NCBI GenBank assembly: GCA_945907045.1
Contig: CAMDSH010000002.1
Coordinates: 62,001-126,000, forward strand
Reading direction: 5' to 3'
Source of the DNA: Rhizobium sp. Q54
GTDB taxonomy: Bacteria; Pseudomonadota; Alphaproteobacteria; Rhizobiales; Xanthobacteraceae
DNA length: 64,000 nucleotides
Numbering within the stretch: position 1 is the stretch's first letter; each line of letters begins with the position of its first letter. This document shows positions 1 through 64,000 of this stretch, in pieces. Made by a program: the position numbers and the translations under genes. The notes under the pieces were generated by a model. It was not told the origin of the DNA. It was given only the letters and a program-made list of their open reading frames with translations, and searched no databases.

Positions 1-1
1 G

Positions 2-391
2 GGGGCCTTCATGGCCTGGTGCCATGATGCGTTGCGGCCAGGCGGTATGGTCCTGCTGACATGCCCAAATATTGCAGGATTTGAAACTCTCCTGCTCGGC
101 CGGGCCTCAGGGGCGGTCGATCACGAGCACATGAATCTCTTCACGCCCCAATCGCTCGCTCAACTCGCCGAGCGATGTGGCTTTATCGAGATTGAAGTCA
201 CGACTCCAGGCGAATTGGACGTTGATCTCGTCCAACGGGCCTTGAAGGCGGGTGAAATTGGCAAAACGGATTTGGGCCCCTTGGTCATTCGTCTGGTCGA
301 GGGAGCTAACCCCAAGCATCTTCAATCGCTAATTCAAGAGGCGAGTCTGTCATCAAACATGCGCATGATCGCCCGCAAACCGAAGAGTTAG
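2..391 (+). CDS. SAM-dependent methyltransferase, C-terminal part (cut by window edge)
   Basis: The reading frame is open at the left edge, so only the last 129 or so residues are visible. The segment 'LRPGGMVLLTCPN' is the post-motif region of class I methyltransferases, where a strand follows a 'pGG' turn. The SAM-binding GxGxG motif must lie upstream. The visible part then runs into a C-terminal region typical of the methyltransferases found in sugar clusters ('DHEHMNLFTPQSLAQL', then 'CGF'). The next gene starts 8 bases after its stop, so the two are likely co-transcribed. The substrate cannot be told from what is visible. Confidence 0.75.
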   Translation, partial: GAFMAWCHDALRPGGMVLLTCPNIAGFETLLLGRASGAVDHEHMNLFTPQSLAQLAERCGFIEIEVTTPGELDVDLVQRALKAGEIGKTDLGPLVIRLVEGANPKHLQSLIQEASLSSNMRMIARKPKS

Positions 392-399
392 AAGTTTTC

Positions 400-1593
400 A
401 TGCGCCGGCGTCAAATCGTTGTGTTTCTGAACAACAAGCTGATCACCTGCGATACAATTGTGCCATTGATGATTGAGCTTGCGGCAAAGCGTCCAAGCCT
501 TGCTGTTGAATTCGCCGTTTTTGAGGAAAATACACATGATGTGATTCAGCGAAATACCGTTTTGCTCGGTGCGATCAATTCAGTCGGAAGACTCGTATTT
601 CGCGGCCGAAGGATTTCCGCCCGTCAGAGCCTCCTACAACTTACAATTCACCGCGTTCGTTCGATCCTTTGGTTGTTGGGTCTTCTCGTTCGTGCGCTTG
701 CCGGGTGGGTGTCCCTCGTGCATTTTAAATCACTCAATCAATGGCCGCTCCGCGCCGTCGGAATGTTGGCATCTCAACACACATTCTTCTTCGAGCCATC
801 AGCTATTGGGTACGCGCCGCTTGAAAAACGCGCATCCGAACTGATGAAAATGCGCAAATATGACAACCGGCGGCCTGTGGGCAAATACTTGGTCGGTTTC
901 AGCAAATATTGGCCGCCATTCACTGACGTGCGTTTGAAGAACACGATCAAGAAACGGTTGCCGCCGCCGTTTACGTCGCGATACTGGATAAAGTATCTGG
1001 ACGAACGCAGACTAGGCGATCTCGCAAGCTGCTTCGAGGCTGCAGGTATTCCGAAATCGGAAAGTCTTGTCCTCTATATCTTGGCTTGGATGGGTCCAAC
1101 CGGCCTTCTGCGCGAGCGCGACCTGTTCCCGAAGCTATATGAGGAAACACTTCAAGTGCTGGCTGAAACTTGCCCGCAATTGCCTATTTTCATAAAGCCG
1201 CATCCAGCAATGCGCGCCGACGAACGGCGTTGGGTCATGGAGAGGGCACTCAGTTACCAGGGATTGCAGGTTGTGGTCACGGATCTGCACCCAATGCTGC
1301 TCGCGCAATCCGCCAAGTTTGCAATCGGTAACTGCTACAGCACCGCATTTTCTTCGATCCATTATTTGGGTGTTCCCACGATTGAGTACACTAACTATTC
1401 TGAACGAATCCTTCAGGAGACCAATGGTGGATCGATGCGCCCTGAGTATGTCACCCAATTTATCAGTCGGAATCCCAACGAATTGCGTCTGGCCGTTCAC
1501 AAGTACGTTCAGAACGATTCTCCAAGAATGCCTGTTTTCCAGGATGTCTTGGACGATCCTGAATTGATTTCAGCTTTAGCTGGTTCGGCTTAA
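400..1593 (+). CDS. Putative GT-B-type surface carbohydrate transferase, 397 aa
   Basis: I do not recognise a named family. The C-terminal half has features of GT-B or CDP-glycerol-transferase-like folds: 'IFIKPHPAM' near residue 258, a conserved His-Pro turn common in capsule and Kdo-type transferases, and 'GNCYSTAFSSIHYLGVPTIEY' (about 310-330), an acceptor-protecting Ser/Thr loop of the same type. A hydrophobic stretch near residues 85-105 could contact the membrane. It sits 8 bases after the methyltransferase and 33 bases before the next one. I infer that it transfers an activated sugar, possibly a nonulosonic acid, to the surface glycan. An epimerase-like role cannot be excluded. Confidence 0.5.
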   Translation: MRRRQIVVFLNNKLITCDTIVPLMIELAAKRPSLAVEFAVFEENTHDVIQRNTVLLGAINSVGRLVFRGRRISARQSLLQLTIHRVRSILWLLGLLVRALAGWVSLVHFKSLNQWPLRAVGMLASQHTFFFEPSAIGYAPLEKRASELMKMRKYDNRRPVGKYLVGFSKYWPPFTDVRLKNTIKKRLPPPFTSRYWIKYLDERRLGDLASCFEAAGIPKSESLVLYILAWMGPTGLLRERDLFPKLYEETLQVLAETCPQLPIFIKPHPAMRADERRWVMERALSYQGLQVVVTDLHPMLLAQSAKFAIGNCYSTAFSSIHYLGVPTIEYTNYSERILQETNGGSMRPEYVTQFISRNPNELRLAVHKYVQNDSPRMPVFQDVLDDPELISALAGSA

Positions 1594-1626
1594 ATTCAAA
1601 ATCTTGAAACAGAAAACAGATCAAAA

Positions 1627-2673
1627 ATGGAAAAACGCGCAGTGACGGCCGCCGCAAAGTATCTTAAAACCGTAAGGTCATTTGACGACGAGAGCTATTG
1701 GCCTCTCATTATGTTCTGCAATACGAATATTTTTATGTGGCACATCGATGCATTCCAGCATGCCGGCGATCCAGTGTCGGCATTCGTCGAACAATTTGAA
1801 CGGGCGGAGGTATTTTTGCGAGCCGCATCGGCTTCGCGGATTGCCCGCGAACATTTTCCGGTTCGCGCTATCGGCGAACGACCAAATTCAAGCGAGAGCT
1901 TCATCTCGACGATGTTCAGTGATGTCTGGCTGGCGCTGTCGGACGACGTTTATTTTGATGAGACGCACAACTTCATCGTTGAGCGATTCGCTCGCAATGG
2001 GGTTGATGCGCGTGAGATCTTTAAGGATAAGCTTGTTATCGACGTCGGTTGCGGAAGTGGAAAATTTTCCGCTGGTATCGCGCGCCTGGGTGCAAAAAAG
2101 GTCATCGGTTTCGACATCGGCCAAAAAGGTCTCGAATTTGCACGCCAACAGGCTAAAAAGGCTCCTTATGGGGATCGGTTAGAGTATTGCTACGGTTCGG
2201 CGCACGAACTGCCGGTGGATGATAAAAGCGTCGACGTCGTCTGGTCGAATGGCGTTGTACATCTCACGGATGATTACGACGGTTGCATAAAAGAATTTTC
2301 TCGCGTCATTAAGCCCGGCGGGACACTCTATCTTTATGTCAACGGCCGGTTCGGACTCTTCGAGCTGATGTTTAATACGCTCCGGCAAACAAGCGAATCT
2401 GTTCCCCGGCATTTGTTCCAACATTTTCTGCTTTCGCTCGGAATCAATAGCGGCCGTGTGTATTGGATGATGTGCGCATTTTACGCGACTTACCAATGGC
2501 GCGCGAAAAATGAAGTCGAAGCGCTGCTGTCGCGTGAAGGATTTGTCGACATCCATCAACTCATACGCGGAATGGATTTTGATCAGATTGAGCAAGTATC
2601 CGCCGGGATTCCGCACGCCGCTGTAAAATATGGCGAGGCGCAATTGAAATATCTCGCTCGACGGGCTGTCTAG
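1627..2673 (+). CDS. Class I SAM-dependent methyltransferase, paralog A
   Basis: The protein has 348 residues. An N-terminal region of about 135 residues precedes the methyltransferase core. The SAM site is 'VIDVGCGSGKF' near residue 138, followed by the acidic strand end 'VIGFDIG' and, later, 'VVWSNGVVHLTDD' and 'VIKPGGTLYLYV'. A conserved stretch '[10 protein letters not shown]' follows the core and is shared with the next gene, as are 'HFL.SLGI..GR..W' and the end '.KYGE.QL.Y.ARR'. The two genes are therefore a tandem duplication. Only one base separates this stop from the TTG start of paralog B. The likely role is O- or N-methylation of a sugar residue or its precursor; the substrate is unknown. 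Confidence 0.85.
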   Translation: MEKRAVTAAAKYLKTVRSFDDESYWPLIMFCNTNIFMWHIDAFQHAGDPVSAFVEQFERAEVFLRAASASRIAREHFPVRAIGERPNSSESFISTMFSDVWLALSDDVYFDETHNFIVERFARNGVDAREIFKDKLVIDVGCGSGKFSAGIARLGAKKVIGFDIGQKGLEFARQQAKKAPYGDRLEYCYGSAHELPVDDKSVDVVWSNGVVHLTDDYDGCIKEFSRVIKPGGTLYLYVNGRFGLFELMFNTLRQTSESVPRHLFQHFLLSLGINSGRVYWMMCAFYATYQWRAKNEVEALLSREGFVDIHQLIRGMDFDQIEQVSAGIPHAAVKYGEAQLKYLARRAV

Positions 2674-2674
2674 C

Positions 2675-3748
2675 TTGCCTCAACCTGATGCGGAAATGTT
2701 TGCTACCTGTCTTGCCGCGAAAGACAGGCTTGAGCAGGCAGCAAAGCGCGCTGTCGGGAAGTCGGCCTGGGCGCTTAAGGCATTTATCGGACTTAATTTC
2801 TTCTACTGGCATTTGACGGCGTTTGACCGTCCGCAAAATCCAATTCCGGATTTTATCCGAATGTGCGATGCGGCTACCTCACTTCTTCAGAGCGGTGCCG
2901 TCCAGTCGACGGAGGTTGAGTCGCAGTTGACTTCCGATACGCAAATTGCCGATTCACGAAATGAACCATGGCAATCCAATTTGGGCGATCTGTATTCGGC
3001 TGTTTATACGGCGATGCCGGATGCCGAGTATTTTGAAGAAAGCCGCTACGTTCTTCGGGGCCGTCTTGAGACGAATGGCATTCGGCCGGCGGATTTGTTC
3101 GGCGGTAAAGTGATTGTGGATGCTGGATGTGGTGCAGGCAAGTTCACGCAGGCCATCGCCAGCTTCGGTGCCAAACGCGTGATCGGCATTGATATTGGCG
3201 AGGAGAATATTGCCTTTGCGAAAGAGCAAGCGAAAAAAGTACCGCACGGAGCCAAAATCGATTATCGAGTCGGTTCTGTTCTTAACTTGCCGGTCGAAGA
3301 CGCTTCGGCTGACTTCGTGTGGTGCAACAGTGTTGGGCACGTAACGGGTGATCAGAGGGCGACCGTCAGTGAGCTTAGTCGTGTTCTCATGCCAAATGGG
3401 CAGTTGTTCTATTACGTCAATGGCCGTTTTGGGCTGTTCGAGATTCTTCTCAAGATGCTCGTGAATGTGATGGCGGGTGTGCCAACACCCCTGATGCGTC
3501 ATTTTCTTCAGAGTCTTGGAATTGGCGCCGGACGTATTTCCTGGATTATCGCGTGTATCTTCGCTCCGTATGAGTTTCTTCCGCGTGCAGAGGTAGAGCA
3601 GCTGCTGTGTGAGAATGGCTTCACGGATTTTCGGCTTTTGACTCGTGGGATCGATATAGATTACTCGGAAAAGATCGCCAGAGGTGAACCATTCGCCGAT
3701 CTGAAATATGGCGAAGGGCAGCTGCGCTATATTGCGCGGCGCGTTTAG
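2675..3748 (+). CDS. Class I SAM-dependent methyltransferase, paralog B
   Basis: The protein has 357 residues if the TTG at 2675 is used; an ATG at 2696 would give a form 7 residues shorter and is equally plausible. The SAM motif is '[10 protein letters not shown]' with 'VIGIDIG' after it. The catalytic-face segment reads '[13 protein letters not shown]' where paralog A has 'VVWSNGVVHLTDD'. The whole layout matches paralog A, including the N-terminal extension with 'FYWHLTAFD' against 'FMWHIDAFQ' in A. Retention of both copies suggests two substrates or two positions. The gene is followed after 4 bases by cysC. Confidence 0.83.
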
Positions 3749-3752
3749 CCGC

Positions 3753-4361
3753 ATGAGCCAGGGTGCCAGCAATATCGAGCGATACAATTTTCACGTGAAT
3801 AAGGAACTGCGCGCTCGTATGAAAGGGCAGCGGCCTTGCATCGTTTGGTTCACAGGACTTTCGGGTGCCGGAAAATCGACGATCATGAACTTCGTCGAAC
3901 AAAAACTCAGTCAGCAAGGTGTTCACACTTACGCGCTCGACGGCGACAATCTTCGTTTCGGCCTCAACCGGGATCTCGGGTTTAGTGATGCCGATCGCGT
4001 TGAGAACGTCAGACGAGCGGGGGAAGTTGCGCGCCTGATGCTTGATGCGGGCCTGATCGTGCTTTGCGCCTTCATTTCACCGTTTCGTGCAGATCGAAAA
4101 ATTGTGCGGGATGCGGTTGGGCCAGATGAATTCATCGAAGTTTTTGTTGATGCTCCGCTCGACGCCTGTATGGCCCGGGATCCAAAAGGACTTTACGCAA
4201 AGGCTCGCCAGGGCAAAGTCCGTTATGTTACTGGGATCGATTCGCCCTACGAGGCTCCGGAATCACCGGAAGTTCATCTGAGATCTATCGATGCCCCGCC
4301 CTCGGTGCTAGCCGATCGAGTCGTCGAGCAACTTAAATCGGCGGGAGTATTCGGCGTTTAG
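3753..4361 (+). CDS. cysC: Adenylylsulfate (APS) kinase
   Basis: CysC phosphorylates APS with ATP to give PAPS, the sulfate donor for sulfotransferases. The 202-residue protein has the Walker A loop 'GLSGAGKS' (35-42), the APS-binding '[16 protein letters not shown]' segment, 'ISPFRADR', and '[18 protein letters not shown]' with the lid region '[10 protein letters not shown]'. All are standard for the family. I chose the ATG at 3753, 4 bases after the preceding stop; an in-frame ATG at 3708 lies inside the upstream gene and adds unrelated residues. It is a stand-alone kinase, not fused to CysN. Its ATP sulfurylase partner is most likely the fusion protein at 25.5 kb, and the sulfotransferase-like genes at 23.3-25.5 kb are the likely PAPS users. 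Confidence 0.95.
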
Positions 4362-4461
4362 TTGCCGCGTTCGTGGGCGTCCACGATTGGAGGCTTCGTC
4401 AACATGGCTACGTTTAATTCGAAATTGCGTGACAACCCATTCAGTGGAAAAAGAGTCGGTG

Positions 4462-5373
4462 ATGTCCGCCCACGATCATTTCGTGCCACCTGGACTGTTC
4501 ACTCTCGGCACCGTTCAGCTTGGCCAGCCCTACGGGCTCGGTTCGGCGAGAATGGGTATGGACTCACAATTTGCGGAGTCGATCCTTGACGCGGCGGTTA
4601 CTGCTGGGATTGCGTGGCTCGATACCGCGCAGGGTTACGGCGAATCTGAATCGAGGATTGGGCAATGGTGTGTGCGGCATGGTGCTCGGGTCCGCGTCGT
4701 TTCCAAGCTGCGTCCCCTTGCGTCCGTGCCCGATGATGAGATCGCAGTCACTGTGAGGCGGGCTGTCGATGAAAGCCGGCACCGCCTGCGGATCGAAAAG
4801 ATCGATGCCTATCTGACCCGTGCTGTTGATCTCACGCGGGGCTCAGTCGCAACTGCATTGCGACGGGCGCAGGAAACCGGACGCATCGGGCGGTTCGGTG
4901 CTTCGGTCTACACGCAGGAGGAGGTCGAAGCTGTACTCGCAGTTCCTGGTATTGGCGTTGCGCAAATTCCGTTGAGTGTCGTGTCCCGTTCAATAATGAA
5001 ACAGAGCGTGATCGCCGCCGCCGCAGATCGTGGCGTCATGGTATTTGCCCGCAGTGTATTTCTGCAGGGCGCGTTGTTGTTGGCGCCGTCTGATTTGCCG
5101 GTGCATTTGGCGAGCCTCGCGCCCATTGTAGGAAAACTTCGCACCCTGGCGCTCGAGTGCAGGGTGCCATTGTCCGCGCTACTCATCGCCGCCGTTCGCA
5201 ACACGCCGGGCGTTTATTCACCCGTTCTCGGCGTCGACTCCCCCGATCAATTGAGCGAACTTGCGGCCGCAGCCCAGGTCAACGTGACGTCTGAGGCGAT
5301 CGAGGCGGCTATCCGTATTGGGCTGAACACGCCAGCGGACATCGTCGATCCGCGAAATTGGCCGCAAGCCTAA
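4462..5373 (+). CDS. Aldo/keto reductase family protein with altered tetrad
   Basis: The 303-residue protein has the AKR barrel pattern: 'LGTVQLGQPYG' at the start, 'WLDTAQGYGESE' with Asp54 and Tyr59, 'VVSKL' with Lys82, and the C-terminal 'VLGVDSPDQLSEL' cofactor loop. The catalytic His that normally sits in a 'YxLHxxD' context is replaced: the protein reads 'YLTRAVD' with Arg120. This may change or abolish carbonyl reduction. I chose the ATG at 4462; a TTG at 4387 adds 25 residues with no family resemblance. It lies about 100 bases downstream of cysC. Related proteins occur in nonulosonate and other sugar clusters, where their job is often unknown. Confidence 0.8.
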   Translation: MSAHDHFVPPGLFTLGTVQLGQPYGLGSARMGMDSQFAESILDAAVTAGIAWLDTAQGYGESESRIGQWCVRHGARVRVVSKLRPLASVPDDEIAVTVRRAVDESRHRLRIEKIDAYLTRAVDLTRGSVATALRRAQETGRIGRFGASVYTQEEVEAVLAVPGIGVAQIPLSVVSRSIMKQSVIAAAADRGVMVFARSVFLQGALLLAPSDLPVHLASLAPIVGKLRTLALECRVPLSALLIAAVRNTPGVYSPVLGVDSPDQLSELAAAAQVNVTSEAIEAAIRIGLNTPADIVDPRNWPQA

Positions 5374-5505
5374 GCATTCCACCGCACCACTATAATCGCT
5401 AAATTAATAATATATTCAATGGCTTATTGGTCGGTTCCAAGGCTGTAGTACCAATGCTTGACAATTACGTTCACAAGATGAACATAGGACTGCGGTATGA
5501 AGATG

Positions 5506-5529
5506 GTCCGGGCAAAGAGTCACCCGGAC
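5506..5529. terminator. Possible bidirectional hairpin between convergent genes
   Basis: A perfect 7-base inverted repeat (GTCCGGG and CCCGGAC) encloses a 10-base loop. It lies in the 209-base gap between the convergent aldo/keto reductase and legB genes. No clear run of T follows on either strand, so it is a weak intrinsic terminator at best. The rest of this gap is AT-rich near 5395-5420 and shows nothing else I can name. Confidence 0.3.
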
Positions 5530-5582
5530 TGTGGTAGCTTTAACCTTCAGCCCCGCAATGAATCATTCAAACGCAAAAACCA

Positions 5583-6614
5583 TTAGGCAATGTACGCGCC
5601 ACTTGGCCGGACATTCCCGAACTGCAATCGTCTTCGCCACCAACTCACAGTCTCAGCGATACCGTCTTCGAGGGCGGTCGCTGAATTCCAACCGGTAGCC
5701 TTTTGAAACCGGCTGGCGTCAGCTTCAAGTAACCGAACTTCCGACGGACCTGGTCTGAATCTTGTTTCCTCAGTGACGACGGGTTTGTTTGTGCCTACAG
5801 CTGCACGGATGGCATCCACCGTTTCGCTGATCGTTACCGTCCGGCCGGTACCGCAATTGTAGGGTTCACCGTAAGACAGGTTCTCTACCGAACCTGCCGC
5901 CAGAAAAGCGCGTGCGGTGTCGCGAACAAATGTAAAATCTCGCTTTGTGGAAATATCGCCCAAATGGATTGAGGTGCAGGCCGGATCAAGCGCTTGGCGA
6001 ATTGTCGAAGAAATGACTGCGCGTTCGCTCTGCCTTGGTCCATACGTGTTGAAGGGGCGCAGAATAATGATAGGGCTGTCGAAGGATTTTGCGTAAGCAG
6101 TTGCCATCATGTCGGCGCCCGCTTTGCTCGCGGCGTACGGTGACTGCGCCACGACCGGATGCCCTTCGTTGATGGGCGTGAATTGGGCGGTGCCATATAC
6201 CTCGCTTGTCGATGTGTGAACGATGCGGCGAACTCCATGTGCTCGAGCGCCCTCGAGGACATTGAGAGTTCCGGTCACATTGACATCTACGTATGATTGG
6301 GCCGCTGCGTAGGAATATGGAATTGCAATCAGTGCGGCGAGGTGGAAAACGATCTCTTGCCCCTCCACCAAGCGGCGCGTGAATGCGGAATCCCGGACAT
6401 CGCCGCGTACCAACTTTATCGCTTCGCGAACATCGTCGTCTAAAGTGTCGAGCCAGCCGTGAGTATCGCTACCCGTGTAAAGGCTGAGCGCAGTTACATT
6501 TGCGCCGGCGGCCACGAGTGCTTCGACCAAATGCGAACCAATAAATCCGTCAGCGCCTGTGACGAGAACCTTGGCTCTGCGGTAGGAATTGGAATAGTTG
6601 CTGTGATGGCTCAT
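5583..6614 (-). CDS. legB: NAD-dependent 4,6-dehydratase of the legionaminic acid pathway (LegB)
   Basis: LegB removes water across C4-C6 of a nucleotide-activated GlcNAc (GDP-GlcNAc in Campylobacter) to give the 4-keto-6-deoxy sugar. The 343-residue extended SDR has the NAD(P) loop 'GADGFIG' (20-26), 'TSTSEVYG' (134-141) and the catalytic pair Tyr160/Lys164 in 'YAASK'. The segment 'GSDTHGWLD' near residue 50 resembles the 'GWLD' signature of LegB proteins. It is one of few reverse-strand genes in the left half, divergent from the NeuB-like gene at 6716, and the other legionaminic genes run from there. Confidence 0.85.
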   Translation of the reverse strand: MSHHSNYSNSYRRAKVLVTGADGFIGSHLVEALVAAGANVTALSLYTGSDTHGWLDTLDDDVREAIKLVRGDVRDSAFTRRLVEGQEIVFHLAALIAIPYSYAAAQSYVDVNVTGTLNVLEGARAHGVRRIVHTSTSEVYGTAQFTPINEGHPVVAQSPYAASKAGADMMATAYAKSFDSPIIILRPFNTYGPRQSERAVISSTIRQALDPACTSIHLGDISTKRDFTFVRDTARAFLAAGSVENLSYGEPYNCGTGRTVTISETVDAIRAAVGTNKPVVTEETRFRPGPSEVRLLEADASRFQKATGWNSATALEDGIAETVSWWRRRLQFGNVRPSGAYIA

Positions 6615-6656
6615 TCGGTGGCGTGTTTCTGTATCGGTGAATTCTCAACACACAAT

Positions 6657-6687
6657 AGTAAAGCGTGGACTGGCGCGCCAATGTCAA
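6657..6687 (-). promoter_or_regulatory. Candidate sigma-70-type promoter for legB
   Basis: On the reverse strand a perfect TTGACA (6687-6682) lies about 20 bases upstream of TTTACT (6662-6657), with a spacer of 19 bases and the legB ATG at 6614. The spacer contains the 10-base palindrome TGGCGCGCCA (6671-6680). The spacing is longer than ideal, so this is tentative. Confidence 0.35.
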
Positions 6688-6704
6688 GTTCCATAGCTGG
6701 ACCG

Positions 6705-6710
6705 AAAGGA
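6705..6710 (+). promoter_or_regulatory. Ribosome binding site fixing the start of the NeuB-like gene
   Basis: AAAGGA ends 5 bases before the ATG at 6716. It supports this start over an upstream in-frame codon at 6665, which would add 17 residues with no family match. Confidence 0.6.
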
Positions 6711-6715
6711 TAGCG

Positions 6716-7729
6716 ATGAACCTTTTTGGCAAGAATCTTGATCGTGATATCGTTCTGATCGCGGAAATTGGCGTTAATCACGAAGGCAATGTGGAGACGG
6801 CCGCCAAACTGATCAGATCGTCGGCCGAAGCCGGTGCTGACGCGGTTAAATTTCAGAGTTACACGCCCAAGCGTTTCATAGCAGCAACCGATGCAGAAAG
6901 GCTGACTCGAATTCAGCGTTTCATGTTGGATGAAGCCGCGCACCGGACGTTGGCGAAAATTGCCAAGGATGCCGGCATCGTCTTCTTTTCCTCTGCCATT
7001 ACCGAAGATTGGGTAGACCTCATTGCGGAACTCTCACCCGCCATCAAGATTGCCAGTGGCGACCTCACATTTGAGCCCGTAATCCGGGCCGCGGCTCGCA
7101 CTGGCCGGTTGCTAATCGTCTCGACCGGCTGCGGCACGGTTGAGGAAATCGATCGCACGGTTGACTGGATAGCAGATGAAGTTGGCCGTGAGAATCTTGC
7201 CGGACGGCTTGTTCTGATGCATTGCGTCGCTGCTTATCCGACGCCTCTCGCGCAAGCCAATCTCGCGAGTATCCCATTTCTTGGGGCACGATATGGCGTG
7301 GCTGTCGGCTGGTCCAACCATGTGCTCGGCTCTGATGCTTGTCACGCTGCCGTCGCCCTTGGTGCGCGCGTTGTGGAAGTGCACGTCACCGACCGCAAGC
7401 GAGATCGAACCTTCCGTGATCATGAGCTCTCGCTGGAGCCGCCGGAGCTTGCAGAACTTGCCGAGAAGCTGCCCCTCATCCGCGCATCCATAGGCGAATA
7501 TGCCAAGGCGCCCATGCCTTGCGAAATTTCCGTGCGTGATGCAATCCGAAAGGGCGTCACAGCGGCCCGTGACTTGCCGAAGGGGACGGTGCTTTGTGCC
7601 GATGACTTGATGTATTCACGGCCTGCTAGCGGATTTCCTGCGGAGCAAATGCGCAATTTGATTGGGCGCCACATCAAGTCTGCGGTAGTGGGTGGCACAT
7701 CGCTGCTACCGGCCCATATTGATCGCTGA
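6716..7729 (+). CDS. neuB: NeuB-family nonulosonate synthase, divergent
   Basis: NeuB enzymes condense PEP with a hexose derivative to form a nine-carbon 2-ulosonic acid. The 337-residue protein has the usual TIM barrel and a C-terminal SAF (antifreeze-like) domain (about 278-335). Conserved residues present include Glu17 in 'IAEIGVNHEG', Lys45 in 'AVKFQSY', Lys111 in 'IKIASGD', His223 and Asp235. The normally strong 'EKHFT' signature is replaced by 'EVHVTDRKRDRTFRDH', so its substrate may differ from that of the second synthase at 12.1 kb. The ptmE-like gene starts 2 bases after its stop. It is one of three NeuB paralogs in the window. Confidence 0.88.
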   Translation: MNLFGKNLDRDIVLIAEIGVNHEGNVETAAKLIRSSAEAGADAVKFQSYTPKRFIAATDAERLTRIQRFMLDEAAHRTLAKIAKDAGIVFFSSAITEDWVDLIAELSPAIKIASGDLTFEPVIRAAARTGRLLIVSTGCGTVEEIDRTVDWIADEVGRENLAGRLVLMHCVAAYPTPLAQANLASIPFLGARYGVAVGWSNHVLGSDACHAAVALGARVVEVHVTDRKRDRTFRDHELSLEPPELAELAEKLPLIRASIGEYAKAPMPCEISVRDAIRKGVTAARDLPKGTVLCADDLMYSRPASGFPAEQMRNLIGRHIKSAVVGGTSLLPAHIDR

Positions 7730-7731
7730 CA

Positions 7732-8814
7732 ATGGCTTGGACACGATTTTACTGCGATATCGGCGCGCATGTGTGCGAGCCTGAGACCTCAGTCCTCGAG
7801 GTCATGGCGCGCATGGATAAAGTCACGCCTTATTTGTTCCAGGTCGTAATTGATCAAGACAAGCGCGTTCTCGGGACCGTCACGGATGGGGATATCCGCC
7901 GAGCACTTCTGCGCGGCGAGTCGGTATCCAGTCGTGTCGCCAATTCGATGAAATCTGATCCGATCGTTGGCACTGATGGTGATCAAACAGACAATGAAGA
8001 CAAGATCCGCCAGATGAGCCTCTTGAGGACGTCAAACGTCTTCATGCCGCTGCTGGACAAACAAAAGCGATTGTCGCGCATTCTTGTCTTGGAGCATGCG
8101 AGTTTTGACCGCGCCACAGCTTTGGTTATGGCGGGCGGCAAAGGACTGCGTCTCGGTAGGCGTACACGCAACATGCCAAAGCCGCTTCTTGAAGTCGGCG
8201 GTCGGCCGATGCTGGATCATGTTTTGGAGCAACTGGAGACGGCAGGCATTCAACGCATATTTGTGTCCGTGAATCACCTAGCCGAGAAGATCGCCGATTT
8301 TCTTGCAAACCGTCAGAGTGAAAGCTCCATTCACATGATTACAGAGAGTGAGATGCTGGGGACAGCGGGAGCTATCGGTCTCTTGCCGGAGATCGATAGT
8401 GGGCCACTTCTGGTACTTAACGGAGACGTCCTAAGCGACGTGAACTTTCAGGGCATGCTGGATTTCCACCAGCGCCACGGCCTTGAGGCAACAGTCGGGG
8501 CGGCTCATTACGAATATGAAGTTCCGTTCGGGGTTATCAAACACGACCAAAACGGCGCCTTCGAAGGCGTGTCGGAAAAGCCCCGTCAGCGATATTACGT
8601 CAGCGCCGGCATCAACGTGCTTTCCGCCAGCATTCGTGGGCTGGTTCCGCGGGGACAATATCTCAACATGCCGGATCTTCTCAACAGCGGACGTGAGGCG
8701 GGACTCAAAATCGGTCTTTATCCGATTCACGAATACTGGACTGACCTCGGCAGGCCGACCGATCTCGAAACCGCGCGTCCGCCCGTACATCGGGCAAAGA
8801 AATCCGGTCCGTAG
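7732..8814 (+). CDS. ptmE: CBS-domain sugar-1-phosphate nucleotidyltransferase (PtmE-like)
   Basis: In Campylobacter the PtmE protein makes GDP-glucosamine from glucosamine-1-phosphate, feeding legionaminic acid synthesis. The 360-residue protein has two CBS motifs in residues 10-125 ('VLGTVTDGDIRRALL' is the first) and an NTP-transferase domain from about 130. The latter has the loop 'VMAGGKGLRLGRRTRNMPKPLL', 'LVLNGDVLSDV' as the metal site, and 'EYWTDLGRPTDL' near the end. This CBS-plus-transferase order is typical of the PtmE group. It lies between the NeuB-like gene and legF. I infer a GDP-linked pathway as in Campylobacter. Confidence 0.85.
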   Translation: MAWTRFYCDIGAHVCEPETSVLEVMARMDKVTPYLFQVVIDQDKRVLGTVTDGDIRRALLRGESVSSRVANSMKSDPIVGTDGDQTDNEDKIRQMSLLRTSNVFMPLLDKQKRLSRILVLEHASFDRATALVMAGGKGLRLGRRTRNMPKPLLEVGGRPMLDHVLEQLETAGIQRIFVSVNHLAEKIADFLANRQSESSIHMITESEMLGTAGAIGLLPEIDSGPLLVLNGDVLSDVNFQGMLDFHQRHGLEATVGAAHYEYEVPFGVIKHDQNGAFEGVSEKPRQRYYVSAGINVLSASIRGLVPRGQYLNMPDLLNSGREAGLKIGLYPIHEYWTDLGRPTDLETARPPVHRAKKSGP

Positions 8815-8852
8815 GTCACCCGACCAATGCGAAGTACCGACCTGTTTTTTCG

Positions 8853-9581
8853 ATGATAGACGGCAAGCGCGTGCTCTGCGTGATCGCGGCGCGGGGTGGG
8901 AGCCAAGGCTTACCCGGTAAGAATATTCGCCTCCTTCTTGGTAGGCCGTTGATTGCATGGTCGGTCTCACATGCGCTTGAGACCCCTGAAATTGACCGCG
9001 TGGTTGTATCGACGGATGATGATAAAATTTCGGATGCAGCGCGCGCAGCCGGGGCAAAAGTGCCATTTGTGCGTCCGGCAGAACTAGCCACCGCTGAGAC
9101 AGGAAAATTTACCGTTTGGCAGCATGCGCTGGATGCGTGTGAGAAGAGTTTTTGCGAGCAATATGACATCCTGGTGGATCTTGATTGCACCGGACCTATA
9201 CGGACGGTGGAAAATATTTCGGCTGCTATAAGACAATTTCAAGCCGGCCGGTCTCAGGGCATTGACGCCGTCATGTCGGTCAGTCCGGCGCGCCGCAATC
9301 CGTATTTCAATCTACTTGAAGCGGGCAACGAAGGCACGCTGAAACCAGCAAAAGCCATCAAGAGCGAAGTGCTTCGGCGTCAGGACGCCCCCTCTTGTTT
9401 TGACGCGGTCGCCAGTATTTATGTACTCGATGCTAATTATGTTCGACAAGCCAAAGGCTTGTTCGACGGCAGGGTGGTTGGATTTGAAATGACCCCGGAA
9501 CAGTCGTTCGACATTGACGATGAGCTGGACTTCCGAATCGTGGAAATGATCCTCAGCAAGCCCATGAAGCCGCGACTGTGA
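8853..9581 (+). CDS. legF: CMP-nonulosonate cytidylyltransferase (LegF/NeuA family)
   Basis: The enzyme activates a nonulosonic acid with CTP to give the CMP-sugar donor. The 242-residue protein has the family P-loop 'IAARGGSQGLPGKN' (12-25), 'RVVVSTDDDKI', 'DLDCTGPIRT' and the ending 'FDIDDELDFRI', all standard for NeuA/LegF. The ATG at 8853 places the P-loop at the expected distance from the N-terminus. Its stop overlaps the GTG start of the next gene in GTGA, so translation is probably coupled. The product is expected to be CMP-legionaminic acid or a relative. Confidence 0.9.
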   Translation: MIDGKRVLCVIAARGGSQGLPGKNIRLLLGRPLIAWSVSHALETPEIDRVVVSTDDDKISDAARAAGAKVPFVRPAELATAETGKFTVWQHALDACEKSFCEQYDILVDLDCTGPIRTVENISAAIRQFQAGRSQGIDAVMSVSPARRNPYFNLLEAGNEGTLKPAKAIKSEVLRRQDAPSCFDAVASIYVLDANYVRQAKGLFDGRVVGFEMTPEQSFDIDDELDFRIVEMILSKPMKPRL

Positions 9582-10378
9582 CAGCTGACCCGAAATTTGA
9601 CGTTTCCGGCAAGCGCATATTGCTCGTGGGGGCGACAGGTGTACTTGGACGGGCACATGCTCACACGCTGGCGAAAGGTGGCGCGAGACTGACGCTGGTC
9701 GACTTGCGGAGCACTGACGTCATGTCATTGGCCGGCGCCCTTGGTAGCGAATGCCAAGGTGTCGAGGCGGACATCACCAAAGAAGTGGAGGTGCGCAAAG
9801 CCGTAGGAGTTGCGGCAGCGCGGTGGAACGGGCTCGACGGCGCAGTGTCGAATGCTGCGCTGACAGGTGAAGGATTGATCGCGGAGGGCAATGCCTTTGC
9901 TCCGTTCGAAGATTACCCTTTGGATGTCTGGCGTCGTGTTATTGACGTCAATTTGACCGGAAGCTTTCTGGTCGCCCGAGAATCCGGCCGTGCGATGAAA
10001 GCCAGCGGTGGTAACGCCAGCATGGTGCTTGTTTCAAGCATCTACGGGCTGATTGCACCCGATCATAGAATCTACGACGGGCAACCGTTCAAATCGTTTG
10101 CCGCCTATTCGGCCAGCAAGGCGGGAATTGTGGGGCTGACTCGCTGGCTCGCAACCTGGTGGGCCAAAGATGGGATTCGGGTCAATTGTTTGGCCCCAGG
10201 GGGCACCTATAACGATCATGATCCGGCGTTTGCTGCGGCGTACAGCACGCGCGTTCCGCTTGGCCGCATGGCCAACCGTGACGAATTGAGCGCAAGCCTT
10301 CTGTTCTTATTGAGCGATGCCTCGAGCTACATCACGGGCCAGGTTCTGGCCGTCGATGGCGGTATGAGCGCTTGGTGA
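9578..10378 (+). CDS. ptmA: Short-chain dehydrogenase/reductase (PtmA-like)
   Basis: The 266-residue classical SDR has the cofactor loop 'VGATGVLGRAH' (17-27), 'SNAA' for the NNAG motif, 'LVSSIYG' with the catalytic Ser, and 'YSASKAG' with Tyr and Lys. The C-terminus ends in 'ITGQVLAVDGGMSAW', usual for the family. Its GTG start overlaps the legF stop. The same neighbour pair (PtmA and PtmB/LegF) occurs in Campylobacter flagellin glycosylation loci, where PtmA is needed for legionaminic acid; its exact reaction here is inferred. Confidence 0.83.
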   Translation: MTADPKFDVSGKRILLVGATGVLGRAHAHTLAKGGARLTLVDLRSTDVMSLAGALGSECQGVEADITKEVEVRKAVGVAAARWNGLDGAVSNAALTGEGLIAEGNAFAPFEDYPLDVWRRVIDVNLTGSFLVARESGRAMKASGGNASMVLVSSIYGLIAPDHRIYDGQPFKSFAAYSASKAGIVGLTRWLATWWAKDGIRVNCLAPGGTYNDHDPAFAAAYSTRVPLGRMANRDELSASLLFLLSDASSYITGQVLAVDGGMSAW

Positions 10379-10391
10379 TGGAAGTGCTTTC

Positions 10392-11513
10392 GTGATTCGT
10401 TTGAGTGTCCCGGATCTACGCGGCCGTGAGATGGAATACCTCGCGCGTTGCATCGAAGACAATTGGGTGTCCTCCGCCGGCCCCTTTGTCGCGCGGCTGG
10501 AAGCAGAGATGGCCGAGTGCGCGGGCTGCCAGCATGCTGTTGCCTTCGTGAACGGAACTGCGGCGTTGCACTTGGCTCTCGTTGCGGCGGGAGTTCGCCC
10601 CGGGATGCATGTCATTGTCCCGGACTTCACCTTCGCGGCCACCGCGAATGCAGTCTATCACGCGGGCGCGCGACCTTTGTTTGCTGACGTCGCACCGGAT
10701 ACCTGGACGTTGTCGCCCGAAGCCCTTGAGCAAGCATTGGCTGGTGCGCGTGACCAAGGTTTGAAAATTGGTGCGGTCATCTCCGTACATGTCATGGGGC
10801 AGCCGGCCGATATGGAGCCGCTGTCCTACACCTGCGCGAAAGCTGGAGTGCCGTTGATCGAAGATGCAGCTGGTGCAATCGGTGCGATCTACAAGGACAA
10901 GCCGGTGGGTTGCTTCGGTGACATTGCGATGTTCAGTTTCAATGGCAACAAGACTGTGACCGCGGGTGGCGGCGGGATGATTGTGACTAACCGCGAGGAT
11001 TGGGCTGCACGCGTCCGCCACCTAAGCACGCAGGCCCGGGCGGCGGCTGCATATCAATACGACGAAGTGGGTTTCAACTACCGGATGACAAATCTCAATG
11101 CTGCCGTTGGCTTGGCACAACTGGAACGGTTGCCGGAAATGCTTGCGACCAAGAAGGCGCACGCTTTTGCATACGATCGCGCCGTGACGGGTCGAGTGGA
11201 CATGCAGCCGATGTCCAGGGTGAACTGGGCCGTTAGCAGTTGCTGGCTTTATGGCTTGCGGACGAACTCCACTGCCGCTGCCGGATCGTTGGTCAAGCAT
11301 CTCGACGGCTGCGGAATCGAAGCGCGACCGTTTTGGAAAACTCTTTCAAATCAAAAAGCGTACGCCGCCGCAGCAAGGATGCCCGCCCCCTATGCCGCAG
11401 GTTTGTCGGGACGCGTCGTCACGATTCCGTCGGGAAGCGGGCTCACGGAATCCGAGCGGGAGGCGGTCATCAAAGCATTGGCCGGCTGGCGCGGTAAAGT
11501 GGTCAATGATTGA
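10392..11513 (+). CDS. legC: PLP-dependent sugar aminotransferase (LegC)
   Basis: LegC transfers an amino group from glutamate to C4 of the 4-keto-6-deoxy sugar made by LegB. The 373-residue DegT/DnrJ/EryC1 protein has 'NGTAALHLAL' for phosphate binding, 'LIEDAAGAIGA' with the PLP-contacting Asp, and the Schiff-base Lys in 'FSFNGNKTVTAGGGG'. It starts with GTG at 10392, 13 bases after ptmA, and its stop overlaps the ATG of legH. Its place between ptmA and legH fits the legionaminic pathway; a role on another keto sugar cannot be excluded from sequence. Confidence 0.88.
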   Translation: MIRLSVPDLRGREMEYLARCIEDNWVSSAGPFVARLEAEMAECAGCQHAVAFVNGTAALHLALVAAGVRPGMHVIVPDFTFAATANAVYHAGARPLFADVAPDTWTLSPEALEQALAGARDQGLKIGAVISVHVMGQPADMEPLSYTCAKAGVPLIEDAAGAIGAIYKDKPVGCFGDIAMFSFNGNKTVTAGGGGMIVTNREDWAARVRHLSTQARAAAAYQYDEVGFNYRMTNLNAAVGLAQLERLPEMLATKKAHAFAYDRAVTGRVDMQPMSRVNWAVSSCWLYGLRTNSTAAAGSLVKHLDGCGIEARPFWKTLSNQKAYAAAARMPAPYAAGLSGRVVTIPSGSGLTESEREAVIKALAGWRGKVVND

Positions 11514-12075
11514 AACGCGTGCCTATGTGTTGATCGGCGCAGGCGGACACGCACGAACCGTTTGTGATGCCATTGCCGCCGCGGGAGATACGGTTACTGC
11601 TTATGTCGATCCGCGTGCATCTTCTTGGCTGCGTGCTCCACGCATTGATGATGCTGGTATTCCGACAAAATCGACGATCGCATTGGGTATCGGCGGCATG
11701 GATCCCGACACCCTCATGCGCCGACTGAAGATGCTCGATCGTTATCTGATGGATGGTCATGACGTTCCAACGATCGTTCATCCTCGCGCGATCCTGGGCG
11801 AGACCGTGCATTTGGAGCCGGGTGTCATCGTGCTTTCGGGCGGGATCGTAAATTCCGGCGCGCATCTCGATCGTGGTGTCATCGTGAATACGGGCGCGAT
11901 TGTCGAACACGACTCGCGTGTCGAGGCTGGCACTCATGTGGCGCCGGGCGCCATACTGTTAGGTGATGTTAAGGTCGGTTCATGCAGCATGATCGGTGCC
12001 GGGGCCGTGGTTCTGCCTGGGACATCCGTGGCGGCGGCGACGATCGTTCGCGCCGGCAACAGGTATCCGAACTAA
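11506..12075 (+). CDS. legH: Sugar N-acetyltransferase with hexapeptide repeats (LegH/NeuD/PglD type)
   Basis: The 189-residue protein begins with the 'YVLIGAGGHARTV' Rossmann-like segment of the NeuD/PglD family (residues 6-18). It continues into a left-handed beta-helix from about 90 to 185, seen as repeats such as 'HLEPGVIVLSGGIVNSGAHL' and 'VNTGAIVEHDSRVEAG'. It would acetylate the 4-amino group left by LegC, using acetyl-CoA. I chose the ATG at 11506, which overlaps the legC stop; the longer open frame upstream lies inside legC. The catalytic His is probably in 'IVEHDSRV'. Confidence 0.85.
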   Translation: MIETRAYVLIGAGGHARTVCDAIAAAGDTVTAYVDPRASSWLRAPRIDDAGIPTKSTIALGIGGMDPDTLMRRLKMLDRYLMDGHDVPTIVHPRAILGETVHLEPGVIVLSGGIVNSGAHLDRGVIVNTGAIVEHDSRVEAGTHVAPGAILLGDVKVGSCSMIGAGAVVLPGTSVAAATIVRAGNRYPN

Positions 12076-12076
12076 T

Positions 12077-13084
12077 ATGCCGACATCCACGCTTTCGATC
12101 ATCGCCGAGGCGGGCGTCAATCATAATGGCGATCTGATCATGGCGCGTGAACTGGTTCACGCGGCGGCCGACGCAGGCGCCGATGTCATCAAGTTTCAGT
12201 CCTTTAAAGCCGAGGATCTGGTGATTGCCACCGCAGATTCGGCACCATATCAGCAGCGCAATACCGGGCAGAAAAATCAGCTGCAATTGCTTCGTGCACT
12301 CGAGTTGGATTTTGAGGCATTTAGTGAATTGGCCGCTCTCTGCCGGAAGCGGAAGATCGAATTTCTCTGCACTGCGTTTGACGCTACCACGCTGCCGAAT
12401 CTAATTGGTCTCGGGATGCGATCGATCAAAATTGCATCTGGAGAGTTGACGAACCATCCGGCTATCGCACTCGCGGCAAGTCACAAACTGCCGATTCTCT
12501 TATCGACCGGGATGGCGACGCTTGCCGAGGTTAGCGATGCTCTATCGGTGATCGCGGATGCCGGGCCAGTGCCGGTGACGGTACTACATTGTACCTCGCT
12601 ATATCCGGCGCCGCTGAATTCCCTGAACCTTCACGCCATAACGACCTTACGTAAGTCATTTGGACTGCCTGTAGGATATTCGGATCACAGCCTGGGTGAG
12701 TTCGCGGCTATCGCCGCAGTTGCACTTGGTGCGACCGTTATCGAGAAGCACCTGACGCTCAGCACGAAGTTGCCCGGACCCGATCATGGCGCCTCGCTCG
12801 ATCCGGCGGCCCTCAAGATGATGGTGGGCAATCTACGTGAGATCAGCCTAGCCATGGGTGACGGCACGAAGGAGCCATCGTCCGGGGAATCTGAAACGGC
12901 AAAACTTGTGCGGCGTTCTTGGCATTCGAAGCGGGAGCTTAAGGTCGGGCACAGGTTGGACGATGGTGATATCGCATTAAAGCGTCCGGCAGATGGACTG
13001 CCGCCGGCAAACTCGCCATCCGGAAGGACGCTAGCGCTTGGTGTTGGCGCCGGCGCTCCCATTCGCGCCGAGGATCTTGTGTGA
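12077..13084 (+). CDS. legI: Legionaminic acid synthase (LegI, NeuB family)
   Basis: LegI condenses the free 2,4-diacetamido-2,4,6-trideoxymannose from LegG with PEP to give legionaminic acid. The 335-residue protein has all family signatures: 'IAEAGVNHNGD', 'VIKFQSF', 'SIKIASGEL', 'GYSDHSLG', 'IEKHLTLSTKLPGPDHGASLDP', and a SAF domain from about 275. It keeps the EKH motif that the NeuB-like protein at 6.7 kb lacks. The start at 12077 is one base after the legH stop; a longer frame upstream is part of legH. The next gene overlaps by GTGA. Confidence 0.92.
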   Translation: MPTSTLSIIAEAGVNHNGDLIMARELVHAAADAGADVIKFQSFKAEDLVIATADSAPYQQRNTGQKNQLQLLRALELDFEAFSELAALCRKRKIEFLCTAFDATTLPNLIGLGMRSIKIASGELTNHPAIALAASHKLPILLSTGMATLAEVSDALSVIADAGPVPVTVLHCTSLYPAPLNSLNLHAITTLRKSFGLPVGYSDHSLGEFAAIAAVALGATVIEKHLTLSTKLPGPDHGASLDPAALKMMVGNLREISLAMGDGTKEPSSGESETAKLVRRSWHSKRELKVGHRLDDGDIALKRPADGLPPANSPSGRTLALGVGAGAPIRAEDLV

Positions 13085-14286
13085 CGCGGATTGTCAGCGT
13101 TTCGACCGGCCGTTCGGATCACGGCATCCTGACGCCCGTCTGGGCGGCCATCGACGGTTATCCTGAACTCGAACTCAAAGTGCTGTTCTCCGGCATGCAG
13201 GTTCGAGATGACGCAAGTGCGCGCGCGGCATTGCCTGCCGGAATCGAAGTTCTCACCGTGGGCGAGGATTTGGGTGGCGGGGATGGCGCCGGAGTAAATC
13301 GGGCGGCGGCGAAGATCATGGCCGCGGCTGGTGAAGCCTTCAGCATCCTGAAACCAGATATCGTCATGGTTATGGGAGATCGCCTCGATATGTTTCCGGT
13401 GGCAGTTGCGTGTCTGTCATTCAATCTCCCTCTGGCGCATCTGCACGGCGGCGAGCAGACGCTCGGTGCGATCGACGATCGAATACGGCATGCTACGACG
13501 AAGCTCGCTCATGTACATTTTCCGGCAACCGCGGATGCCGCTTCGCGTATAAATCAAATGGGCGAAGAGGCGTGGCGCATCACGATCACTGGTGCGCCGG
13601 GTTTGGATGCTCTGAACGCCGTGCCTGTGATGACGGCCGAACAATTTGCTGCGGCCGCGGGGTTGAAATCAGCCAACGGGCTGCTGCTCGTGACATTGCA
13701 TCCCGAAACGAATTCCCAAAATCCATCGGACATCGCCGAATCTATGATAGGCGCGCTGAAAACGACCAATGCGCCGATTCTTTTCACGACGCCCAATTCG
13801 GACCCTGGAGGGAAGGCGGTCCTGAATTCCATTAGGGGCTTTGTTGCAGAACGGCCTAATGCGGTATTTCGAGAAAATCTCGGAACGGCTCTGTATGCAA
13901 ACGCCATGCGCCATTCGGCAATGATGATTGGGAACTCGTCCAGTGGTTTAATAGAAGCACCGATCTTCAATCTGCCCGTCATCAACATCGGTTCCCGGCA
14001 GCAAGGGCGGCTTCGGGGTAACAATGTAATCGACGTATCAGCGAACACCACTGAGATCGCAGCCGCGATCGCGTCAGTGAAAGATCGCGCGAAGCCGAGA
14101 GGCGCGGGTACGAGTCCTTATGGCGACGGTCATGCGGCGCAACGGATCGCGAAGACACTGGCTGCACTCCCGCCGCGCCAACGACTATTGAACAAGCGTA
14201 TCCCCGAGTACGCCACTCAATTCACGGCACCTTGGGAAACGAGCCGGAATCTTCCAGATAAATTGTTGAAACATGAACAAAAATGA
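13081..14286 (+). CDS. legG: Hydrolysing NDP-sugar 2-epimerase (LegG, NeuC family)
   Basis: LegG removes the nucleotide and inverts C2 of the diacetamido sugar, giving the free mannose-configured substrate of LegI. The 401-residue GT-B-fold protein has 'VMGDRLDMFPVA', 'HLHGGEQTLGAIDDRIRH', 'LVTLHPET', 'MIGNSSSGLIEAP' and 'VINIGSRQQGR', the standard NeuC set. Its GTG start overlaps the legI stop and its last 14 bases overlap the HisF-like gene. The tail after residue 365 is longer than usual and not obviously conserved. Confidence 0.9.
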   Translation: MTRIVSVSTGRSDHGILTPVWAAIDGYPELELKVLFSGMQVRDDASARAALPAGIEVLTVGEDLGGGDGAGVNRAAAKIMAAAGEAFSILKPDIVMVMGDRLDMFPVAVACLSFNLPLAHLHGGEQTLGAIDDRIRHATTKLAHVHFPATADAASRINQMGEEAWRITITGAPGLDALNAVPVMTAEQFAAAAGLKSANGLLLVTLHPETNSQNPSDIAESMIGALKTTNAPILFTTPNSDPGGKAVLNSIRGFVAERPNAVFRENLGTALYANAMRHSAMMIGNSSSGLIEAPIFNLPVINIGSRQQGRLRGNNVIDVSANTTEIAAAIASVKDRAKPRGAGTSPYGDGHAAQRIAKTLAALPPRQRLLNKRIPEYATQFTAPWETSRNLPDKLLKHEQK

Positions 14287-15052
14287 AACCGCACCACCGG
14301 TGCGAGTCATCGCTCGGCTGGACATAAAAGGCCCAAACGTCATCAAGGGTATAAGGCTGGAGGGGCTCCGCATCGTTGGCAAACCTGGCGCTATGGCGCG
14401 ACGCTATTATGAGCAGGGTGTCGATGAAATTATTTACATGGATACTGTCGCCTCGCTCTACGGGCGCAATCAGATCCTCGATATTGTTGAGGAGGCCGGT
14501 CGGGACATATTTGTTCCGATGACTGTTGGCGGAGGCATTCGAAGCATCGATAACATTACCGCCGCGCTTCGGCGCGGGGCCGACAAAGTGGCGATCAATA
14601 CCGCGGCACTCAAGCGTCCAGAATTTCTTTCGGAGGCGGCCAGGGTTTTTGGCAGTCAATGCATTGTCGTGTCGATTGAAGCCAAGAAATGGCGTTCGGA
14701 TTATTGGGAGGCGTATTACGACAATGGCCGTGAGCGGTCGGGGCTCGACGCGATCAAATGGGCGATGCAGGCGGAGAGCCTTGGCGCTGGCGAAATTCTA
14801 CTAACATCTGTTGACGCAGAGGGCACGAAGAAGGGCTTTGATCTTGATCTCTACGAACAAGTCCGCTCGCAGGTCCGAATTCCGGTGATAGCTGCAGGTG
14901 GCGGCGGGACCAGCGGTCATGTGGCCGAGCTTCTCGATCGGTCGCAAGCGGATGCGGTCTGCTGCGCATCGCTTTTCCATTATGACATCTCCGATGTCAC
15001 ATCGCTTAAGAGATCAATTGCGGCCGCGGGACATCGGGTGCGGCCATCCTGA
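14273..15052 (+). CDS. HisF-like ammonia-accepting subunit, amidotransferase set 1
   Basis: The 259-residue TIM barrel resembles HisF, with 'ARLDIKGPNVIKGI' at the first strand (the Asp matches the HisF catalytic position), 'VPMTVGGGIRSIDNITAALRRGADKVAIN' and 'VIAAGGGGTSGH'. In surface-glycan loci such HisF/HisH pairs feed ammonia to a WbpG/PseA-type sugar amidotransferase, which converts an acetamido group to an acetamidino group. The HisH- and WbpG-like partners follow directly. Context, not the barrel itself, rules out histidine biosynthesis: no other his gene is near. It overlaps legG by 14 bases. Confidence 0.85.
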   Translation: MNKNETAPPVRVIARLDIKGPNVIKGIRLEGLRIVGKPGAMARRYYEQGVDEIIYMDTVASLYGRNQILDIVEEAGRDIFVPMTVGGGIRSIDNITAALRRGADKVAINTAALKRPEFLSEAARVFGSQCIVVSIEAKKWRSDYWEAYYDNGRERSGLDAIKWAMQAESLGAGEILLTSVDAEGTKKGFDLDLYEQVRSQVRIPVIAAGGGGTSGHVAELLDRSQADAVCCASLFHYDISDVTSLKRSIAAAGHRVRPS

Positions 15053-15672
15053 TCATCGTCGATTATGGTCGGGGTAACCTCTACAGCCTTGGACAAGCAT
15101 TGCGCCATATTGGCGTAGAGCACGAAATTTCGGAGGACCCGTCTCGTCTCAGGGATGCGACCAAAATTATCGTGCCGGGTGTCGGAGCGTTTGGCGACGC
15201 AATGAAGGGGCTCGAGTCACGCAGTCTGGTAACGCCGATCAAAGAGGCCGCGGACCGCGGCACGCCGATGTTAGGCATCTGCCTGGGCATGCAACTGCTG
15301 GCGACCGAAAGCAGAGAGTTTGGCACGCACCCCGGACTGGAATTGATCCCAGGTGTTGTGAAGCGTCTACCGGAGGGTTCTGGTGATGCTGCCATGCGCG
15401 TGCCAAACGTCGGGTGGCGGACTTTGGATCCGGTGCGAAGTGATGCATACATGGGCGATCTAGATGCCGGGGCCATGGTATATTTTGTGCATTCGTATGC
15501 GCCTCATCCGACAGCATCAAAGCACGTTGCTGCGACAACTAACGTGAACGGCGAAAATATCCCCGCCATAATTCGCAACCGCAATGTCGTCGGATATCAG
15601 TTTCACCCTGAGAAGAGTGGACGAGCCGGCCTGAAATTGCTCCGGCGGTTTGTAGAATTCCGTTTTGCCTAA
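15049..15672 (+). CDS. HisH-like glutaminase, amidotransferase set 1 (probable CTG start)
   Basis: Class I glutamine amidotransferase that releases ammonia from glutamine. The nucleophile is Cys78 in 'GICLGMQLL' and the triad ends with His186 and Glu188 in 'QFHPEKS'. The first strand 'IIVDYGRGNLYSLGQAL' begins right after position 15049. No ATG, GTG or TTG exists there; the first in-frame TTG (15091) and the next one (15100) would both remove this conserved strand. The codon at 15049 is CTG and overlaps the HisF stop in CTGA, matching the ATGA overlap of set 2, so I annotate a CTG start. The length of 207 residues fits the family. Confidence 0.83.
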   Translation: MIIVDYGRGNLYSLGQALRHIGVEHEISEDPSRLRDATKIIVPGVGAFGDAMKGLESRSLVTPIKEAADRGTPMLGICLGMQLLATESREFGTHPGLELIPGVVKRLPEGSGDAAMRVPNVGWRTLDPVRSDAYMGDLDAGAMVYFVHSYAPHPTASKHVAATTNVNGENIPAIIRNRNVVGYQFHPEKSGRAGLKLLRRFVEFRFA

Positions 15673-15696
15673 GATGAAAATTCGGAGACCATAGGA

Positions 15697-16962
15697 ATGA
15701 TTGTCAAAGTCGAAGACCGTGGTGGAAAGCGCTACGTCATCGATCCCGTCGAGGGACCGTTGGAGATTAAACATGGACTACCCGGCGAAGTTCGGTATTG
15801 CACCCGGTGCGTCATTTCCAATCAGCGACCCTCCTCTTCCGTTGAGCATGAGAACACCAAAGAATCGACGCGTAATTTTATTGAGTTTGACAAGAACGGA
15901 GTCTGTAGCGCCTGCCGCGTCGCTGAACTGAAACACCGCGATATCGAATGGGAAAAACGATCACGTGAACTTGTCACGTTGTGCGAAAAATACCGGTCTC
16001 GAAACGGGCACTATGACTGCTTGGTCCCTGGCTCCGGTGGCAAGGATTCGGTGTATGCCGCGGATGTGCTCCGAAAAAAATATGGCATGAACCCACTGAC
16101 GGTGACCTGGGCGCCGCACATGTATACGGATGTTGGCTGGCGCAATTTTCAGCGTTGGGTGCATAAAGGAGGGTTCGACAATTACCTATTCACGCCGAAC
16201 GGTCAGGTGCACCGCAAGCTGACGGAGCTGGCGTACCGGAACATGCTGCATCCGTTCCAGCCGTTTGTTATCGGGCAAAAGAACTTCGCACCAAAGCTGG
16301 CGGCCAAGCTGAACGTACCGCTGGTTTTCTATGGCGAACATGAAGCTGACTACGGGAGTCCGATCGCGGAAAGCTATTCCACCCTTCAGGATACAAGATT
16401 CTACGCGCGTTCGCGCCAATCGACGACCGACTTATATTTTGGAGGTGTTGTTCTAAGCGAACTTCCCAAGCACGGCATCAGTCTCGATCACATGGCTTCG
16501 TACCTGCCCGCCGATATCGACGATCTAACGAAGGCTGGCGTTGAGGTGCACTATCTTGGCTATTATCTCAAATGGGTGCCGCAGGAGTGTTACTATTACG
16601 CGGTTGAGATGACTGGCTTCGAGGCCAACACGGAGCGCACCGAAGGAACGTACTCGAAATATTCAAGCATAGACGACAAGATTGACCCCTATCACTACTG
16701 GACAATCTTCACCAAATTCGGCATCGGCCGCGCCACCTACGATGCGTCGCAGGAAATTAGAAACCTTCACATTGATCGTGAAGAAGGTGTGGCGCTGGTG
16801 CATAAGTACGATGGCGAAATCCCCCGAAAATATTTGCAGGACGTCCTTGAATATCTTGACATGGACGAAGCAGAATTCTTCGAAATTGCCGATAGGTTTC
16901 GCTCACCGCATCTATGGCGCAAGTCATCCAATATCTGGCAATTGAGATTTCAGGTATCTTGA
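15697..16962 (+). CDS. N-acetyl sugar amidotransferase (WbpG/PseA-like), set 1
   Basis: PP-loop ATPase that activates the acetamido carbonyl and lets ammonia from HisH/HisF attack it, giving an acetamidino group on the sugar. The 421-residue protein has a four-Cys cluster (Cys35, Cys38, Cys70, Cys73) and the PP-loop 'PGSGGKDS' (111-118). It also shares 'TVTWAPHMYTDVGWRNF', 'PNGQVHRKL' and 'YGEHEADYG' in kind with the set 2 protein. It is 31 residues longer than the set 2 copy, mainly at the N-terminus. It ends the legionaminic gene run; its target may be legionaminic acid or its precursor. Confidence 0.87.
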   Translation: MIVKVEDRGGKRYVIDPVEGPLEIKHGLPGEVRYCTRCVISNQRPSSSVEHENTKESTRNFIEFDKNGVCSACRVAELKHRDIEWEKRSRELVTLCEKYRSRNGHYDCLVPGSGGKDSVYAADVLRKKYGMNPLTVTWAPHMYTDVGWRNFQRWVHKGGFDNYLFTPNGQVHRKLTELAYRNMLHPFQPFVIGQKNFAPKLAAKLNVPLVFYGEHEADYGSPIAESYSTLQDTRFYARSRQSTTDLYFGGVVLSELPKHGISLDHMASYLPADIDDLTKAGVEVHYLGYYLKWVPQECYYYAVEMTGFEANTERTEGTYSKYSSIDDKIDPYHYWTIFTKFGIGRATYDASQEIRNLHIDREEGVALVHKYDGEIPRKYLQDVLEYLDMDEAEFFEIADRFRSPHLWRKSSNIWQLRFQVS

Positions 16963-16979
16963 GTCGAGTTGTCGTTGCA

Positions 16980-18806
16980 ATGTTGAATTTATCAAAGATC
17001 TTCGGACGGTTTGGGCCGAAGGCTTGGCTGACGCAGCTACGGTTGCTTCGGGAACTGGGGGTATTCGGCCTTCGCAATACCGCACTTGTTAGCGGACTGA
17101 CAATCATTTCGGCAATACTTGAGACCGTCGGTGTTGCAATGATTCTCCCGATTCTGGATTTTGTGAACAGCAACGGCGACATCAAGGCGCTCGAATCCAG
17201 CTCGACGGCATGGCGGTTCATTGGCAAGGCCTTCGAGGCGGTGGGCATCCAGGTGAGTCTTGTCGCACTCTGCATCATAGTGGTTGCTCTGGTGTCGCTG
17301 CGGCAAACCACTACCTTCGCACGCACGATCATGATTTCGATGTGGAAGGAACGCGCAGGCCGGGAAATTGCGGTCCGCTGCTTTCGCTCCGTTCTTTCGT
17401 CGCGAGCACATTATATTGAAGGTTTTGGACAGGGGCGATTCCTTGTCCTTTTAAATGATCAGGCGCAACAAGCGGCTGCTCTGTTGAGCGTATATTCGTC
17501 GCTCTTTGCGCTGCTGGTAACATTTGCCGCATATACAGCACTTGTCATCATCACAGCGCCGCTGGCCAGCATGTTTGCGCTGCTGATCGTTGGCGGCGTT
17601 GCGGCAAGTCTGAGCTACTATGTGCGGATAGCCAGATCGCTCGGACATCGAGCGCTCGCAGCGCGCGAGCAATTTTCCAATTTTGCGGCAGAGCGCTATC
17701 GCGGCTGGCGGTTGATAAAATTGGCGAATACGCTAGACATCGAGGCCTCGCAACTTGGAGTTCGAGCCGACGCAATTTATCGGGCTCGTGTCGCGATGGC
17801 GCGAAATTCCGGAATGATCATGCTTCTCGTCAGCCCGATCATGACGGCAGTGACACTCGCCTGCCTCTATGTGGCGCTCGTGCATTTGGCTTTGAAGGTT
17901 TCGGTCGTCACGCTGTTTGTTGTCGTGCTTCTCCGATTGATACCTGTCTCGCAAAGTCTGGCTTCTCAGCGCCAGAGCATTGCGAGCTTCGGTGCGGGAT
18001 TGGAGCGTGTTCAGGAGACCTTATTGACGAGTGAGACTCTCAAGGAAATCGACGACGGAGATCGGATTTTCGAAGGCATTGGAAGCGGTATCACGTTCGA
18101 GGATGTGAACTTCCACTTCGAGGGTGAGGAACGTCAGACCTTGACAGATGTAACGGCTGCCATTCCCGCCAACAAAGTGACCGCGATCATCGGACCTTCA
18201 GGTGCCGGAAAATCGACTCTTGTGTCTCTAGTGCCGCGTCTGGAGTTACCCCAATCTGGGAAAGTAGCAATCGATGGCACGCCCGTCACGGAATTCCAGC
18301 TTGCCTCGTTACGGCGGAAGATCGCCTTTGTGCCCCAGAATCCCTTTCTCTTTAGAGCAACCATTCGCGACAATCTCAGCTATCTGAACGAAAGCGTCAC
18401 CGATGCGGAAATCGAGCGGGCATGCCATTTGGCGCGCGCAGATGGTTTCGTCCGCCGGATGTCGCAAGGCTATGACACCATGCTGGGGGAAGACGGGCAG
18501 AGGTTGTCCGGAGGCGAGCGTCAACGATTGGTGCTCGCAAGAGCGCTGTTGTCCGGGGCAAGAATTTTGATCTTGGATGAGCCCACTAGTGCGCTTGATT
18601 TCGAATCCGAGCGCGTAGTGCAGGAAGCCTTGACCGATATCATGCGGGGCGGCGATATCACGCTGATCATTATCGCGCATCGGTTATCGACGATCCAAGG
18701 CGCCGATCATCTGCTTGTTCTTGATAGCGGACGGATTATTCAGTCAGGGGCACCGACTGTGCTGCAACGAGACGACAATTGGTACCGCAGGATGATCGAA
18801 GCCTAG
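16980..18806 (+). CDS. Type I ABC exporter, fused membrane and ATPase domains (MsbA/PglK-like)
   Basis: The 608-residue half-transporter has about six membrane segments in residues 40-330 and an ATPase domain from about 370. The latter has Walker A 'GPSGAGKST' near 404, 'VPQNPFLFRATIRDNL', signature 'LSGGERQR' near 509, Walker B 'ILILDEPTSALD' and the His switch 'IIAHRLST'. Proteins of this form flip lipid-linked oligosaccharides (PglK) or lipid A (MsbA). As no Wzx-type flippase is seen in the window, it is a candidate glycan flippase. I chose the ATG at 16980; a TTG at 16959 overlapping the previous stop is an alternative. Confidence 0.88.
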   Translation: MLNLSKIFGRFGPKAWLTQLRLLRELGVFGLRNTALVSGLTIISAILETVGVAMILPILDFVNSNGDIKALESSSTAWRFIGKAFEAVGIQVSLVALCIIVVALVSLRQTTTFARTIMISMWKERAGREIAVRCFRSVLSSRAHYIEGFGQGRFLVLLNDQAQQAAALLSVYSSLFALLVTFAAYTALVIITAPLASMFALLIVGGVAASLSYYVRIARSLGHRALAAREQFSNFAAERYRGWRLIKLANTLDIEASQLGVRADAIYRARVAMARNSGMIMLLVSPIMTAVTLACLYVALVHLALKVSVVTLFVVVLLRLIPVSQSLASQRQSIASFGAGLERVQETLLTSETLKEIDDGDRIFEGIGSGITFEDVNFHFEGEERQTLTDVTAAIPANKVTAIIGPSGAGKSTLVSLVPRLELPQSGKVAIDGTPVTEFQLASLRRKIAFVPQNPFLFRATIRDNLSYLNESVTDAEIERACHLARADGFVRRMSQGYDTMLGEDGQRLSGGERQRLVLARALLSGARILILDEPTSALDFESERVVQEALTDIMRGGDITLIIIAHRLSTIQGADHLLVLDSGRIIQSGAPTVLQRDDNWYRRMIEA

Positions 18807-18850
18807 TCACGGGCTGGGCTGAGAATTTTCAACAGCGCCAATAATTCATT

Positions 18851-18876
18851 TCAACAATCAAAGTCAACAATCAAAG
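18851..18876. repeat. Perfect tandem 13-base duplication
   Basis: TCAACAATCAAAG occurs twice in direct succession (18851-18863 and 18864-18876), in the 144-base gap between the ABC exporter and the following gene. It may be a simple replication slippage. The rest of the gap is AT-rich just before 18951 and may hold a promoter, but I see no clear -35/-10 pair. Confidence 0.8.
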
Positions 18877-18950
18877 CCAGGCGCGATCAAAAAGCGTGGA
18901 TAGCCCGCCTGCAGGTCGGTCCACGACCCATTTAAATAATCGAAACAAAA

Positions 18951-20513
18951 ATGAACGATCGCATGAATTTGTCGTCAGTGAATAACGAGGGGCCTAAATG
19001 CGTATTATTGCTCTATCAGAAAATCTGGGGATGGCTGTACGAGGCATTGATTCCCCATATGCGGAATGAGTTCGGTACGCGGTTTATTATTCTGGCTCCT
19101 GCGTCAGCAGTTTTGCACCTTAATACCAACGTTTGCGGCCCGGAAGACGAAGTCATCGATCTTGCAGCATTGGAAAAGTCTGAAGAGCCTGCGGATACTT
19201 CTGCTGCAATGAAGGAAGGCGCCAGAAACGAAGAGCGTTACAACGTCAGCTATCTACGTGATCTGGTGCAACAGCTTCGAACCATCTCAGCCAATTATCT
19301 TACCCACTCGCCGATGAGCAACTACTCGGTCAGCCACATAGAGTCCTGGCCTCGAATCGTGAATCGTTTGAATTTGATGTTCGATTATTTCGGTAATTTG
19401 TTGTCCGAACGTGGTGTCGATCTCGTGATCTGCCGACCGGATATCGCCTTTTCGACGCTCGCGTGCGTTCACGTCGCAGCGGCGCGAGGCATTCCTGTTA
19501 CATTTGGCAAGGGTGTTCGGTATAAGGACTACTTGGGCTGGGCATGCGGTCCTTACGCTGAAAGCGATTACCTAGCGGAAACCTTTAAAACCATTCCCGA
19601 GTGCGAGCCAACACCGCGCGAAGAGCTGGTGCCACCCGGGGGATCGGGCCTTCGCTGGTCGCAGGCGAGGCGCCGCTACTCATTTTTCAATACCGCACGA
19701 GAGGTGCTTGTCCAGACGATCATTCACACTCTTTTTCTTTTCAAGGATATTCGCGAAGGTTATCGCCCTGGCACCCGGAGGCTGAGCTATAGCGGCGCGG
19801 TGCGCCAGCTGCTGCACGCCCGCAAAGTAGGCAACTGGATTGACAGTCACGGGGAAACCGACATTGAGGCTATCGCTTCGCAGCCTTACGTTTTGTTCTT
19901 GCTGCCTCAAGAGCCGGAGTTTTCAATTCAGTCACTCTGCAGGGAGTTTCCTCATACTTTTACGGTCGCGCAACAGCTGGCATTGTGTTTGCCACCGGGT
20001 ACGAGGCTCGTTATCAAGGAACATTCGCTGCTGACCGGGCGGAGACTCTCATTCTACCAGGACCTACTTCGACTGCCGAATGTCGTTTTGGCGCATCGGC
20101 TAGTATCTGGCATCGACTTGGCAGATCGCTCGGCCGCCGTTGCGACGATGAGTGGTACTACGGGAGTTGAGGCAACATTGTTGGGGAAGCAAGTCGTTCT
20201 GATTGGTCGGCACATCGAGTACGGGTTTCTACCGAACATTCAACGTGTCCGATCGTTCGACAATCTGCCGGAAATAATGCGTGAGGCACTGCGAGAGCGC
20301 ACGGACGCAGAAATCGAAGCAGTTCGGCGTGCCGGTTCAACCTATCGTGCTACTGTGGCTGCAATCTCATACTCCGCTCCGGGAACGCCACCGCTTAACG
20401 GTGATCGTCAAACCATCACCGACGCCGAGGTGGGAGATGCAATCAAGGCGTTGCTCGGAAACTATCGATTTCAAAAGTGGCAAGCGACCCAACAAAAAGT
20501 TGCTACGCAATGA
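18951..20513 (+). CDS. Unrecognised surface-glycan protein, possible GT-B transferase, 520 aa
   Basis: I do not recognise the family with certainty. The N-terminal half has a strand-rich Rossmann-like part ('VLLLYQKIWGWLYEALIP' at the start, 'GVDLVICRPDIAFSTLACVHVAAARGIPVTFG' near 160). The C-terminal half has 'YVLFLLPQEPE', 'LVIKEHS' and 'SAAVATMSGTTGVEATLLGKQVVLIGR'. The last two recall the phosphate or CMP-binding turns of capsule and Kdo-type GT-B transferases. The stop overlaps the ATG of the second HisF-like gene in ATGA, tying it to amidotransferase set 2. I infer that it may transfer the nonulosonic acid modified by that set. Confidence 0.5.
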   Translation: MNDRMNLSSVNNEGPKCVLLLYQKIWGWLYEALIPHMRNEFGTRFIILAPASAVLHLNTNVCGPEDEVIDLAALEKSEEPADTSAAMKEGARNEERYNVSYLRDLVQQLRTISANYLTHSPMSNYSVSHIESWPRIVNRLNLMFDYFGNLLSERGVDLVICRPDIAFSTLACVHVAAARGIPVTFGKGVRYKDYLGWACGPYAESDYLAETFKTIPECEPTPREELVPPGGSGLRWSQARRRYSFFNTAREVLVQTIIHTLFLFKDIREGYRPGTRRLSYSGAVRQLLHARKVGNWIDSHGETDIEAIASQPYVLFLLPQEPEFSIQSLCREFPHTFTVAQQLALCLPPGTRLVIKEHSLLTGRRLSFYQDLLRLPNVVLAHRLVSGIDLADRSAAVATMSGTTGVEATLLGKQVVLIGRHIEYGFLPNIQRVRSFDNLPEIMREALRERTDAEIEAVRRAGSTYRATVAAISYSAPGTPPLNGDRQTITDAEVGDAIKALLGNYRFQKWQATQQKVATQ

Positions 20514-21436
20514 CGTCATCGGTTCGGATCATCGTACGACTTGAGGTGAAGGGGCCAAATTTGGTGAAGGGTCTTTGTTTCGACGGTTTCCGCGTTTTGG
20601 GTCATCCTGAAACATTTGCTAGTATCTACGATGATGATGGCGCGGACGAATTCCTTTACGTCGATACGGTAGCCAGCCTCTACCAGCGCTCGCCTCAGTT
20701 CGATGTCATCCGGCGCATCGCGGCGAAGACGACGGTTCCGTTGACGGTTGCCGGCGGCATCCGCAGTATTGAAGACATCCATTCAGTGCTCCGAGCCGGC
20801 GCCGATAAGGTGGCGATCAATACGGCGGCGCTTGCCACTCCGGATTTTCTCAAGGTAGCGTCGGGTCGCTTCGGCTCGCAGTGCATCGCAGTTTCGATCG
20901 AGGCGCACCAAAATAGTAACGGCCAGTATGAGTGCTGGACGAATTTCGGAAGACAGAAATCGGGCGTCGATGTATTTGAATGGGCGGAACGAGTTGTCAA
21001 TTTGGGGGCCGGTGAGATCATTGTTTCGGCGGTGCATAATGATGGGCTCGGTGTCGGCTTCGATGTCGAACTCACGCGCCGCATTGCGACGGCTTCTCCG
21101 GTCCCGGTGGTGGCGTCCTGCGGCGCCGGCAGCCCGGAGCACTTTCGGGATGTGATCGTGAAAGGCAAAGCTGACGCGGTCGCCGCTGCTGCGATTTTTC
21201 ACTATCAGGCCGCGAAGCCAGTCGATCGCATGTGGATGTCTTATGATGGTGCGCAGTTGCGTAACGGCGACCCTGCAGATTCCGGAAATATCGAATTTTT
21301 GAATTGTGGGTACGGCGGCATCCGAGAGTTAGACGTTAAACCCACGTCCGTAGGTGATGTAAAGCGTTATCTGGCTGCGCACGGTCTGCCGGTGCGGATC
21401 TCAGCCGACGCCGTTCGCATTCAGGCATGCCCATGA
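20510..21436 (+). CDS. HisF-like ammonia-accepting subunit, amidotransferase set 2
   Basis: The 308-residue TIM barrel is a paralog of the set 1 HisF ('VRLEVKGPNLVKGLCFDGFR', 'VPLTVAGGIRSIEDIH', 'ADKVAINTAALA'). The first-strand Asp of HisF is Glu here ('LEVKG' against 'LDIKG'). It is 49 residues longer than set 1: most of the extra length lies between 'IFHYQ' and 'SVGDVKRYLAAHGLPVRI', which matches the C-terminal end of the set 1 protein, with a short tail added after it. The insert contains 'NIEFLNCGYGG'. The ATG at 20510 overlaps the previous stop. It would pass ammonia from the HisH-like protein to the WbpG-like protein. Confidence 0.83.
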   Translation: MTSSVRIIVRLEVKGPNLVKGLCFDGFRVLGHPETFASIYDDDGADEFLYVDTVASLYQRSPQFDVIRRIAAKTTVPLTVAGGIRSIEDIHSVLRAGADKVAINTAALATPDFLKVASGRFGSQCIAVSIEAHQNSNGQYECWTNFGRQKSGVDVFEWAERVVNLGAGEIIVSAVHNDGLGVGFDVELTRRIATASPVPVVASCGAGSPEHFRDVIVKGKADAVAAAAIFHYQAAKPVDRMWMSYDGAQLRNGDPADSGNIEFLNCGYGGIRELDVKPTSVGDVKRYLAAHGLPVRISADAVRIQACP

Positions 21437-22098
21437 TCGCGGCAGCCCTTGTTATCGTCGATGACGGTATGGGAAACCTGTTCAATTTACAGCGTGCCTT
21501 TGAGCGGCTGGATATTGAAGCCAAAGTTGCAACAGATCCGGGCCAAGTCGAGCGGGCTGGCGCTATTGTTTTGCCGGGCGTTGGTGCATTCGATACGGCC
21601 ATTCACACCTTGCGCGATTGCGGATTGGTCCCAGTTATTCGGCGCGCAGCGGTCAGTGGGATTCCCGTGCTCGGGATATGCCTGGGCATGCAATTGCTAG
21701 CAACCGAGTCGAATGAAGGCGGCAATTTTCCTGGCCTTGATCTCATTCCTGGCGCAGTCAGGCGTTTGAGGTCTCCCGATGAACAAACTTCAAACTTCAA
21801 AGTGCCGCAGATGGGCTGGAATGAGATTTATTCGGATGTTGACGCATCGCGGGGCGACACCATACTTGACGAAATTCCCGACGAAACTAAATTTTATTTC
21901 CTGCACAGCTATGTTGTGGATCTTGAAAATCGCTCGGACCTTCTGGCTCGCTGCAGATATGGCCGAGATGAATTTCCGGCCGTCGTCCAGCGCGAAAATG
22001 TGTTCGGCTGCCAGTTTCACCCCGAACGGAGCGGCGCTATGGGTCTGAAGCTACTCCGGAATTTTGCTGCCTTAATTAAACGGAAAGATATCCGCTGA
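21433..22098 (+). CDS. HisH-like glutaminase, amidotransferase set 2
   Basis: Class I glutaminase domain of 221 residues, with Cys83 in 'GICLGMQLLA', the oxyanion strand 'VLPGVGAFD' and 'QFHPERSG' carrying the triad His and Glu. The ATG at 21433 overlaps the HisF-like stop in ATGA; an ATG at 21427 two codons earlier is also possible. Its stop overlaps the start of the WbpG-like gene, so all three genes of the set are translationally linked. The N-terminal strand 'VIVDDGMGNLFNLQRAF' aligns with 'IIVDYGRGNLYSLGQAL' in set 1. Confidence 0.88.
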   Translation: MIAAALVIVDDGMGNLFNLQRAFERLDIEAKVATDPGQVERAGAIVLPGVGAFDTAIHTLRDCGLVPVIRRAAVSGIPVLGICLGMQLLATESNEGGNFPGLDLIPGAVRRLRSPDEQTSNFKVPQMGWNEIYSDVDASRGDTILDEIPDETKFYFLHSYVVDLENRSDLLARCRYGRDEFPAVVQRENVFGCQFHPERSGAMGLKLLRNFAALIKRKDIR

Positions 22099-23285
22099 TG
22101 TCTGTGATTCTAGATCGCCAATTTGAAGACCTTTCTAAAGTGATCGCGTTTTGCCGAAATTGTGTCGTATCAAACCAGCGCCCCCGAACTCTCCTGAACA
22201 AGGAAGGAGTTTGTTCGGCGTGCGTTTGGGCGCATGAGAAGGATCATGTTGTTGACTGGTTTGCGCGCGAACGCGAGCTTGCGGCGTTATGTGATCGATA
22301 TCGTAGCAAAGATGGCAGCTTCGACGTGATTGTGCCGAGTAGCGGCGGAAAAGATTCTTGCTTCGTTGCTCATCAATTGAAACACGTTTACGGCATGCAC
22401 CCGCTGTGTGTGACCTGGACGCCATTTGAATGGACCGATATCGGATGGCAAAATCTGCGTTCCTTTCACAACTCGGGGTACGACATCATCATAGGGCAGC
22501 CAAACGGCCAAATTCATCGCAAGCTGGCTAGGCTGGCATTCGAGCTGAAGGGTGACGCGTGGGAGCCGTTTGCCTATGGTCAAAAAGCATGGGCCTTTCA
22601 TATTGCGCTGCGTTTCGGGGTCCAGTTGATCATGTACGGTGAGAACGGTGAGTTGGAATATGGTGGATCCGACAAATACAAGAACCGGCCGAAAGAAGGA
22701 CCGGAAGAATGGACAGAGGGATATTATAAGGGAACGTCGGTCGATCGGTTGATCGAAACCGGAGTTCAACAAGGTGTGCTGACTCCGGATGACGCTAAGG
22801 CGGAAACTATTTCCTGGTACAAACCGCCGGCACCTGAGGCAGTGCAAAAAGCCGGCATCGAAATGCACTGGTTTTCCCATTACAAGAAATGGACGCCGCA
22901 GGAAAACTACTACTATGCGGTTCGCCATTGCGGCATGCGCCCAAATCCAAATGGACGCACCGAAAGCACGTATACGAAATACGCTAGCCTAGATGACAAG
23001 GCCGACGGTTTTCATTTTTATCTCGCCTACATGAAATTTGGTCTTGGTCGGTGCTCCCGCGATGCTCAGCAGGATATTCGCCGAGGGCATATTACTCGCG
23101 AGGAAGGCGTGCGGCTGGTTCATCGATACGACCACGAATTTCCGCACGAGCATTTTCAGTGGTTTCTCGACTATCTGGCGATAGATGAGAAAAAATTCTG
23201 GCAAGTTATGGATATGTATCGAAGTGCCTCCAATGTTTGGGAGCGTGAAGGTGATAAATGGCAGCTGACGGCTTTGGTGCGCTGA
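22098..23285 (+). CDS. N-acetyl sugar amidotransferase (WbpG/PseA-like), set 2
   Basis: The 395-residue PP-loop protein has Cys19, Cys22, Cys39 and Cys42 as a probable zinc cluster and the loop 'PSSGGKDS' (80-87). It shares 'CVTWTPFEWTDIGWQNL', 'PNGQIHRKLARLAF', 'HYKKWTPQENYYYAV' and 'YTKYASLDDK' with set 1 at corresponding places. The middle region differs, with 'YKNRPKEGPEEWTEGYYKGTS' in this copy only. The sequence gap between the copies suggests different sugar substrates, for example legionaminic against pseudaminic derivatives. It is followed by a convergent gene. Confidence 0.87.
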   Translation: MSVILDRQFEDLSKVIAFCRNCVVSNQRPRTLLNKEGVCSACVWAHEKDHVVDWFARERELAALCDRYRSKDGSFDVIVPSSGGKDSCFVAHQLKHVYGMHPLCVTWTPFEWTDIGWQNLRSFHNSGYDIIIGQPNGQIHRKLARLAFELKGDAWEPFAYGQKAWAFHIALRFGVQLIMYGENGELEYGGSDKYKNRPKEGPEEWTEGYYKGTSVDRLIETGVQQGVLTPDDAKAETISWYKPPAPEAVQKAGIEMHWFSHYKKWTPQENYYYAVRHCGMRPNPNGRTESTYTKYASLDDKADGFHFYLAYMKFGLGRCSRDAQQDIRRGHITREEGVRLVHRYDHEFPHEHFQWFLDYLAIDEKKFWQVMDMYRSASNVWEREGDKWQLTALVR

Positions 23286-23306
23286 TCGAATCGCGGTCTG
23301 ACTGGC

Positions 23307-24257
23307 TTAAGATTTTTGGTACCCGAAAAAATCCCGATACGGTTCAAGATGCTCATCGATGAGATCAAGCTCTCGTTGGTTCAAAGCGTGAATGGGCCTT
23401 TTGGCGGATGTATAGTCAATGCCGCTTAGTGCTGTGAAACTCGACGCACCTGGCCAAGTCTGGCCAAGTACAGTCGGTCTAATCAATACATCGTCAAAAG
23501 CAATCCCGAGCCAATCGGCAATCCTCCTCATGATCGGCTCTGTTTCTCGAATGAGATCTTCGAACTTGATAACGAGTCTGCGCTTTGGGTCTGTATTTTG
23601 AACGCGATTCGCCATGGCGTTCAGTTCCGCAAGGCATATGGCAAACGCGGGCCAGGTAATGCGGTTTCTGCCGCGCTTATCGCGGCTGCGTTTCAGACTA
23701 TCGAGGCATCTGGCCGGATCGCGGGAAACGAATATCGCGCGCGCCTCCGGTATGCTTTCGACCGCTGCCGCAGCTGACTTGCCGTAGTCTGGCGCCATCA
23801 TGCAACAATAACGTCGCGGTTCTTGTTCGAGTCCCGCGATGCAGGCTCGCGCCAGAACCTGCCAGAGACCGCTGATCGATTCGAAGCGCCCCGCTTTCAG
23901 AACATCAAGAAAAGCGTTCTCGGACCAAGGTGCCGGGATCTTGATTTCAGAAACAGAGCCGACGCCGGGTTCGTGAAACCCCTTTTCAACGGGTGGCACA
24001 ATCTGTTTGTCGCGAATACCGAAAAGAAATTCATCGGCGTTCCTCTTGGCCGAGCCGACCATGATCTCTTGGCCGGACGGCGTGAGCTTCTGAGCATTGT
24101 AAAGATATTCGAAGAAAAGTCCTTCATCCATGAGCCAGGAAATATCTCGGTGACCTTCGACCAAAGAATAAAGCAAACTTTTACCGGAGCGCGGCGGGCC
24201 GCTGATGATCAGCGGTATGCACTTATCGGCGGCGCTCGCGACACGAGCCGCACTCAT
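23307..24257 (-). CDS. PAPS-dependent sulfotransferase family protein
   Basis: The family moves sulfate from PAPS to a hydroxyl or amine. The 316-residue protein has the 5'-phosphosulfate loop 'SGPPRSGKS' (19-27) and the 3'-phosphate motif 'IFVSRDPARCLDSLKRS' (175-191), the two hallmarks of the fold, and the C-terminal 'VIKFEDLIRETEPIMRRIADWLGI'. I chose the ATG at 24257, as the longer open frame to 24506 has no sulfotransferase features in its first 83 residues. It lies opposite to its neighbours and diverges from a second sulfotransferase-like gene. The acceptor is unknown; a surface glycan is likely. Confidence 0.82.
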   Translation of the reverse strand: MSAARVASAADKCIPLIISGPPRSGKSLLYSLVEGHRDISWLMDEGLFFEYLYNAQKLTPSGQEIMVGSAKRNADEFLFGIRDKQIVPPVEKGFHEPGVGSVSEIKIPAPWSENAFLDVLKAGRFESISGLWQVLARACIAGLEQEPRRYCCMMAPDYGKSAAAAVESIPEARAIFVSRDPARCLDSLKRSRDKRGRNRITWPAFAICLAELNAMANRVQNTDPKRRLVIKFEDLIRETEPIMRRIADWLGIAFDDVLIRPTVLGQTWPGASSFTALSGIDYTSAKRPIHALNQRELDLIDEHLEPYRDFFGYQKS

Positions 24258-24351
24258 CTCGAAAATCCGGCAAGGTGGCGATGCGTTTCGTTTCCATCTA
24301 CCCGAGCGAAACCGGATAACCGAATTTGCCAGATCATGCGACGAACCAATA

Positions 24352-24365
24352 ATTGTTTGAACAAT
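24352..24365. promoter_or_regulatory. Dyad in the gap between divergent sulfotransferase genes
   Basis: ATTGTT-TG-AACAAT is a perfect 6-base dyad with a 2-base centre, in the 251-base gap that must hold the promoters for both genes. A regulator site is possible. I see no convincing -35/-10 pair near it. Confidence 0.3.
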
Positions 24366-24508
24366 GACGATGTCATGTTGTTGTACCCTGACGACGTGAA
24401 TGGAAATAGCACACGCGCGAATATCAGCAATGCGAAGACATCTTTTCCAACTATCCTGCTTAAGGTCAAGTCTGCTCCGGTCTACCGCACTGAACAGGCT
24501 CTGCACCG

Positions 24509-25471
24509 ATGATGTCCTTGTTCCCGGGTCCGTCCATCGCCCGAGAGTTGGTCCTGATTGATGGGATTACCAGAGCAGGTAAGATGTTGATCGCGAAACT
24601 TGTATCAGCTTTCGAGGGGGTAGATTTTTTTCAATATCAGCCGATTTTAGAGCATGTGCCAATCCTTTGGCGACTTGGCGTCCTCGATACAAACAGCGCC
24701 GCCATTTTTTGGAGGCTGAATGCGAGTATGGCCGTACTCGACCGGGCGACGGGTCGCAACTTGAACTTTCGGCTCGAAGACTCGAGCAGTATTTCGAAGG
24801 CCCTCGACGCTGACCGATATCTTGAGCGAGCGCGTGATCCCGATTTCGATGGTCTTCTAAAGCGCTTTAACGAAGATAGCAGGGTGCCGGCATTTCTGAC
24901 TCATGAGACATTGCCGCACGCTGAGCTGATATTCTTGGCCGCACCGGAGGCACGTATTGTGGAGGTCGAACGCAATCTCGCGGATCTAGCTTTTTCATGG
25001 TTTCAGCGAGGTTGGGGTGTTCGCTTTGGTTCGGATGAGAAGGCCCTTATTCCGGTGGTGGCAGTTGATGGAAATCCGACGCCGTGGTTTGCGACCGATT
25101 TCGCTGAGACCTTCGGACAGTCATATGCTGCGATGTCGCCGGCCGATCGCTGCGCGGCAAGTATTTTGACGCTGCACCGTGAAAGCCAAAGAGCATTGGC
25201 GAAACTGCCCGAAGATCAATCTCGAAGAGTTCATGTGATCAGCTACGAAACATTGTTGTGTGACCCACATGGTGTAATGGACGGCATTGGAGCGTTCCTC
25301 GAGACCGAGCCGCTTCCAGGCATGAGTGAAGTATTGGCACGCGAAGGGCTAACTGGGTCCGAAAAAACAAATCCAAAATCCAGCCGGAAGGCTCTCGGTG
25401 AGGTGGTGTCTCCCGCTCTGGCGGCAAGTCTCGATGCTGCCATGGAACAGCAAGTTGCTCAGAAACGCTGA
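24509..25471 (+). CDS. Probable sulfotransferase, second and divergent copy
   Basis: The 320-residue protein has a candidate PAPS loop 'LIDGITRAGKMLIAKLV' (17-33) and a helix-following segment 'ARIVEVERNLADLAFSWFQRG' that stands where the 3'-phosphate motif RDPxDxxxS would lie. The Arg-Asp pair is Arg-Asn here. Near the C-terminus 'VHVISYETLLCDPHGVMDGIGAFL' resembles the sulfotransferase 'xYExLxxDPxxxxxxIxxFL' signature. It is weaker than the reverse-strand gene, yet the context supports the call. It lies 27 bases upstream of the kinase-sulfurylase fusion and is probably in the same transcript. Confidence 0.65.
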   Translation: MMSLFPGPSIARELVLIDGITRAGKMLIAKLVSAFEGVDFFQYQPILEHVPILWRLGVLDTNSAAIFWRLNASMAVLDRATGRNLNFRLEDSSSISKALDADRYLERARDPDFDGLLKRFNEDSRVPAFLTHETLPHAELIFLAAPEARIVEVERNLADLAFSWFQRGWGVRFGSDEKALIPVVAVDGNPTPWFATDFAETFGQSYAAMSPADRCAASILTLHRESQRALAKLPEDQSRRVHVISYETLLCDPHGVMDGIGAFLETEPLPGMSEVLAREGLTGSEKTNPKSSRKALGEVVSPALAASLDAAMEQQVAQKR

Positions 25472-25498
25472 CTAACCCAAAAAGGTAGAAACACAGAA

Positions 25499-27649
25499 AT
25501 GCCGAAAGATCTTTTTTGCACTCTGGGGCCTGCATCGCTCAACGAGCAGGTTATACCTCGGCTTGCTGAGCTCGGCGCGACGCTTTTTCGAGTCAATTTG
25601 TCGCACACCAAGATCCTGGATTTGAAGAAAACCATCGGCATCATTCAATCACTGACCGATGTGCCAGTGTGTCTGGATACCGAAGGCGCTCAGATCCGAA
25701 CAGGCGATTTTGCTTTCGGTCCCGTCGAACTTAGAGAGAACAGCTTTGTAGAGGTTTCGATCAACCTCGAACCAGGCAGCGCGAACAGCTTTAATATTTA
25801 TCCACGCGGCATCGTCCGCGAATTGGAAGTTGGTGATTTCGTCAGCATCGATTTCAATTCAGTATTGGCCCAAGTGGTGGACATGCATGAAGGCGGCGCC
25901 ACCCTCCGGGTCCTGAATGGAGGTAAGATAGGCGGCAATAAAGCCATAACAGTCGCGCGCGACATCGCCATGCCGGCGCTCACGGAGAAAGACGTGACTG
26001 CGCTGGAGATCGGTAAGCTAATGGGTGTCCGGCACTTTGCGTTGTCGTTCGCCAATCAATCCGGGAATGTCGATGAGATCAGGCGGCGAGTCGGTGTGGA
26101 CAGCTACATCATATCCAAAATTGAAACCTTGCAGGGCTTAGCTAATTTGGAAGCAATCGCGAAAAAATCCGATTGCCTTCTGATCGACCGAGGCGACCTT
26201 TCGCGTCAAGTGGCGCTTGAAAACATCCCGGCCACACAGAAATTTATCATTCGAACCGCGAAGTCTCTGAAGACGCCCGTTGTGGTCGCCACCAATCTTT
26301 TGGAATCGATGGTCACTACACCGTTGCCGACACGGGCGGAAGTGAATGACGTATACAATACGTTAGCCGACGGCGCCGACGGATTGGTGTTGGCAGCTGA
26401 AACCGCAATTGGTCAGTTTCCAATACGGGCGGCGAAGATGATCGCTACAATAATTCGGAGCTTTGAGCGAACCGCTGTCGAAGATCGGCCGCACAAAAAT
26501 CAAGAGATATCGTTTCTTGTGCCGCCTCATGGTGGTGCGCTGATCAACAGGGTCAACCGGGACATGACCGGCCTATCTGATCTGCCCCAAGTGACGGTCA
26601 GTATGACTGACTTGTTGGATTGCGAACAAGTTGCGATTGGGACTTACTCGCCGCTTACCGGCTTCATGAACCGGGAGACGTTAGAATCCGTTTTATCGTC
26701 GCATCGACTGCCGGATGGAACGATTTGGACGATGCCCATCGTCCTGCAGATCAGTGAATCTGCCGCAAAAGCATTTTCCGTAAGGGACCGGATTGCTCTG
26801 GTTTCGGAGAGTGGCGACATTCATGCCGTACTTGATGTCAGCGACATGTACCGACCCGAAATGCAGAAGTTAGCCCAGCAATGGTTTGGGACATCGAGTT
26901 CGGATCATCCTGGCGTCGCGCGTGTATTTGGTGCGGGACCGGTATTCGTCGGCGGGAACATTACCCTGACTCAGCATATCCCCTCACAATTCCGACACTA
27001 TGCTTTGACTCCGGCCGAAACACGGATTCTCTTTGCGCATAAGGGATGGACCAAGGTCGCGGGCTTCCATACGCGAAACGTCATTCACCGCGCGCACGAA
27101 TATCTTCATAGGAAGACGTTACGCGATACCAAGGTCGATGGATTGTTAATCAGCCCGGCGATTGGGCCGAAAAAGAAGGGTGACTTTCACGCGGATTCAA
27201 TACTCGAAAGTTACCAATTGATGTTTGATTTTGGCTTGTATCCGATCAATCAAGTTGTGCTTGGTGCATTTTCCACATACTCGAGATATTCGGGACCGCG
27301 TGAAGCGGTGTTTACAGCCCTTTGCCGCAAAAACATGGGTTGCAGTCATTTCATCATGGGTCGCGATCACACTGGCGTTGGCAACTACTATGCGCCTGAC
27401 GCCCTGCCAATGCTGATGGCGCAAATCGGGGACCTTGGAATCGAGCCGGTGATTTACAACGCAGTTGCCTACGATCCTGTAGCGAATGACTATACGGAGA
27501 CGGCAAATTCGGGGACTGTTCCGATCAGCGGGTCCGATGTGCGCCGTTTACTCGAAAATGGAGAAAATGTGCCGGAATGGCTGGCCCGCGATATCGTCGT
27601 GGACATGTTGCGCAGGAAGATGGCAGCCGGCCAGCCCGTGTTCCAGTAA
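25499..27649 (+). CDS. Pyruvate kinase-like / ATP sulfurylase fusion
   Basis: The 716-residue protein joins two enzymes. Residues 1-325 form a pyruvate kinase A/B domain: 'RVNLSH' (31-36), 'DTEGAQIR' (60-67, usually DTKGPEIR), 'SKIE' with Lys207 and Glu209, 'DRGDL' (230-234) and 'VATNLLESM' with Thr265. The allosteric C domain of normal pyruvate kinases is absent. Residues 335-716 form a single-chain ATP sulfurylase: the PUA-like part with 'LTGFMNRE', 'FHTRNVIHRAHE' (523-534, usually FQTRNPxHRAHE) and 'MGRDHTGVG' (620-628). The second half makes APS from ATP and sulfate; the first could remake ATP from PEP and ADP. It follows a sulfotransferase-like gene and, with cysC, completes a PAPS supply route. 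Confidence 0.9.
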   Translation: MPKDLFCTLGPASLNEQVIPRLAELGATLFRVNLSHTKILDLKKTIGIIQSLTDVPVCLDTEGAQIRTGDFAFGPVELRENSFVEVSINLEPGSANSFNIYPRGIVRELEVGDFVSIDFNSVLAQVVDMHEGGATLRVLNGGKIGGNKAITVARDIAMPALTEKDVTALEIGKLMGVRHFALSFANQSGNVDEIRRRVGVDSYIISKIETLQGLANLEAIAKKSDCLLIDRGDLSRQVALENIPATQKFIIRTAKSLKTPVVVATNLLESMVTTPLPTRAEVNDVYNTLADGADGLVLAAETAIGQFPIRAAKMIATIIRSFERTAVEDRPHKNQEISFLVPPHGGALINRVNRDMTGLSDLPQVTVSMTDLLDCEQVAIGTYSPLTGFMNRETLESVLSSHRLPDGTIWTMPIVLQISESAAKAFSVRDRIALVSESGDIHAVLDVSDMYRPEMQKLAQQWFGTSSSDHPGVARVFGAGPVFVGGNITLTQHIPSQFRHYALTPAETRILFAHKGWTKVAGFHTRNVIHRAHEYLHRKTLRDTKVDGLLISPAIGPKKKGDFHADSILESYQLMFDFGLYPINQVVLGAFSTYSRYSGPREAVFTALCRKNMGCSHFIMGRDHTGVGNYYAPDALPMLMAQIGDLGIEPVIYNAVAYDPVANDYTETANSGTVPISGSDVRRLLENGENVPEWLARDIVVDMLRRKMAAGQPVFQ

Positions 27650-27729
27650 GACGACTTAATGAACGATATGCAAGGCCGTTCAGAAACTGCGCGTCGTCAG
27701 TCATCATTTACCAGCGAGATCAATAGCTA

Positions 27730-28755
27730 ATGAACACAGAAAAATTCAATTTGGATGGCCAAAGCATACTTGTGACCGGCGGCACCGGTTCATTTGGTCA
27801 GAAAATGGTTGAGCACCTTCTCTCGCATCATAAGCCACGCAGGCTGGTAGTGTTCAGCCGGGATGAGCTCAAGCAATACGAAATGGCGCAGCGCTATTCG
27901 GAGAGCGAGTATCCATGCTTGAGATATTTCATAGGCGACGTCCGTGACGGAAAAAGGGTTTCACGCGCTTTTGCTGGCGTGGACATTGTAATCCATGCGG
28001 CTGCTATGAAACATATCACCGCGGCAGAATACAATCCGACCGAATGCATTGCAACGAATGTCCTGGGCGCAGAAAATGTGATCGATGCTGCAATCGAAAA
28101 CGACGTTGGGCGTGTCATCGCGCTTTCAACCGACAAGGCAGCAAATCCTATCAATCTTTATGGGGCGACTAAGCTGTGTTCCGACAAGCTGTTTGTTGCA
28201 GCAAACAATCTTGCGGGCAAGCACCAGACACATTTTTCCGTGGTTCGTTACGGAAACGTTGTTGGGTCGCGTGGTAGCGTCATTCCATTGTTCAAGCAAC
28301 TGGCGGCCAACGGGCAACGAATTTTACCAGTGACCCATCCGGAGATGAGCCGTTTTGTGATCACCTTGGATCAAGGCGTCAGTTTTGTCCTAGGCTCACT
28401 TGAGCAGATGCTGGGCGGCGAAATATTTATTCCGAAGCTGCCGAGTATGAAAGTCATCGATTTGATCCCACTGATCGCGCCGGGTGGTGGGTACGATGTC
28501 ATAGGTATCCGGCCCGGTGAAAAATTGCATGAAGTGATGATCCCGGGCGAGGAGTCGCGGAACTGCATCGATATGGGTGATCACTATGTCCTTCAGCCCC
28601 CGCATCATTGGTGGAATATGTCAAAATTTGTTGAGCGCGTTAAGGAGCGAGGGAAGCCGATCGAGACGGCATTTGAATATGCAAGCAATACCAACAATTG
28701 GTGGGTTTCCGGTGATGAGTTGAGTGCGCTTGTTCAGGCGGTGGCGGCGCGTTGA
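27730..28755 (+). CDS. pseB: UDP-GlcNAc 4,6-dehydratase, inverting (PseB)
   Basis: PseB converts UDP-GlcNAc to UDP-2-acetamido-2,6-dideoxy-L-arabino-hexos-4-ulose, the first step to pseudaminic acid. The 341-residue SDR has 'TGGTGSFGQKM' (16-26), 'AAMKHITAAEYNP' and 'LSTDKAANPINLYGATK', which are the PseB/FlaA1 signatures, including the Asp-Lys pair and the Tyr-x-x-x-Lys. The end has 'IGIRPGEKLHEVMI'. It lies 80 bases after the kinase-sulfurylase fusion, so it may have its own promoter. The rest of the pse genes follow at once. Confidence 0.93.
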   Translation: MNTEKFNLDGQSILVTGGTGSFGQKMVEHLLSHHKPRRLVVFSRDELKQYEMAQRYSESEYPCLRYFIGDVRDGKRVSRAFAGVDIVIHAAAMKHITAAEYNPTECIATNVLGAENVIDAAIENDVGRVIALSTDKAANPINLYGATKLCSDKLFVAANNLAGKHQTHFSVVRYGNVVGSRGSVIPLFKQLAANGQRILPVTHPEMSRFVITLDQGVSFVLGSLEQMLGGEIFIPKLPSMKVIDLIPLIAPGGGYDVIGIRPGEKLHEVMIPGEESRNCIDMGDHYVLQPPHHWWNMSKFVERVKERGKPIETAFEYASNTNNWWVSGDELSALVQAVAAR

Positions 28756-28758
28756 ACT

Positions 28759-29733
28759 GTGCGCTGGGGATTTCGGGTAGCAACTGATTCGCGAGTGGGT
28801 GCCGGCCATGTCGTCCGTTGCCGGGCACTCGCCGCTGCTCTCGATGAACCGACGATCCTTTTCGCCGATCCATACGACGAAATTTCCGCCAACCGTTTTC
28901 ATTGGTCGACAGAGACCATCTTCGAGCCGATGCGCGACGCTGCAACCAACGCGATCGAAGCTCTCGCGCAGGGGCAGATTGATGTTCTGATTTTCGACGC
29001 GTATTTGATGAGTGACGGCGTGGTCGAGGATGCTGCTACTGCCGGTGTTACTGCGGTATTTCGAGACGGAAGGCCATACGGGCCCGAAGCGATCACAATT
29101 GATCCCAATCCTGGTGCAAGTGATGCGGCGGGGGTGTTATCAGGGCCGACCTACATGCCGCTCGCCCGTCCCTTTGCAGCGCTGCATGATGAGGCGAGGC
29201 ATTACGAATATTCGAAAGCTGATCCGGTCAATGTGCTGGTGGCGTTCGGTGCGCGAGACGGCGCAGACATCACAAGCGCGGTTTTGGACGAAATGAATAA
29301 ATTATCTCGTCCACCCAGGACAAAGGTCGTGCTTGCATCATCCTCTGTTCACGCGAAGACGGTGGCGGCAAAGGTGGCTGAGTTTTCGTGGGTTGAAATA
29401 TTGGAAGCCCAGCATGACATCGACGCGCTGTTAGGCGGATTTGATCTGGCTATCGGAGCGCCGGGCGTTTCCCAATTCGAGCGCGCTTGTTGTGGCTTGC
29501 CTACCATTTTGGTGCCTCAGAACGAAAAGCAAAAGCCGCTCGCAGGCGACTGGGCGAATAGCGGTGCAGCGATTTGCTCGTCGGTGGCGCCTGGGGCCAT
29601 TGCGAGTGCTCTAATCAGCCTCCTTGGTAATCCTTCTCGCATCGCTGAGATCCGTCAGCGCTGTCTGTCCATGGTAGACGGCAGGGGGGCGGCTCGTTTG
29701 TCGGAAGCCTTGAAACAAAGAGCGGTTCGTTAA
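28759..29733 (+). CDS. pseG: UDP-sugar hydrolase of pseudaminic acid synthesis (PseG)
   Basis: PseG removes UDP from UDP-2,4-diacetamido-2,4,6-trideoxy-L-altrose. The 324-residue GT-B-fold protein has 'VGAGHVVRCRALA' with the catalytic His near residue 17, 'VLIFDAYL', 'VLVAFGARDG' and the C-terminal 'DLAIGAPGVSQFERACCGLPTILVPQNEKQ', matching the MurG-like nucleotide-binding loop of PseG. The start is GTG at 28759, 3 bases after pseB. It precedes pseC, an order different from the canonical pathway order but common in such loci. Confidence 0.9.
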   Translation: MRWGFRVATDSRVGAGHVVRCRALAAALDEPTILFADPYDEISANRFHWSTETIFEPMRDAATNAIEALAQGQIDVLIFDAYLMSDGVVEDAATAGVTAVFRDGRPYGPEAITIDPNPGASDAAGVLSGPTYMPLARPFAALHDEARHYEYSKADPVNVLVAFGARDGADITSAVLDEMNKLSRPPRTKVVLASSSVHAKTVAAKVAEFSWVEILEAQHDIDALLGGFDLAIGAPGVSQFERACCGLPTILVPQNEKQKPLAGDWANSGAAICSSVAPGAIASALISLLGNPSRIAEIRQRCLSMVDGRGAARLSEALKQRAVR

Positions 29734-29738
29734 TTTCG

Positions 29739-30911
29739 ATGTCGATTCGTTTTCCTTATTCACGTCCCGAAGTGACAGATGCCGACATTCGTCTGGTCGT
29801 AGAATCAATGCAGGGCCAGTTTCTCACGCAAGGGCCGATGCTTGAGGCATTTGAGTTTGCACTTGCGCGGACGCTGGGGGCCAAGAATGCGATTGTCTGT
29901 AATTCCGGCACTGCTGCGCTGCATCTTGCCTATCTTGCTCTCGATCTTGGAGTTGATCGTGGTCTGTTGACGAGCCCCATCACCTTTCTCGCGACGGCGA
30001 GTGCTGCTCGCATGTGCGGCGCCCCAGTGGTTTTCGCGGATGTAGACCCCGTCATGGGGAACTTGACGCCGGACATGGTCAAGGCGGCGCTGAGCTCAAC
30101 CAAAGAGCGAATCGCTGCGGTCACGGCCATCCATGTCGGCGGCCGGCCGTGCGACATGCCCGAACTTCGGAAGCTCACAAATGAAAGAGGCCTCGCGTTG
30201 ATCGAGGACGCATGTCATGCGCCGCTCGCGTCTTATCGCGGCTTGAATGGAGAAAGTCATTACGTCGGCGCCTGCGCGCATTCTGACATTGCGGTATTCA
30301 GTTTTCATCCGATCAAGCATGTGGCGATGGGTGAGGGCGGCGCCGTCCTGACCAATGACGTTAAGATTGCCGAACGTGTTCGTACGTTGCGCAATCACGG
30401 CATGACTCGTGATCCGCGAACTTGGGTGAATGCACCGGAACCTGATGCACCTTGGTATTATGAAATGCACGAGATCGGATGGAATTATCGTGCGTGCGAG
30501 ATGCAATGTGCGCTTGGGTTAAGTCAGTTGGCGCGCGTTGAAGACGGTATCCACCGGCGTCGTCATATTGCCGGGCAGTATGATCGTCTGCTTTCGGGCC
30601 TCAACCACCTCACGCCGCCGCCGCCGTCAGAGGGCAATGTCTGGCATCTTTATCCCATTGCCATCGACTTCGAGGCTGTTGGTAAAACGCGCGGGCAGTT
30701 GATGACTGCGCTAGCGGCGCGGGGGATCGAAACACAGGTGCACTATATCCCGGTGAATCGTCAGCCCTATTATGAAAGTCTGGGAGCCAACGCGACGCCC
30801 GGTGCTGATCTTTACTACCAGCGCACGCTAAGCATTCCGATGTATCCAGGCCTTTCTGACGTTGACGTTAAATATATCGCTGACAGCATTCGCGACGTGC
30901 TTTGCTATTGA
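29739..30911 (+). CDS. pseC: UDP-4-keto sugar aminotransferase (PseC)
   Basis: PseC installs the 4-amino group on the PseB product with PLP and glutamate. The 390-residue DegT-family protein has 'IVCNSGTAALHLAYLAL', 'SPITFLATASAARMCGAPVVFADVDP', 'LIEDACHAPLAS' and the Schiff-base Lys in 'FSFHPIKHVAMGEGGAVLTND'. The 'FHPIKH' context is usual for PseC and related enzymes. It starts 5 bases after pseG. The same family occurs at 10.4 kb (LegC) and 60.8 kb (WbpE-like), so the assignment rests on its place between pseG and pseI. Confidence 0.9.
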   Translation: MSIRFPYSRPEVTDADIRLVVESMQGQFLTQGPMLEAFEFALARTLGAKNAIVCNSGTAALHLAYLALDLGVDRGLLTSPITFLATASAARMCGAPVVFADVDPVMGNLTPDMVKAALSSTKERIAAVTAIHVGGRPCDMPELRKLTNERGLALIEDACHAPLASYRGLNGESHYVGACAHSDIAVFSFHPIKHVAMGEGGAVLTNDVKIAERVRTLRNHGMTRDPRTWVNAPEPDAPWYYEMHEIGWNYRACEMQCALGLSQLARVEDGIHRRRHIAGQYDRLLSGLNHLTPPPPSEGNVWHLYPIAIDFEAVGKTRGQLMTALAARGIETQVHYIPVNRQPYYESLGANATPGADLYYQRTLSIPMYPGLSDVDVKYIADSIRDVLCY

Positions 30912-30930
30912 ATCCGCCTAGGCAATTTAC

Positions 30931-32817
30931 ATGAACAATTCGTTCGCTTTTGTTGACACCCTCGCGGGCGTCGCGGCAGCACGTCAGCGGCGATTCATTT
31001 GCATTGCAACGGACTATCCAATGTTGGCGCACGATTTGCGTGCGGGTAAAAATATTCAAGACATGAGCATCCATCTACAACAGGCCGAGGCGACGCAGAT
31101 TGGTCGGCGCGCCACGGACATATTGCTAGCGCTCGATTCCAAACTCGAACACGGTGAAGCATCGATCCGTTACGGCGGGCGTGCCGGCCCTCTCAACGTG
31201 GCAATCGTATTGCGCGCGCTTTTGAATGGTCTGATTCAGCGCGGCCTTATGGCTCAGCGGAGTCTGGCCAACCACGGGCCGGGTCCATTCGTGCTAATGG
31301 TTCCCGACCACCCGCGTTGGCATATCATCGCGCCTTGGAACATACCTCGCTTTGCTTGTCCTTACCGTCCGCTTGCTGAAGCGGGTTTTTTTGACAACAG
31401 GCCAATCGAGCATGTGCCAGTCTCCTTTGAGCCGCCGACCGATTTCAATGACACCGCAATCGACGATTTGTGGTTGCGTGTGTCGCTGGTTCCGACACCG
31501 CAGGCCGTGTATGAACTCGCGAAGCGGATCAACCTGACTGAGTGGAAACAGAGCCCGATTGCTATCGGTAAGCTCGGCGAAGCGCTGAGCGAGACGTTAC
31601 CTTGGCTTGCCATCAAAGGCCTTGGCTTTAGCAAGTTTAGACTGCCGGCTTATGCGGGCGCTGTATCGCTGCCATTTGGAGCGGCCGTCCAAGCAGATCC
31701 CTGGCTCGACAAACATGCTGGTCCCATCTTGCGTGAGGGCTTGGCCGCACTTGGGCTTTTTCCCGAATATGCTGTAAGCGCCATTGCGGGCGTGGTTCTT
31801 CAACACCTCTCGGCTGGCTTGGCCGGCCTTCGTCCATTGATCGAAACCCTCGAAGCGGAGCTGGACAGGACATTTGGTAAGACAAAGCGTCTTTGCACGC
31901 TCATGACAAGCGGCGTTTTCGGCCCGATGGGGACTCAGCTGATCTCGCTCTGCCGTGAACGAGGCATTGTTCTTGTCGATTTCGAACATGGCACAACCAC
32001 GGGAATTGCGGAGTCCGTGGAGCGACGGCTGAGTACCTCAGAAGTTACGACTTGTGATGTGCTGATGGCGTCATCGCCGCGTGCCGCCCGGTCATTCACC
32101 CGCGCACCAAGAAACCGAAATGAAATCAAGGTTATAGGCTTGGCCGATCAAACCCGACGCATCGGATTTCGCCCCTTGCAACGGCATTTGGCGCGCCGCC
32201 GGCTGAAATTGCGGCGAAGCGAAACTGTCGTCATGCATGTCTCAACTTTGCTCTATGGCGGCAATATGCGCTCCGCCTACGATAGTTCCGTTGAGCATTA
32301 CGTCTTCTCGACCGAATCGAAGCTCCTCACCGATGTCTATGGGCGGATCTCGAAGACTGTTCTTTACAAACCTTACCCGACACAACGTTACCCGCATTCT
32401 GCTAGCTATCGAGATATATTTCCCCTTGCTCCCAATATACGACTGATCGATTGGGCGGACTTTCGCTACGTACGCTCGGCCGCCGATATTATCGTGACCG
32501 AGGCGAATTCCAGCACGATCGGTTGGTGCGTCGGCGCTGGAGTTCCAATGGTTCATCTGGGTTCTAGACGAGTCAATGCATTGCTTGACGACGAACTGCG
32601 ACAGCAATTTTCCGATTCATTTTTTACAATTGATATGGACAATCCGAATTGGACGCGCGCGCTGTCGAATCTGCTGGGTCGCAAAATGCGTGACATTCAA
32701 GGAGAGTGGCTGGATAAGCGCCACGCACGTGAGAAATTATTGGCAGACGGCATATTCGGTCCGCCTGGATCGGTCGGAAGGCGGGCGGCGAAAATGATTA
32801 GAAGTTTACATGACTAA
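30931..32817 (+). CDS. Unrecognised 628-aa protein of the pse operon, possible nonulosonate transferase
   Basis: No named family is evident to me. The N-terminal 300 residues are mixed. From about 335 to 620 a GT-B-like pattern appears: 'GIVLVDFEHGTTTGI', 'VMHVSTLLYGGNM', 'VLYKPYPTQRYP', then 'AADIIVTEANSSTIGWCVGAGVPMVHLG', close in pattern to nucleotide-sugar-binding loops of the LIC12162-like and capsule transferase groups. Its stop overlaps the start of pseI by 8 bases, so it is firmly inside the operon. I infer that it transfers the pseudaminic acid derivative made by its neighbours. Confidence 0.5.
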   Translation: MNNSFAFVDTLAGVAAARQRRFICIATDYPMLAHDLRAGKNIQDMSIHLQQAEATQIGRRATDILLALDSKLEHGEASIRYGGRAGPLNVAIVLRALLNGLIQRGLMAQRSLANHGPGPFVLMVPDHPRWHIIAPWNIPRFACPYRPLAEAGFFDNRPIEHVPVSFEPPTDFNDTAIDDLWLRVSLVPTPQAVYELAKRINLTEWKQSPIAIGKLGEALSETLPWLAIKGLGFSKFRLPAYAGAVSLPFGAAVQADPWLDKHAGPILREGLAALGLFPEYAVSAIAGVVLQHLSAGLAGLRPLIETLEAELDRTFGKTKRLCTLMTSGVFGPMGTQLISLCRERGIVLVDFEHGTTTGIAESVERRLSTSEVTTCDVLMASSPRAARSFTRAPRNRNEIKVIGLADQTRRIGFRPLQRHLARRRLKLRRSETVVMHVSTLLYGGNMRSAYDSSVEHYVFSTESKLLTDVYGRISKTVLYKPYPTQRYPHSASYRDIFPLAPNIRLIDWADFRYVRSAADIIVTEANSSTIGWCVGAGVPMVHLGSRRVNALLDDELRQQFSDSFFTIDMDNPNWTRALSNLLGRKMRDIQGEWLDKRHAREKLLADGIFGPPGSVGRRAAKMIRSLHD

Positions 32818-33838
32818 TATGATCTCTATTGCTGGGCGCGAGATTAGCACGGACACGCCGTGCTTCATCATCGCCGAGATCGGAATCAATCACGGCGGTA
32901 ACGAGAAAGTTTGCGCAAACATGATATCGCAGGCCGCGGCTGCGGGCGCCGATGCAATAAAGCTACAAACGGTGACGCCGGAGGAAAGCTATCACCCTGA
33001 TACCGACAGCTATCGGTTGTTTCGTGAAAGCGTGCTGTCGCGTGAAGCGCTGCAGCGATTGATGGCGCAAGCGCGCTCAGCGGGTATTATTTTATTTTCC
33101 ACGCCCGGCGATCCGACAGCTTTGCGATTGATGTGTGACCTTGGGATGCCGGCAATTAAGATTTCTTCGGGACTTCTGACCAATCTGCCGCTCATCCGTT
33201 TGGCCGCTGCGTCTGGTAAGCCCATGATCCTGTCGACCGGTATGGCGCGCTACGACGAGGTGCAAGCTGCAGTTGTCGCAGCGCGGGCGTCTGGATGCCA
33301 AGAGCTGGCATTGTTACAATGCACGTCGCTGTATCCGGCGCCTACAGAAACGCTGAATCTGAGGGCCATGGATAGTCTAAAGGGCATAAGCTCCGGCCCA
33401 GTCGGTTTTTCCGATCATCACGCAGGTTATCTCGCCTGTGTCGCCGCCGTTGCGCATGGGGCGACATTGATCGAGAAACACTTCACCCTCGATGCAACGG
33501 TACCGGACGCGGATCACGCCATCTCTATCGAGCCGCACGAATTCTTCGAGATGGTCAAGACCATTCGCGATGTTGAGGCGATGCTCGGCAGACCGGAAAA
33601 GGCGCCGGTAGAGGCCGAAGTGCGGTTGCGCGCCGGGCGTCATAGACGATTGGTGGCGGCACGAAATATTAAAGCAGGCGAAACGATCCGTGCAGACGAT
33701 TTGTATCTCATGCGGCTTCCGGCGGATCATGAAGGCCTTTCCGCAAGTCGTATCGAGGATGTGGTCGGGCGGCGGGCAACCCGCCCGATTGCAAAATTTT
33801 CTGGTCTTACCGAAGACATGATCATCGGTGTAGCGTGA
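32810..33838 (+). CDS. pseI: Pseudaminic acid synthase (PseI, NeuB family)
   Basis: PseI condenses the free diacetamido-trideoxy-L-altrose from PseG with PEP. The 342-residue protein shows 'IIAEIGINHGG', 'AIKLQT', 'AIKISSGLLTN', 'VGFSDHHAG', 'IEKHFTLDATVPDADHAISIEP' and the SAF domain near 280-335. 'VPDADHAIS' rather than the 'GPDHxAS' of LegI is seen in PseI-type enzymes. The ATG at 32810 is 8 bases inside the upstream gene; an ATG at 32819 is an alternative. The next gene overlaps by GTGA. Confidence 0.9.
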   Translation: MTNMISIAGREISTDTPCFIIAEIGINHGGNEKVCANMISQAAAAGADAIKLQTVTPEESYHPDTDSYRLFRESVLSREALQRLMAQARSAGIILFSTPGDPTALRLMCDLGMPAIKISSGLLTNLPLIRLAAASGKPMILSTGMARYDEVQAAVVAARASGCQELALLQCTSLYPAPTETLNLRAMDSLKGISSGPVGFSDHHAGYLACVAAVAHGATLIEKHFTLDATVPDADHAISIEPHEFFEMVKTIRDVEAMLGRPEKAPVEAEVRLRAGRHRRLVAARNIKAGETIRADDLYLMRLPADHEGLSASRIEDVVGRRATRPIAKFSGLTEDMIIGVA

Positions 33839-34878
33839 CCTTTCGTATGCTTGTCACCGCCGCCGGCGGGATGCTTGCACCACTCAACATCCGTTTGCTC
33901 AGAGAGGGGCGGCGGCATGATGTCTGGGTGCTTGCGGTAGATCATCGCGTGGATGCAGTGGGCCGCTATTTCGCGAACGAGTTTGCCCAAGTGCCCGCCG
34001 GAGTGGACGCCGGTTATTCGGCGGCGGTGCTGGAGTTGGTTACAAAACACAAGATCGATCTGGTGCTGCCGTGGTCTGATGAAGAAGCGTTGTCGTTGGC
34101 CGCAGACCGCGCGGGCATTGAGGCTGTCGGCTCGCGGCTGGCCTGCGCTCCGCTGGCGACACTGCGAAAGATGAGCGATAAAGCGGAAACTTACGATCTG
34201 CTGGCGCGCGGTGGGATAGAGATGCCGGCTTGGGCGCTGGTCGACAATGCTGATACGCTTGTCGCCACCACTGAGAAATTTGCGAGCCAACACGGCGAGT
34301 TTGCAGTCAAGCCGGTAACGGCGCGCGGGAATCGTGGGACCGTTGTGGTGCGTCGCGACGTGAAGGGTGCGCATCCTTTTATGGGTTCACGTGAACTGCA
34401 CATGGATTTTGACACATATCGTCGCGACCATCTCGCCTCCACTCCGTTTCCAGCACTGGTCATGGAGCGATTGTTTTCGCCTGCTTACGACATCGATGTG
34501 CTGGCGCAAGACGGGCGCGTGCTTCGAGCCATGCCGCGTCGGCGACTTAATCCCGCCGGTATTCCTTTCGCAGGCGGCGTTTTGACTCCGACCAAGCCAT
34601 TGCTTGATTTAGCCGATCGGATCACCCACTTGCTCAACCTGTCATGGTTGTATGATTACGATCTCATGACAAATGCTTCAGGCGTCCCGGTGCCAATCGA
34701 GATAAACCCGCGACCTTCGGGGTCCATCGCGGCAGCAATTCTCGCGGGCGTTCCATTCTACGATGACTTGATCTCGCTCGTCAGGGGTGAACCATTGCCG
34801 GAGATCGTAATGCCACAATCGGCGGCGGTAATCCCGTATATGGATTGCTGTGTTGTGCCGGCTGAGAATTTTGAATGA
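33835..34878 (+). CDS. ATP-grasp domain protein 1 of the pse operon
   Basis: ATP-grasp ligases join a carboxylate to an amine or thiol via an acylphosphate. The 347-residue protein has a pre-ATP-grasp Rossmann part ('LVTAAGGMLAPLNIRLL' start), the ATP loop 'FAVKPVTARGNRGTVVVRR' near 160 and the metal site 'VPIEINPRPSGSIAAAIL' near 295. It is closest in layout to carbamoyl-phosphate-synthase-like and PylC-like proteins. Its GTG start overlaps pseI and its stop overlaps the acetyltransferase gene, so it is co-translated with nonulosonate genes. It may attach an amino acid or another acid to the sugar; the substrate is unknown. Confidence 0.8.
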   Translation: MTFRMLVTAAGGMLAPLNIRLLREGRRHDVWVLAVDHRVDAVGRYFANEFAQVPAGVDAGYSAAVLELVTKHKIDLVLPWSDEEALSLAADRAGIEAVGSRLACAPLATLRKMSDKAETYDLLARGGIEMPAWALVDNADTLVATTEKFASQHGEFAVKPVTARGNRGTVVVRRDVKGAHPFMGSRELHMDFDTYRRDHLASTPFPALVMERLFSPAYDIDVLAQDGRVLRAMPRRRLNPAGIPFAGGVLTPTKPLLDLADRITHLLNLSWLYDYDLMTNASGVPVPIEINPRPSGSIAAAILAGVPFYDDLISLVRGEPLPEIVMPQSAAVIPYMDCCVVPAENFE

Positions 34879-35438
34879 ATACGCGTCCGCGCGATCCGCA
34901 TGGGCGGGTCTTTCTGCGTCCACTTACGGAAAGTGATATCACTGATAGTTATGTCGCCTGGTTCCGTGATCCAGAGGTCACCCGATTTCTCGATGCGCGA
35001 GACATCAGCCGCAATGATGCGATCGAACATCTTCGGCGGGGCCAGATTGGAAAAGCATGGCTTCTCTATGCAATCTGCAAGGCGGATGGCCGCCATGTCG
35101 GTAACCTCAAGATCGGTCCAATTCTCTGGCGGCATATGACATCCGACATGATCACTGTCATCGGCGACCGATCTGTATGGGGGCAAGGATGTGCCCGCGA
35201 AGCTATTCGGCTCGGCATCGATATTGCTTTCAGCGAGCTCAATATCCGCAAACTTTCTGCGAGCATCGACTCACTGAATGCAGGGTCGATTGAGGCCTAT
35301 ATTGCTGCGGGTTTCCATATCGAAACGAGGCTCAAGGATCAATTCGTGGATCGTGCGGCCGCTCCGATGCAATTGTCAGACAAGATATACGTTGCGTGCT
35401 TCAATTCGGATTTTGACCCCGCAAGGATAAGTGAATGA
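34875..35438 (+). CDS. pseH: GNAT N-acetyltransferase (PseH-like)
   Basis: PseH acetylates the 4-amino group of the pseudaminic precursor with acetyl-CoA. The 187-residue GNAT protein has 'VFLRPLTESDI' at the start, 'HVGNLKIGPI', the CoA loop 'VWGQGCAREAIRLGIDIAF' (96-115) and 'RKLSASIDSLNAGSIEAYIAAGF'. It overlaps the ATP-grasp and CMP-synthetase genes by ATGA. The pse operon needs one acetyltransferase and this is the only one in it, which supports the PseH call. Confidence 0.82.
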   Translation: MNTRPRDPHGRVFLRPLTESDITDSYVAWFRDPEVTRFLDARDISRNDAIEHLRRGQIGKAWLLYAICKADGRHVGNLKIGPILWRHMTSDMITVIGDRSVWGQGCAREAIRLGIDIAFSELNIRKLSASIDSLNAGSIEAYIAAGFHIETRLKDQFVDRAAAPMQLSDKIYVACFNSDFDPARISE

Positions 35439-37492
35439 CGAAAGTTGTTGCCGTCATTCAAGCGCGCATGAGCTCAACGCGCTTGCCGGGAAAAGTGCTG
35501 GTTGATATTGCGGGGCAACCGGCAGTCGGTTGGATGATTCAGCGGGCGCGACGAGCGCCTGGAATTGACGCGCTTTGGCTCGCATGCAGCGATGCTGCGG
35601 CGGATGATCCGCTTGCCGATTACGTCGCATCTCTTGGAATTTCGGTTTTTCGCGGAGATGAAGAAGATGTGCTGAGTCGATTTACTGCGGTGGCGCGGGA
35701 ATCAGACGCCGACGTGATTGTGCGGTTGACCGGCGATTGTCCACTGATTGATCCGGAAGTGATCGGTATTGCGGTCGCGAAGTATCTCGAAAATGACGTC
35801 GATTACTTCTCCAACGGGATCACGCGAACGTATCCAGATGGACTTGATGTTGAAGTCTTTTCGCGTGCCGCACTTGAGCGTACTGAGATTGAGGCACGAG
35901 ATCCGTTCCTGCGTCAGCACGTCACTCCCTTCATTCACGGGCGACTGAAGGACAGCTTACCCTGGGGTGGATTCAAAATCGGGCAATTCGTTCACTCTGT
36001 CGATTTCAGCCATTTGCGCTGGACTTTGGATGAACCGGAAGATCTCGCTTTCTTGCGCCGTCTGGTGCCGCGGCTGCGTGAAAATTTTCATTGGCTTGAG
36101 GCGGTCGCGGAAATGACGCGCGACCCGAATTTGTTCTGGTTCAACCGCAAACATTCGATCAACGAAGGGGCAGCCCGCGATCTTGCCAAGACGCGCGCCA
36201 ATGCTGGCCGCAGCTTCGAACGATCGAACGAACTTTTTGTAGCAGCGCAAAAGCGCATTCCACTTGCGTCGCAGACGTTCTCCAAAAGTCACCAACAATG
36301 GGTGCGCGGCGCGGCGCCGTTATTCCTGGTCAGCGGCAAGGGTTGCCGCGTCATTGATCCGGACGGCAATACCTATATCGACTACGTTCAGGGACTTATG
36401 CCGAACGTGCTCGGCTACGGCGACCCGGATGTCGATGCGGCAATTCGTGATCAGCTTGATCGCGGGATGAGCTTTTCGCTTCCCACAGCGCTCGAACTGG
36501 AGCTTGCGGAAAAGCTGTCGCGGCTAATCCCCTCTGCAGAAATGGTCCGTTACGGCAAGAACGGCTCCGATGCGACCAGCGCAGCGATCCGTCTTGCGCG
36601 CGCTCACACTGGACGGGACAAGATCGCAATCTGCGGTTATCACGGTTGGCACGATTGGTATATTGGTACGACGACCCGCAATTTGGGGGTTCCAAAATCG
36701 GTCAGCGCGCTATCGACAACGTTCCCATACAACGATGTGGACGCCTTGGAGACGCTGATCAAGAGTGAGCCGGAGGCGTATGCTGCAGTCATTCTGGAGC
36801 CGGCCGGTGCGAAACAACCGCAACCGGGATTTCTTGAGCGACTACGCGGTCTTACCGAGAAGTTTGGCATTGTTCTCATCTTCGACGAGATCGTAACAGG
36901 CTTCCGAATGCATCTTGGCGGTGCGCAGGCGCGTTATGGGGTGACTCCCGACCTTGCCTGTTTCGGAAAGGCAATCGCGAACGGCATGCCGATCTCCGCC
37001 GTGGTCGGACGGCGCGAGATCATGCGCCGTATGGAGGATATCTTTTTTTCAGGAACGTTTGGAGGGGAGGCATTGTCTATCGCTGCTGCAATTGCGACAA
37101 TCAACAAACTGGAACGCGAGAATGTGGTCGAGCGGCTGTGGCGGCGTGGCGAATCGCTTATCGCCGAGAGCAATCAGATATTTGCGAAATATGACTTGGG
37201 AGCGACATTGAAATTTGGCGGTGAAGGGTGGTGGCCGCGACTTTCCGTCAATGACCCGCCGGTCGATACGAATTTGATGGTAAGCCTATTGCGTCAGGAA
37301 TTTGTATCCGAGGGCCTGCTTCTTGGCGTGAGCTACAATTTATCTCTGTCGCACGACACCGCCCCCGTGATGCGGGAGACTTTGGATGCGCTCGATCGTG
37401 CGATTGCGCTGGTTCGCCAGTATCTGGATTCACCGAATCCCGCAGGACATCTGCGTGGTGAGCTCGTGCAGCCGACGTTCGCGGTCAGATGA
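35435..37492 (+). CDS. CMP-sugar synthetase (SpsF/PseF type) fused to class III aminotransferase
   Basis: The 685-residue protein joins two enzymes. Residues 1-240 are an SpsF-type cytidylyltransferase: 'IQARMSSTRLPGKVL' (8-22), 'VIVRLTGDCPLIDP', and 'RWTLDEPEDL'. Residues 255-660 are a class III PLP aminotransferase like glutamate-1-semialdehyde aminomutase: 'VRYGKNGSDATSAAIRLARAHTG', 'GYHGWHDW', 'IFDEIVTGFR' (482-491) and the Schiff-base Lys512 in 'ACFGKAIANG'. The first half should activate the nonulosonic acid with CTP. The second may aminate a keto or aldehyde form of it or of a linked group. The start overlaps the pseH stop in ATGA. No separate pseF is seen. Confidence 0.87.
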   Translation: MTKVVAVIQARMSSTRLPGKVLVDIAGQPAVGWMIQRARRAPGIDALWLACSDAAADDPLADYVASLGISVFRGDEEDVLSRFTAVARESDADVIVRLTGDCPLIDPEVIGIAVAKYLENDVDYFSNGITRTYPDGLDVEVFSRAALERTEIEARDPFLRQHVTPFIHGRLKDSLPWGGFKIGQFVHSVDFSHLRWTLDEPEDLAFLRRLVPRLRENFHWLEAVAEMTRDPNLFWFNRKHSINEGAARDLAKTRANAGRSFERSNELFVAAQKRIPLASQTFSKSHQQWVRGAAPLFLVSGKGCRVIDPDGNTYIDYVQGLMPNVLGYGDPDVDAAIRDQLDRGMSFSLPTALELELAEKLSRLIPSAEMVRYGKNGSDATSAAIRLARAHTGRDKIAICGYHGWHDWYIGTTTRNLGVPKSVSALSTTFPYNDVDALETLIKSEPEAYAAVILEPAGAKQPQPGFLERLRGLTEKFGIVLIFDEIVTGFRMHLGGAQARYGVTPDLACFGKAIANGMPISAVVGRREIMRRMEDIFFSGTFGGEALSIAAAIATINKLERENVVERLWRRGESLIAESNQIFAKYDLGATLKFGGEGWWPRLSVNDPPVDTNLMVSLLRQEFVSEGLLLGVSYNLSLSHDTAPVMRETLDALDRAIALVRQYLDSPNPAGHLRGELVQPTFAVR

Positions 37493-37511
37493 TGGGCCTG
37501 GGCTCCGGCAT

Positions 37512-38351
37512 ATGTTTGATCGATTGATACTGGTCACAGGGGCGGGTGGCTTCCTTGGACGTGCCGTTTGCGAGGTGCTGCGTCGGCGAGGATTGCCTTT
37601 CGTAGGGGCCGTGCGTCCCGGTGGCCGAGGCATCGAACTGGCGGAGGCCCACGCATGCGATCTCGCCGAGCCAGCGTCACTCCAGTCGCTGCTCGACGCG
37701 GTGCGCCCAGGAGCGATCATCAATTGCGCTGCAATCGTGGAATTCCGTCCGGACACCTTGAAGATGTTGTTCCCGGTGAACGTTGATGCATCAGCGACTC
37801 TCGCGGGTTGGTCGGCCGTGAACGATGCGGCGATGGTGCAGATTTCGACATCCGCAATTCATGGCTCACACACCGAACGCATCGATCGGCAGACGCCCAA
37901 TAATTACGAATCCGACTATGTGCAGACCAAGCTTTTGGCTGAGCAAGCGATTGCCGCTTCAGGCTGTCGAGCGACGATGATCCGCTTCGGCGGCATCTAT
38001 GGCCGCAACGGGCCGGCGCATTTGGGACTCAACCGTGCCATCGATGCCGCTGCGACGAGGGTGAGGCCTACGATCGTTGGCAGTGGGCGCGCGCGACGGA
38101 ATTATATTCATGTCCGTGATGCAGCCGAGGTCGCCGTGGTCTGCCACCAAAATCGGATCGCCGGCGTACATCTCTCTGCTGGACCCGAGGTACTGTCTAT
38201 CGAGACTATGCTGCAGAAAGTTTGTGACCGTTATCTTCCGGGTGAGAAACCGGATCGTATCGAAGGCCAGGAGGCTCGCGACCAGATCATCGAGTCGAGT
38301 TCATTGTTACCGCGAGGCCTGCCTATGACTGAGCAGTTGGCGCAAGACTAG
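37512..38351 (+). CDS. NAD-dependent epimerase/dehydratase (extended SDR)
   Basis: The 279-residue SDR has 'LVTGAGGFLGRAV' (7-19), 'INCAAIVEFRPDTL', 'VQISTSAIHG' and 'YVQTKLLAEQAI', with Tyr-x-x-x-Lys as 'YVQTK'. It is shorter than most sugar epimerases. The ATG at 37512 is chosen since upstream in-frame codons lie inside the previous gene. Its product overlaps the next gene by one base (TAGTG). It might make the keto intermediate used by the class III aminotransferase of the upstream fusion; this is inferred from adjacency only. Confidence 0.78.
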   Translation: MFDRLILVTGAGGFLGRAVCEVLRRRGLPFVGAVRPGGRGIELAEAHACDLAEPASLQSLLDAVRPGAIINCAAIVEFRPDTLKMLFPVNVDASATLAGWSAVNDAAMVQISTSAIHGSHTERIDRQTPNNYESDYVQTKLLAEQAIAASGCRATMIRFGGIYGRNGPAHLGLNRAIDAAATRVRPTIVGSGRARRNYIHVRDAAEVAVVCHQNRIAGVHLSAGPEVLSIETMLQKVCDRYLPGEKPDRIEGQEARDQIIESSSLLPRGLPMTEQLAQD

Positions 38352-39049
38352 TGAAGGTAGGGCTTCTCGCCGACATACACGGCAATGCGTATGCGCTCGA
38401 AGCTGTATTGAACACGGCGGCCGCGGAAGGCGTCTCCCGTCTTTTAATCGCGGGAGATTTTGTCGGCTATTATCACGAGCCTGGACGGGTCATGGCGCTA
38501 CTCGCAAGCTGGACATGGGCGGGGGTGCGTGGAAATCACGAAGAAATGTTGCAGGCCTGGATCAATCACAGCAATCGAGATGCCACGCGTCACCGATACG
38601 GCTCCGGTATTGAGACTGCTGCTGCCGAGCTGAGTGCAGATCAGGTCAAACAGCTGTTGAATTTACCTCACCCCCTTGAGTGCGTTGTCGAAGACCGGCA
38701 GGTGCTGATATGTCACGGTTCGCCGTGGGATCTGGATACTTACGTGTATCCCGACGCAAAGCTTGAAATACGCCAGCAGTTCGTAAAATCCGGGAGTGAC
38801 CTCGTGGTCTTCGGCCACACGCATTACCCGGTTGTATGGTCGGAGGAGACGACTCGAGTGGTTAACCCAGGGTCGGTCGGACAGCCGCGTGATCGGAAGC
38901 CGGGTGCGTGCTGGGCTCTTTGGGATACAGATTCACACGAAGTGAGCTTGCGGCGCGAGTCGTACGATGCGACATCGGTCATCGCCCAGGCATCAGCGCG
39001 CGATCCTAACACGCCTTATCTGGCCACCGTTCTCACTCGTACTGCCTGA
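38351..39049 (+). CDS. Calcineurin-like metallophosphoesterase
   Basis: The 232-residue protein has the five metal motifs: 'LLADIHGNAYALEAVL' (DxH), 'IAGDFVGYY' (GDxxGY), 'VRGNHEEML' (GNHE), 'LICHGSPWD' and 'VVFGHTHYPV' with 'VNPGSVGQPRD' after it. It is close to the MJ0936/YfcE-like class. The GTG start is shared with the TAG of the preceding gene. In this operon it could remove a phosphate from a sugar intermediate, which is unusual as bacterial Leg/Pse routes use unphosphorylated sugars. It could instead act on a nucleotide by-product. Confidence 0.88.
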   Translation: MKVGLLADIHGNAYALEAVLNTAAAEGVSRLLIAGDFVGYYHEPGRVMALLASWTWAGVRGNHEEMLQAWINHSNRDATRHRYGSGIETAAAELSADQVKQLLNLPHPLECVVEDRQVLICHGSPWDLDTYVYPDAKLEIRQQFVKSGSDLVVFGHTHYPVVWSEETTRVVNPGSVGQPRDRKPGACWALWDTDSHEVSLRRESYDATSVIAQASARDPNTPYLATVLTRTA

Positions 39050-39052
39050 ATC

Positions 39053-39997
39053 ATGCACTTTCTAGTCACTGCGGCGAACGGCGACATCGGCGAAGCAATC
39101 GGGCGGATTCTCAGGGAGCGATGGCCGGACGCCAAATTACATGGAGCGGATATTGCAGATCCGTGGCCGGCGCAGGCGAGTTTCGATGTTGTCCATCGGC
39201 TACCGTCCGGCAATGATCCAAGCTATACCACAGCACTCGCAGCCTTGGCCGTCACACTTGGCGCGGATGTGGTAATCCCGGTCTCCGAACCGGAACTACT
39301 CAAGCTTGCGACGACACCGGGATCGGCTGCACGTTTGCCGTTAGTGATGGCGCCTGCGACTCTCGTGCGATTGTTCCTCGATAAACTGGAGACTGCTCGC
39401 TGGCTTGCGTCTCACGGACTTCCCGGTCCACGCACTATTCCTTTGGCGGAGGCTGGAGCGGACAGCCTGCCATTGATCGTAAAGCCGATACGCGGTCATG
39501 GCGCGCGAGGTTATGAGGTCGTGCGCAGTGTCGAACGCTTGAACGTGGTGAAGCGGGAAACAGGGGCAGGCTATATCGCTCAGGCTTTGCTTGAGCCGGC
39601 GGATGAGGAATATACATGCGCTGTGGTGAGGCTATGCGGCGCGGTGCGAACGCTTGTCATGCGGCGGCAGCTCGACGGCAGCAGCACAATGCGTATCGAG
39701 GTTTCCGATCAGCCGGAGATTCAGAAGCTGCTTGCGCGTATTGCGGATATCTCCGAGCTTGATGGGTCAATCAACGTCCAGTTGCGATTGACGTCCGAAG
39801 GGCCGCGAATATTCGAGATCAATCCGCGTATTTCCGGGACAGTGATGATGCGTCATCGATTGGGGTTTCAGGATTTGTTGTGGATATTGGCAGCGCGCGC
39901 CGGAGCGGCGCCACCGGCCTTTGTCGCCCCTGCAGGCGCGCGCGTTTTTCGCATGGCGCGCGAAATTGTTGCGCCGCCTTATCCCGGTCAATCGTGA
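39053..39997 (+). CDS. ATP-grasp domain protein 2
   Basis: The 314-residue protein starts with 'FLVTAANGDIGEAIGRIL', has the ATP-binding strand 'LIVKPIRGHGARGYEVVRS' near 141 and the metal site 'PRIFEINPRISGTVMM' near 250. It shares the general plan of the ATP-grasp protein at 33.8 kb but differs widely in sequence. The stop overlaps a GTG start of a glycosyltransferase gene. It may ligate a second acid to an amino sugar, or act before the CMP transfer. Two ATP-grasp genes in one nonulosonate operon is not usual. Confidence 0.78.
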   Translation: MHFLVTAANGDIGEAIGRILRERWPDAKLHGADIADPWPAQASFDVVHRLPSGNDPSYTTALAALAVTLGADVVIPVSEPELLKLATTPGSAARLPLVMAPATLVRLFLDKLETARWLASHGLPGPRTIPLAEAGADSLPLIVKPIRGHGARGYEVVRSVERLNVVKRETGAGYIAQALLEPADEEYTCAVVRLCGAVRTLVMRRQLDGSSTMRIEVSDQPEIQKLLARIADISELDGSINVQLRLTSEGPRIFEINPRISGTVMMRHRLGFQDLLWILAARAGAAPPAFVAPAGARVFRMAREIVAPPYPGQS

Positions 39998-41073
39998 CGG
40001 CAACACGTCGCGTCGCCTTCGTGCTTCCATCATTTGCGGGTGGTGGTGCACAGAAAGTTATCTTGGCTTTGGCGACGAATCTTGATGCTGCCGCTTTCAC
40101 GCCAATAATCATCGTGCTTGAGGCGAGCGGCCCTTGGATCTCCCTCGTGCCGCCCGGTGTACGGGTGGTCTCGCTTGAAACTCCGCGACTGCGAAACGCG
40201 TTCCTTGCGTTGAGGCGGGCGTTGCGTGTCGAACGGCCGGACATCGTTGTCTCCACCATCGGTTATCTAAATATAGGTGTGCTATTGTTGAGACCCTTTC
40301 TCAAGCTAACACCGCGCATCATCGTGCGAGAAGCGAACACCCCTCGCCACCACACACAATCTCAGACTGCACGAGTAGCTTATCGGCTCGCCTATCGGTA
40401 TCTTTATCGCCACGCGTCTCGCGTGGTGTGTCCGGCAACTTATTTGGCCGAGGAACTCGTGACGGAGTATGGGATTGCGCGCGATCGCATCACGGTCCTT
40501 CCCAATCCGGTTGACGAAGTCTCATTGCGCGCCGCTGCCGTTCCTTCGCGTCGTGTGCCTGGAGACGGCCCTCGCTTTATTGCGATCGGACGCCTGACCG
40601 AGCAAAAGGGCTATGATCGTCTACTCGAGGATTTTGCAAGATTGCCGCCGGGTGCTCAGTTGACCATCTTCGGCGAGGGGGAACTCCAGGCGGCACTTGA
40701 AAGGCAGATTGAACGGCTCGGCCTCAAAAGGCAGGTCGCACTTGCTGGCTTTGAGCCTCAACCGGCGCCGTGGCTCGCCGGCGCTGATGCCCTGCTGCTG
40801 TCATCACGTTGGGAGGGGTTGCCAAATGTCGCGCTCGAAGCACTCGCTTGCGGAGTACGTGTCATTGCCACGCCAGAGGCTGGGGGCATTGGAGAAATCG
40901 CAGAGTGCGCGGAGCTGGGGGCGGTCACGATCGTGTCTTCCGGTTCGGCTTTCGTTTCGGCCATGATGGGCGTCACTCCGCAACCCGACAATGCGCTTCG
41001 AACTTCGTTGCTTCCTGAAACCTATCGTTTGCATCGCGTCGCTGATGCCTTCGCCGCAATTCTCGTAATATAA
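39994..41073 (+). CDS. Glycosyltransferase family 4
   Basis: The 359-residue GT-B enzyme has the acceptor loop 'FAGGGAQKVILALA' near 14-27, 'IVREANTPRH', the donor domain with 'FIAIGRLTEQKGYDRLL', 'LTIFGEGELQ', and the donor-binding 'LLLSSRWEGLPNVALEALACGVRVIAT'. These are the standard GT4 features (Glu of 'E-x7-E'). I chose GTG at 39994, overlapping the preceding stop as GTGA; the longer frame upstream lies in that gene. It probably adds a hexose or HexNAc to the glycan. Confidence 0.9.
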   Translation: MTATRRVAFVLPSFAGGGAQKVILALATNLDAAAFTPIIIVLEASGPWISLVPPGVRVVSLETPRLRNAFLALRRALRVERPDIVVSTIGYLNIGVLLLRPFLKLTPRIIVREANTPRHHTQSQTARVAYRLAYRYLYRHASRVVCPATYLAEELVTEYGIARDRITVLPNPVDEVSLRAAAVPSRRVPGDGPRFIAIGRLTEQKGYDRLLEDFARLPPGAQLTIFGEGELQAALERQIERLGLKRQVALAGFEPQPAPWLAGADALLLSSRWEGLPNVALEALACGVRVIATPEAGGIGEIAECAELGAVTIVSSGSAFVSAMMGVTPQPDNALRTSLLPETYRLHRVADAFAAILVI

Positions 41074-41089
41074 ATCCTTACATCCAGCG

Positions 41090-41965
41090 ATGTCCCGCTT
41101 CAGTTACCTCCTCTCTTTAACTCCACTCGAAACTTGGCGTCTCTTGCGGCGTCGGCTGCCGGTTTTACGGAACGGCCTCGCGTGGACCGCTGGCGAATTG
41201 CTGTCATCCGGCAAGCATTCGCGCGGCATTCGTTTCGCCGAATTGCTGCTGCGGCAGGAGGCGGTGGTGCGCCGTCACATGCCGTGGGTGCCGCTTGATT
41301 ATGAAGGCAAGCGAGTGGTCGAGATCGGTTGCGGGCCGCTCGCGGGGTTCGGGCCGCTGGTCATTTTTTGCGGGGCCAAGTCTTTCGAAAGTGCGGAGCC
41401 CGAATGGGATCCGGCCTTGCTGTCGAGCCCGGTGGTGATCGATCGTTATTTGCGCGTATTCCACGCCGATCTTGTCTCACTCTACGGCCCGCGCATGGAT
41501 TTTGAGGCGTTCCGTGCCGCGCTGCACGAGCGCATGGAGATTCACCGCACTGGCTTCGAGCGCGCCCCGATTACGGGCACGGTCGATATTGTTCTCTCTC
41601 AGTCCTGCCTGGAGCATGTGTTTCCGTTCGAAGAGACGGTTGATAAACTCGCCGCGATCCAGGGTCCGAAAACGCGATTTCTGCATCTCGTCGATTTCGG
41701 CAATCATTATCCGACTGTCAGCCCGTTCGAAGGTCTCTACGGACAGCCGCGGAGCGAATACATCGCGCGGCGCGGCAAGGCGATCAATCTGCTGCGCGCG
41801 CCCGATGTTGCAAAATTTTTCGCAGACCGCGGTATACGTGCGCGCGTCATCCCTTCGCGCGTCGTTGCAGGGGATGGCGGCAAAATTCATCCCTGGTGGC
41901 GGGAGCGCTATGATGACAGCGCGTTGTTCACCCAGCTCGCGCTCGTCGCCGGGCCGGCGGAATGA
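41090..41965 (+). CDS. SAM-dependent methyltransferase-like protein
   Basis: The 291-residue protein has 'RVVEIGCGPLAGFGPLVIFCGAKSFESAEPE' from about 77, a SAM-binding strand-loop with acidic end, and 'VDIVLSQSCLEHVFPFEETVDKLAAI' as the catalytic-face segment. The loop reads EIGCGPLAG rather than the common D-x-G-x-G-x-G, so it is a divergent class I methyltransferase. A conserved 'FLHLVDFGNHYP' follows. It lies between two GT4 genes and overlaps the second by ATGA. The target is unknown, with a sugar likely. Confidence 0.7.
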   Translation: MSRFSYLLSLTPLETWRLLRRRLPVLRNGLAWTAGELLSSGKHSRGIRFAELLLRQEAVVRRHMPWVPLDYEGKRVVEIGCGPLAGFGPLVIFCGAKSFESAEPEWDPALLSSPVVIDRYLRVFHADLVSLYGPRMDFEAFRAALHERMEIHRTGFERAPITGTVDIVLSQSCLEHVFPFEETVDKLAAIQGPKTRFLHLVDFGNHYPTVSPFEGLYGQPRSEYIARRGKAINLLRAPDVAKFFADRGIRARVIPSRVVAGDGGKIHPWWRERYDDSALFTQLALVAGPAE

Positions 41966-43059
41966 CGGCCGTTCTTCACGTCATTTCCGGGCTCGCGACC
42001 GGTGGCGCCGAGACCACGCTGGTGCAGCTCGCCAGCGCGCTGCAGGCCCGAGGCATGCCGCAGCACGTCATCAGCATCGGTAATCGCGGCGCCTATGCGG
42101 ATGAACTCGAACGGCATGGTGTTGCAGTCGATACGCTCGGTATCGGATCGATGTATGGCGGGCCGGTGGGCCTGTTGCGGCTTGCCCGTTTACTACAACG
42201 ATTGAATCCGCGCCTTGTGCAAGGTTGGATGTATCACGGTAATCTGATGGCGGCACTCGCCTCCTGCTTTACGTCTGGCCGCGCGGATCGTCCGCTGCTG
42301 TGGAATTTGCGCGCCTCGAATATGGACGCGTCGCGTTACGGATGGCTGATCCGTTTGTGTGCGATGATATCAACATGGCCGGATGTGGTGATCGCCAATT
42401 CGCAGGCGGGAGTCGATTTTCATCTCGGCCGCGGTTTTCGTCCAAAGCACATTGAATTGATTCCCAACGGAATCGATACGGAAAAATTCCGGCCGGATGC
42501 AAACTCACGCTCCGCGGTCCGCGCGGAATTTAGAATTTCCGTCGATGCCGTGCTGGTCATTCACACCGCGCGTGTCGATCTGATGAAGGATCACGCGGCT
42601 TTCCTCACTGCGATGGAAGCGCTTCCAAACCTGCGTGGTTTGATGGTCGGTGCTGGAACAAAGACGCTGCAATCACCGTCCAACGTGCGCGCGCTCGGGC
42701 TGCGATACGACATCGAGCGCCTCTATGCTGGTGCGGATATCGTGGTTTCGACTTCGGCGTTCGGAGAAGGGTTTTCCAATGCGATCGCCGAAGGCATGAG
42801 TGCCGGTCTGGTGCCGGTCGCGACGGACGTCGGCGATGCACAGCTTATTATTGGCGATACAGGCCGCATTGTCGCACGGCGCGATCCGGCGGCTCTGAAA
42901 GCGGCGATCGCGACGGAAGCGGCGTTTGCGCCGGCCGAGCGCAAAAGGCGCGGCGCCAAGGCGCGCGAACGCGTTCTCTCGCATTTTAGCCTCGCGCAGG
43001 CGGTCGATGCCTATGAGCGCCTCTACTTATCCCTTGAGAACAGCCGCGAAGGCCGTTAA
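41962..43059 (+). CDS. Glycosyltransferase family 4
   Basis: The 365-residue GT-B enzyme has 'ISGLATGGAETTLVQLASAL' near the start, 'NLRASNMD', 'IPNGIDTEKFRPD', 'VIHTARVDLMKDHAAFL' and 'VVSTSAFGEGFSNAIAEGMSAGLVPVATDVGD', the usual GT4 donor site. It starts in ATGA overlap with the methyltransferase-like gene and is followed after 33 bases by a sugar dehydrogenase. The sugar it moves is not known; an N-acetylhexosamine uronate is possible given its neighbours. Confidence 0.9.
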   Translation: MTAVLHVISGLATGGAETTLVQLASALQARGMPQHVISIGNRGAYADELERHGVAVDTLGIGSMYGGPVGLLRLARLLQRLNPRLVQGWMYHGNLMAALASCFTSGRADRPLLWNLRASNMDASRYGWLIRLCAMISTWPDVVIANSQAGVDFHLGRGFRPKHIELIPNGIDTEKFRPDANSRSAVRAEFRISVDAVLVIHTARVDLMKDHAAFLTAMEALPNLRGLMVGAGTKTLQSPSNVRALGLRYDIERLYAGADIVVSTSAFGEGFSNAIAEGMSAGLVPVATDVGDAQLIIGDTGRIVARRDPAALKAAIATEAAFAPAERKRRGAKARERVLSHFSLAQAVDAYERLYLSLENSREGR

Positions 43060-43092
43060 GCCGGACACAGCGCGCCCATCGAAAACCCATAC

Positions 43093-44379
43093 ATGACAAC
43101 TCACGAACGCAAGATCGCCGTCATCGGCCTCGGCTATGTTGGTCTGCCGGTGGCCGCCGCATTCGCTCGTTCCGGAGCTCCTGTGATCGGATTTGACATC
43201 GACAAGAAGCGCGTGGCGGAATTGCACGCTGGACACGACCGCACACGAGAGGTTGAGCCATCCGACCTCTCGCTGCCGGGCCTGACATACACCAACGATG
43301 CGACAGCTCTGCGCGGAGCGGATTTTTTCATCGTCACGGTGCCGACGCCGATCGATGCTGAGCGCCGTCCCGATCTGGGCGCGATGCTGGCCGCCTCGAA
43401 GACCGTCGGCCAGGTTCTCAAGCGCGGCGATATCGTCGTCTATGAATCCACTGTTTATCCGGGTGCGGTAGAGGAAGATTGCGTGCCCGTTCTGGAGTCG
43501 GCATCCAAGATGTCGGCCGGAAAGGATTTCACGGTCGGCTACTCGCCGGAGCGGATCAATCCGGGCGACAAGGCGCATTGCTTCGAGACGATCACCAAGG
43601 TGGTGTCGGCGCAGGACGCACCTACGCTCGATATCGTCGCCAATGTTTACGGGTCGGTGGTGAAGGCAGGGATTCATCGCGCGCCCTCGATCAAGGTGGC
43701 CGAAGCTGCGAAGGTGATCGAAAATACCCAGCGCGATCTCAACATTGCGTTTATGAACGAACTGTCGGTGATTTTCCATAAACTCGGAATCGATACCGGC
43801 GACGTGCTGGCGGCGGCCGAGACCAAATGGAATTTCCAGAAGTTTTACCCCGGCCTTGTCGGTGGGCACTGCATAGGTGTTGATCCCTATTACCTCACCC
43901 ATCGCGCCGGCAAGGCCGGCTTTCATCCAGAAGTGATTTTGTCCGGGCGTCGCATCAATGACGACATGGGGCAGTCTATCGCGCGCGAGTGCGTGCGCAT
44001 GCTCGCTCGACGCAATCGAACGCCAGCGACAGTTATCATCCTGGGTTTGACCTTTAAGGAGAATGTTCCCGACACGCGCAACTCCAAGGTTGTCGATATC
44101 GTGCGAGAACTTCAATCTTCCGGAGTTACGGTGCAGGTGAATGATCCGCTGGCTATCGCTGATGAAGTCCGGCACGAATACGGCATTGAACTGATCGGCA
44201 TGGATGCGCTCGCGCCCGCCGATGCCGTTATCCTCGCGGTCGCGCACGATCAATATGTGAAGGGCGGGTGGTCGCTCGTAAAGCGGCTGTTCAAGAATGA
44301 CGAGGGTATTGTGCTAGACATCAAGGCCAAACTCGATCGCGCGTCCAAACCGGGCGGCGTCGAGCTTTGGCGCCTGTAA
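43093..44379 (+). CDS. tviB: UDP-HexNAc 6-dehydrogenase (WbpA/TviB family)
   Basis: The enzyme oxidises C6 of UDP-GlcNAc (or UDP-ManNAc) twice to the uronic acid with NAD. The 428-residue protein has 'VIGLGYVGLPVA' (9-20), 'TVPTPID', 'YSPERINPGD', 'AEAAKVIENTQRDLNIAFMNEL' with the catalytic Lys and Asn, and 'GGHCIGVDPYYL' with the catalytic Cys. These match TviB/WbpA rather than UDP-glucose dehydrogenase. An epimerase gene follows after 11 bases, as in Vi antigen loci (TviB-TviC). Confidence 0.9.
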   Translation: MTTHERKIAVIGLGYVGLPVAAAFARSGAPVIGFDIDKKRVAELHAGHDRTREVEPSDLSLPGLTYTNDATALRGADFFIVTVPTPIDAERRPDLGAMLAASKTVGQVLKRGDIVVYESTVYPGAVEEDCVPVLESASKMSAGKDFTVGYSPERINPGDKAHCFETITKVVSAQDAPTLDIVANVYGSVVKAGIHRAPSIKVAEAAKVIENTQRDLNIAFMNELSVIFHKLGIDTGDVLAAAETKWNFQKFYPGLVGGHCIGVDPYYLTHRAGKAGFHPEVILSGRRINDDMGQSIARECVRMLARRNRTPATVIILGLTFKENVPDTRNSKVVDIVRELQSSGVTVQVNDPLAIADEVRHEYGIELIGMDALAPADAVILAVAHDQYVKGGWSLVKRLFKNDEGIVLDIKAKLDRASKPGGVELWRL

Positions 44380-44390
44380 GAGAAAAGCGA

Positions 44391-45407
44391 ATGTCAGCAG
44401 AACCCATTCTCGTCACTGGCGTGGCGGGCTTCATCGGTTATCACGTCGCGCGGCGCTTGCTTGAAGCGCGCCGCGCGGTCATCGGCATCGACAATATGAA
44501 TGCGTATTACGATCCCGCACTAAAAGAAGCGCGCCGCGCGGAGCTTGCCAAATTGAAGGGCTTTCGTTTCACGAAGCTCGACCTTGCCGACCGGGCGGGG
44601 ATGGCTGCCCTGTTTTCTAAGCATAAATTTCCGTCCGTGATCCATCTCGCCGCGCAGGCCGGCGTGCGGTATTCTTTGAAAGACCCGCACGCTTACGTCG
44701 ATGCCAATCTCGCCGGTTTTACCAACATTCTCGAAGGATGCCGTCATAACGGCTGTCGGCATCTTCTTTACGCGTCGTCATCATCGGTTTACGGCGCCAA
44801 CACAAAACTGCCGTTCCGCACCTCCGACAATGTCGATCATCCGATCAGTCTGTATGGCGCCTCGAAGAAAGCCAATGAACTGATGGCACATGCCTATGCG
44901 CATCTGTTCAAGCTTCGGACAACAGGATTGCGTTTCTTCACCGTCTACGGGCCGTGGGGACGACCGGATATGGCGATGTGGACGTTTGCTGCGTCCATAC
45001 TAGAGGGGCGGCCGATCAAGCTGTTTAATCACGGCAAGATGCGGCGCGACTTCACTTATATCGATGATGTCGTGGAAAGCGTGGTGCGGCTTGTTGATCG
45101 ACCAGCGGTAGCGGATCCGAACTGGTCGGGTGAGAAGCCGAATCCCGCAAATAGCAACGCGCCGTGGCGCATTTATAACATCGGCAACAATAATCCGGTG
45201 GATGTTCCGGAAGTTGTTCGGTTGCTCGAAAAATCTATCGGAAAAAAAGCCAACTGCGAAATGCTGCCAATGCAGCCTGGCGACGTTCCCGAAACATACG
45301 CCGATATCGACGACCTGATGCATGAGGTCGGCTTTCGTCCAAACACGCCGATCAAGGACGGCATCGAGCATTTTGTCGCCTGGTATCGTCAGTATCACGG
45401 CATCTAA
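44391..45407 (+). CDS. UDP-uronate 4-epimerase (CapI/TviC type)
   Basis: The 338-residue extended SDR has 'VTGVAGFIGYHVARRL' (7-22), 'IDNMNAYYDPALKEAR' (a CapI/LspL signature), 'LLYASSSSVYG' and 'YGASKKANE' with Tyr and Lys. It ends in 'TPIKDGIEHFVAWY'. The ATG at 44391 starts 11 bases after the dehydrogenase; the earlier codon at 44367 lies in that gene. The pair can make UDP-GalNAcA or, if the substrate is UDP-GlcA, UDP-GalA. Which one is not decided by the sequence. Confidence 0.88.
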   Translation: MSAEPILVTGVAGFIGYHVARRLLEARRAVIGIDNMNAYYDPALKEARRAELAKLKGFRFTKLDLADRAGMAALFSKHKFPSVIHLAAQAGVRYSLKDPHAYVDANLAGFTNILEGCRHNGCRHLLYASSSSVYGANTKLPFRTSDNVDHPISLYGASKKANELMAHAYAHLFKLRTTGLRFFTVYGPWGRPDMAMWTFAASILEGRPIKLFNHGKMRRDFTYIDDVVESVVRLVDRPAVADPNWSGEKPNPANSNAPWRIYNIGNNNPVDVPEVVRLLEKSIGKKANCEMLPMQPGDVPETYADIDDLMHEVGFRPNTPIKDGIEHFVAWYRQYHGI

Positions 45408-45436
45408 CTTTCTCCTCATTGTTACGAATTGAATTC

Positions 45437-46660
45437 ATGCGTCGTATTCTTGCCAATATGATCGCGCTTGCCGGCGATCCGGCTGCCGAACGGAGCGCCT
45501 TGCTGATGATTCTGGGCGTGGCCGCCGTGTTGCGATTCGCGATGGCGCCGGTCGTTGCTGCGCATGTCGGCTATCTACCCGACGTATTTTCCTATCGGAC
45601 CATCGCGGCTGACCTGCTCGCCGGACATCTGACCGAAAATGATCTCGGGATGCCTGGTTACCCGATCATGATTTTGCTGGCGGGGGGCGGCGGGATTGGG
45701 CAACTGCTTGCGGACATCGCCTTTTCGGTGCTGGCGGCGTGGTGCGTCGCCCGTATCACGCGAGAGATCACGGGCGATGCGCTCGCAGGTCTGCTCGCGG
45801 CACTGTTGTGGGCGATCTATCCGTTCTCGATTTTCTATGCCGTCACGGGTCTGAGCGAGACGTTTTTTGTTGCGTTGTTTCTGCTTGGCTTTCTGGCCTA
45901 TCAGCAGGGCAAATTCACGCTCGGCAGTCTTGTCATGGTCGCGGCGATCCTGACGCGGCCCGCGATCGAACTGCTGACGCCAATTCTGATTTTGACATTC
46001 GCGCTGGTCGTTCACCGCCTGAGTCTGGGCCGTGCGCTAAAGCATCTCGGAATTTTCGCAGCGATCTATGTCATGCTGATGGCGCCGTGGTGGTGGCACA
46101 ATTATGAAAAATATGGGCGCTTCGTGCGTCTCAATCTTGGTTCGGGGATGGTGCTGTACTCAGGTAATTACGCCGGAAACGTGGACGGAGGCGGTGTCAA
46201 TTTTAGTATCGATGTGCCGGGTTACTATGACATTCAGGATCTCGTCGAGCGCGATCGTGTATTGCGCGACGCGGCGGTTCGTTTCATCACCGAAAACCCT
46301 CGCCGTTTCATTGAGCTTGCCGGACTTAAATTTATGCGCATCTGGCGACCCTGGCCTTATGCGGCTGAGTATTCGAGTGCGTTCCTGTCAATCGTTTCGG
46401 CGGTCAGCTTTCTACCGGTTTTGCTGCTGGCGCTTGCCGGTGCTTTCCAGGGCGCGCGCCGGTATGGCGTAAAACTCATTCCGATAGGCCTCTTCATCGG
46501 CTACACCACTGCGGTGCACATGGTGACTATCGGCTCTTTGCGTTACCGCTTTCCGATGGAGCCGTTTCTGGTCATTCTCGCTGGTGCGCCGTTGGCGTGG
46601 ATCGTCCGGTATCTTCTGCAAGGCGGCGCGCCGGCCGCCGCGACGAAAGGTCAGCCATGA
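45437..46660 (+). CDS. Integral membrane protein, GT-C/GT39-like glycosyltransferase
   Basis: The 407-residue protein has about ten hydrophobic helices, e.g. 'LAGLLAALLWAIYPFSIFYAV' near 115 and 'FLPVLLLALAGAF' near 325. The N-terminal periplasmic loop 'HVGYLPDVFSYRTIAADLLAG' has an Asp in the place where GT-C enzymes (ArnT, GT39) keep a catalytic acid. Such enzymes use polyprenyl-phosphate sugars at the outer face of the inner membrane. The ATG at 45437 is preferred over TTG at 45419. The small flippase-like gene overlaps its stop, supporting a lipid-linked donor route. Confidence 0.7.
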   Translation: MRRILANMIALAGDPAAERSALLMILGVAAVLRFAMAPVVAAHVGYLPDVFSYRTIAADLLAGHLTENDLGMPGYPIMILLAGGGGIGQLLADIAFSVLAAWCVARITREITGDALAGLLAALLWAIYPFSIFYAVTGLSETFFVALFLLGFLAYQQGKFTLGSLVMVAAILTRPAIELLTPILILTFALVVHRLSLGRALKHLGIFAAIYVMLMAPWWWHNYEKYGRFVRLNLGSGMVLYSGNYAGNVDGGGVNFSIDVPGYYDIQDLVERDRVLRDAAVRFITENPRRFIELAGLKFMRIWRPWPYAAEYSSAFLSIVSAVSFLPVLLLALAGAFQGARRYGVKLIPIGLFIGYTTAVHMVTIGSLRYRFPMEPFLVILAGAPLAWIVRYLLQGGAPAAATKGQP

Positions 46661-46992
46661 GCGCCTTTGCAATCGCCCTTGCCGTCAGCACCGTGCTGGG
46701 GATGGCGTCGGGTCAAATCCTGTTCAAGCTGGCGTCCGGGCGCGGCGGTCTGATGGAAATATTTTTCTCGCCGATATTCTGGGTGGCGATCGTTCTCTAC
46801 GGGCTGGTCACGATCCTCTGGGTTCTGCTGTTGCGCGAAGTGGATCTGTCACGCGCGTATCCATTTCTGGCGGGAACATATGTGCTGGTCCCGATCGCAT
46901 CCATGCTTTTTCTCGGCGAGAAACTTGGCTGGTCCTATGGGCTCGGCGTCGCGTTGATCATTGGCGGGATAATCTTGACCGTGCGGGCGTGA
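46657..46992 (+). CDS. Small EamA/EmrE-like membrane protein (ArnE/ArnF-like flippase subunit)
   Basis: The 111-residue protein has four hydrophobic helices (about 3-20, 35-57, 63-81, 88-108), with 'MASGQILFKLASGRGG' after the first, typical of the small multidrug family and ArnE/ArnF. ArnE/ArnF move undecaprenyl-phosphate-aminoarabinose over the inner membrane. The start overlaps the upstream membrane gene in ATGA. With that gene and the GT2 gene at 49.9 kb it could form a lipid-linked sugar transfer module. Confidence 0.8.
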   Translation: MSAFAIALAVSTVLGMASGQILFKLASGRGGLMEIFFSPIFWVAIVLYGLVTILWVLLLREVDLSRAYPFLAGTYVLVPIASMLFLGEKLGWSYGLGVALIIGGIILTVRA

Positions 46993-47002
46993 CGCCTTGG
47001 CA

Positions 47003-47782
47003 ATGAGCGGACGTCAAACTCATTTCTTTTTGTTGCCGCATCAAGACGACGAGTACGGAGTTTTTTATGCGATCGAAGATGCAATCGCGCGCGGCGACCG
47101 AACGGTCTGTTTTTTCCTGACGGATGGCGGATTTGGCGGCTTCGATCCGGTCGTTCGCGATGCTGAGAGCCGCTACGTTCTTGGCACGCTGGGGGTGCCG
47201 GCCGGAGACATCAGTTTCCTCGGCAGCACGCATGGCCTGCCTGATGGCGAACTTGTGTCGCATTTGCCGGCCGCACTTTCGTATCTCACGAAAGCCGCCG
47301 AGGTTTACGGCTCACCCGCCTTTGTTTATGTGCCGGCGTGGGAAGGCGGGCATCAGGACCACGATGCGACGCATGCTCTCGGAATCGTCGCCGCGCAGCA
47401 TTGGGGCGGCCGCGCTCAACTGCGGCAGTTCCCGCTCTATACCGCCGGGCGCGGCCTGCGGCCGTATCGCGTGCTGGCGCCGATAGCGGAAAACGGACGA
47501 GCGGAAGCGATGCCGATTCCGGCCGCTCGGTGGGCGCGGTACTTACGCCTCTGCCTGTCCTATCGCAGCCAAGTGAAGTCAATGGCTGCGTTGCTGCCGT
47601 TCATGGCGGAGCACTACGCCCTGCGCAGCGTACAAAATCTGCAGGCAGTCGATCCCGCGCGCATTCGGTCGCGGCCGCATGAAGGACCGTTATTTTATGA
47701 ACGGCGCCGAAACATGCCATTCGAGAAATTCAAGACATTACTTGATGGATTTCTCAGTGCTCATTCGCAGATATTCCAATGA
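47003..47782 (+). CDS. PIG-L/LmbE family deacetylase
   Basis: The 259-residue protein has the zinc motif 'LPHQDDEYG' (HxDDE-type, near 11-19) and the later 'GGHQDHDATH' that supplies further His and Asp ligands. The family removes N-acetyl groups from amino sugars such as GlcNAc. The ATG at 47003 is preferred over TTG at 46997. Its stop overlaps the acyltransferase start in ATGA. The pair could replace an acetyl by another acyl group, or deacetylate a lipid-linked sugar; this is inferred. Confidence 0.87.
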   Translation: MSGRQTHFFLLPHQDDEYGVFYAIEDAIARGDRTVCFFLTDGGFGGFDPVVRDAESRYVLGTLGVPAGDISFLGSTHGLPDGELVSHLPAALSYLTKAAEVYGSPAFVYVPAWEGGHQDHDATHALGIVAAQHWGGRAQLRQFPLYTAGRGLRPYRVLAPIAENGRAEAMPIPAARWARYLRLCLSYRSQVKSMAALLPFMAEHYALRSVQNLQAVDPARIRSRPHEGPLFYERRRNMPFEKFKTLLDGFLSAHSQIFQ

Positions 47783-48906
47783 AGATTGACCACTCCAACA
47801 ATTTTGATCTCATCCGGATTTTTGCGGCCTCTCAGGTTGTCATCATGCACGCCGGCTCATCGGCGCTGCCGTCCGGGGTCTCATATGTCCTAAGCCAGTT
47901 TCCCGGTGTTCCGATATTTTTCATCGTCAGCGGATTTCTCGTCACCTGGTCCTATCTCTACAGCAGGGGCGGCGTCTGGGCCTATTTCACCAGGCGCGCG
48001 CTACGCATTTTTCCGGCGTTGTGGGTCAACGTTGGCATCATTCTCGCACTGCTCTTCATTTGCCGGAGCATTGCGCCGGAGTTGAGCGCTCGGAATTTCG
48101 CTCTCTGGATCGCGGCGACTTTCACCGCAGGTTCCGACATTTACGGAACCTACCTCGCGGGTCCGATCGTGAACCCGGCTGGGTTCTATCCGAAATTCCC
48201 GTCCGGTGTTTTGTGGACGATTCCCGAAGAGCTTGGCTTCTATGTTCTGTTGCCTCTGATCGTCGCTACGATTGGAAAGAATCGGAAATACTCATGGATT
48301 GTCTTGCTGGCGTGGTTCGCTGCTTCATTTTCGATCTTGCGGTATTATCAGCACTTGAAAATCATCGGATTGTCCGAAACTTCGATCGCTAAAGTGATCT
48401 CGATTAATCCGCTCACCGATCTCTGGCTGTTTCTGCTCGGTTCGGGCTGTGCAATTTACTGGAACAGCGTCAGATCGATTTTCGAAAACCGCTTTCCGCT
48501 CTGGCTTGCGATATTTCTGGCAGTTTCAGTTTTGGAAACGTGGTTGTTCGGCAGCCAGTTTTTCGACATTCGGAATGGCTCGCCGATTTCGGCAACCGCG
48601 ATTGTCCTGATGCTGATTCAGGCAGCGTTGCTGGCAGCCGTCGTGCTGTCGTTTGCTTTCACGTGGAAATCGCTGGCGTCGGTGTTGCGCGGCAATGATT
48701 TCTCCTACGGTATTTATCTTTATCACATGCCGATCGCTTTCACGCTGATCGGGCTCGGCTTGAAGGATTCGCATTTTTATTGGGGTATCTTGGTGGCGGG
48801 TACGCTCTGCGCGGCGGTCATGTCTTGGTATTTTATCGAGCGTCCGGCTCTGCGGCTGAAGTCGCGGGCGGCTGATTGGTTTCGCGTGCGCGAGAGCAAG
48901 GCCTAA
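47779..48906 (+). CDS. Acyltransferase family 3 membrane protein (O-acetyltransferase)
   Basis: The 375-residue protein starts with 'NFDLIRIFAASQVVIMHAG', the family's first helix with the conserved Arg and His, followed by 'FPGVPIFFIVSGFLVTWSYL', about nine more helices, and 'YGIYLYHMPIAF' near 312. The family O-acylates surface sugars using cytoplasmic acyl-CoA. It directly follows the PIG-L gene. It faces a convergent GNAT gene 9 bases away. Confidence 0.92.
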   Translation: MKIDHSNNFDLIRIFAASQVVIMHAGSSALPSGVSYVLSQFPGVPIFFIVSGFLVTWSYLYSRGGVWAYFTRRALRIFPALWVNVGIILALLFICRSIAPELSARNFALWIAATFTAGSDIYGTYLAGPIVNPAGFYPKFPSGVLWTIPEELGFYVLLPLIVATIGKNRKYSWIVLLAWFAASFSILRYYQHLKIIGLSETSIAKVISINPLTDLWLFLLGSGCAIYWNSVRSIFENRFPLWLAIFLAVSVLETWLFGSQFFDIRNGSPISATAIVLMLIQAALLAAVVLSFAFTWKSLASVLRGNDFSYGIYLYHMPIAFTLIGLGLKDSHFYWGILVAGTLCAAVMSWYFIERPALRLKSRAADWFRVRESKA

Positions 48907-48915
48907 CGGTTCACG

Positions 48916-49767
48916 TCAAAATGCGTCGAAGTCGAGAAACGATAGTAGGACGTCTTCTTTTCTGACTCTGTTCGTTGGCTGGCGTAGATCCAGAAAGATC
49001 AACCGGAGAGGCGAGGGGCGCAGCGTTTCCGGGATCGGCAAGGACCACCTCGCACTCTGGGCGCTTGGCGGCACCAGGCCGATGAAGACCCGCGCCGTGA
49101 CTAGGTTTGAAGGGCCTTCGGCTGCGCCCGCATTGCCCTGCGTTTCCGCATAAGCGCGCATGCCGGGATATGCGGTGGCCGCCTCGAAAGCGGCGGTGCC
49201 ATCGGAAAGTTTCCAGGCGGAAACGGGATTTTCCGGATTGCGCAATCGCCAGTTCAGGCTCTCCGGCGTCCAGATTCGAAAGAACTGTGTTTGCGCCCGC
49301 GCCGCAGGCCAGTCGATGCGGGGTACGCGTCCAATCCCAACACGCGCATCGAGGCCGCCGACGTCCTGATAGCCGAGCTTGTCGCGGTAGCCCGGAATGG
49401 TGAGCGCATTGGCGACGCCGAACTGGAGGTCAAAGCCTGCTTGTCTGGCGGCATCCCGTGTCCGATTTGCGAGGTCGACAAATAGCCCTTTGCGCTGATG
49501 CTCGGGATGCGTGGCGACGTTGAGGATCAGCAACGATTTTCGCGGCTCGCCCGCCAGCATGATTCGTCCCGGCAGACCGACAAAATGCGCCACCACCCGA
49601 TCGCCGTCGATGGCGTCATGACCGAAGGCTGCACCTTCCGGATTGTCGCGATACATCCATCTGAGATAGTCGAGAGTGTATTGGGTGGCTTTGGGAAAGC
49701 ACGCCCGGAACAAGGCCAGATAGCCTCGGAGTCCTTCATCGTGCGTCTGCACCCGTTCAAAACGCAT
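48916..49767 (-). CDS. GNAT-family N-acyltransferase
   Basis: The 283-residue protein has a GNAT core in its N-terminal 150 residues: 'LNVATHPEHQRKGLFVDLANRTRDAA' is the CoA-binding beta4-loop-alpha3 motif and 'ALTIPGYRDKLGYQDVG' follows. The rest ('SLNWRLRNPENPVSAWKL') resembles the C-terminal half of two-domain GNAT proteins found in polysaccharide loci. It is on the opposite strand and divergent from the GT2 gene at 49.9 kb. The substrate is unknown. Confidence 0.82.
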   Translation of the reverse strand: MRFERVQTHDEGLRGYLALFRACFPKATQYTLDYLRWMYRDNPEGAAFGHDAIDGDRVVAHFVGLPGRIMLAGEPRKSLLILNVATHPEHQRKGLFVDLANRTRDAARQAGFDLQFGVANALTIPGYRDKLGYQDVGGLDARVGIGRVPRIDWPAARAQTQFFRIWTPESLNWRLRNPENPVSAWKLSDGTAAFEAATAYPGMRAYAETQGNAGAAEGPSNLVTARVFIGLVPPSAQSARWSLPIPETLRPSPLRLIFLDLRQPTNRVRKEDVLLSFLDFDAF

Positions 49768-49870
49768 CTGGCTCCGTCCAAAAATTCAAAATCGTTCGGA
49801 GTTCTCAAGGTATGATACTTCTTGTTGCGACGGTAGCCGTGATCGACCGTCCCGAAGGGACAAGCTGCAA

Positions 49871-50854
49871 ATGAGCGAGCCGAAAATCGCTGTCGTCATT
49901 CCTTGCTACAAGGTTCAGGGCAAGGTGCTCGACGTCATTGGGCGCATCGGACCCGAGGTCGCGAGCATTTACGTCGTCGATGACGGTTGCCCGGAACGCA
50001 CCGGCGATCTCGTTGAGCGGGACGTGCGCGACCCACGTGTGCGCGTCATCCGCCATGAGCAAAACCGCGGCGTCGGAGCGGCAACGCTGACCGGGATGAC
50101 GCAGGCTGCCGCGGACGGCGCGGAGATCCTGGTCAAACTCGACGGCGATGCTCAAATGGATCCGGTTTTGATCCCGAATTTCGTCGCGCCCATCGCTCGC
50201 GGCGAGGCGGACTACGCAAAGGGGAATCGTTTCTTTGCGCCGGAATATCTGCGTGGCATGCCGGCAACCCGGATTTTCGGCAACGGCGTTCTGTCGTTCA
50301 TCACTAAATTGTCATCTGGATACTGGTCGATTTTCGATCCGACCAACGGCTATCTGGCGATGCATTCGGCGGTGTTCAGCCTGCTGCCGAAAGAGAAAAT
50401 TGCGCCGCGTTTCTTCTTCGAATCCGATCTTCTGTTCCGTCTCAATCTTGTGCGCGCCAATGTGGTTGATATTCCGCTGCGCGCAAAATACGCCGACGAG
50501 AAAAGTAATTTCCGGGCGCGCAGCATGGTGTTGCCGTTCCTGTGGTATCTGCTGCGTAATTTCGCCAAGCGCATCGTCTATTCTTACTTCGTCCGGGATT
50601 TCTCCATCGGATCGATATATCTCCTGTTCGGACTGCCGATCTTCCTGTTCGGAATCGTATTTGGTCTATTGGAATGGGTATGGCATGTGCGCAGTGCGGC
50701 TCTTGCCAGCGCCGGCACCGTGATGGTGGCCGCGCTTCCGATTATCGTCGGGTTTCAGCTGCTGCTCGCGTTCTTCACCTACGACATCACGAACGTGCCG
50801 CGCACGGCGTTGCACCCGCGCATCGCGGTTGCAGGGAAAAAGCCGGCAGCCTGA
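49871..50854 (+). CDS. Glycosyltransferase family 2 (polyprenyl-phosphate sugar synthase-like)
   Basis: The 327-residue GT-A protein has 'VVIPCYKVQGKVLDVIGRIG' (8-27), 'IYVVDDGCPERT', 'LVKLDGDAQMDP' (DxD metal site) and 'SGYWSIFDPTNGYLAMH'. Two C-terminal membrane helices lie near 240-265 and 275-305. This layout is that of DPM1/GtrB-like enzymes, which make polyprenyl-phosphate sugars. It fits the nearby ArnE-like and GT-C-like membrane genes. A hairpin with a T-rich tail covers its stop. Confidence 0.9.
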   Translation: MSEPKIAVVIPCYKVQGKVLDVIGRIGPEVASIYVVDDGCPERTGDLVERDVRDPRVRVIRHEQNRGVGAATLTGMTQAAADGAEILVKLDGDAQMDPVLIPNFVAPIARGEADYAKGNRFFAPEYLRGMPATRIFGNGVLSFITKLSSGYWSIFDPTNGYLAMHSAVFSLLPKEKIAPRFFFESDLLFRLNLVRANVVDIPLRAKYADEKSNFRARSMVLPFLWYLLRNFAKRIVYSYFVRDFSIGSIYLLFGLPIFLFGIVFGLLEWVWHVRSAALASAGTVMVAALPIIVGFQLLLAFFTYDITNVPRTALHPRIAVAGKKPAA

Positions 50855-50870
50855 CCGGCTGATTATTTTT
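50841..50870 (+). terminator. Intrinsic terminator after the GT2 gene
   Basis: AGCCGG and CCGGCT form a perfect 6-base stem around an 8-base loop that holds the end of the stop codon. It is followed by GATTATTTTT (50861-50870). The run of A before the stem could pair with the T-tail, giving partial termination for the convergent gene as well. Confidence 0.6.
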
Positions 50871-51825
50871 GAACGGGTTCGCCGGGCGTGAGCTTGCGTG
50901 TCCCGCCGCTGATAATCCAGGTCAGCCCGCCTAAGACGCCCACCGTGAATATCGCCGCGCCGAATAGCACCGAGATGATCAGTCCGTCGCTTTCGGCAAG
51001 CCCGGCATAACCGAACGCGATGATCATCGAGCTTTCGCGCACGCCCCAGCCGGCGATCGAAAGCGGGATCGTGGCGATCATGAAGACCGGCGGAATCAGC
51101 AGCAGCGCCTGCGTCCATTCGAACAGGACGCCGACAGATCGCGCGAGGCACCAGGCGGCGGTGACGGTCACGATGTGGTTGATGAGCGAATAAAAGGCGA
51201 TCGGGCCGAGCGCTGCTGGGGTCGTAATGATTTGCCGCACGACGCGCGCAGTCGAGACCAGATGTCCGGTCAGCCACCATGTTTCCAGCCAAGGCCATGG
51301 CAAGAATCCTAAAGCCAAAAAGCAAAGCCCGGCGCCGATGCTTCCAAGGCCAACAGCCAGCAGCGCGATGCGGCCGGTGGGTTCGCTGATGAGATCGAAC
51401 GACCATGGCAGACAGCAGACCACGATCACCGCAAGCGCGATAACACCAGCGAGACGATCAAGAAGCACCGAATAGGTCGCGATCTTCCATCCCGTTCCGT
51501 CGCGCCCCAGCAGCCAGATGCGCATGGCGTCACCGCCGACTGTCGAGGGCAAGGTCTGGTTGAAAAACGAACCGATCAGGCTGTAGCGAAACGCCTGCAC
51601 AAACGAGAACGGGGACGATGGATCGCAGACCTGAACGATACGCCGCCACCGCAGCGCGATCAGCACGACCTGAATGCCTAACAGCAGAAATACCGGCACC
51701 AACCAGACCGTCTCGATCTGACTCAATCGTTGGGTCACGACGCTCAGATTGACGCGGGCGATGGCGAAATAGAGCAGGGAGCCCGAAACGATGATTTTCA
51801 GCGTAAGGCCAAGAAAGCTCCGCAT
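50863..51825 (-). CDS. LPG-synthase-type membrane protein (UPF0104)
   Basis: The 320-residue protein has about eight membrane helices and the family features 'ALRWRRIVQVC' and 'GSFFNQTLPSTVGGDAMRIWLLGRDG' (near 68-93), then 'TIPLSIAGWGVRESSMI'. The 'P-S-T-V-G-G-D-A-x-R' segment is the hallmark of the lysylphosphatidylglycerol synthase TM region and AglD-like proteins. These are often near GT2 genes and may help move or use lipid-linked sugars. It is convergent with the GT2 gene and divergent from gmd. Confidence 0.88.
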   Translation of the reverse strand: MRSFLGLTLKIIVSGSLLYFAIARVNLSVVTQRLSQIETVWLVPVFLLLGIQVVLIALRWRRIVQVCDPSSPFSFVQAFRYSLIGSFFNQTLPSTVGGDAMRIWLLGRDGTGWKIATYSVLLDRLAGVIALAVIVVCCLPWSFDLISEPTGRIALLAVGLGSIGAGLCFLALGFLPWPWLETWWLTGHLVSTARVVRQIITTPAALGPIAFYSLINHIVTVTAAWCLARSVGVLFEWTQALLLIPPVFMIATIPLSIAGWGVRESSMIIAFGYAGLAESDGLIISVLFGAAIFTVGVLGGLTWIISGGTRKLTPGEPVQK

Positions 51826-51903
51826 TTCTATCCGGCCCTTCGAAGGTGGTTTTGGCGTGATTTCAGCTTCGCGCGCCTACGCTCTTAAGGGCCGGACAGT
51901 TCT

Positions 51904-51932
51904 TTGACAAGCTTGAATGAAAATGCATTTTA
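51904..51932 (+). promoter_or_regulatory. Candidate promoter upstream of gmd
   Basis: A perfect TTGACA (51904-51909) lies about 97 bases before the gmd ATG. The -10 element is weak: CATTTT or ATTTTA with a spacer of 16-17 bases. The 180-base gap between divergent genes must hold a promoter on each side; no clear second one is seen. Confidence 0.4.
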
Positions 51933-52005
51933 GCTCCTACCGAGGCCACAGCGCCGGTCAGAATCGCCGTCTCCGTGCGCGATTTTTCAAGTCAGGTGAA
52001 GTTCG

Positions 52006-53043
52006 ATGACGGCAAAAGTAGCGTTGATTACCGGCGTCACCGGACAAGACGGCGCCTATCTCGCCGAACTGCTGCTGTCTAAGGGCTACGTCGTGCACGG
52101 CGTCAAGCGCCGTTCGTCCTCCCTCAACACGGCGCGCATCGACCATCTCTATGCGGATCCCGCTGCGACGAAGACGGATTTCCTGCTCCATTACGGCGAC
52201 ATGACCGATGCCACCAATCTCATCCGTTTGATTCAAGAAACGCAGCCGACCGAAATTTACAATCTCGCGGCCCAGAGCCACGTCCATGTCAGCTTCGAGA
52301 CGCCTGAATACACCGCCAACGCCGATGCCCTCGGTACGTTGCGGTTGCTTGAGGCCATCCGCATTTTGGGCATTGGAAAGCGGGTTCGCTTCTACCAGGC
52401 CTCGACCTCGGAGCTATTCGGAAACGTGGGGGAAATTCCTCAAAAGGAAACGACACCGTTTGCGCCGCGCAGTCCTTATGCTGTGGCGAAGCTCTACGCC
52501 TACTGGATCACGGTGAATTATCGTGAGGCCTACGGCTTCCACGCTTCAAACGGGTTACTGTTCAATCACGAAAGTCCGATCCGCGGCGAAACCTTCGTAA
52601 CGCGCAAGGTGACGCGCGCGGTCGCTGCGATCCAGAACAAGCAGCAGCAAAAACTGTACATCGGAAATCTGGATGCCAAGCGCGACTGGGGTCACGCCCG
52701 CGATTACGTCGAGGGCATGTGGTTGATGTTGCAGCAGCCGCAACCGGACGATTATGTTCTGGCGACCGGCAAGACGCATACGGTGCGGGAATTCGTCGAG
52801 CGTGCATTCGCGATCGTCGGCCGCCGGATTGAGTGGCGCGGCAAAGGCCTCGATGAAACGGGCGTCGATGCCGCAAATGGCGACGTCTTGGTCGAGGTGG
52901 ATGCGCGCTATTTCCGCCCCACCGAAGTCGATGTTCTGGTCGGCGATGCCAGCAAGGCGAAAAAAGTGCTTGGGTGGTCGCACCGCGTATCGTTCGACGA
53001 ACTGGTGCGCGAAATGGTCAACAGCGATCTGAAGAAGCAATGA
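52006..53043 (+). CDS. gmd: GDP-mannose 4,6-dehydratase
   Basis: Gmd converts GDP-D-mannose to GDP-4-keto-6-deoxy-D-mannose, the parent of fucose, rhamnose, perosamine and others. The 345-residue protein has '[31 protein letters not shown]', '[15 protein letters not shown]', '[10 protein letters not shown]', '[13 protein letters not shown]' with the Tyr-Lys pair and 'LFNHESP', the set for Gmd. ManC, the enzyme that supplies GDP-mannose, is at 62 kb. It overlaps a C-methyltransferase gene by ATGA. Confidence 0.95.
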
Positions 53044-54281
53044 CCAAATCCTTCTTTCATCCGATTTCGAAATGCCGGCTCTGCCGCAGCGCGGAGTTGA
53101 CCGAGATTATCGACATCGGCGAGCAGGCTCTGTCCGGCTGTTTTCCGGCGGCGAATGAGCCCGACCCGCCTTCGGCTCCGCTGGTTCTGGTGATGTGTGA
53201 AGGCTGCGGGCTCGTGCAATTGCGCGATACCGTGGTGGCGAGCGAGATGTTTACCTACGACTACGGTTACCGCTCAGGCACCAATGCGACCATGCGCCGG
53301 CACCTCGCTGGCATCGTCGAATGGATGGGCCAGCGTTGCGAACTCAAGAGCGGAGATTTGGTTGTCGATATCGGTTGCAACGATGGCACCTTGCTGAAGG
53401 CGCACCGCACGCCTGGTCTGGAGCGAGTCGGCGTCGATGCGATTCTTGGAAAATTTCGCAGCGATTATCCGGCTGATATTAGGACCATCGAAGGATTTTT
53501 CACCGCCAAGCTGGTGGCCGAACAATTTTCAGGTCGCCGGGCAAAGACGATCTCCTCAATCGCCATGTTTTACGACCTTGAGGAGCCGCACGACTTCGTC
53601 AAGGCCATCGCCGCGCTGCTTGCCGACGACGGCATCTGGGTGATGGAGCAGAGCTACCTCGGAACGATGCTGGAGACCAACGCCTTCGACACGATCTGCC
53701 ACGAGCATCTGGAATATTACGCGCTTGAGCAGATCCAGTTCCTGATCGAAAGTCACGGGCTGCGCGTATTCGATGTCGAAAAGAACGCCATCAACGGCGG
53801 CAGCTTCCGCATCGCGATCTGCCGTGCCAATTCCCGCATTGCCGAGCTTGAAACGGTAAAGGCGTTCAAGACCGCCGAGAAGAAACTCAATCTGCGAATG
53901 CGTCAGCCATTCGAAGCATTTGCCGCGCGGGTTGCGGATATTCGCGAAAAGCTGAAAACGTTCGTCAAACGAGAGTCGGCGGCTGGAAAAAAGATTTACA
54001 TCTACGGCGCATCCACCAAGGGAAATACGCTGTTGCAGTATTGTGGGCTCGATCACGGTAGCATCGTCGCCGCCGCCGATCGCAACCCGGAGAAATGGGG
54101 TCATCAGACTCCGCTTACGCGTATCCCTATCGTTTCAGAGGACGCTGCCCGCAAAGATAAGCCCGATTATTTTCTGGTGCTGCCTTGGCATTTCCGCGAC
54201 GAATTCCTGGCGCGGGAGCAGGCGTTTCACGATAACGGGGGCCGGTTCATTTTTCCAATGCCTCAATTCGAGATTGTCTAG
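53040..54281 (+). CDS. Sugar C-methyltransferase-type SAM enzyme
   Basis: The 413-residue protein has an N-terminal zinc-type cluster ('[22 protein letters not shown]', then 'CEGCGLVQL'), a SAM core with '[14 protein letters not shown]', '[22 protein letters not shown]' holding the family His-Glu-His pattern, and a C-terminal Rossmann part with '[17 protein letters not shown]'. This three-part plan is that of TylC3/NovU-like methyltransferases acting on keto sugars. Its neighbours make 4-keto-6-deoxymannose, so a branched-chain 6-deoxy sugar is likely. The ATG at 53040 overlaps gmd. Confidence 0.87.
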
Positions 54282-54322
54282 GCTATGAAGCTGCAAGTTA
54301 TTCGCAGGCGGCTGCCCCGACT

Positions 54323-55273
54323 ATGAAGGCCCTCATCGTTGGTTCGTCCGGGCAGGATGGCAGGCTCCTCGCGGAGCAACTCACGGAACGCCGATTTGAC
54401 GTTTACGGGATCAATCGTGCGGGCCTGCACACCGCTGGCACCACACAAACAGAGCTTTGCGACATTGAAAATTCCGCGGATGTTTTGCGCGCAATAGCGA
54501 ACATCAAACCGGATCGCGTTTTTTATGTCGCCGCGTATCATGGTTCGTCCGAGGCCATTGAAGTCGATGAAGTGACGCTGCTGAGCCGCAGCCTGGCGGT
54601 CAATGCGCACGCGCTGCAGAATTTTCTGGCGGCGTTGGACACGCAACACCGGCAGGGCCGCCTGATTTATGCGGCATCCTCAAGAGTTTTCGGGAAGGTG
54701 AAGGTCACCCCGCAGGATGAGACGACGGAAATCTCCCCGGTGTGCTCGTACGGCATTTCGAAGGTCGCGGGAATGCGTCACATTCATCAGTATCGCGCAC
54801 AAGGCCTCCATGCATCCACGGCCATTCTCTATAACCATGAATCAGCATACCGCGCGCCGCAATTCGTGACGCAGCGCGTTGTCCGCGCGGTCGTTGCGAT
54901 CGAACGTGGTGAAAGCAAAGAGCTGGTGTTGGCTGATCTCGACGCGATCGTGGACTGGGGTTACGCGCCGGAATATACCGAAGCCATGATTGGCATTCTG
55001 GATCATGCGCGCGCGGATGATTTTGTCGTTGCGACCGGCACCGGACACACGGTTCGCGATCTTGTCGCCGCGGCATTTGATTATGCGGGTCTGCAATGGG
55101 AGCATACGGTGAGAATCGACTGCTCGCGCGTGCAGCCACCATTGTCGGAAGTCCCCATTGTCGGAAACAGCGCGAAATTATTCTCGGCCACCGGCTGGCG
55201 CGCGAGGACTGATCTGTCCGGGATCGTGCGCATCATGATCGATGCCGAGCGTGAACGAAGATGGCAGGCGTAA
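54323..55273 (+). CDS. Gmd-like NAD-dependent sugar dehydratase/reductase
   Basis: The 316-residue extended SDR starts 'ALIVGSSGQDGRLLAEQLTERRFDVYGINR', has 'IYAASSRVFG', 'SYGISKVAGM' (Tyr-x-x-x-Lys) and 'ILYNHESAYR', which mirrors the 'NHES' segment of Gmd. It lacks the 'KRRSS' cofactor loop and the Thr of the dehydratase triad is 'AASS' here. It may be a reductase or epimerase on the C-methylated or plain keto sugar rather than a second dehydratase. Its stop overlaps the next ATG in TAATG. Confidence 0.78.
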   Translation: MKALIVGSSGQDGRLLAEQLTERRFDVYGINRAGLHTAGTTQTELCDIENSADVLRAIANIKPDRVFYVAAYHGSSEAIEVDEVTLLSRSLAVNAHALQNFLAALDTQHRQGRLIYAASSRVFGKVKVTPQDETTEISPVCSYGISKVAGMRHIHQYRAQGLHASTAILYNHESAYRAPQFVTQRVVRAVVAIERGESKELVLADLDAIVDWGYAPEYTEAMIGILDHARADDFVVATGTGHTVRDLVAAAFDYAGLQWEHTVRIDCSRVQPPLSEVPIVGNSAKLFSATGWRARTDLSGIVRIMIDAERERRWQA

Positions 55274-56763
55274 TGTCGATCAAGTCGCTCATTCTGATTC
55301 CAACCTATAACGAGATCGAAAACATCGAACTAATCCTTGCGCGCATTCGTACGCTCGATCTTGGCGCCGATCTATTGTTCGTTGACGACCATTCACCCGA
55401 CGGCACCGGCAAGGCGCTCGATCATCTTGCGGCCCAAGACCCGCATCTGCATGTGATGCACCGGCCGGGGAAACTTGGCGTCGGCTCGGCGCATCTCGAC
55501 GGCATTCGCTGGGCATACGACCAAGGTGTCGAAACACTGATCACGCTGGATGCGGATCAAACGCACTCACCTGAAGATGTCTTCCGCTTTCTCGATGCGC
55601 TGAAGGAGGCGGATATCGTCGTCGGCTCGCGTTTTAACGAGCCGGACAGTCTCATCGACTGGTCGTATTTTCGGACATTCCTGACGACGGTTGGCCACAA
55701 ATTGACCAGTCTGCTGCTCGGTATGCCTTACGACGCCACTGGCGCATTTCGTGTCTATCGGCTGAATGCGATTCCGCGTGGCATTTTCGATCTCGTACAA
55801 TCGAAGGGCTATTCGTTCTTCTACGAGAGCCTTCATCTCCTCTTCGTCAACGGAATGCGAATTCGGGAGGTCAACATCCAGCTTCCGGCGCGCACTTATG
55901 GTCACTCCAAGATGCGCGCCTCCGATATCATCCATAGCGTCACATTCCTCGGCACGCTGGCGTTGCGCTATCGTACCGCGCGCAGCAGGTTGATTTACGC
56001 GAAGCCTTACGATGCGCCGAGTGGGCCGCCCGATGCCGATCGCGATGCGTGGGATGCCTACTGGAAGAGCCAAGGTTACGCCGGAAAGATTCTCTACGAC
56101 ATGATTGCCGCGTTTTATCGCCGCTTCATTATCCGTCCGGCTGTAAATCATTTTTTATCGAAGACATTCACCCCTGGCTCACACTTGTTGCATGCCGGGT
56201 GCGGTAGCGGCGCCGTTGACGTCGATATAGCAAGGCGCATGCGGATCACGGCGCTCGATATTTCCTCGGCGGGGCTGACAGAGTATCGGCGCAACCACCC
56301 CGGCCACGACGATCTCGTGCTCGGCAGCATTTTCGAGATCCCCGCGGCCAACCGGACCTATGACGGTATTTTCAATCTCGGCGTCATGGAACATTTTCAT
56401 CTGCCGCAGCTGCCGTTGATCTTTCGTGAATTCAATCGCGTTCTGAAGCCGGGCGGGCGGATCGTTCTCTACTGGCCGCCGGCTTGGGGCGTAACGGTGA
56501 ATGTGCTCGACAGCGCGCATTTCGTGCTCAATCGCGTGCTGGGCCGGAATGTCAAATTGCACCCCGACGAACACACGCGGATTACCTCGCGGGCGCAGAC
56601 GCAAGGCTGGCTGGATGACGCAGGTTTCGAGATGACAAAGTTCTACTTCGGGCCGCGAGATTTATTCACGCATCAAATCATCATCGCCGAGAAAATTCGC
56701 GATATTCAAAATGATGCGTCACTTCCCCGCGAGATCGGGGCAATCGAACTTGAGCGAAAATAA
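55273..56763 (+). CDS. DPM1-like glycosyltransferase fused to a SAM methyltransferase
   Basis: The 496-residue protein has a GT2 domain (1-235) with 'LILIPTYNEIENIELIL', 'LLFVDDHSPDGTG', 'LITLDADQTHSPED' and 'YGHSKM', the dolichol-phosphate-mannose synthase pattern. A methyltransferase domain (about 265-470) follows with 'LLHAGCGSGAVDVDIAR', 'ALDISSAGL', 'FNLGVMEHFH' and 'VLKPGGRIVLYW'. There is no membrane helix after the GT2 part. The two parts may act in sequence on one lipid-linked sugar. The ATG at 55273 follows the previous stop by TAATG; its 3' end overlaps the convergent membrane gene by 45 bases. Confidence 0.87.
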   Translation: MSIKSLILIPTYNEIENIELILARIRTLDLGADLLFVDDHSPDGTGKALDHLAAQDPHLHVMHRPGKLGVGSAHLDGIRWAYDQGVETLITLDADQTHSPEDVFRFLDALKEADIVVGSRFNEPDSLIDWSYFRTFLTTVGHKLTSLLLGMPYDATGAFRVYRLNAIPRGIFDLVQSKGYSFFYESLHLLFVNGMRIREVNIQLPARTYGHSKMRASDIIHSVTFLGTLALRYRTARSRLIYAKPYDAPSGPPDADRDAWDAYWKSQGYAGKILYDMIAAFYRRFIIRPAVNHFLSKTFTPGSHLLHAGCGSGAVDVDIARRMRITALDISSAGLTEYRRNHPGHDDLVLGSIFEIPAANRTYDGIFNLGVMEHFHLPQLPLIFREFNRVLKPGGRIVLYWPPAWGVTVNVLDSAHFVLNRVLGRNVKLHPDEHTRITSRAQTQGWLDDAGFEMTKFYFGPRDLFTHQIIIAEKIRDIQNDASLPREIGAIELERK

Positions 56764-58722
56764 TTTTATCTCGACATCCGGTTTGAAATAGCGCTCCCAG
56801 GCATCGGGCGGAAACAGCCAGCTTCCAGTCTCGCCCGCGCGCAACCGCACGCTGGTGACCGGCGGCGGAACGCTTCCCGCCGCGCGCTGACCAGGAAACA
56901 TCTTGGCAAAGTCATCGATGTACAGGATCGGCGATATCATCATACCGGCCTGCGCGATTTTTTTGTTGATGCGGATGAGTGTCGCCTTCTGGCCTTCGTA
57001 AAGAATCAAATTTGCCTGCGACGGCTGGAATAGCAGAGCCAAGAGCCGATTAAGCCACGTTGGCTCGTAATTGATTTCAGCCCATATTGGCAGACCGCCG
57101 GTGTCCAGAAGTGCGAATGGCTGTTCCCATTTTCCGTGCAGCTGGGCAATCGGCGAGAGATTGGCTTCGCAACTCACCCCGCGTTTCAAAATCAGGTACG
57201 CCCCAGTTGTGTCTGCCGGCCGGTAATTTTTGAGAATGGCGAGGCCGGTCTGTGTGTTGGCGTAATATGTGTCTCTGAAAAAAATGTACGCAGGCGCGTT
57301 CTTGTCAGAGAAAAACTGCGCATTCGCGGCATCGGCCTTCGGCGTCGTCGCGAGATAAGAGCTGGCGGTGGGCAAAAAGCGATAGTCCATCGCGTTGGCA
57401 AGAGCGGGCGTTTGAATGCTCGAAAAGACCGCAACACTGCCGGGCACCTGCGGCCAAGGATATTCCGCCCGCACACGGGCCATCGCCGCCTGATGCTGCC
57501 GGTCGAAGTCGCGCCGGCCATGCGTCACCAAGTTTGAGATACTGATCGCCTGATTGACAATACGCTCGACCTTGCCGCTCCAGAGGCTCGGATGCAGGTA
57601 GGCGAAGTATCCGCCAAGAATGAATACGAACCCTCCGAAAACAGATGCGAGTATCAGTGGAAGAGACGAGGATCTGCGATCATTTCCTCCGGCGACTCTG
57701 CCGGTTTTTGAAAAACCAAGACTCTGCAAACCGCGCATCAGCCATTGGCGATTTACGAAGACATAGGCGGGCGCAAAAACAAAAATGGTGCAAAAGGCGC
57801 GGATGACGTGCTGGCCGTCCTGTCGCATGAATCCGGTTTTGAATAGTGTAAACAGGATAGCGCCGTAGGCGAGCGCAACGACAGCGCCCCATTGACCGCT
57901 TTTGATCAGCTCCGCAATCCAGATCGCCGCCCACAGCACCGCGGCAATCACGGCGAACGCAACGAGTTCAACAGGCGATCCCAGTTCGGAAAATCGCTCC
58001 GGGTATCCGCTGGAGACATCGAACGTCAGCGAGATATACGCCAAGACATCGGCGGGCGATTGGCCGGCTGCCGCGCCAAACGCGAACAGAGCGGCAAGAA
58101 ATACAACGGATATGAAAGGAAATCGCCGTCCGAGGAAAAACTCGCCGAGCAATGTCACGACCAACACTACGGCGCTGGTGAGCAGAAACGTGCCTTTCAC
58201 CAAAAATGCCAACGCGGCAAATATCATCAGGATGAAATGAAGTAACGTCGTCCGCTGGGAGCGAAAGTCCGGCAAAAAAAGAACGGTCGCAAGACTCAAA
58301 AACAAGAAACGGTTGTCCGCTGAAAGTCCAAGGAGGCCGATTCCACCAACAAAGAACAATAATCCGATCATCGGGGTGGGCGCATTTCGCAAAGCAATGC
58401 GCAGCAAAGCCCACGTCAACAAGACGGCGATGAACGCTTGCCCCGCGAGCATGTAAAAAAAAGTTTCAGGGTAATATTGGGGAAAATAGATGATCGACCA
58501 CGGACCTGCGGTGTGAAACAGGCCGCTGCCATAAGCGATGCCCCGGGCGAAGGCATATTGAAACGTATACGTGAAAGCGTCGTCGCCGCTGGCGGTTTGA
58601 ATATAATCCGGCGACCACCGGACGAGCAGAAACAGCCCCAGCAACATTCCCGCAACACAAGCGAGCCCCGTTTTCAGGGCTGATGGGTGCCCGGAGTCAG
58701 CGGCTTTCTGATCGATCGTCAC
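56719..58722 (-). CDS. Large membrane protein of unknown function, 667 aa
   Basis: About eleven hydrophobic helices occupy residues 20-380, e.g. 'LACVAGMLLGLFLLV' near 20 and 'PMIGLLFFVGGIGLLGLSADNRFLFLSL' near 115. A soluble C-terminal part of about 280 residues follows, with 'SSIQTPALANAMDYRFLPTASSYLATT'. This is the outline of GT-C or Wzy-like proteins with periplasmic domains but no known motif was recognised. The GTG at 58722 is preceded by a good ribosome site (CAGGAG, 9 bases away); TTG at 58743 is another option. It could be the polymerase or a ligase of the locus. Confidence 0.75.
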   Translation of the reverse strand: MTIDQKAADSGHPSALKTGLACVAGMLLGLFLLVRWSPDYIQTASGDDAFTYTFQYAFARGIAYGSGLFHTAGPWSIIYFPQYYPETFFYMLAGQAFIAVLLTWALLRIALRNAPTPMIGLLFFVGGIGLLGLSADNRFLFLSLATVLFLPDFRSQRTTLLHFILMIFAALAFLVKGTFLLTSAVVLVVTLLGEFFLGRRFPFISVVFLAALFAFGAAAGQSPADVLAYISLTFDVSSGYPERFSELGSPVELVAFAVIAAVLWAAIWIAELIKSGQWGAVVALAYGAILFTLFKTGFMRQDGQHVIRAFCTIFVFAPAYVFVNRQWLMRGLQSLGFSKTGRVAGGNDRRSSSLPLILASVFGGFVFILGGYFAYLHPSLWSGKVERIVNQAISISNLVTHGRRDFDRQHQAAMARVRAEYPWPQVPGSVAVFSSIQTPALANAMDYRFLPTASSYLATTPKADAANAQFFSDKNAPAYIFFRDTYYANTQTGLAILKNYRPADTTGAYLILKRGVSCEANLSPIAQLHGKWEQPFALLDTGGLPIWAEINYEPTWLNRLLALLFQPSQANLILYEGQKATLIRINKKIAQAGMMISPILYIDDFAKMFPGQRAAGSVPPPVTSVRLRAGETGSWLFPPDAWERYFKPDVEIKLFSLKFDCPDLAGK

Positions 58723-58731
58723 AGAGGGAAG

Positions 58732-58737
58732 CTCCTG
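58732..58737 (-). promoter_or_regulatory. Ribosome binding site for the 667-aa membrane protein
   Basis: On the reverse strand CAGGAG lies 9 bases before GTG at 58722. It lies inside the longer frame from TTG at 58743, which favours the GTG as start. Confidence 0.5.
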
Positions 58738-58847
58738 GAGCAAGGCGAATTAGCAGGTGATAGCAGGGCTATTTTCCCGAAGTCTTGATGATCGCCCGGG
58801 ATGAATGAGATAAACAAGGGCACTGCCAAACGCGTCAGGATCAGCCC

Positions 58848-59594
58848 ATGCCCAAACTCTCCGACCTCAAGGTCAAGCTCTTCACGGACGGCGCCGACAA
58901 GGCTCAGATCATGGAGATGGCCAAGCAGCCCTGGATTGCGGGTTTCACCACTAATCCTTCGTTGTTGAAAAAGACGGGCGTGAGCGACTACGCCGCCTAC
59001 GGCCGCGACCTCGTCGCGGCGGTGCCGGACCGGCACATTTCGTTCGAGGTGTTTTCCGACGACATCCCGGAGATGGTGGCGCAGGGCCGCGTCATCGCCT
59101 CCTGGGGCAAAAATGTCTACGTCAAATTGCCGGTGACCAATACGCGCGGCGAGCCATTGTTCGAGGCGGTCCGCTCGCTCTCGCGCGACGGGGTCAAGAT
59201 CAATATGACGGCGATCTTCACGCCCGATCAGGTGGCGCGCGCGGTCGCGGCGCTTGATGGCGGGGCACCGGCCTGCGTCTCCGTGTTCGCCGGGCGGCTT
59301 GCCGACTTCGGCATCGACTACCGGTCGATCATGCAGGACTCGGTCGCGCGGGCACGTAAGACTAGGAACATCGAGATCATCTGGGCGTCCACGCGCGAGG
59401 TGTTTAACGTTGTGGAAGCCGATGCAATGGGCTGCCACATCATCACCGCGCCGGCCGATATCCTGAAAAAGCTTACCGCGCTCGGCACGAAGACCGATGC
59501 GGAACTCTCGCTCGGGGCAGTGCAATCGTTCCGCGACGACGCCATCGCTGCCGGGCTCAAGCTCGCTGTGCCCGCCTCGCGCGCGGCGGAATAA
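58848..59594 (+). CDS. Transaldolase / fructose-6-phosphate aldolase family
   Basis: The 248-residue TIM barrel has 'FTTNPSLLKKTG' (33-44), the Schiff-base Lys93 in 'VYVKLPVTNT', 'NMTAIFTPDQ', 'VSVFAGRLADFG' and 'IIWASTREVFN'. It is a little longer than the small TalC/FSA proteins (about 220) and much shorter than TalB. It probably belongs to central sugar metabolism (transfer of dihydroxyacetone units), not to polysaccharide synthesis as such. It divides the glycan genes from the WbpB/E-like pair and is in a GC-rich zone. Confidence 0.88.
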   Translation: MPKLSDLKVKLFTDGADKAQIMEMAKQPWIAGFTTNPSLLKKTGVSDYAAYGRDLVAAVPDRHISFEVFSDDIPEMVAQGRVIASWGKNVYVKLPVTNTRGEPLFEAVRSLSRDGVKINMTAIFTPDQVARAVAALDGGAPACVSVFAGRLADFGIDYRSIMQDSVARARKTRNIEIIWASTREVFNVVEADAMGCHIITAPADILKKLTALGTKTDAELSLGAVQSFRDDAIAAGLKLAVPASRAAE

Positions 59595-59752
59595 GGTTAA
59601 TCCGGCGCGGGCTTGTTATTTATCCCGAAGTTATTCTGTAACGCATTGAATCAAAACGTGTTCACCCCAATTTAGGCGAGGTGTCGCCAGCCGCCGTTGA
59701 GCATGCTAGGGGAAGGCAAGGCTGAGTACCGCCCAAGGGAAGTTTTCAAAAC

Positions 59753-60745
59753 ATGTCGCAGACCGCGAAACAGGACGCGGACGGATTGTTGCGTGTAGGG
59801 GTCATCGGCGTCGGCGTCATGGGCAGCAATCATGCCCGCGTCTTCGCAGGCCTCCCCGGCGTGCAGCTTGTCGGTGTCGCCGATCCTGACCGCAAGCAGG
59901 CCGAATTCGTTGCGCGCACGCTGGGCTGCGCGGATATGGCGGATGTCGGCCAACTGCTCGACCAGAACGTTCAGGCGGTGACAATCGCCGCTCCGACCCA
60001 TCTGCACCACGAGATCGCACTCAGCTGCATCGCCCGCGGCATCCACGTCATGGTGGAGAAGCCGATCGCGTCCACGGTGGAAGAAGGCCGCGACATCATC
60101 GCCGCCGCGCGCCGCGCCGGCGTCACCTTGATGGTCGGACACGTCGAGCGCTTTAATCCGGCGGTCGAGGCGATCAAGGACGCGATCCGCAACGAGGATA
60201 TTCTGTCCATCGCCATCACCCGCGTCGGCCCGTTTCCGCCGCGCATGTCGAATGTCGGCGTGGTCATCGATCTCGCGGTGCACGACATCGACCTCATCCG
60301 CTGGTTCACCGATTCCGACATCATCGAGGTGCAGCCGCAGCTCTCCAGCGCGGTCGCCGAGCGCGAGGACATCGCGCTTCTTCAGTTCCGCACCGCTTCG
60401 GGCGTGCTGGCGCACATCAACACCAACTGGCTCACGCCTTTCAAAGCGCGCAACGTCACGGTCGCGACGCGCGGCAAATATGTGATGGGCGATCTGCTCA
60501 CGCGACAGGTGACGGAGTGTTTCGGCTTCCAACCGGACGGTAGCTATTCAATGCGGCATCTCTCGGTCGGCCACGCCGAGCCGCTGCGCTCCGAGTTGCT
60601 CTCCTTCATCAATGCCGTGCGTTCGGGCGGTGCTCCTGCTGTGACCGGTGAAGAAGGCGTGGCAAGCTTGGAGATTGCAACGCGCTGCCTTGCGAGCCGG
60701 ATCACGGCGGCTCCCGCGCAGCGCCCGTTGCGCGTCGCCCGTTAA
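59753..60745 (+). CDS. Gfo/Idh/MocA family sugar dehydrogenase (WbpB/WlbA-like)
   Basis: The 330-residue protein has the cofactor loop 'VGVIGVGVMGSNHARVF' (15-31), 'APTHLHHEIAL', 'VMVEKPIAST' with the conserved Glu-Lys-Pro, and 'VVIDLAVHDIDLIRW' with the active-site His-Asp. In WbpB/WlbA routes the enzyme oxidises C3 of UDP-GlcNAcA. A WbpE-like aminotransferase follows after 28 bases and a UDP-HexNAc dehydrogenase is at 43 kb, so a 3-amino uronate is possible. No WbpD-like acetyltransferase is adjacent. Confidence 0.87.
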   Translation: MSQTAKQDADGLLRVGVIGVGVMGSNHARVFAGLPGVQLVGVADPDRKQAEFVARTLGCADMADVGQLLDQNVQAVTIAAPTHLHHEIALSCIARGIHVMVEKPIASTVEEGRDIIAAARRAGVTLMVGHVERFNPAVEAIKDAIRNEDILSIAITRVGPFPPRMSNVGVVIDLAVHDIDLIRWFTDSDIIEVQPQLSSAVAEREDIALLQFRTASGVLAHINTNWLTPFKARNVTVATRGKYVMGDLLTRQVTECFGFQPDGSYSMRHLSVGHAEPLRSELLSFINAVRSGGAPAVTGEEGVASLEIATRCLASRITAAPAQRPLRVAR

Positions 60746-60773
60746 CCCGAACTTATTTCAGTCTGGATGATCG

Positions 60774-61922
60774 ATGAATCGGCGACCCGATCCCGCGCCC
60801 ATTCCGTTTATTGACCTGCAGGCGCAGCGCCGCCGGCTGGGCGGCGCCATCGACGCGGCGGTTGCGCGCGTGCTTACGCACTGCCAGTTCGTCATGGGGC
60901 CGGAAGTGGCCAAGCTGGAATCCGAGCTCGCGGCATTCTGCGGCGCGCGTCATGCGATCAGCTGCGCGAGCGGAACCGACGCGCTACTGCTGGTGCTGAT
61001 GGCCAAAGGCATCGGCCCGGGCGACGCGGTGTTCTGCCCATCCTTCACATTCTGCGCGACGGCGGAAGTCGTGGCGCTGGTCGGCGCGACGCCCGTGTTC
61101 GTCGATGTCGAGGCGGAAAGTTTCAACCTGGATCCGAAGGGTCTTGCGCCCGCGGCCGCCACCGCCAAGCGTCTTGGCCTGAAACCGAAAGCCGTGACCC
61201 CGGTCGATCTGTTTGGGCTGCCGGCCGATCACGATGCCATCGCCGCCGCGGCCAAGGCAGAGAATCTGTTCGTGCTCGATGATGCCGCGCAGGGTTTCGG
61301 TGCGAGCTATAAAAATCGCAAGCTGGGCGCGATTGCCGATGCCTGTGCCACCAGCTTCTTTCCGGCGAAGCCGCTCGGTTGCTTCGGCGATGGCGGGGCG
61401 ATCTTCACCGATGATGACAAGCTTGCCGAGGTGATCAAAAGCATTCGTGTGCACGGGCAGGGCAGCGACAAATACGACAACGTCCGCATCGGCCTCACCG
61501 CGCGTCTCGACACCATCCAGGCGGCGATCCTGAGCGAGAAGCTGAAAATATTTCCTGAGGAAATCGTTGCGCGTGATCGCATCGCGCAGCGCTATGCCGA
61601 AGGGCTCGGTAATATCGCGATCACGCCGACTGTGCCGAAGGGCTACACCTCGGTGTGGGCGCAATACACCATCCGGCTTCCCAAGGGCCGGCGCGATGGA
61701 CTTGCGGCTGCGCTTAAGACCGAAGGCATTCCGACTGCGATCTATTATCCGATCCCGCTGCACCGCCAGCAGGCCTACAAGCATTTCCCGGTGGGTGAGG
61801 GCGGCGTGGCGGTGAGCGACAGACTGGCGGACGAAGTCATCTCGCTGCCGATGCATCCTTATCTCGACGCCCCGACGCAGGATCGCATCATCGACGCGGT
61901 GCGCCGCGCGCTCAAAGGCTGA
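60774..61922 (+). CDS. DegT/DnrJ/EryC1 aminotransferase (WbpE/WlbC-like)
   Basis: The 382-residue PLP protein has 'IPFIDLQAQRRRLG', 'CASGTDALLLVLMA', 'FVLDDAAQGFGASYKNRK' and the Schiff-base Lys in 'FFPAKPLGCFGDGGAIF', and 'SIRVHGQGSDKYDNVRIG', which is usual in WbpE/WlbC and related enzymes. It would transaminate C3 of a keto sugar made by the upstream dehydrogenase. It abuts the reverse-strand manC gene with no spacing. Confidence 0.9.
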   Translation: MNRRPDPAPIPFIDLQAQRRRLGGAIDAAVARVLTHCQFVMGPEVAKLESELAAFCGARHAISCASGTDALLLVLMAKGIGPGDAVFCPSFTFCATAEVVALVGATPVFVDVEAESFNLDPKGLAPAAATAKRLGLKPKAVTPVDLFGLPADHDAIAAAAKAENLFVLDDAAQGFGASYKNRKLGAIADACATSFFPAKPLGCFGDGGAIFTDDDKLAEVIKSIRVHGQGSDKYDNVRIGLTARLDTIQAAILSEKLKIFPEEIVARDRIAQRYAEGLGNIAITPTVPKGYTSVWAQYTIRLPKGRRDGLAAALKTEGIPTAIYYPIPLHRQQAYKHFPVGEGGVAVSDRLADEVISLPMHPYLDAPTQDRIIDAVRRALKG

Positions 61923-63341
61923 CTATTTCCGCTTGTAGATGTCGTCGAGCCGGACGATATCATCCTCGCCGAGATAGCTTCCGGTCTGCACCTCAATCAG
62001 CTCGAGCGGAATTTTCCCTCGATTGGCAAGGCGATGCACCGTGCCAAGCGGGATGTAAACCGACTCGTTTTCGGCCACGGATTTCACCGTCTCGCCCATG
62101 GTGACCTCCGCCGTTCCGCGCACCACCACCCAATGTTCGGCGCGATGCTGGTGTTTCTGCAGTGACAGCATGCCGCCGGGAATGACGACGATGCGCTTGA
62201 CCTGAAAGCGCTCGCCCATGTCGATCGACTCGTAATAGCCCCAGGGCCGGTGCGCGCGGCGATGGTTGATTGCTTCCGTGCGTTTGGCGGCCTTGAGCTT
62301 TTCGACCAGTTCGCGCACTTCCTGCGCGCGCTCGCGCGGCATCACCAGCACCGCGTCGGCGGTGGAGACCACGACCAGATCCTTGACGCCGAGCGTGGCG
62401 GTCAGGCGTCCGTCGCTGTGGATGACGCAGCCTTGCGTATCGACGGCGACGACTTCGCCCTGCACCGCGTTGCCCGCCTTGTCGCGCGGCGCGATGTCGA
62501 AGATCGCGTCCCAGCTGCCGATGTCGGACCAGCGGAATTTTCCTTCGATCACGGCGGCGCGGTCGGTCTTTTCCATTACCGCGTAATCGATTGATTTCTG
62601 CGGGGCGCGCGCGAAGGCGGCAGGATCGAGCCGCAGGAATCCAAGATCGTTGGTGGCCCCGGTGACGGCGGCTTCGATCGCCGCCGCCATGTCCGGCTCG
62701 AAGCGCGCAAGCTCGGCCAGCAAGACGTCGGCGCGGAAAAGGAAGTTGCCGGAGTTCCACAGGTAGCCTTCGCGCACATAACGTCCGGCGGTGGCGGCGT
62801 CAGGTTTTTCCACGAACGCCTTGACCGCGTGCACGCCTTTGGCCTTCAAGGCTTCGCCCGGCAGGATGTAACCGTAGCTGGTCTTTGGCTCGCTCGGCTT
62901 GATGCCGAAGGTGACGATACGCCCCATCTCCGTCGCCTCGCGCCCCGCCAAACAAGTAGCGCGGAACGGTTCGACATCGAGAATGATGTGATCGGCGGCA
63001 AGCGCCAGCACGACCGCATCCGGGTTGCGCTGTTTCGCCACCGTCGTCGCGGCAGCAATGGCGGGGCCGGAGTCGCGCCGCAGCGGCTCGATCACCACCG
63101 TGGCATCGACGCCGACATCCTCCGCCTGGCGGCGGGCGAAGAAGTGAAAGTTGGGTCCGGTGATGACGATCGGCGGCGCAAACACCGCCGGGTCCGCCAC
63201 CCGCAGCAGGGTTTCCTGATAGGTCGAGCGCTCGCCGATCAGCGGCAAAAATTGCTTCGGCAGCGCATCGCGCGATACCGGCCAGAGCCGCGTTCCGGCG
63301 CCGCCGGCAAGAAGGATGGGGACAATGAGCGGGGCTGGCAT
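61923..63341 (-). CDS. manC: Mannose-1-phosphate guanylyltransferase / mannose-6-phosphate isomerase
   Basis: The bifunctional enzyme makes GDP-mannose. The 472-residue protein has 'ILLAGGAGTRLWPVSRDALPKQFLPL' (9-34), 'FVEKPD', 'LWNSGNFLF' in the transferase half. The cupin-type isomerase half has 'RPWGYYESIDMGERFQVKRI' and 'LQKHQHRAEHWVVVRGTAEVTMG'. The His residues of 'KHQHRAEHW' bind the metal. It supplies the substrate for Gmd at 52 kb. It is divergent from murJ. Confidence 0.95.
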   Translation of the reverse strand: MPAPLIVPILLAGGAGTRLWPVSRDALPKQFLPLIGERSTYQETLLRVADPAVFAPPIVITGPNFHFFARRQAEDVGVDATVVIEPLRRDSGPAIAAATTVAKQRNPDAVVLALAADHIILDVEPFRATCLAGREATEMGRIVTFGIKPSEPKTSYGYILPGEALKAKGVHAVKAFVEKPDAATAGRYVREGYLWNSGNFLFRADVLLAELARFEPDMAAAIEAAVTGATNDLGFLRLDPAAFARAPQKSIDYAVMEKTDRAAVIEGKFRWSDIGSWDAIFDIAPRDKAGNAVQGEVVAVDTQGCVIHSDGRLTATLGVKDLVVVSTADAVLVMPRERAQEVRELVEKLKAAKRTEAINHRRAHRPWGYYESIDMGERFQVKRIVVIPGGMLSLQKHQHRAEHWVVVRGTAEVTMGETVKSVAENESVYIPLGTVHRLANRGKIPLELIEVQTGSYLGEDDIVRLDDIYKRK

Positions 63342-63495
63342 GGCTTTGGCGGGCTCGACAGAACGATAATGTTCAGGTGTAGAGGGATCGGCGGCCCGTT
63401 CCGGCCGGATTCGTTTTAAGCCAGTTCGTCGCGCCTGACTATCGGTATAGTTGCGAGGGGGTCACCCCACGCCCGCAACCGGCACATCCTCACCG

Positions 63496-64000
63496 ATGAT
63501 AGAACGCATACTTACCGTCGGCGGCCTTACGCTTCTCTCGCGGGCGACCGGCTTTGCGCGCGACATTATACTGGCGGCGGTGCTCGGCGCGGGACCGGTG
63601 GCGGACGCGTTTTTCGTGGCGCTGCGCCTGCCCAATCATTTCCGCGCCATTTTCGCCGAGGGCGCGTTCAACGCCGCCTTCGTGCCGGCTTATGCGCGCA
63701 TCCGCGAGCAGGGCGACGCTGCACGTGCACGCGTTTTCGCCGACCGCGTGTTCACGCTGTTGCTCGCAAGCCAGATCGTGCTGCTGGCGCTGGCGTTTAT
63801 TTTCACGCCGTTCGTCATTTCGTTGCTGGCGCCCGGCTTCGCCAAGGATCCCGGCCGCTTCGCGCTTGCGGTCGATCTCACCCGCATCACGTTTCCATAT
63901 TTATTGCTGGTGACGCTGGTGACGCTTTACGGCGGCATCCTCAACGCGATGCACCGTTTTGCCGCCGCGGCTGCCGCGCCCATCCTGCTTAATCTCTCGA
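63496..64000 (+). CDS. murJ: Lipid II flippase MurJ, N-terminal part (cut by window edge)
   Basis: The frame is open from ATG at 63496 to the window end (168 codons). The protein starts 'MIERILTVGGLTLLSRATGF', then 'RDIILAAVLGAGPVADAFFVALRLPN', 'FRAIFAEGAFNAAFVPAYAR', all classical MurJ/MviN features, including the conserved Arg in 'SRxTGFxRD'. MurJ moves lipid II across the inner membrane for peptidoglycan synthesis. It is a core chromosomal gene and marks the probable right edge of the glycan island. The 154-base gap before it has a TATAGT at 63446-63451 but no clear -35. Confidence 0.95.
   Translation, partial: MIERILTVGGLTLLSRATGFARDIILAAVLGAGPVADAFFVALRLPNHFRAIFAEGAFNAAFVPAYARIREQGDAARARVFADRVFTLLLASQIVLLALAFIFTPFVISLLAPGFAKDPGRFALAVDLTRITFPYLLLVTLVTLYGGILNAMHRFAAAAAAPILLNLS

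Follow-up and report, generated by a model that had tools for sequence, protein, structure and literature searches.

Architecture of the Fusion Gene

The window analysed here is a stretch of 64,000 nucleotides from Rhizobium sp. Q54 (contig CAMDSH010000002.1), a genome whose assembly amounts to 3.3 Mb in 74 contigs and is 91% complete. Within it, one uninterrupted frame, from ATG to TAA, encodes a protein in which the barrel of a pyruvate kinase (PK) precedes both domains of an ATP sulfurylase (SAT). The gene cluster around it (PseB, PseC, PseG-like, NeuB) is one of nonulosonate glycan synthesis, and the features that concern us are, in window positions:

3708-4361, forward strand: APS kinase (CysC) gene; PF01583, 223.8 bits at window 3831-4280
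23307-24506, reverse strand: sulfotransferase gene beside the fusion; PF13469 (Sulfotransfer_3), E 4e-16
24509-25471, forward strand: sulfotransferase-like gene, whose end lies 27 bases before the fusion; PF13469 27.4 bits (cut-off 27), PF00685 24.7 bits (cut-off 22)
25499-27649, forward strand: PK-SAT fusion gene, 716 amino acids
25511-26431, forward strand: PK barrel, residues 5-311; Pfam PF00224, E 3e-62
26522-26974, forward strand: PUA_2 domain of SAT, residues 342-492; Pfam PF14306, E 7e-42
26996-27616, forward strand: ATP-sulfurylase catalytic domain, residues 500-706; Pfam PF01747, E 5e-63, with the HTRN...HRAH and GRDH motifs
27730-28755, forward strand: PseB-type UDP-GlcNAc 4,6-dehydratase, first gene downstream of the fusion; TIGR03589, 492.9 bits, above cut-off
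28759-29733, forward strand: PseG-like sugar nucleotide hydrolase; TIGR03590, 100.8 bits, under the cut-off of 153.55
29739-30911, forward strand: PseC-type aminotransferase; TIGR03588, 432.2 bits, above cut-off
32810-33838, forward strand: NeuB-family nonulosonate synthase; PF03102, E 1.5e-72

All three Pfam domains of the fusion protein score far above cut-off, and together with the unbroken frame they bear out the sequence-only reading of this gene as the A/B domain of a PK followed by a single-chain SAT. The same reading had the allosteric C domain of the kinase missing, and the Pfam scan agrees, with no PK C domain match in the 716 residues and the SAT beginning at about residue 340; the APS kinase domain (PF01583) also has no match within the fusion protein, CysC being the separate gene at 3708-4361. 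Against the NCBIfam models, the PK half reaches 258.1 bits with TIGR01064 (pyruv_kin), under the curated cut-off of 306.4, and the SAT half 313.3 bits with TIGR00339 (sopT), just under the curated cut-off of 322.95, so that each half is a divergent member of its family. Both halves fold in an AF2 model built from a 49-row alignment (mean pLDDT 91.4, pTM 0.82), and the best 50 matches listed in a comparison with PDB structures are all PKs or ATP sulfurylases; the top SAT structure among them is 8a8d (Methanothermococcus ATPS, target TM 0.91, 36% identity), and several PKM2 chains match the model with 31% identity, at 2.4-3.2 A over about 340 columns.

With pyruvate kinase (EC 2.7.1.40; PF00224) the fusion thus shares the barrel, the B domain and the core catalytic residues, and differs in the absence of the C domain, in its changed motifs and in its score with TIGR01064. 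With the single-chain ATP sulfurylases (Sat/SopT; PF14306 plus PF01747) it shares the whole domain pair and the TRN, HxxH and GRDH motifs, but has His for the Gln of QTRN and sits behind a PK. The bifunctional PAPS synthases (PAPSS1, 2gks), in which SAT is joined to APS kinase, likewise gather steps of sulfate activation in one chain, whereas here the partner is a PK and the APS kinase a separate gene. Among the papers listed from open PMC full text, none describes, to judge by title and start of abstract, a PK-SAT or PK-CysC protein or a sat-PK operon, although subscription papers, preprints and domain databases may hold one; in the main text of a survey of frequent metabolic fusions (PMC4921024), PK is unmentioned and an APS kinase/SAT-subunit fusion is named.

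Sulfate Activation in the Host Genome

A search of the whole genome with PF01747 gives a single match, the fusion itself, which is the sole single-chain sulfurylase found, and APS kinase has one strong match, the gene of the window, and a weak one of 20 bits on another contig. The only Sulfotransfer_3 match among those listed is the gene at 23307-24506, in a search that is not exhaustive, as it missed the weak gene upstream of the fusion that hmmscan places just over the cut-off. PF01507, which we take to be the family covering the CysD and CysH types, has no match in this genome and was matched in 14/14 control genomes, an absence that, at 91% completeness, could be a gap in the missing 9%. 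On the evidence of this assembly, the fusion activates sulfate for sulfation and not for reduction. One ordinary PK is present elsewhere in the genome, so that glycolysis does not have to rely on the fused one.

The NeuB-family synthases use PEP, which is a possible link between the fusion and NeuB; NeuB-like genes are clustered in the flanks of only 7 of the loci described below, and directly adjoin the fusion in L012/L131. Trios of HisF-like, HisH-like and amidotransferase genes, in one glycan cluster, are repeated at 14273-16962 and 20477-23285 of the window and occur at L132:6509-9375; domain tests cover only two genes of the second trio, and the others are labelled by eye.

Distribution of the Fusion

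A pattern-based alignment scan of 84,980 species genomes left 80 loci, and with five from other searches these make 64 fusion loci besides the window and 21 loci with the PK part only, some of which are cut by contig ends. Among the 64 there is at least one duplicate (one contig gives both L013 and L043), and 46 are left at less than 80% PK identity. The loci come from Alpha-, Beta-, Gamma- and Deltaproteobacteria, Bdellovibrionales, Planctomycetota, Omnitrophota, Verrucomicrobia, Elusimicrobia, KSB1, Chloroflexi (Caldilineaceae), Bacteroidetes, Marinimicrobia and Salsipaludibacter, and the isolates among them belong to Methyloversatilis, Mesorhizobium, Sinorhizobium, Ensifer, Pseudaminobacter, Nitratireductor and Thauera. 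A tblastn search of plasmids gave two full-length matches, in Ensifer and Sinorhizobium, 52% identical and with CysC directly behind.

The fusion is rare in an evenly drawn sample of the class (3/385 genomes, the window's own included); in a sample of the phylum 3/398 genomes gave a match, again with the window's own, and one of these matches is to SAT only, from a split locus. Two of the dangers named for the sequence-only reading, an assembly error joining two genes and a lack of relatives with the same order, are excluded, together with a chance fusion, by the recurrence of PK-then-SAT in these 64 relatives of many phyla, isolate genomes included. Three DTEGAQ homologues from Actinomycetota (L090-L092) are without Lys207, Glu209 and Asp233, and adjoin genes that by eye resemble those of riboflavin and of rRNA methylation.

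Conserved and Changed Residues

At R31, N33, S35, D60, R67, K148, K207, E209, D233, T265 and E301 the PK half agrees with the solved PKs, and we take these positions to be the catalytic set (in PKM2, R73, N75, S77, D113, R120, K207, K270, E272, D296, T328 and E364). The eight that had been read as kept from the letters of the window (Arg31, Asn33, Ser35, Asp60, Lys207, Glu209, Asp233, Thr265) are all among them. Nine core residues (R31, N33, D60, R67, K148, K207, E209, T265 and E301) are intact in 64/64 other fusions, in spite of an identity of 40-58% to the window protein among the 48 members aligned, which argues for selection for catalysis. Ser35, Thr61 and Asp233 are also intact in 61/64, so that all twelve residues checked are kept in that number, the others showing single deviations (Ser35Ala in L093, Thr61Ser in L014, Asp233Glu in L059). 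A dead PK half would appear to be ruled out by these intact residues.

Around this core, the PK half of the window protein has a signature, DTEGAQ at residues 60-65 and IDRGDLS at 229-235; in other words, it reads DTEGAQ for DTKGPE/DLQGPK, IDRGDLS for VARGDLG, ATN for ATQ and LAAET for LS(G/A)ET. Glu62, Ala64, Gln65, Asp230, Ser235, Asn266 and Ala299 (positions 115, 117, 118, 293, 298, 329 and 362 of PKM2) are found in 64/64 fusions of the PK alignment, whereas the 29 ordinary PKs of the comparison, a sample from the window's phylum only, have Gln/Cys/Lys at 62, Pro at 64, Lys/Glu at 65, Ala at 230, Gly/Ala at 235, Gln/His at 266 and Ser at 299. At six of the positions (62, 65, 230, 235, 266 and 299) the residue of every fusion occurs in 0/29 ordinary PKs; Asp230 and Ser235, on either side of Arg-Gly-Asp, are the Asp/Ser part of the signature. 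Furthermore, in PKM2 numbering, Ala293 (29/29), Gln329 (28/29) and Ser362 (29/29) of the ordinary enzymes are Asp, Asn and Ala in all 64 fusions.

In the SAT half, the TRN, HxxH and GRDH motifs are kept with respect to the solved sulfurylases, and the Gln of QTRN is His524 (HTRN), a residue present in 58/64 other fusions. That this motif begins with His, and that the Lys of DTKGPEIR is replaced by Glu (the fusion reads DTEGAQIR), had both been stated at the outset and hold in the alignments. The further statement that both halves are altered is right as to the substitutions and wrong if damage is meant, for Glu62 and Gln65 recur in 64/64 and His524 in 58/64 of the other fusions, and changes so conserved (DTEGAQ, HTRN) define a subfamily and are not decay.

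Decay does occur in the SAT half of some relatives: the eight SAT residues checked are complete in 56/64 other fusions, and the catalytic motifs are degraded in the other eight (L014, L026, L047, L049, L056, L059, L065 and L068), which rules out a SAT half that is always active. All eight keep the nine PK core residues, and six of them keep all twelve, so that the PK would not be merely the helper of its fused SAT; to judge from the alignments, it is the more constant half, and probably has a role beyond serving that SAT.

Association with Sulfation Genes

In 34/64 loci a CysC gene is found no more than 700 bp from the fusion; in the other 30, some of which are short loci, none was found within that distance. 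When the two neighbours on each side were counted in 60 dereplicated loci, fused and stand-alone (L070, L082, L090-L092, L095 and near-copies left out), the 113 proteins downstream included 19 APS_kinase, 17 Sulfotransfer_3 and 6 Na_H_Exchanger matches, and the 107 upstream 7 Sulfotransfer_3 matches; these are raw counts with no matched background, and low ones, since ORF calling misses genes in GC-rich loci. The sulfotransferase labels are here Pfam matches, and two genes that are sulfotransferase-like by eye and have no Pfam match (L131:7215-8099 and L167:2902-3753) do not enter the counts. The claim that the fusion belongs to a sulfation module is sustained by these ties to APS kinase and sulfotransferases across genomes.

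The same partners are also met in other arrangements. PK is fused to APS kinase, without SAT, in L081 (PK at 40-346, APS_kinase at 374-522), is split from SAT in L015, and adjoins cysC in L080 and L176, two loci in which no sat gene was seen. There are, moreover, unfused PKs in sat-PK operons that share the Asp/Ser signature of the fusions, with the order sat then PK in the operons and PK then SAT in the fusions; cysC precedes sat in 9/10 of the longer operon loci (none was seen in L169), and the operon of L128 runs sulfotransferase-cysC-sat-PK-TauE, the last label being given by resemblance. In two stand-alone relatives, L074 and L079, no sulfation gene was recognised nearby.

The strength of the association was estimated with a scan for IDRGDL followed by Ser-like codons, made at the DNA level and blind to context, in the 385 genomes of the class. 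It gave 42 places in 38 genomes, 26 of them in no PK-matching frame and 16 in PK homologues, of which 11 lie directly downstream of sat, 3 are fusions (the window's included), 1 is beside cysC and 1 is at a contig edge (G405). The control consisted of 30/33 ordinary PK genes, with about 1.5 kb of flank, from a separate sample of 31 genomes; ARGD is present in 30/30 of them and sat or cysC in 0/30. Signature PKs that can be assessed are therefore linked to sat or cysC, or fused, in 15/15 cases against 0/30 for ordinary PKs (Fisher p 3e-12), a value to be read as a strong association and not as an exact probability, because the genomes include relatives, which do not count as independent, and the two samples are not alike.

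This subfamily of PKs is thus recognisable by its sequence (IDRGDLS, plus DTEGAQ in the fused branch) and marks sulfation gene clusters, and its members could be annotated as pyruvate kinase and miscounted in glycolysis.

As to other neighbours, a cation/proton antiporter gene is found near fusions of several phyla, in L025 (12230-13597, Na_H_Exchanger) and 18 other loci, and L022, L083 and L073 have TauE/SafE permeases close to genes of the PK type.

Origin of the Signature

The DTEGAQ family (fused, split and stand-alone) and the operon PKs, which have a normal length of about 475 amino acids where the frame is clear, form one clade each. In a quick tree, from which L082, L095, L122 and near-copies were left out, all 81 rows that are not ordinary PKs fall on one side of a branch (SH-aLRT 91, not starred). 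When the ten signature columns are taken out, together with L169 and L090-L092, the join between the DTEGAQ family and the operon PKs is lost and the two clades remain, and the ordinary PKs, E. coli PykF included, are no longer on one side of a branch. The Asp/Ser signature could have arisen once or twice.

Proposed Function

We propose, with a probability of about 0.64, that the fusion is a sulfate-activating enzyme with its own PEP-driven ATP-recycling unit, which would make PAPS for glycan sulfation, and that the subfamily is probably an undescribed kind of PK that supplies the sulfation machinery with ATP. The sequences show the fusion, its conserved machinery and the link of this class of PKs to sat, cysC and sulfotransferases; the PEP-to-ADP reaction, the pulling effect and the glycan target are what we infer. 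SAT yields APS and PPi, and APS kinase yields PAPS and ADP. Accordingly, the following series of steps could be envisaged: (i) the C-terminal SAT half would turn ATP and sulfate into APS and PPi; (ii) the CysC of the same gene cluster would convert APS into PAPS, with release of ADP; (iii) the N-terminal PK half would make ATP locally from PEP and that ADP; (iv) the removal of ADP would keep the APS kinase going, so that APS would be drained and the unfavourable sulfurylase step pulled, the removal of PPi being left to a pyrophosphatase elsewhere; (v) and finally, PAPS would feed the adjoining sulfotransferases, giving a sulfated surface glycan that contains nonulosonate.

Since SAT releases PPi and no ADP, the PK cannot recycle a product of SAT directly. 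The initial idea that a fused ATP-remaking unit pulls the sulfurylase could therefore be maintained in an indirect form, through CysC, from which the ADP comes, and has to be abandoned in its direct form. A study of in vitro PAPS cascades (PMC9885120) gives the same products for the two enzymes, and describes how, without PK/PEP regeneration, an ADP peak was seen and PAPS was practically missing, while with it PAPS rose. Those cascades share with our proposal the recycling by PK and PEP of the ADP of APS kinase, which raises the yield of PAPS, and differ in that they were built by chemists from separate enzymes, where here there is one natural gene or operon. PAPS synthesis is hampered by an unfavourable equilibrium and by the build-up of products, for which chemists add PK and PEP, and many bacteria appear to carry this same solution in one gene or operon; the subfamily also offers a single-chain sulfation catalyst. 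The design, with the PK fused to SAT rather than to CysC, is not an obvious one, and this weighs against the proposal, as do the changed PEP pocket and K+ signature, the eight fusions with degraded SAT motifs, the 30 in which CysC was not found within 700 bp, and the stand-alone relatives L074, L079 and L090-L092.

A serious, if rather improbable, alternative is that the PK-like half transfers phosphoryl groups but has a different substrate, some other donor or acceptor from the sulfation pathway, for instance in the recycling of PAP or with a donor other than PEP. It draws on the rebuilding of the pocket in which the PEP carbon skeleton sits (Asp for Ala293, Asn for Gln329, Ala for Ser362), with substitutions in 64/64 fusions and 0/29 ordinary PKs, on the Asp/Ser signature that recurs in the sat-linked operon PKs, and on the PK core that stays intact where SAT has decayed. 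Ala293, Gly298, Gln329 and Ser362 of PKM2 are PEP-site contacts in a docking study (PMC11207066). Several of the changed positions line the PEP site, so that the use of PEP or ADP by the fused PK is not certain, and the changed pocket (Asp230, Asn266, Ala299), which the sequence-only reading had not noticed, would leave its exact substrate open and is the chief doubt about our proposal. However, the phosphotransfer and metal residues are kept in the window protein, and all twelve in 61/64 relatives; a different substrate is possible with such a pocket, but Asp230 could also replace the proton delivery of the lost Ser362 network and leave the reaction unchanged, and we know of no biochemistry for any PK with this Asp/Asn/Ala switch. 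Two K+ signatures are known among PKs, T113/K114/E117/T120 or L/Q/K/L in rabbit numbering, according to PMC8835810, and the fusion, with Thr/Glu/Gln/Thr, matches neither, so that its dependence on K+ is not predictable.

Less probable still is a role of the PK half in sensing or scaffolding, in which it would bind PEP or ATP and tune SAT and CysC, or hold a complex together, with no useful catalysis of its own. Such a role would suit a PK deprived of its own allosteric C domain, and has a precedent in the fungal ATP sulfurylase, which carries a dead APS-kinase-like regulatory domain; against it, nine catalytic residues are invariant over 64 fusions, from which selection for catalysis would follow, and most of the stand-alone forms and the two tabulated operon PKs keep the catalytic residues, the exceptions being L090-L092. 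That the halves are functionally unlinked, joined by chance or by an artefact of assembly, deserves practically no credence: PK and SAT do share no direct product-substrate pair except ATP, but the same order in 64 loci, isolates included, the split and operon forms with the same partners and the 15/15 against 0/30 of the signature test already refute it.

SAR11 and Phage-Like Forms

In three SAR11 loci (L083, L086 and L089), cysC, a PK and a nucleotidyltransferase of 117-121 amino acids with a HIGH motif are found together, and L083 additionally carries a sulfotransferase and TauE. The nucleotidyltransferase genes, of about 120 amino acids, lie between or beside cysC and the PK-like gene:

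L083:9630-9989, SAR11 nucleotidyltransferase
L086:9630-9983, SAR11 nucleotidyltransferase
L089:11467-11835, SAR11 nucleotidyltransferase

This small protein may be a minimal sulfurylase. Its model is moderate (pLDDT 74.5) and its nearest solved folds, phosphopantetheine adenylyltransferase, FAD synthetase and NadM, match with E 0.001 or worse, so that this role is a guess.

A search of viral sequences gave no match with the window protein alone, and five loci, L183 and L184 among them, with the alignment. On the IMG/VR contig of L184 (3842-5862), overlapping genes of phage-like appearance encode a sulfotransferase, a PK-like protein with DTEGAQ and IDRGDLS, and a nucleotidyltransferase of 122 amino acids with a HIGH motif; relatives of the PK apparently exist in some phages. 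In L183 (2523-5966, on an IMG/VR contig of 88 kb) an SMC/AAA-type gene neighbours the PK-like gene, and a P-loop kinase is also present.

A broader and decidedly tentative proposal, which we think improbable as a whole, is that the Asp-Ser PKs catalyse a sulfation-specific, non-glycolytic reaction, in which PEP or another acid phosphate would be coupled directly to a step of sulfate activation or of the recycling of PAP/PAPS, as part of a portable cassette that would consist of a sulfotransferase, the PK, an APS kinase and either a nucleotidyltransferase or a sulfurylase and would travel through bacteria, SAR11 and phages, with the nucleotidyltransferase of about 120 residues replacing SAT. 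Independently of this, the SAR11 and phage forms point to a possible minimal sulfurylase.

The PHROG of the P-loop kinase of L183 (phrog_10255, "kinase") also matches the nucleotidyltransferase of L184, in its C-terminal part, and this shared family suggests a putative fusion family of phage kinases and nucleotidyltransferases. In L087 (10954-11727), a single frame of 257 amino acids joins a P-loop kinase to that same nucleotidyltransferase, which forms the C end.
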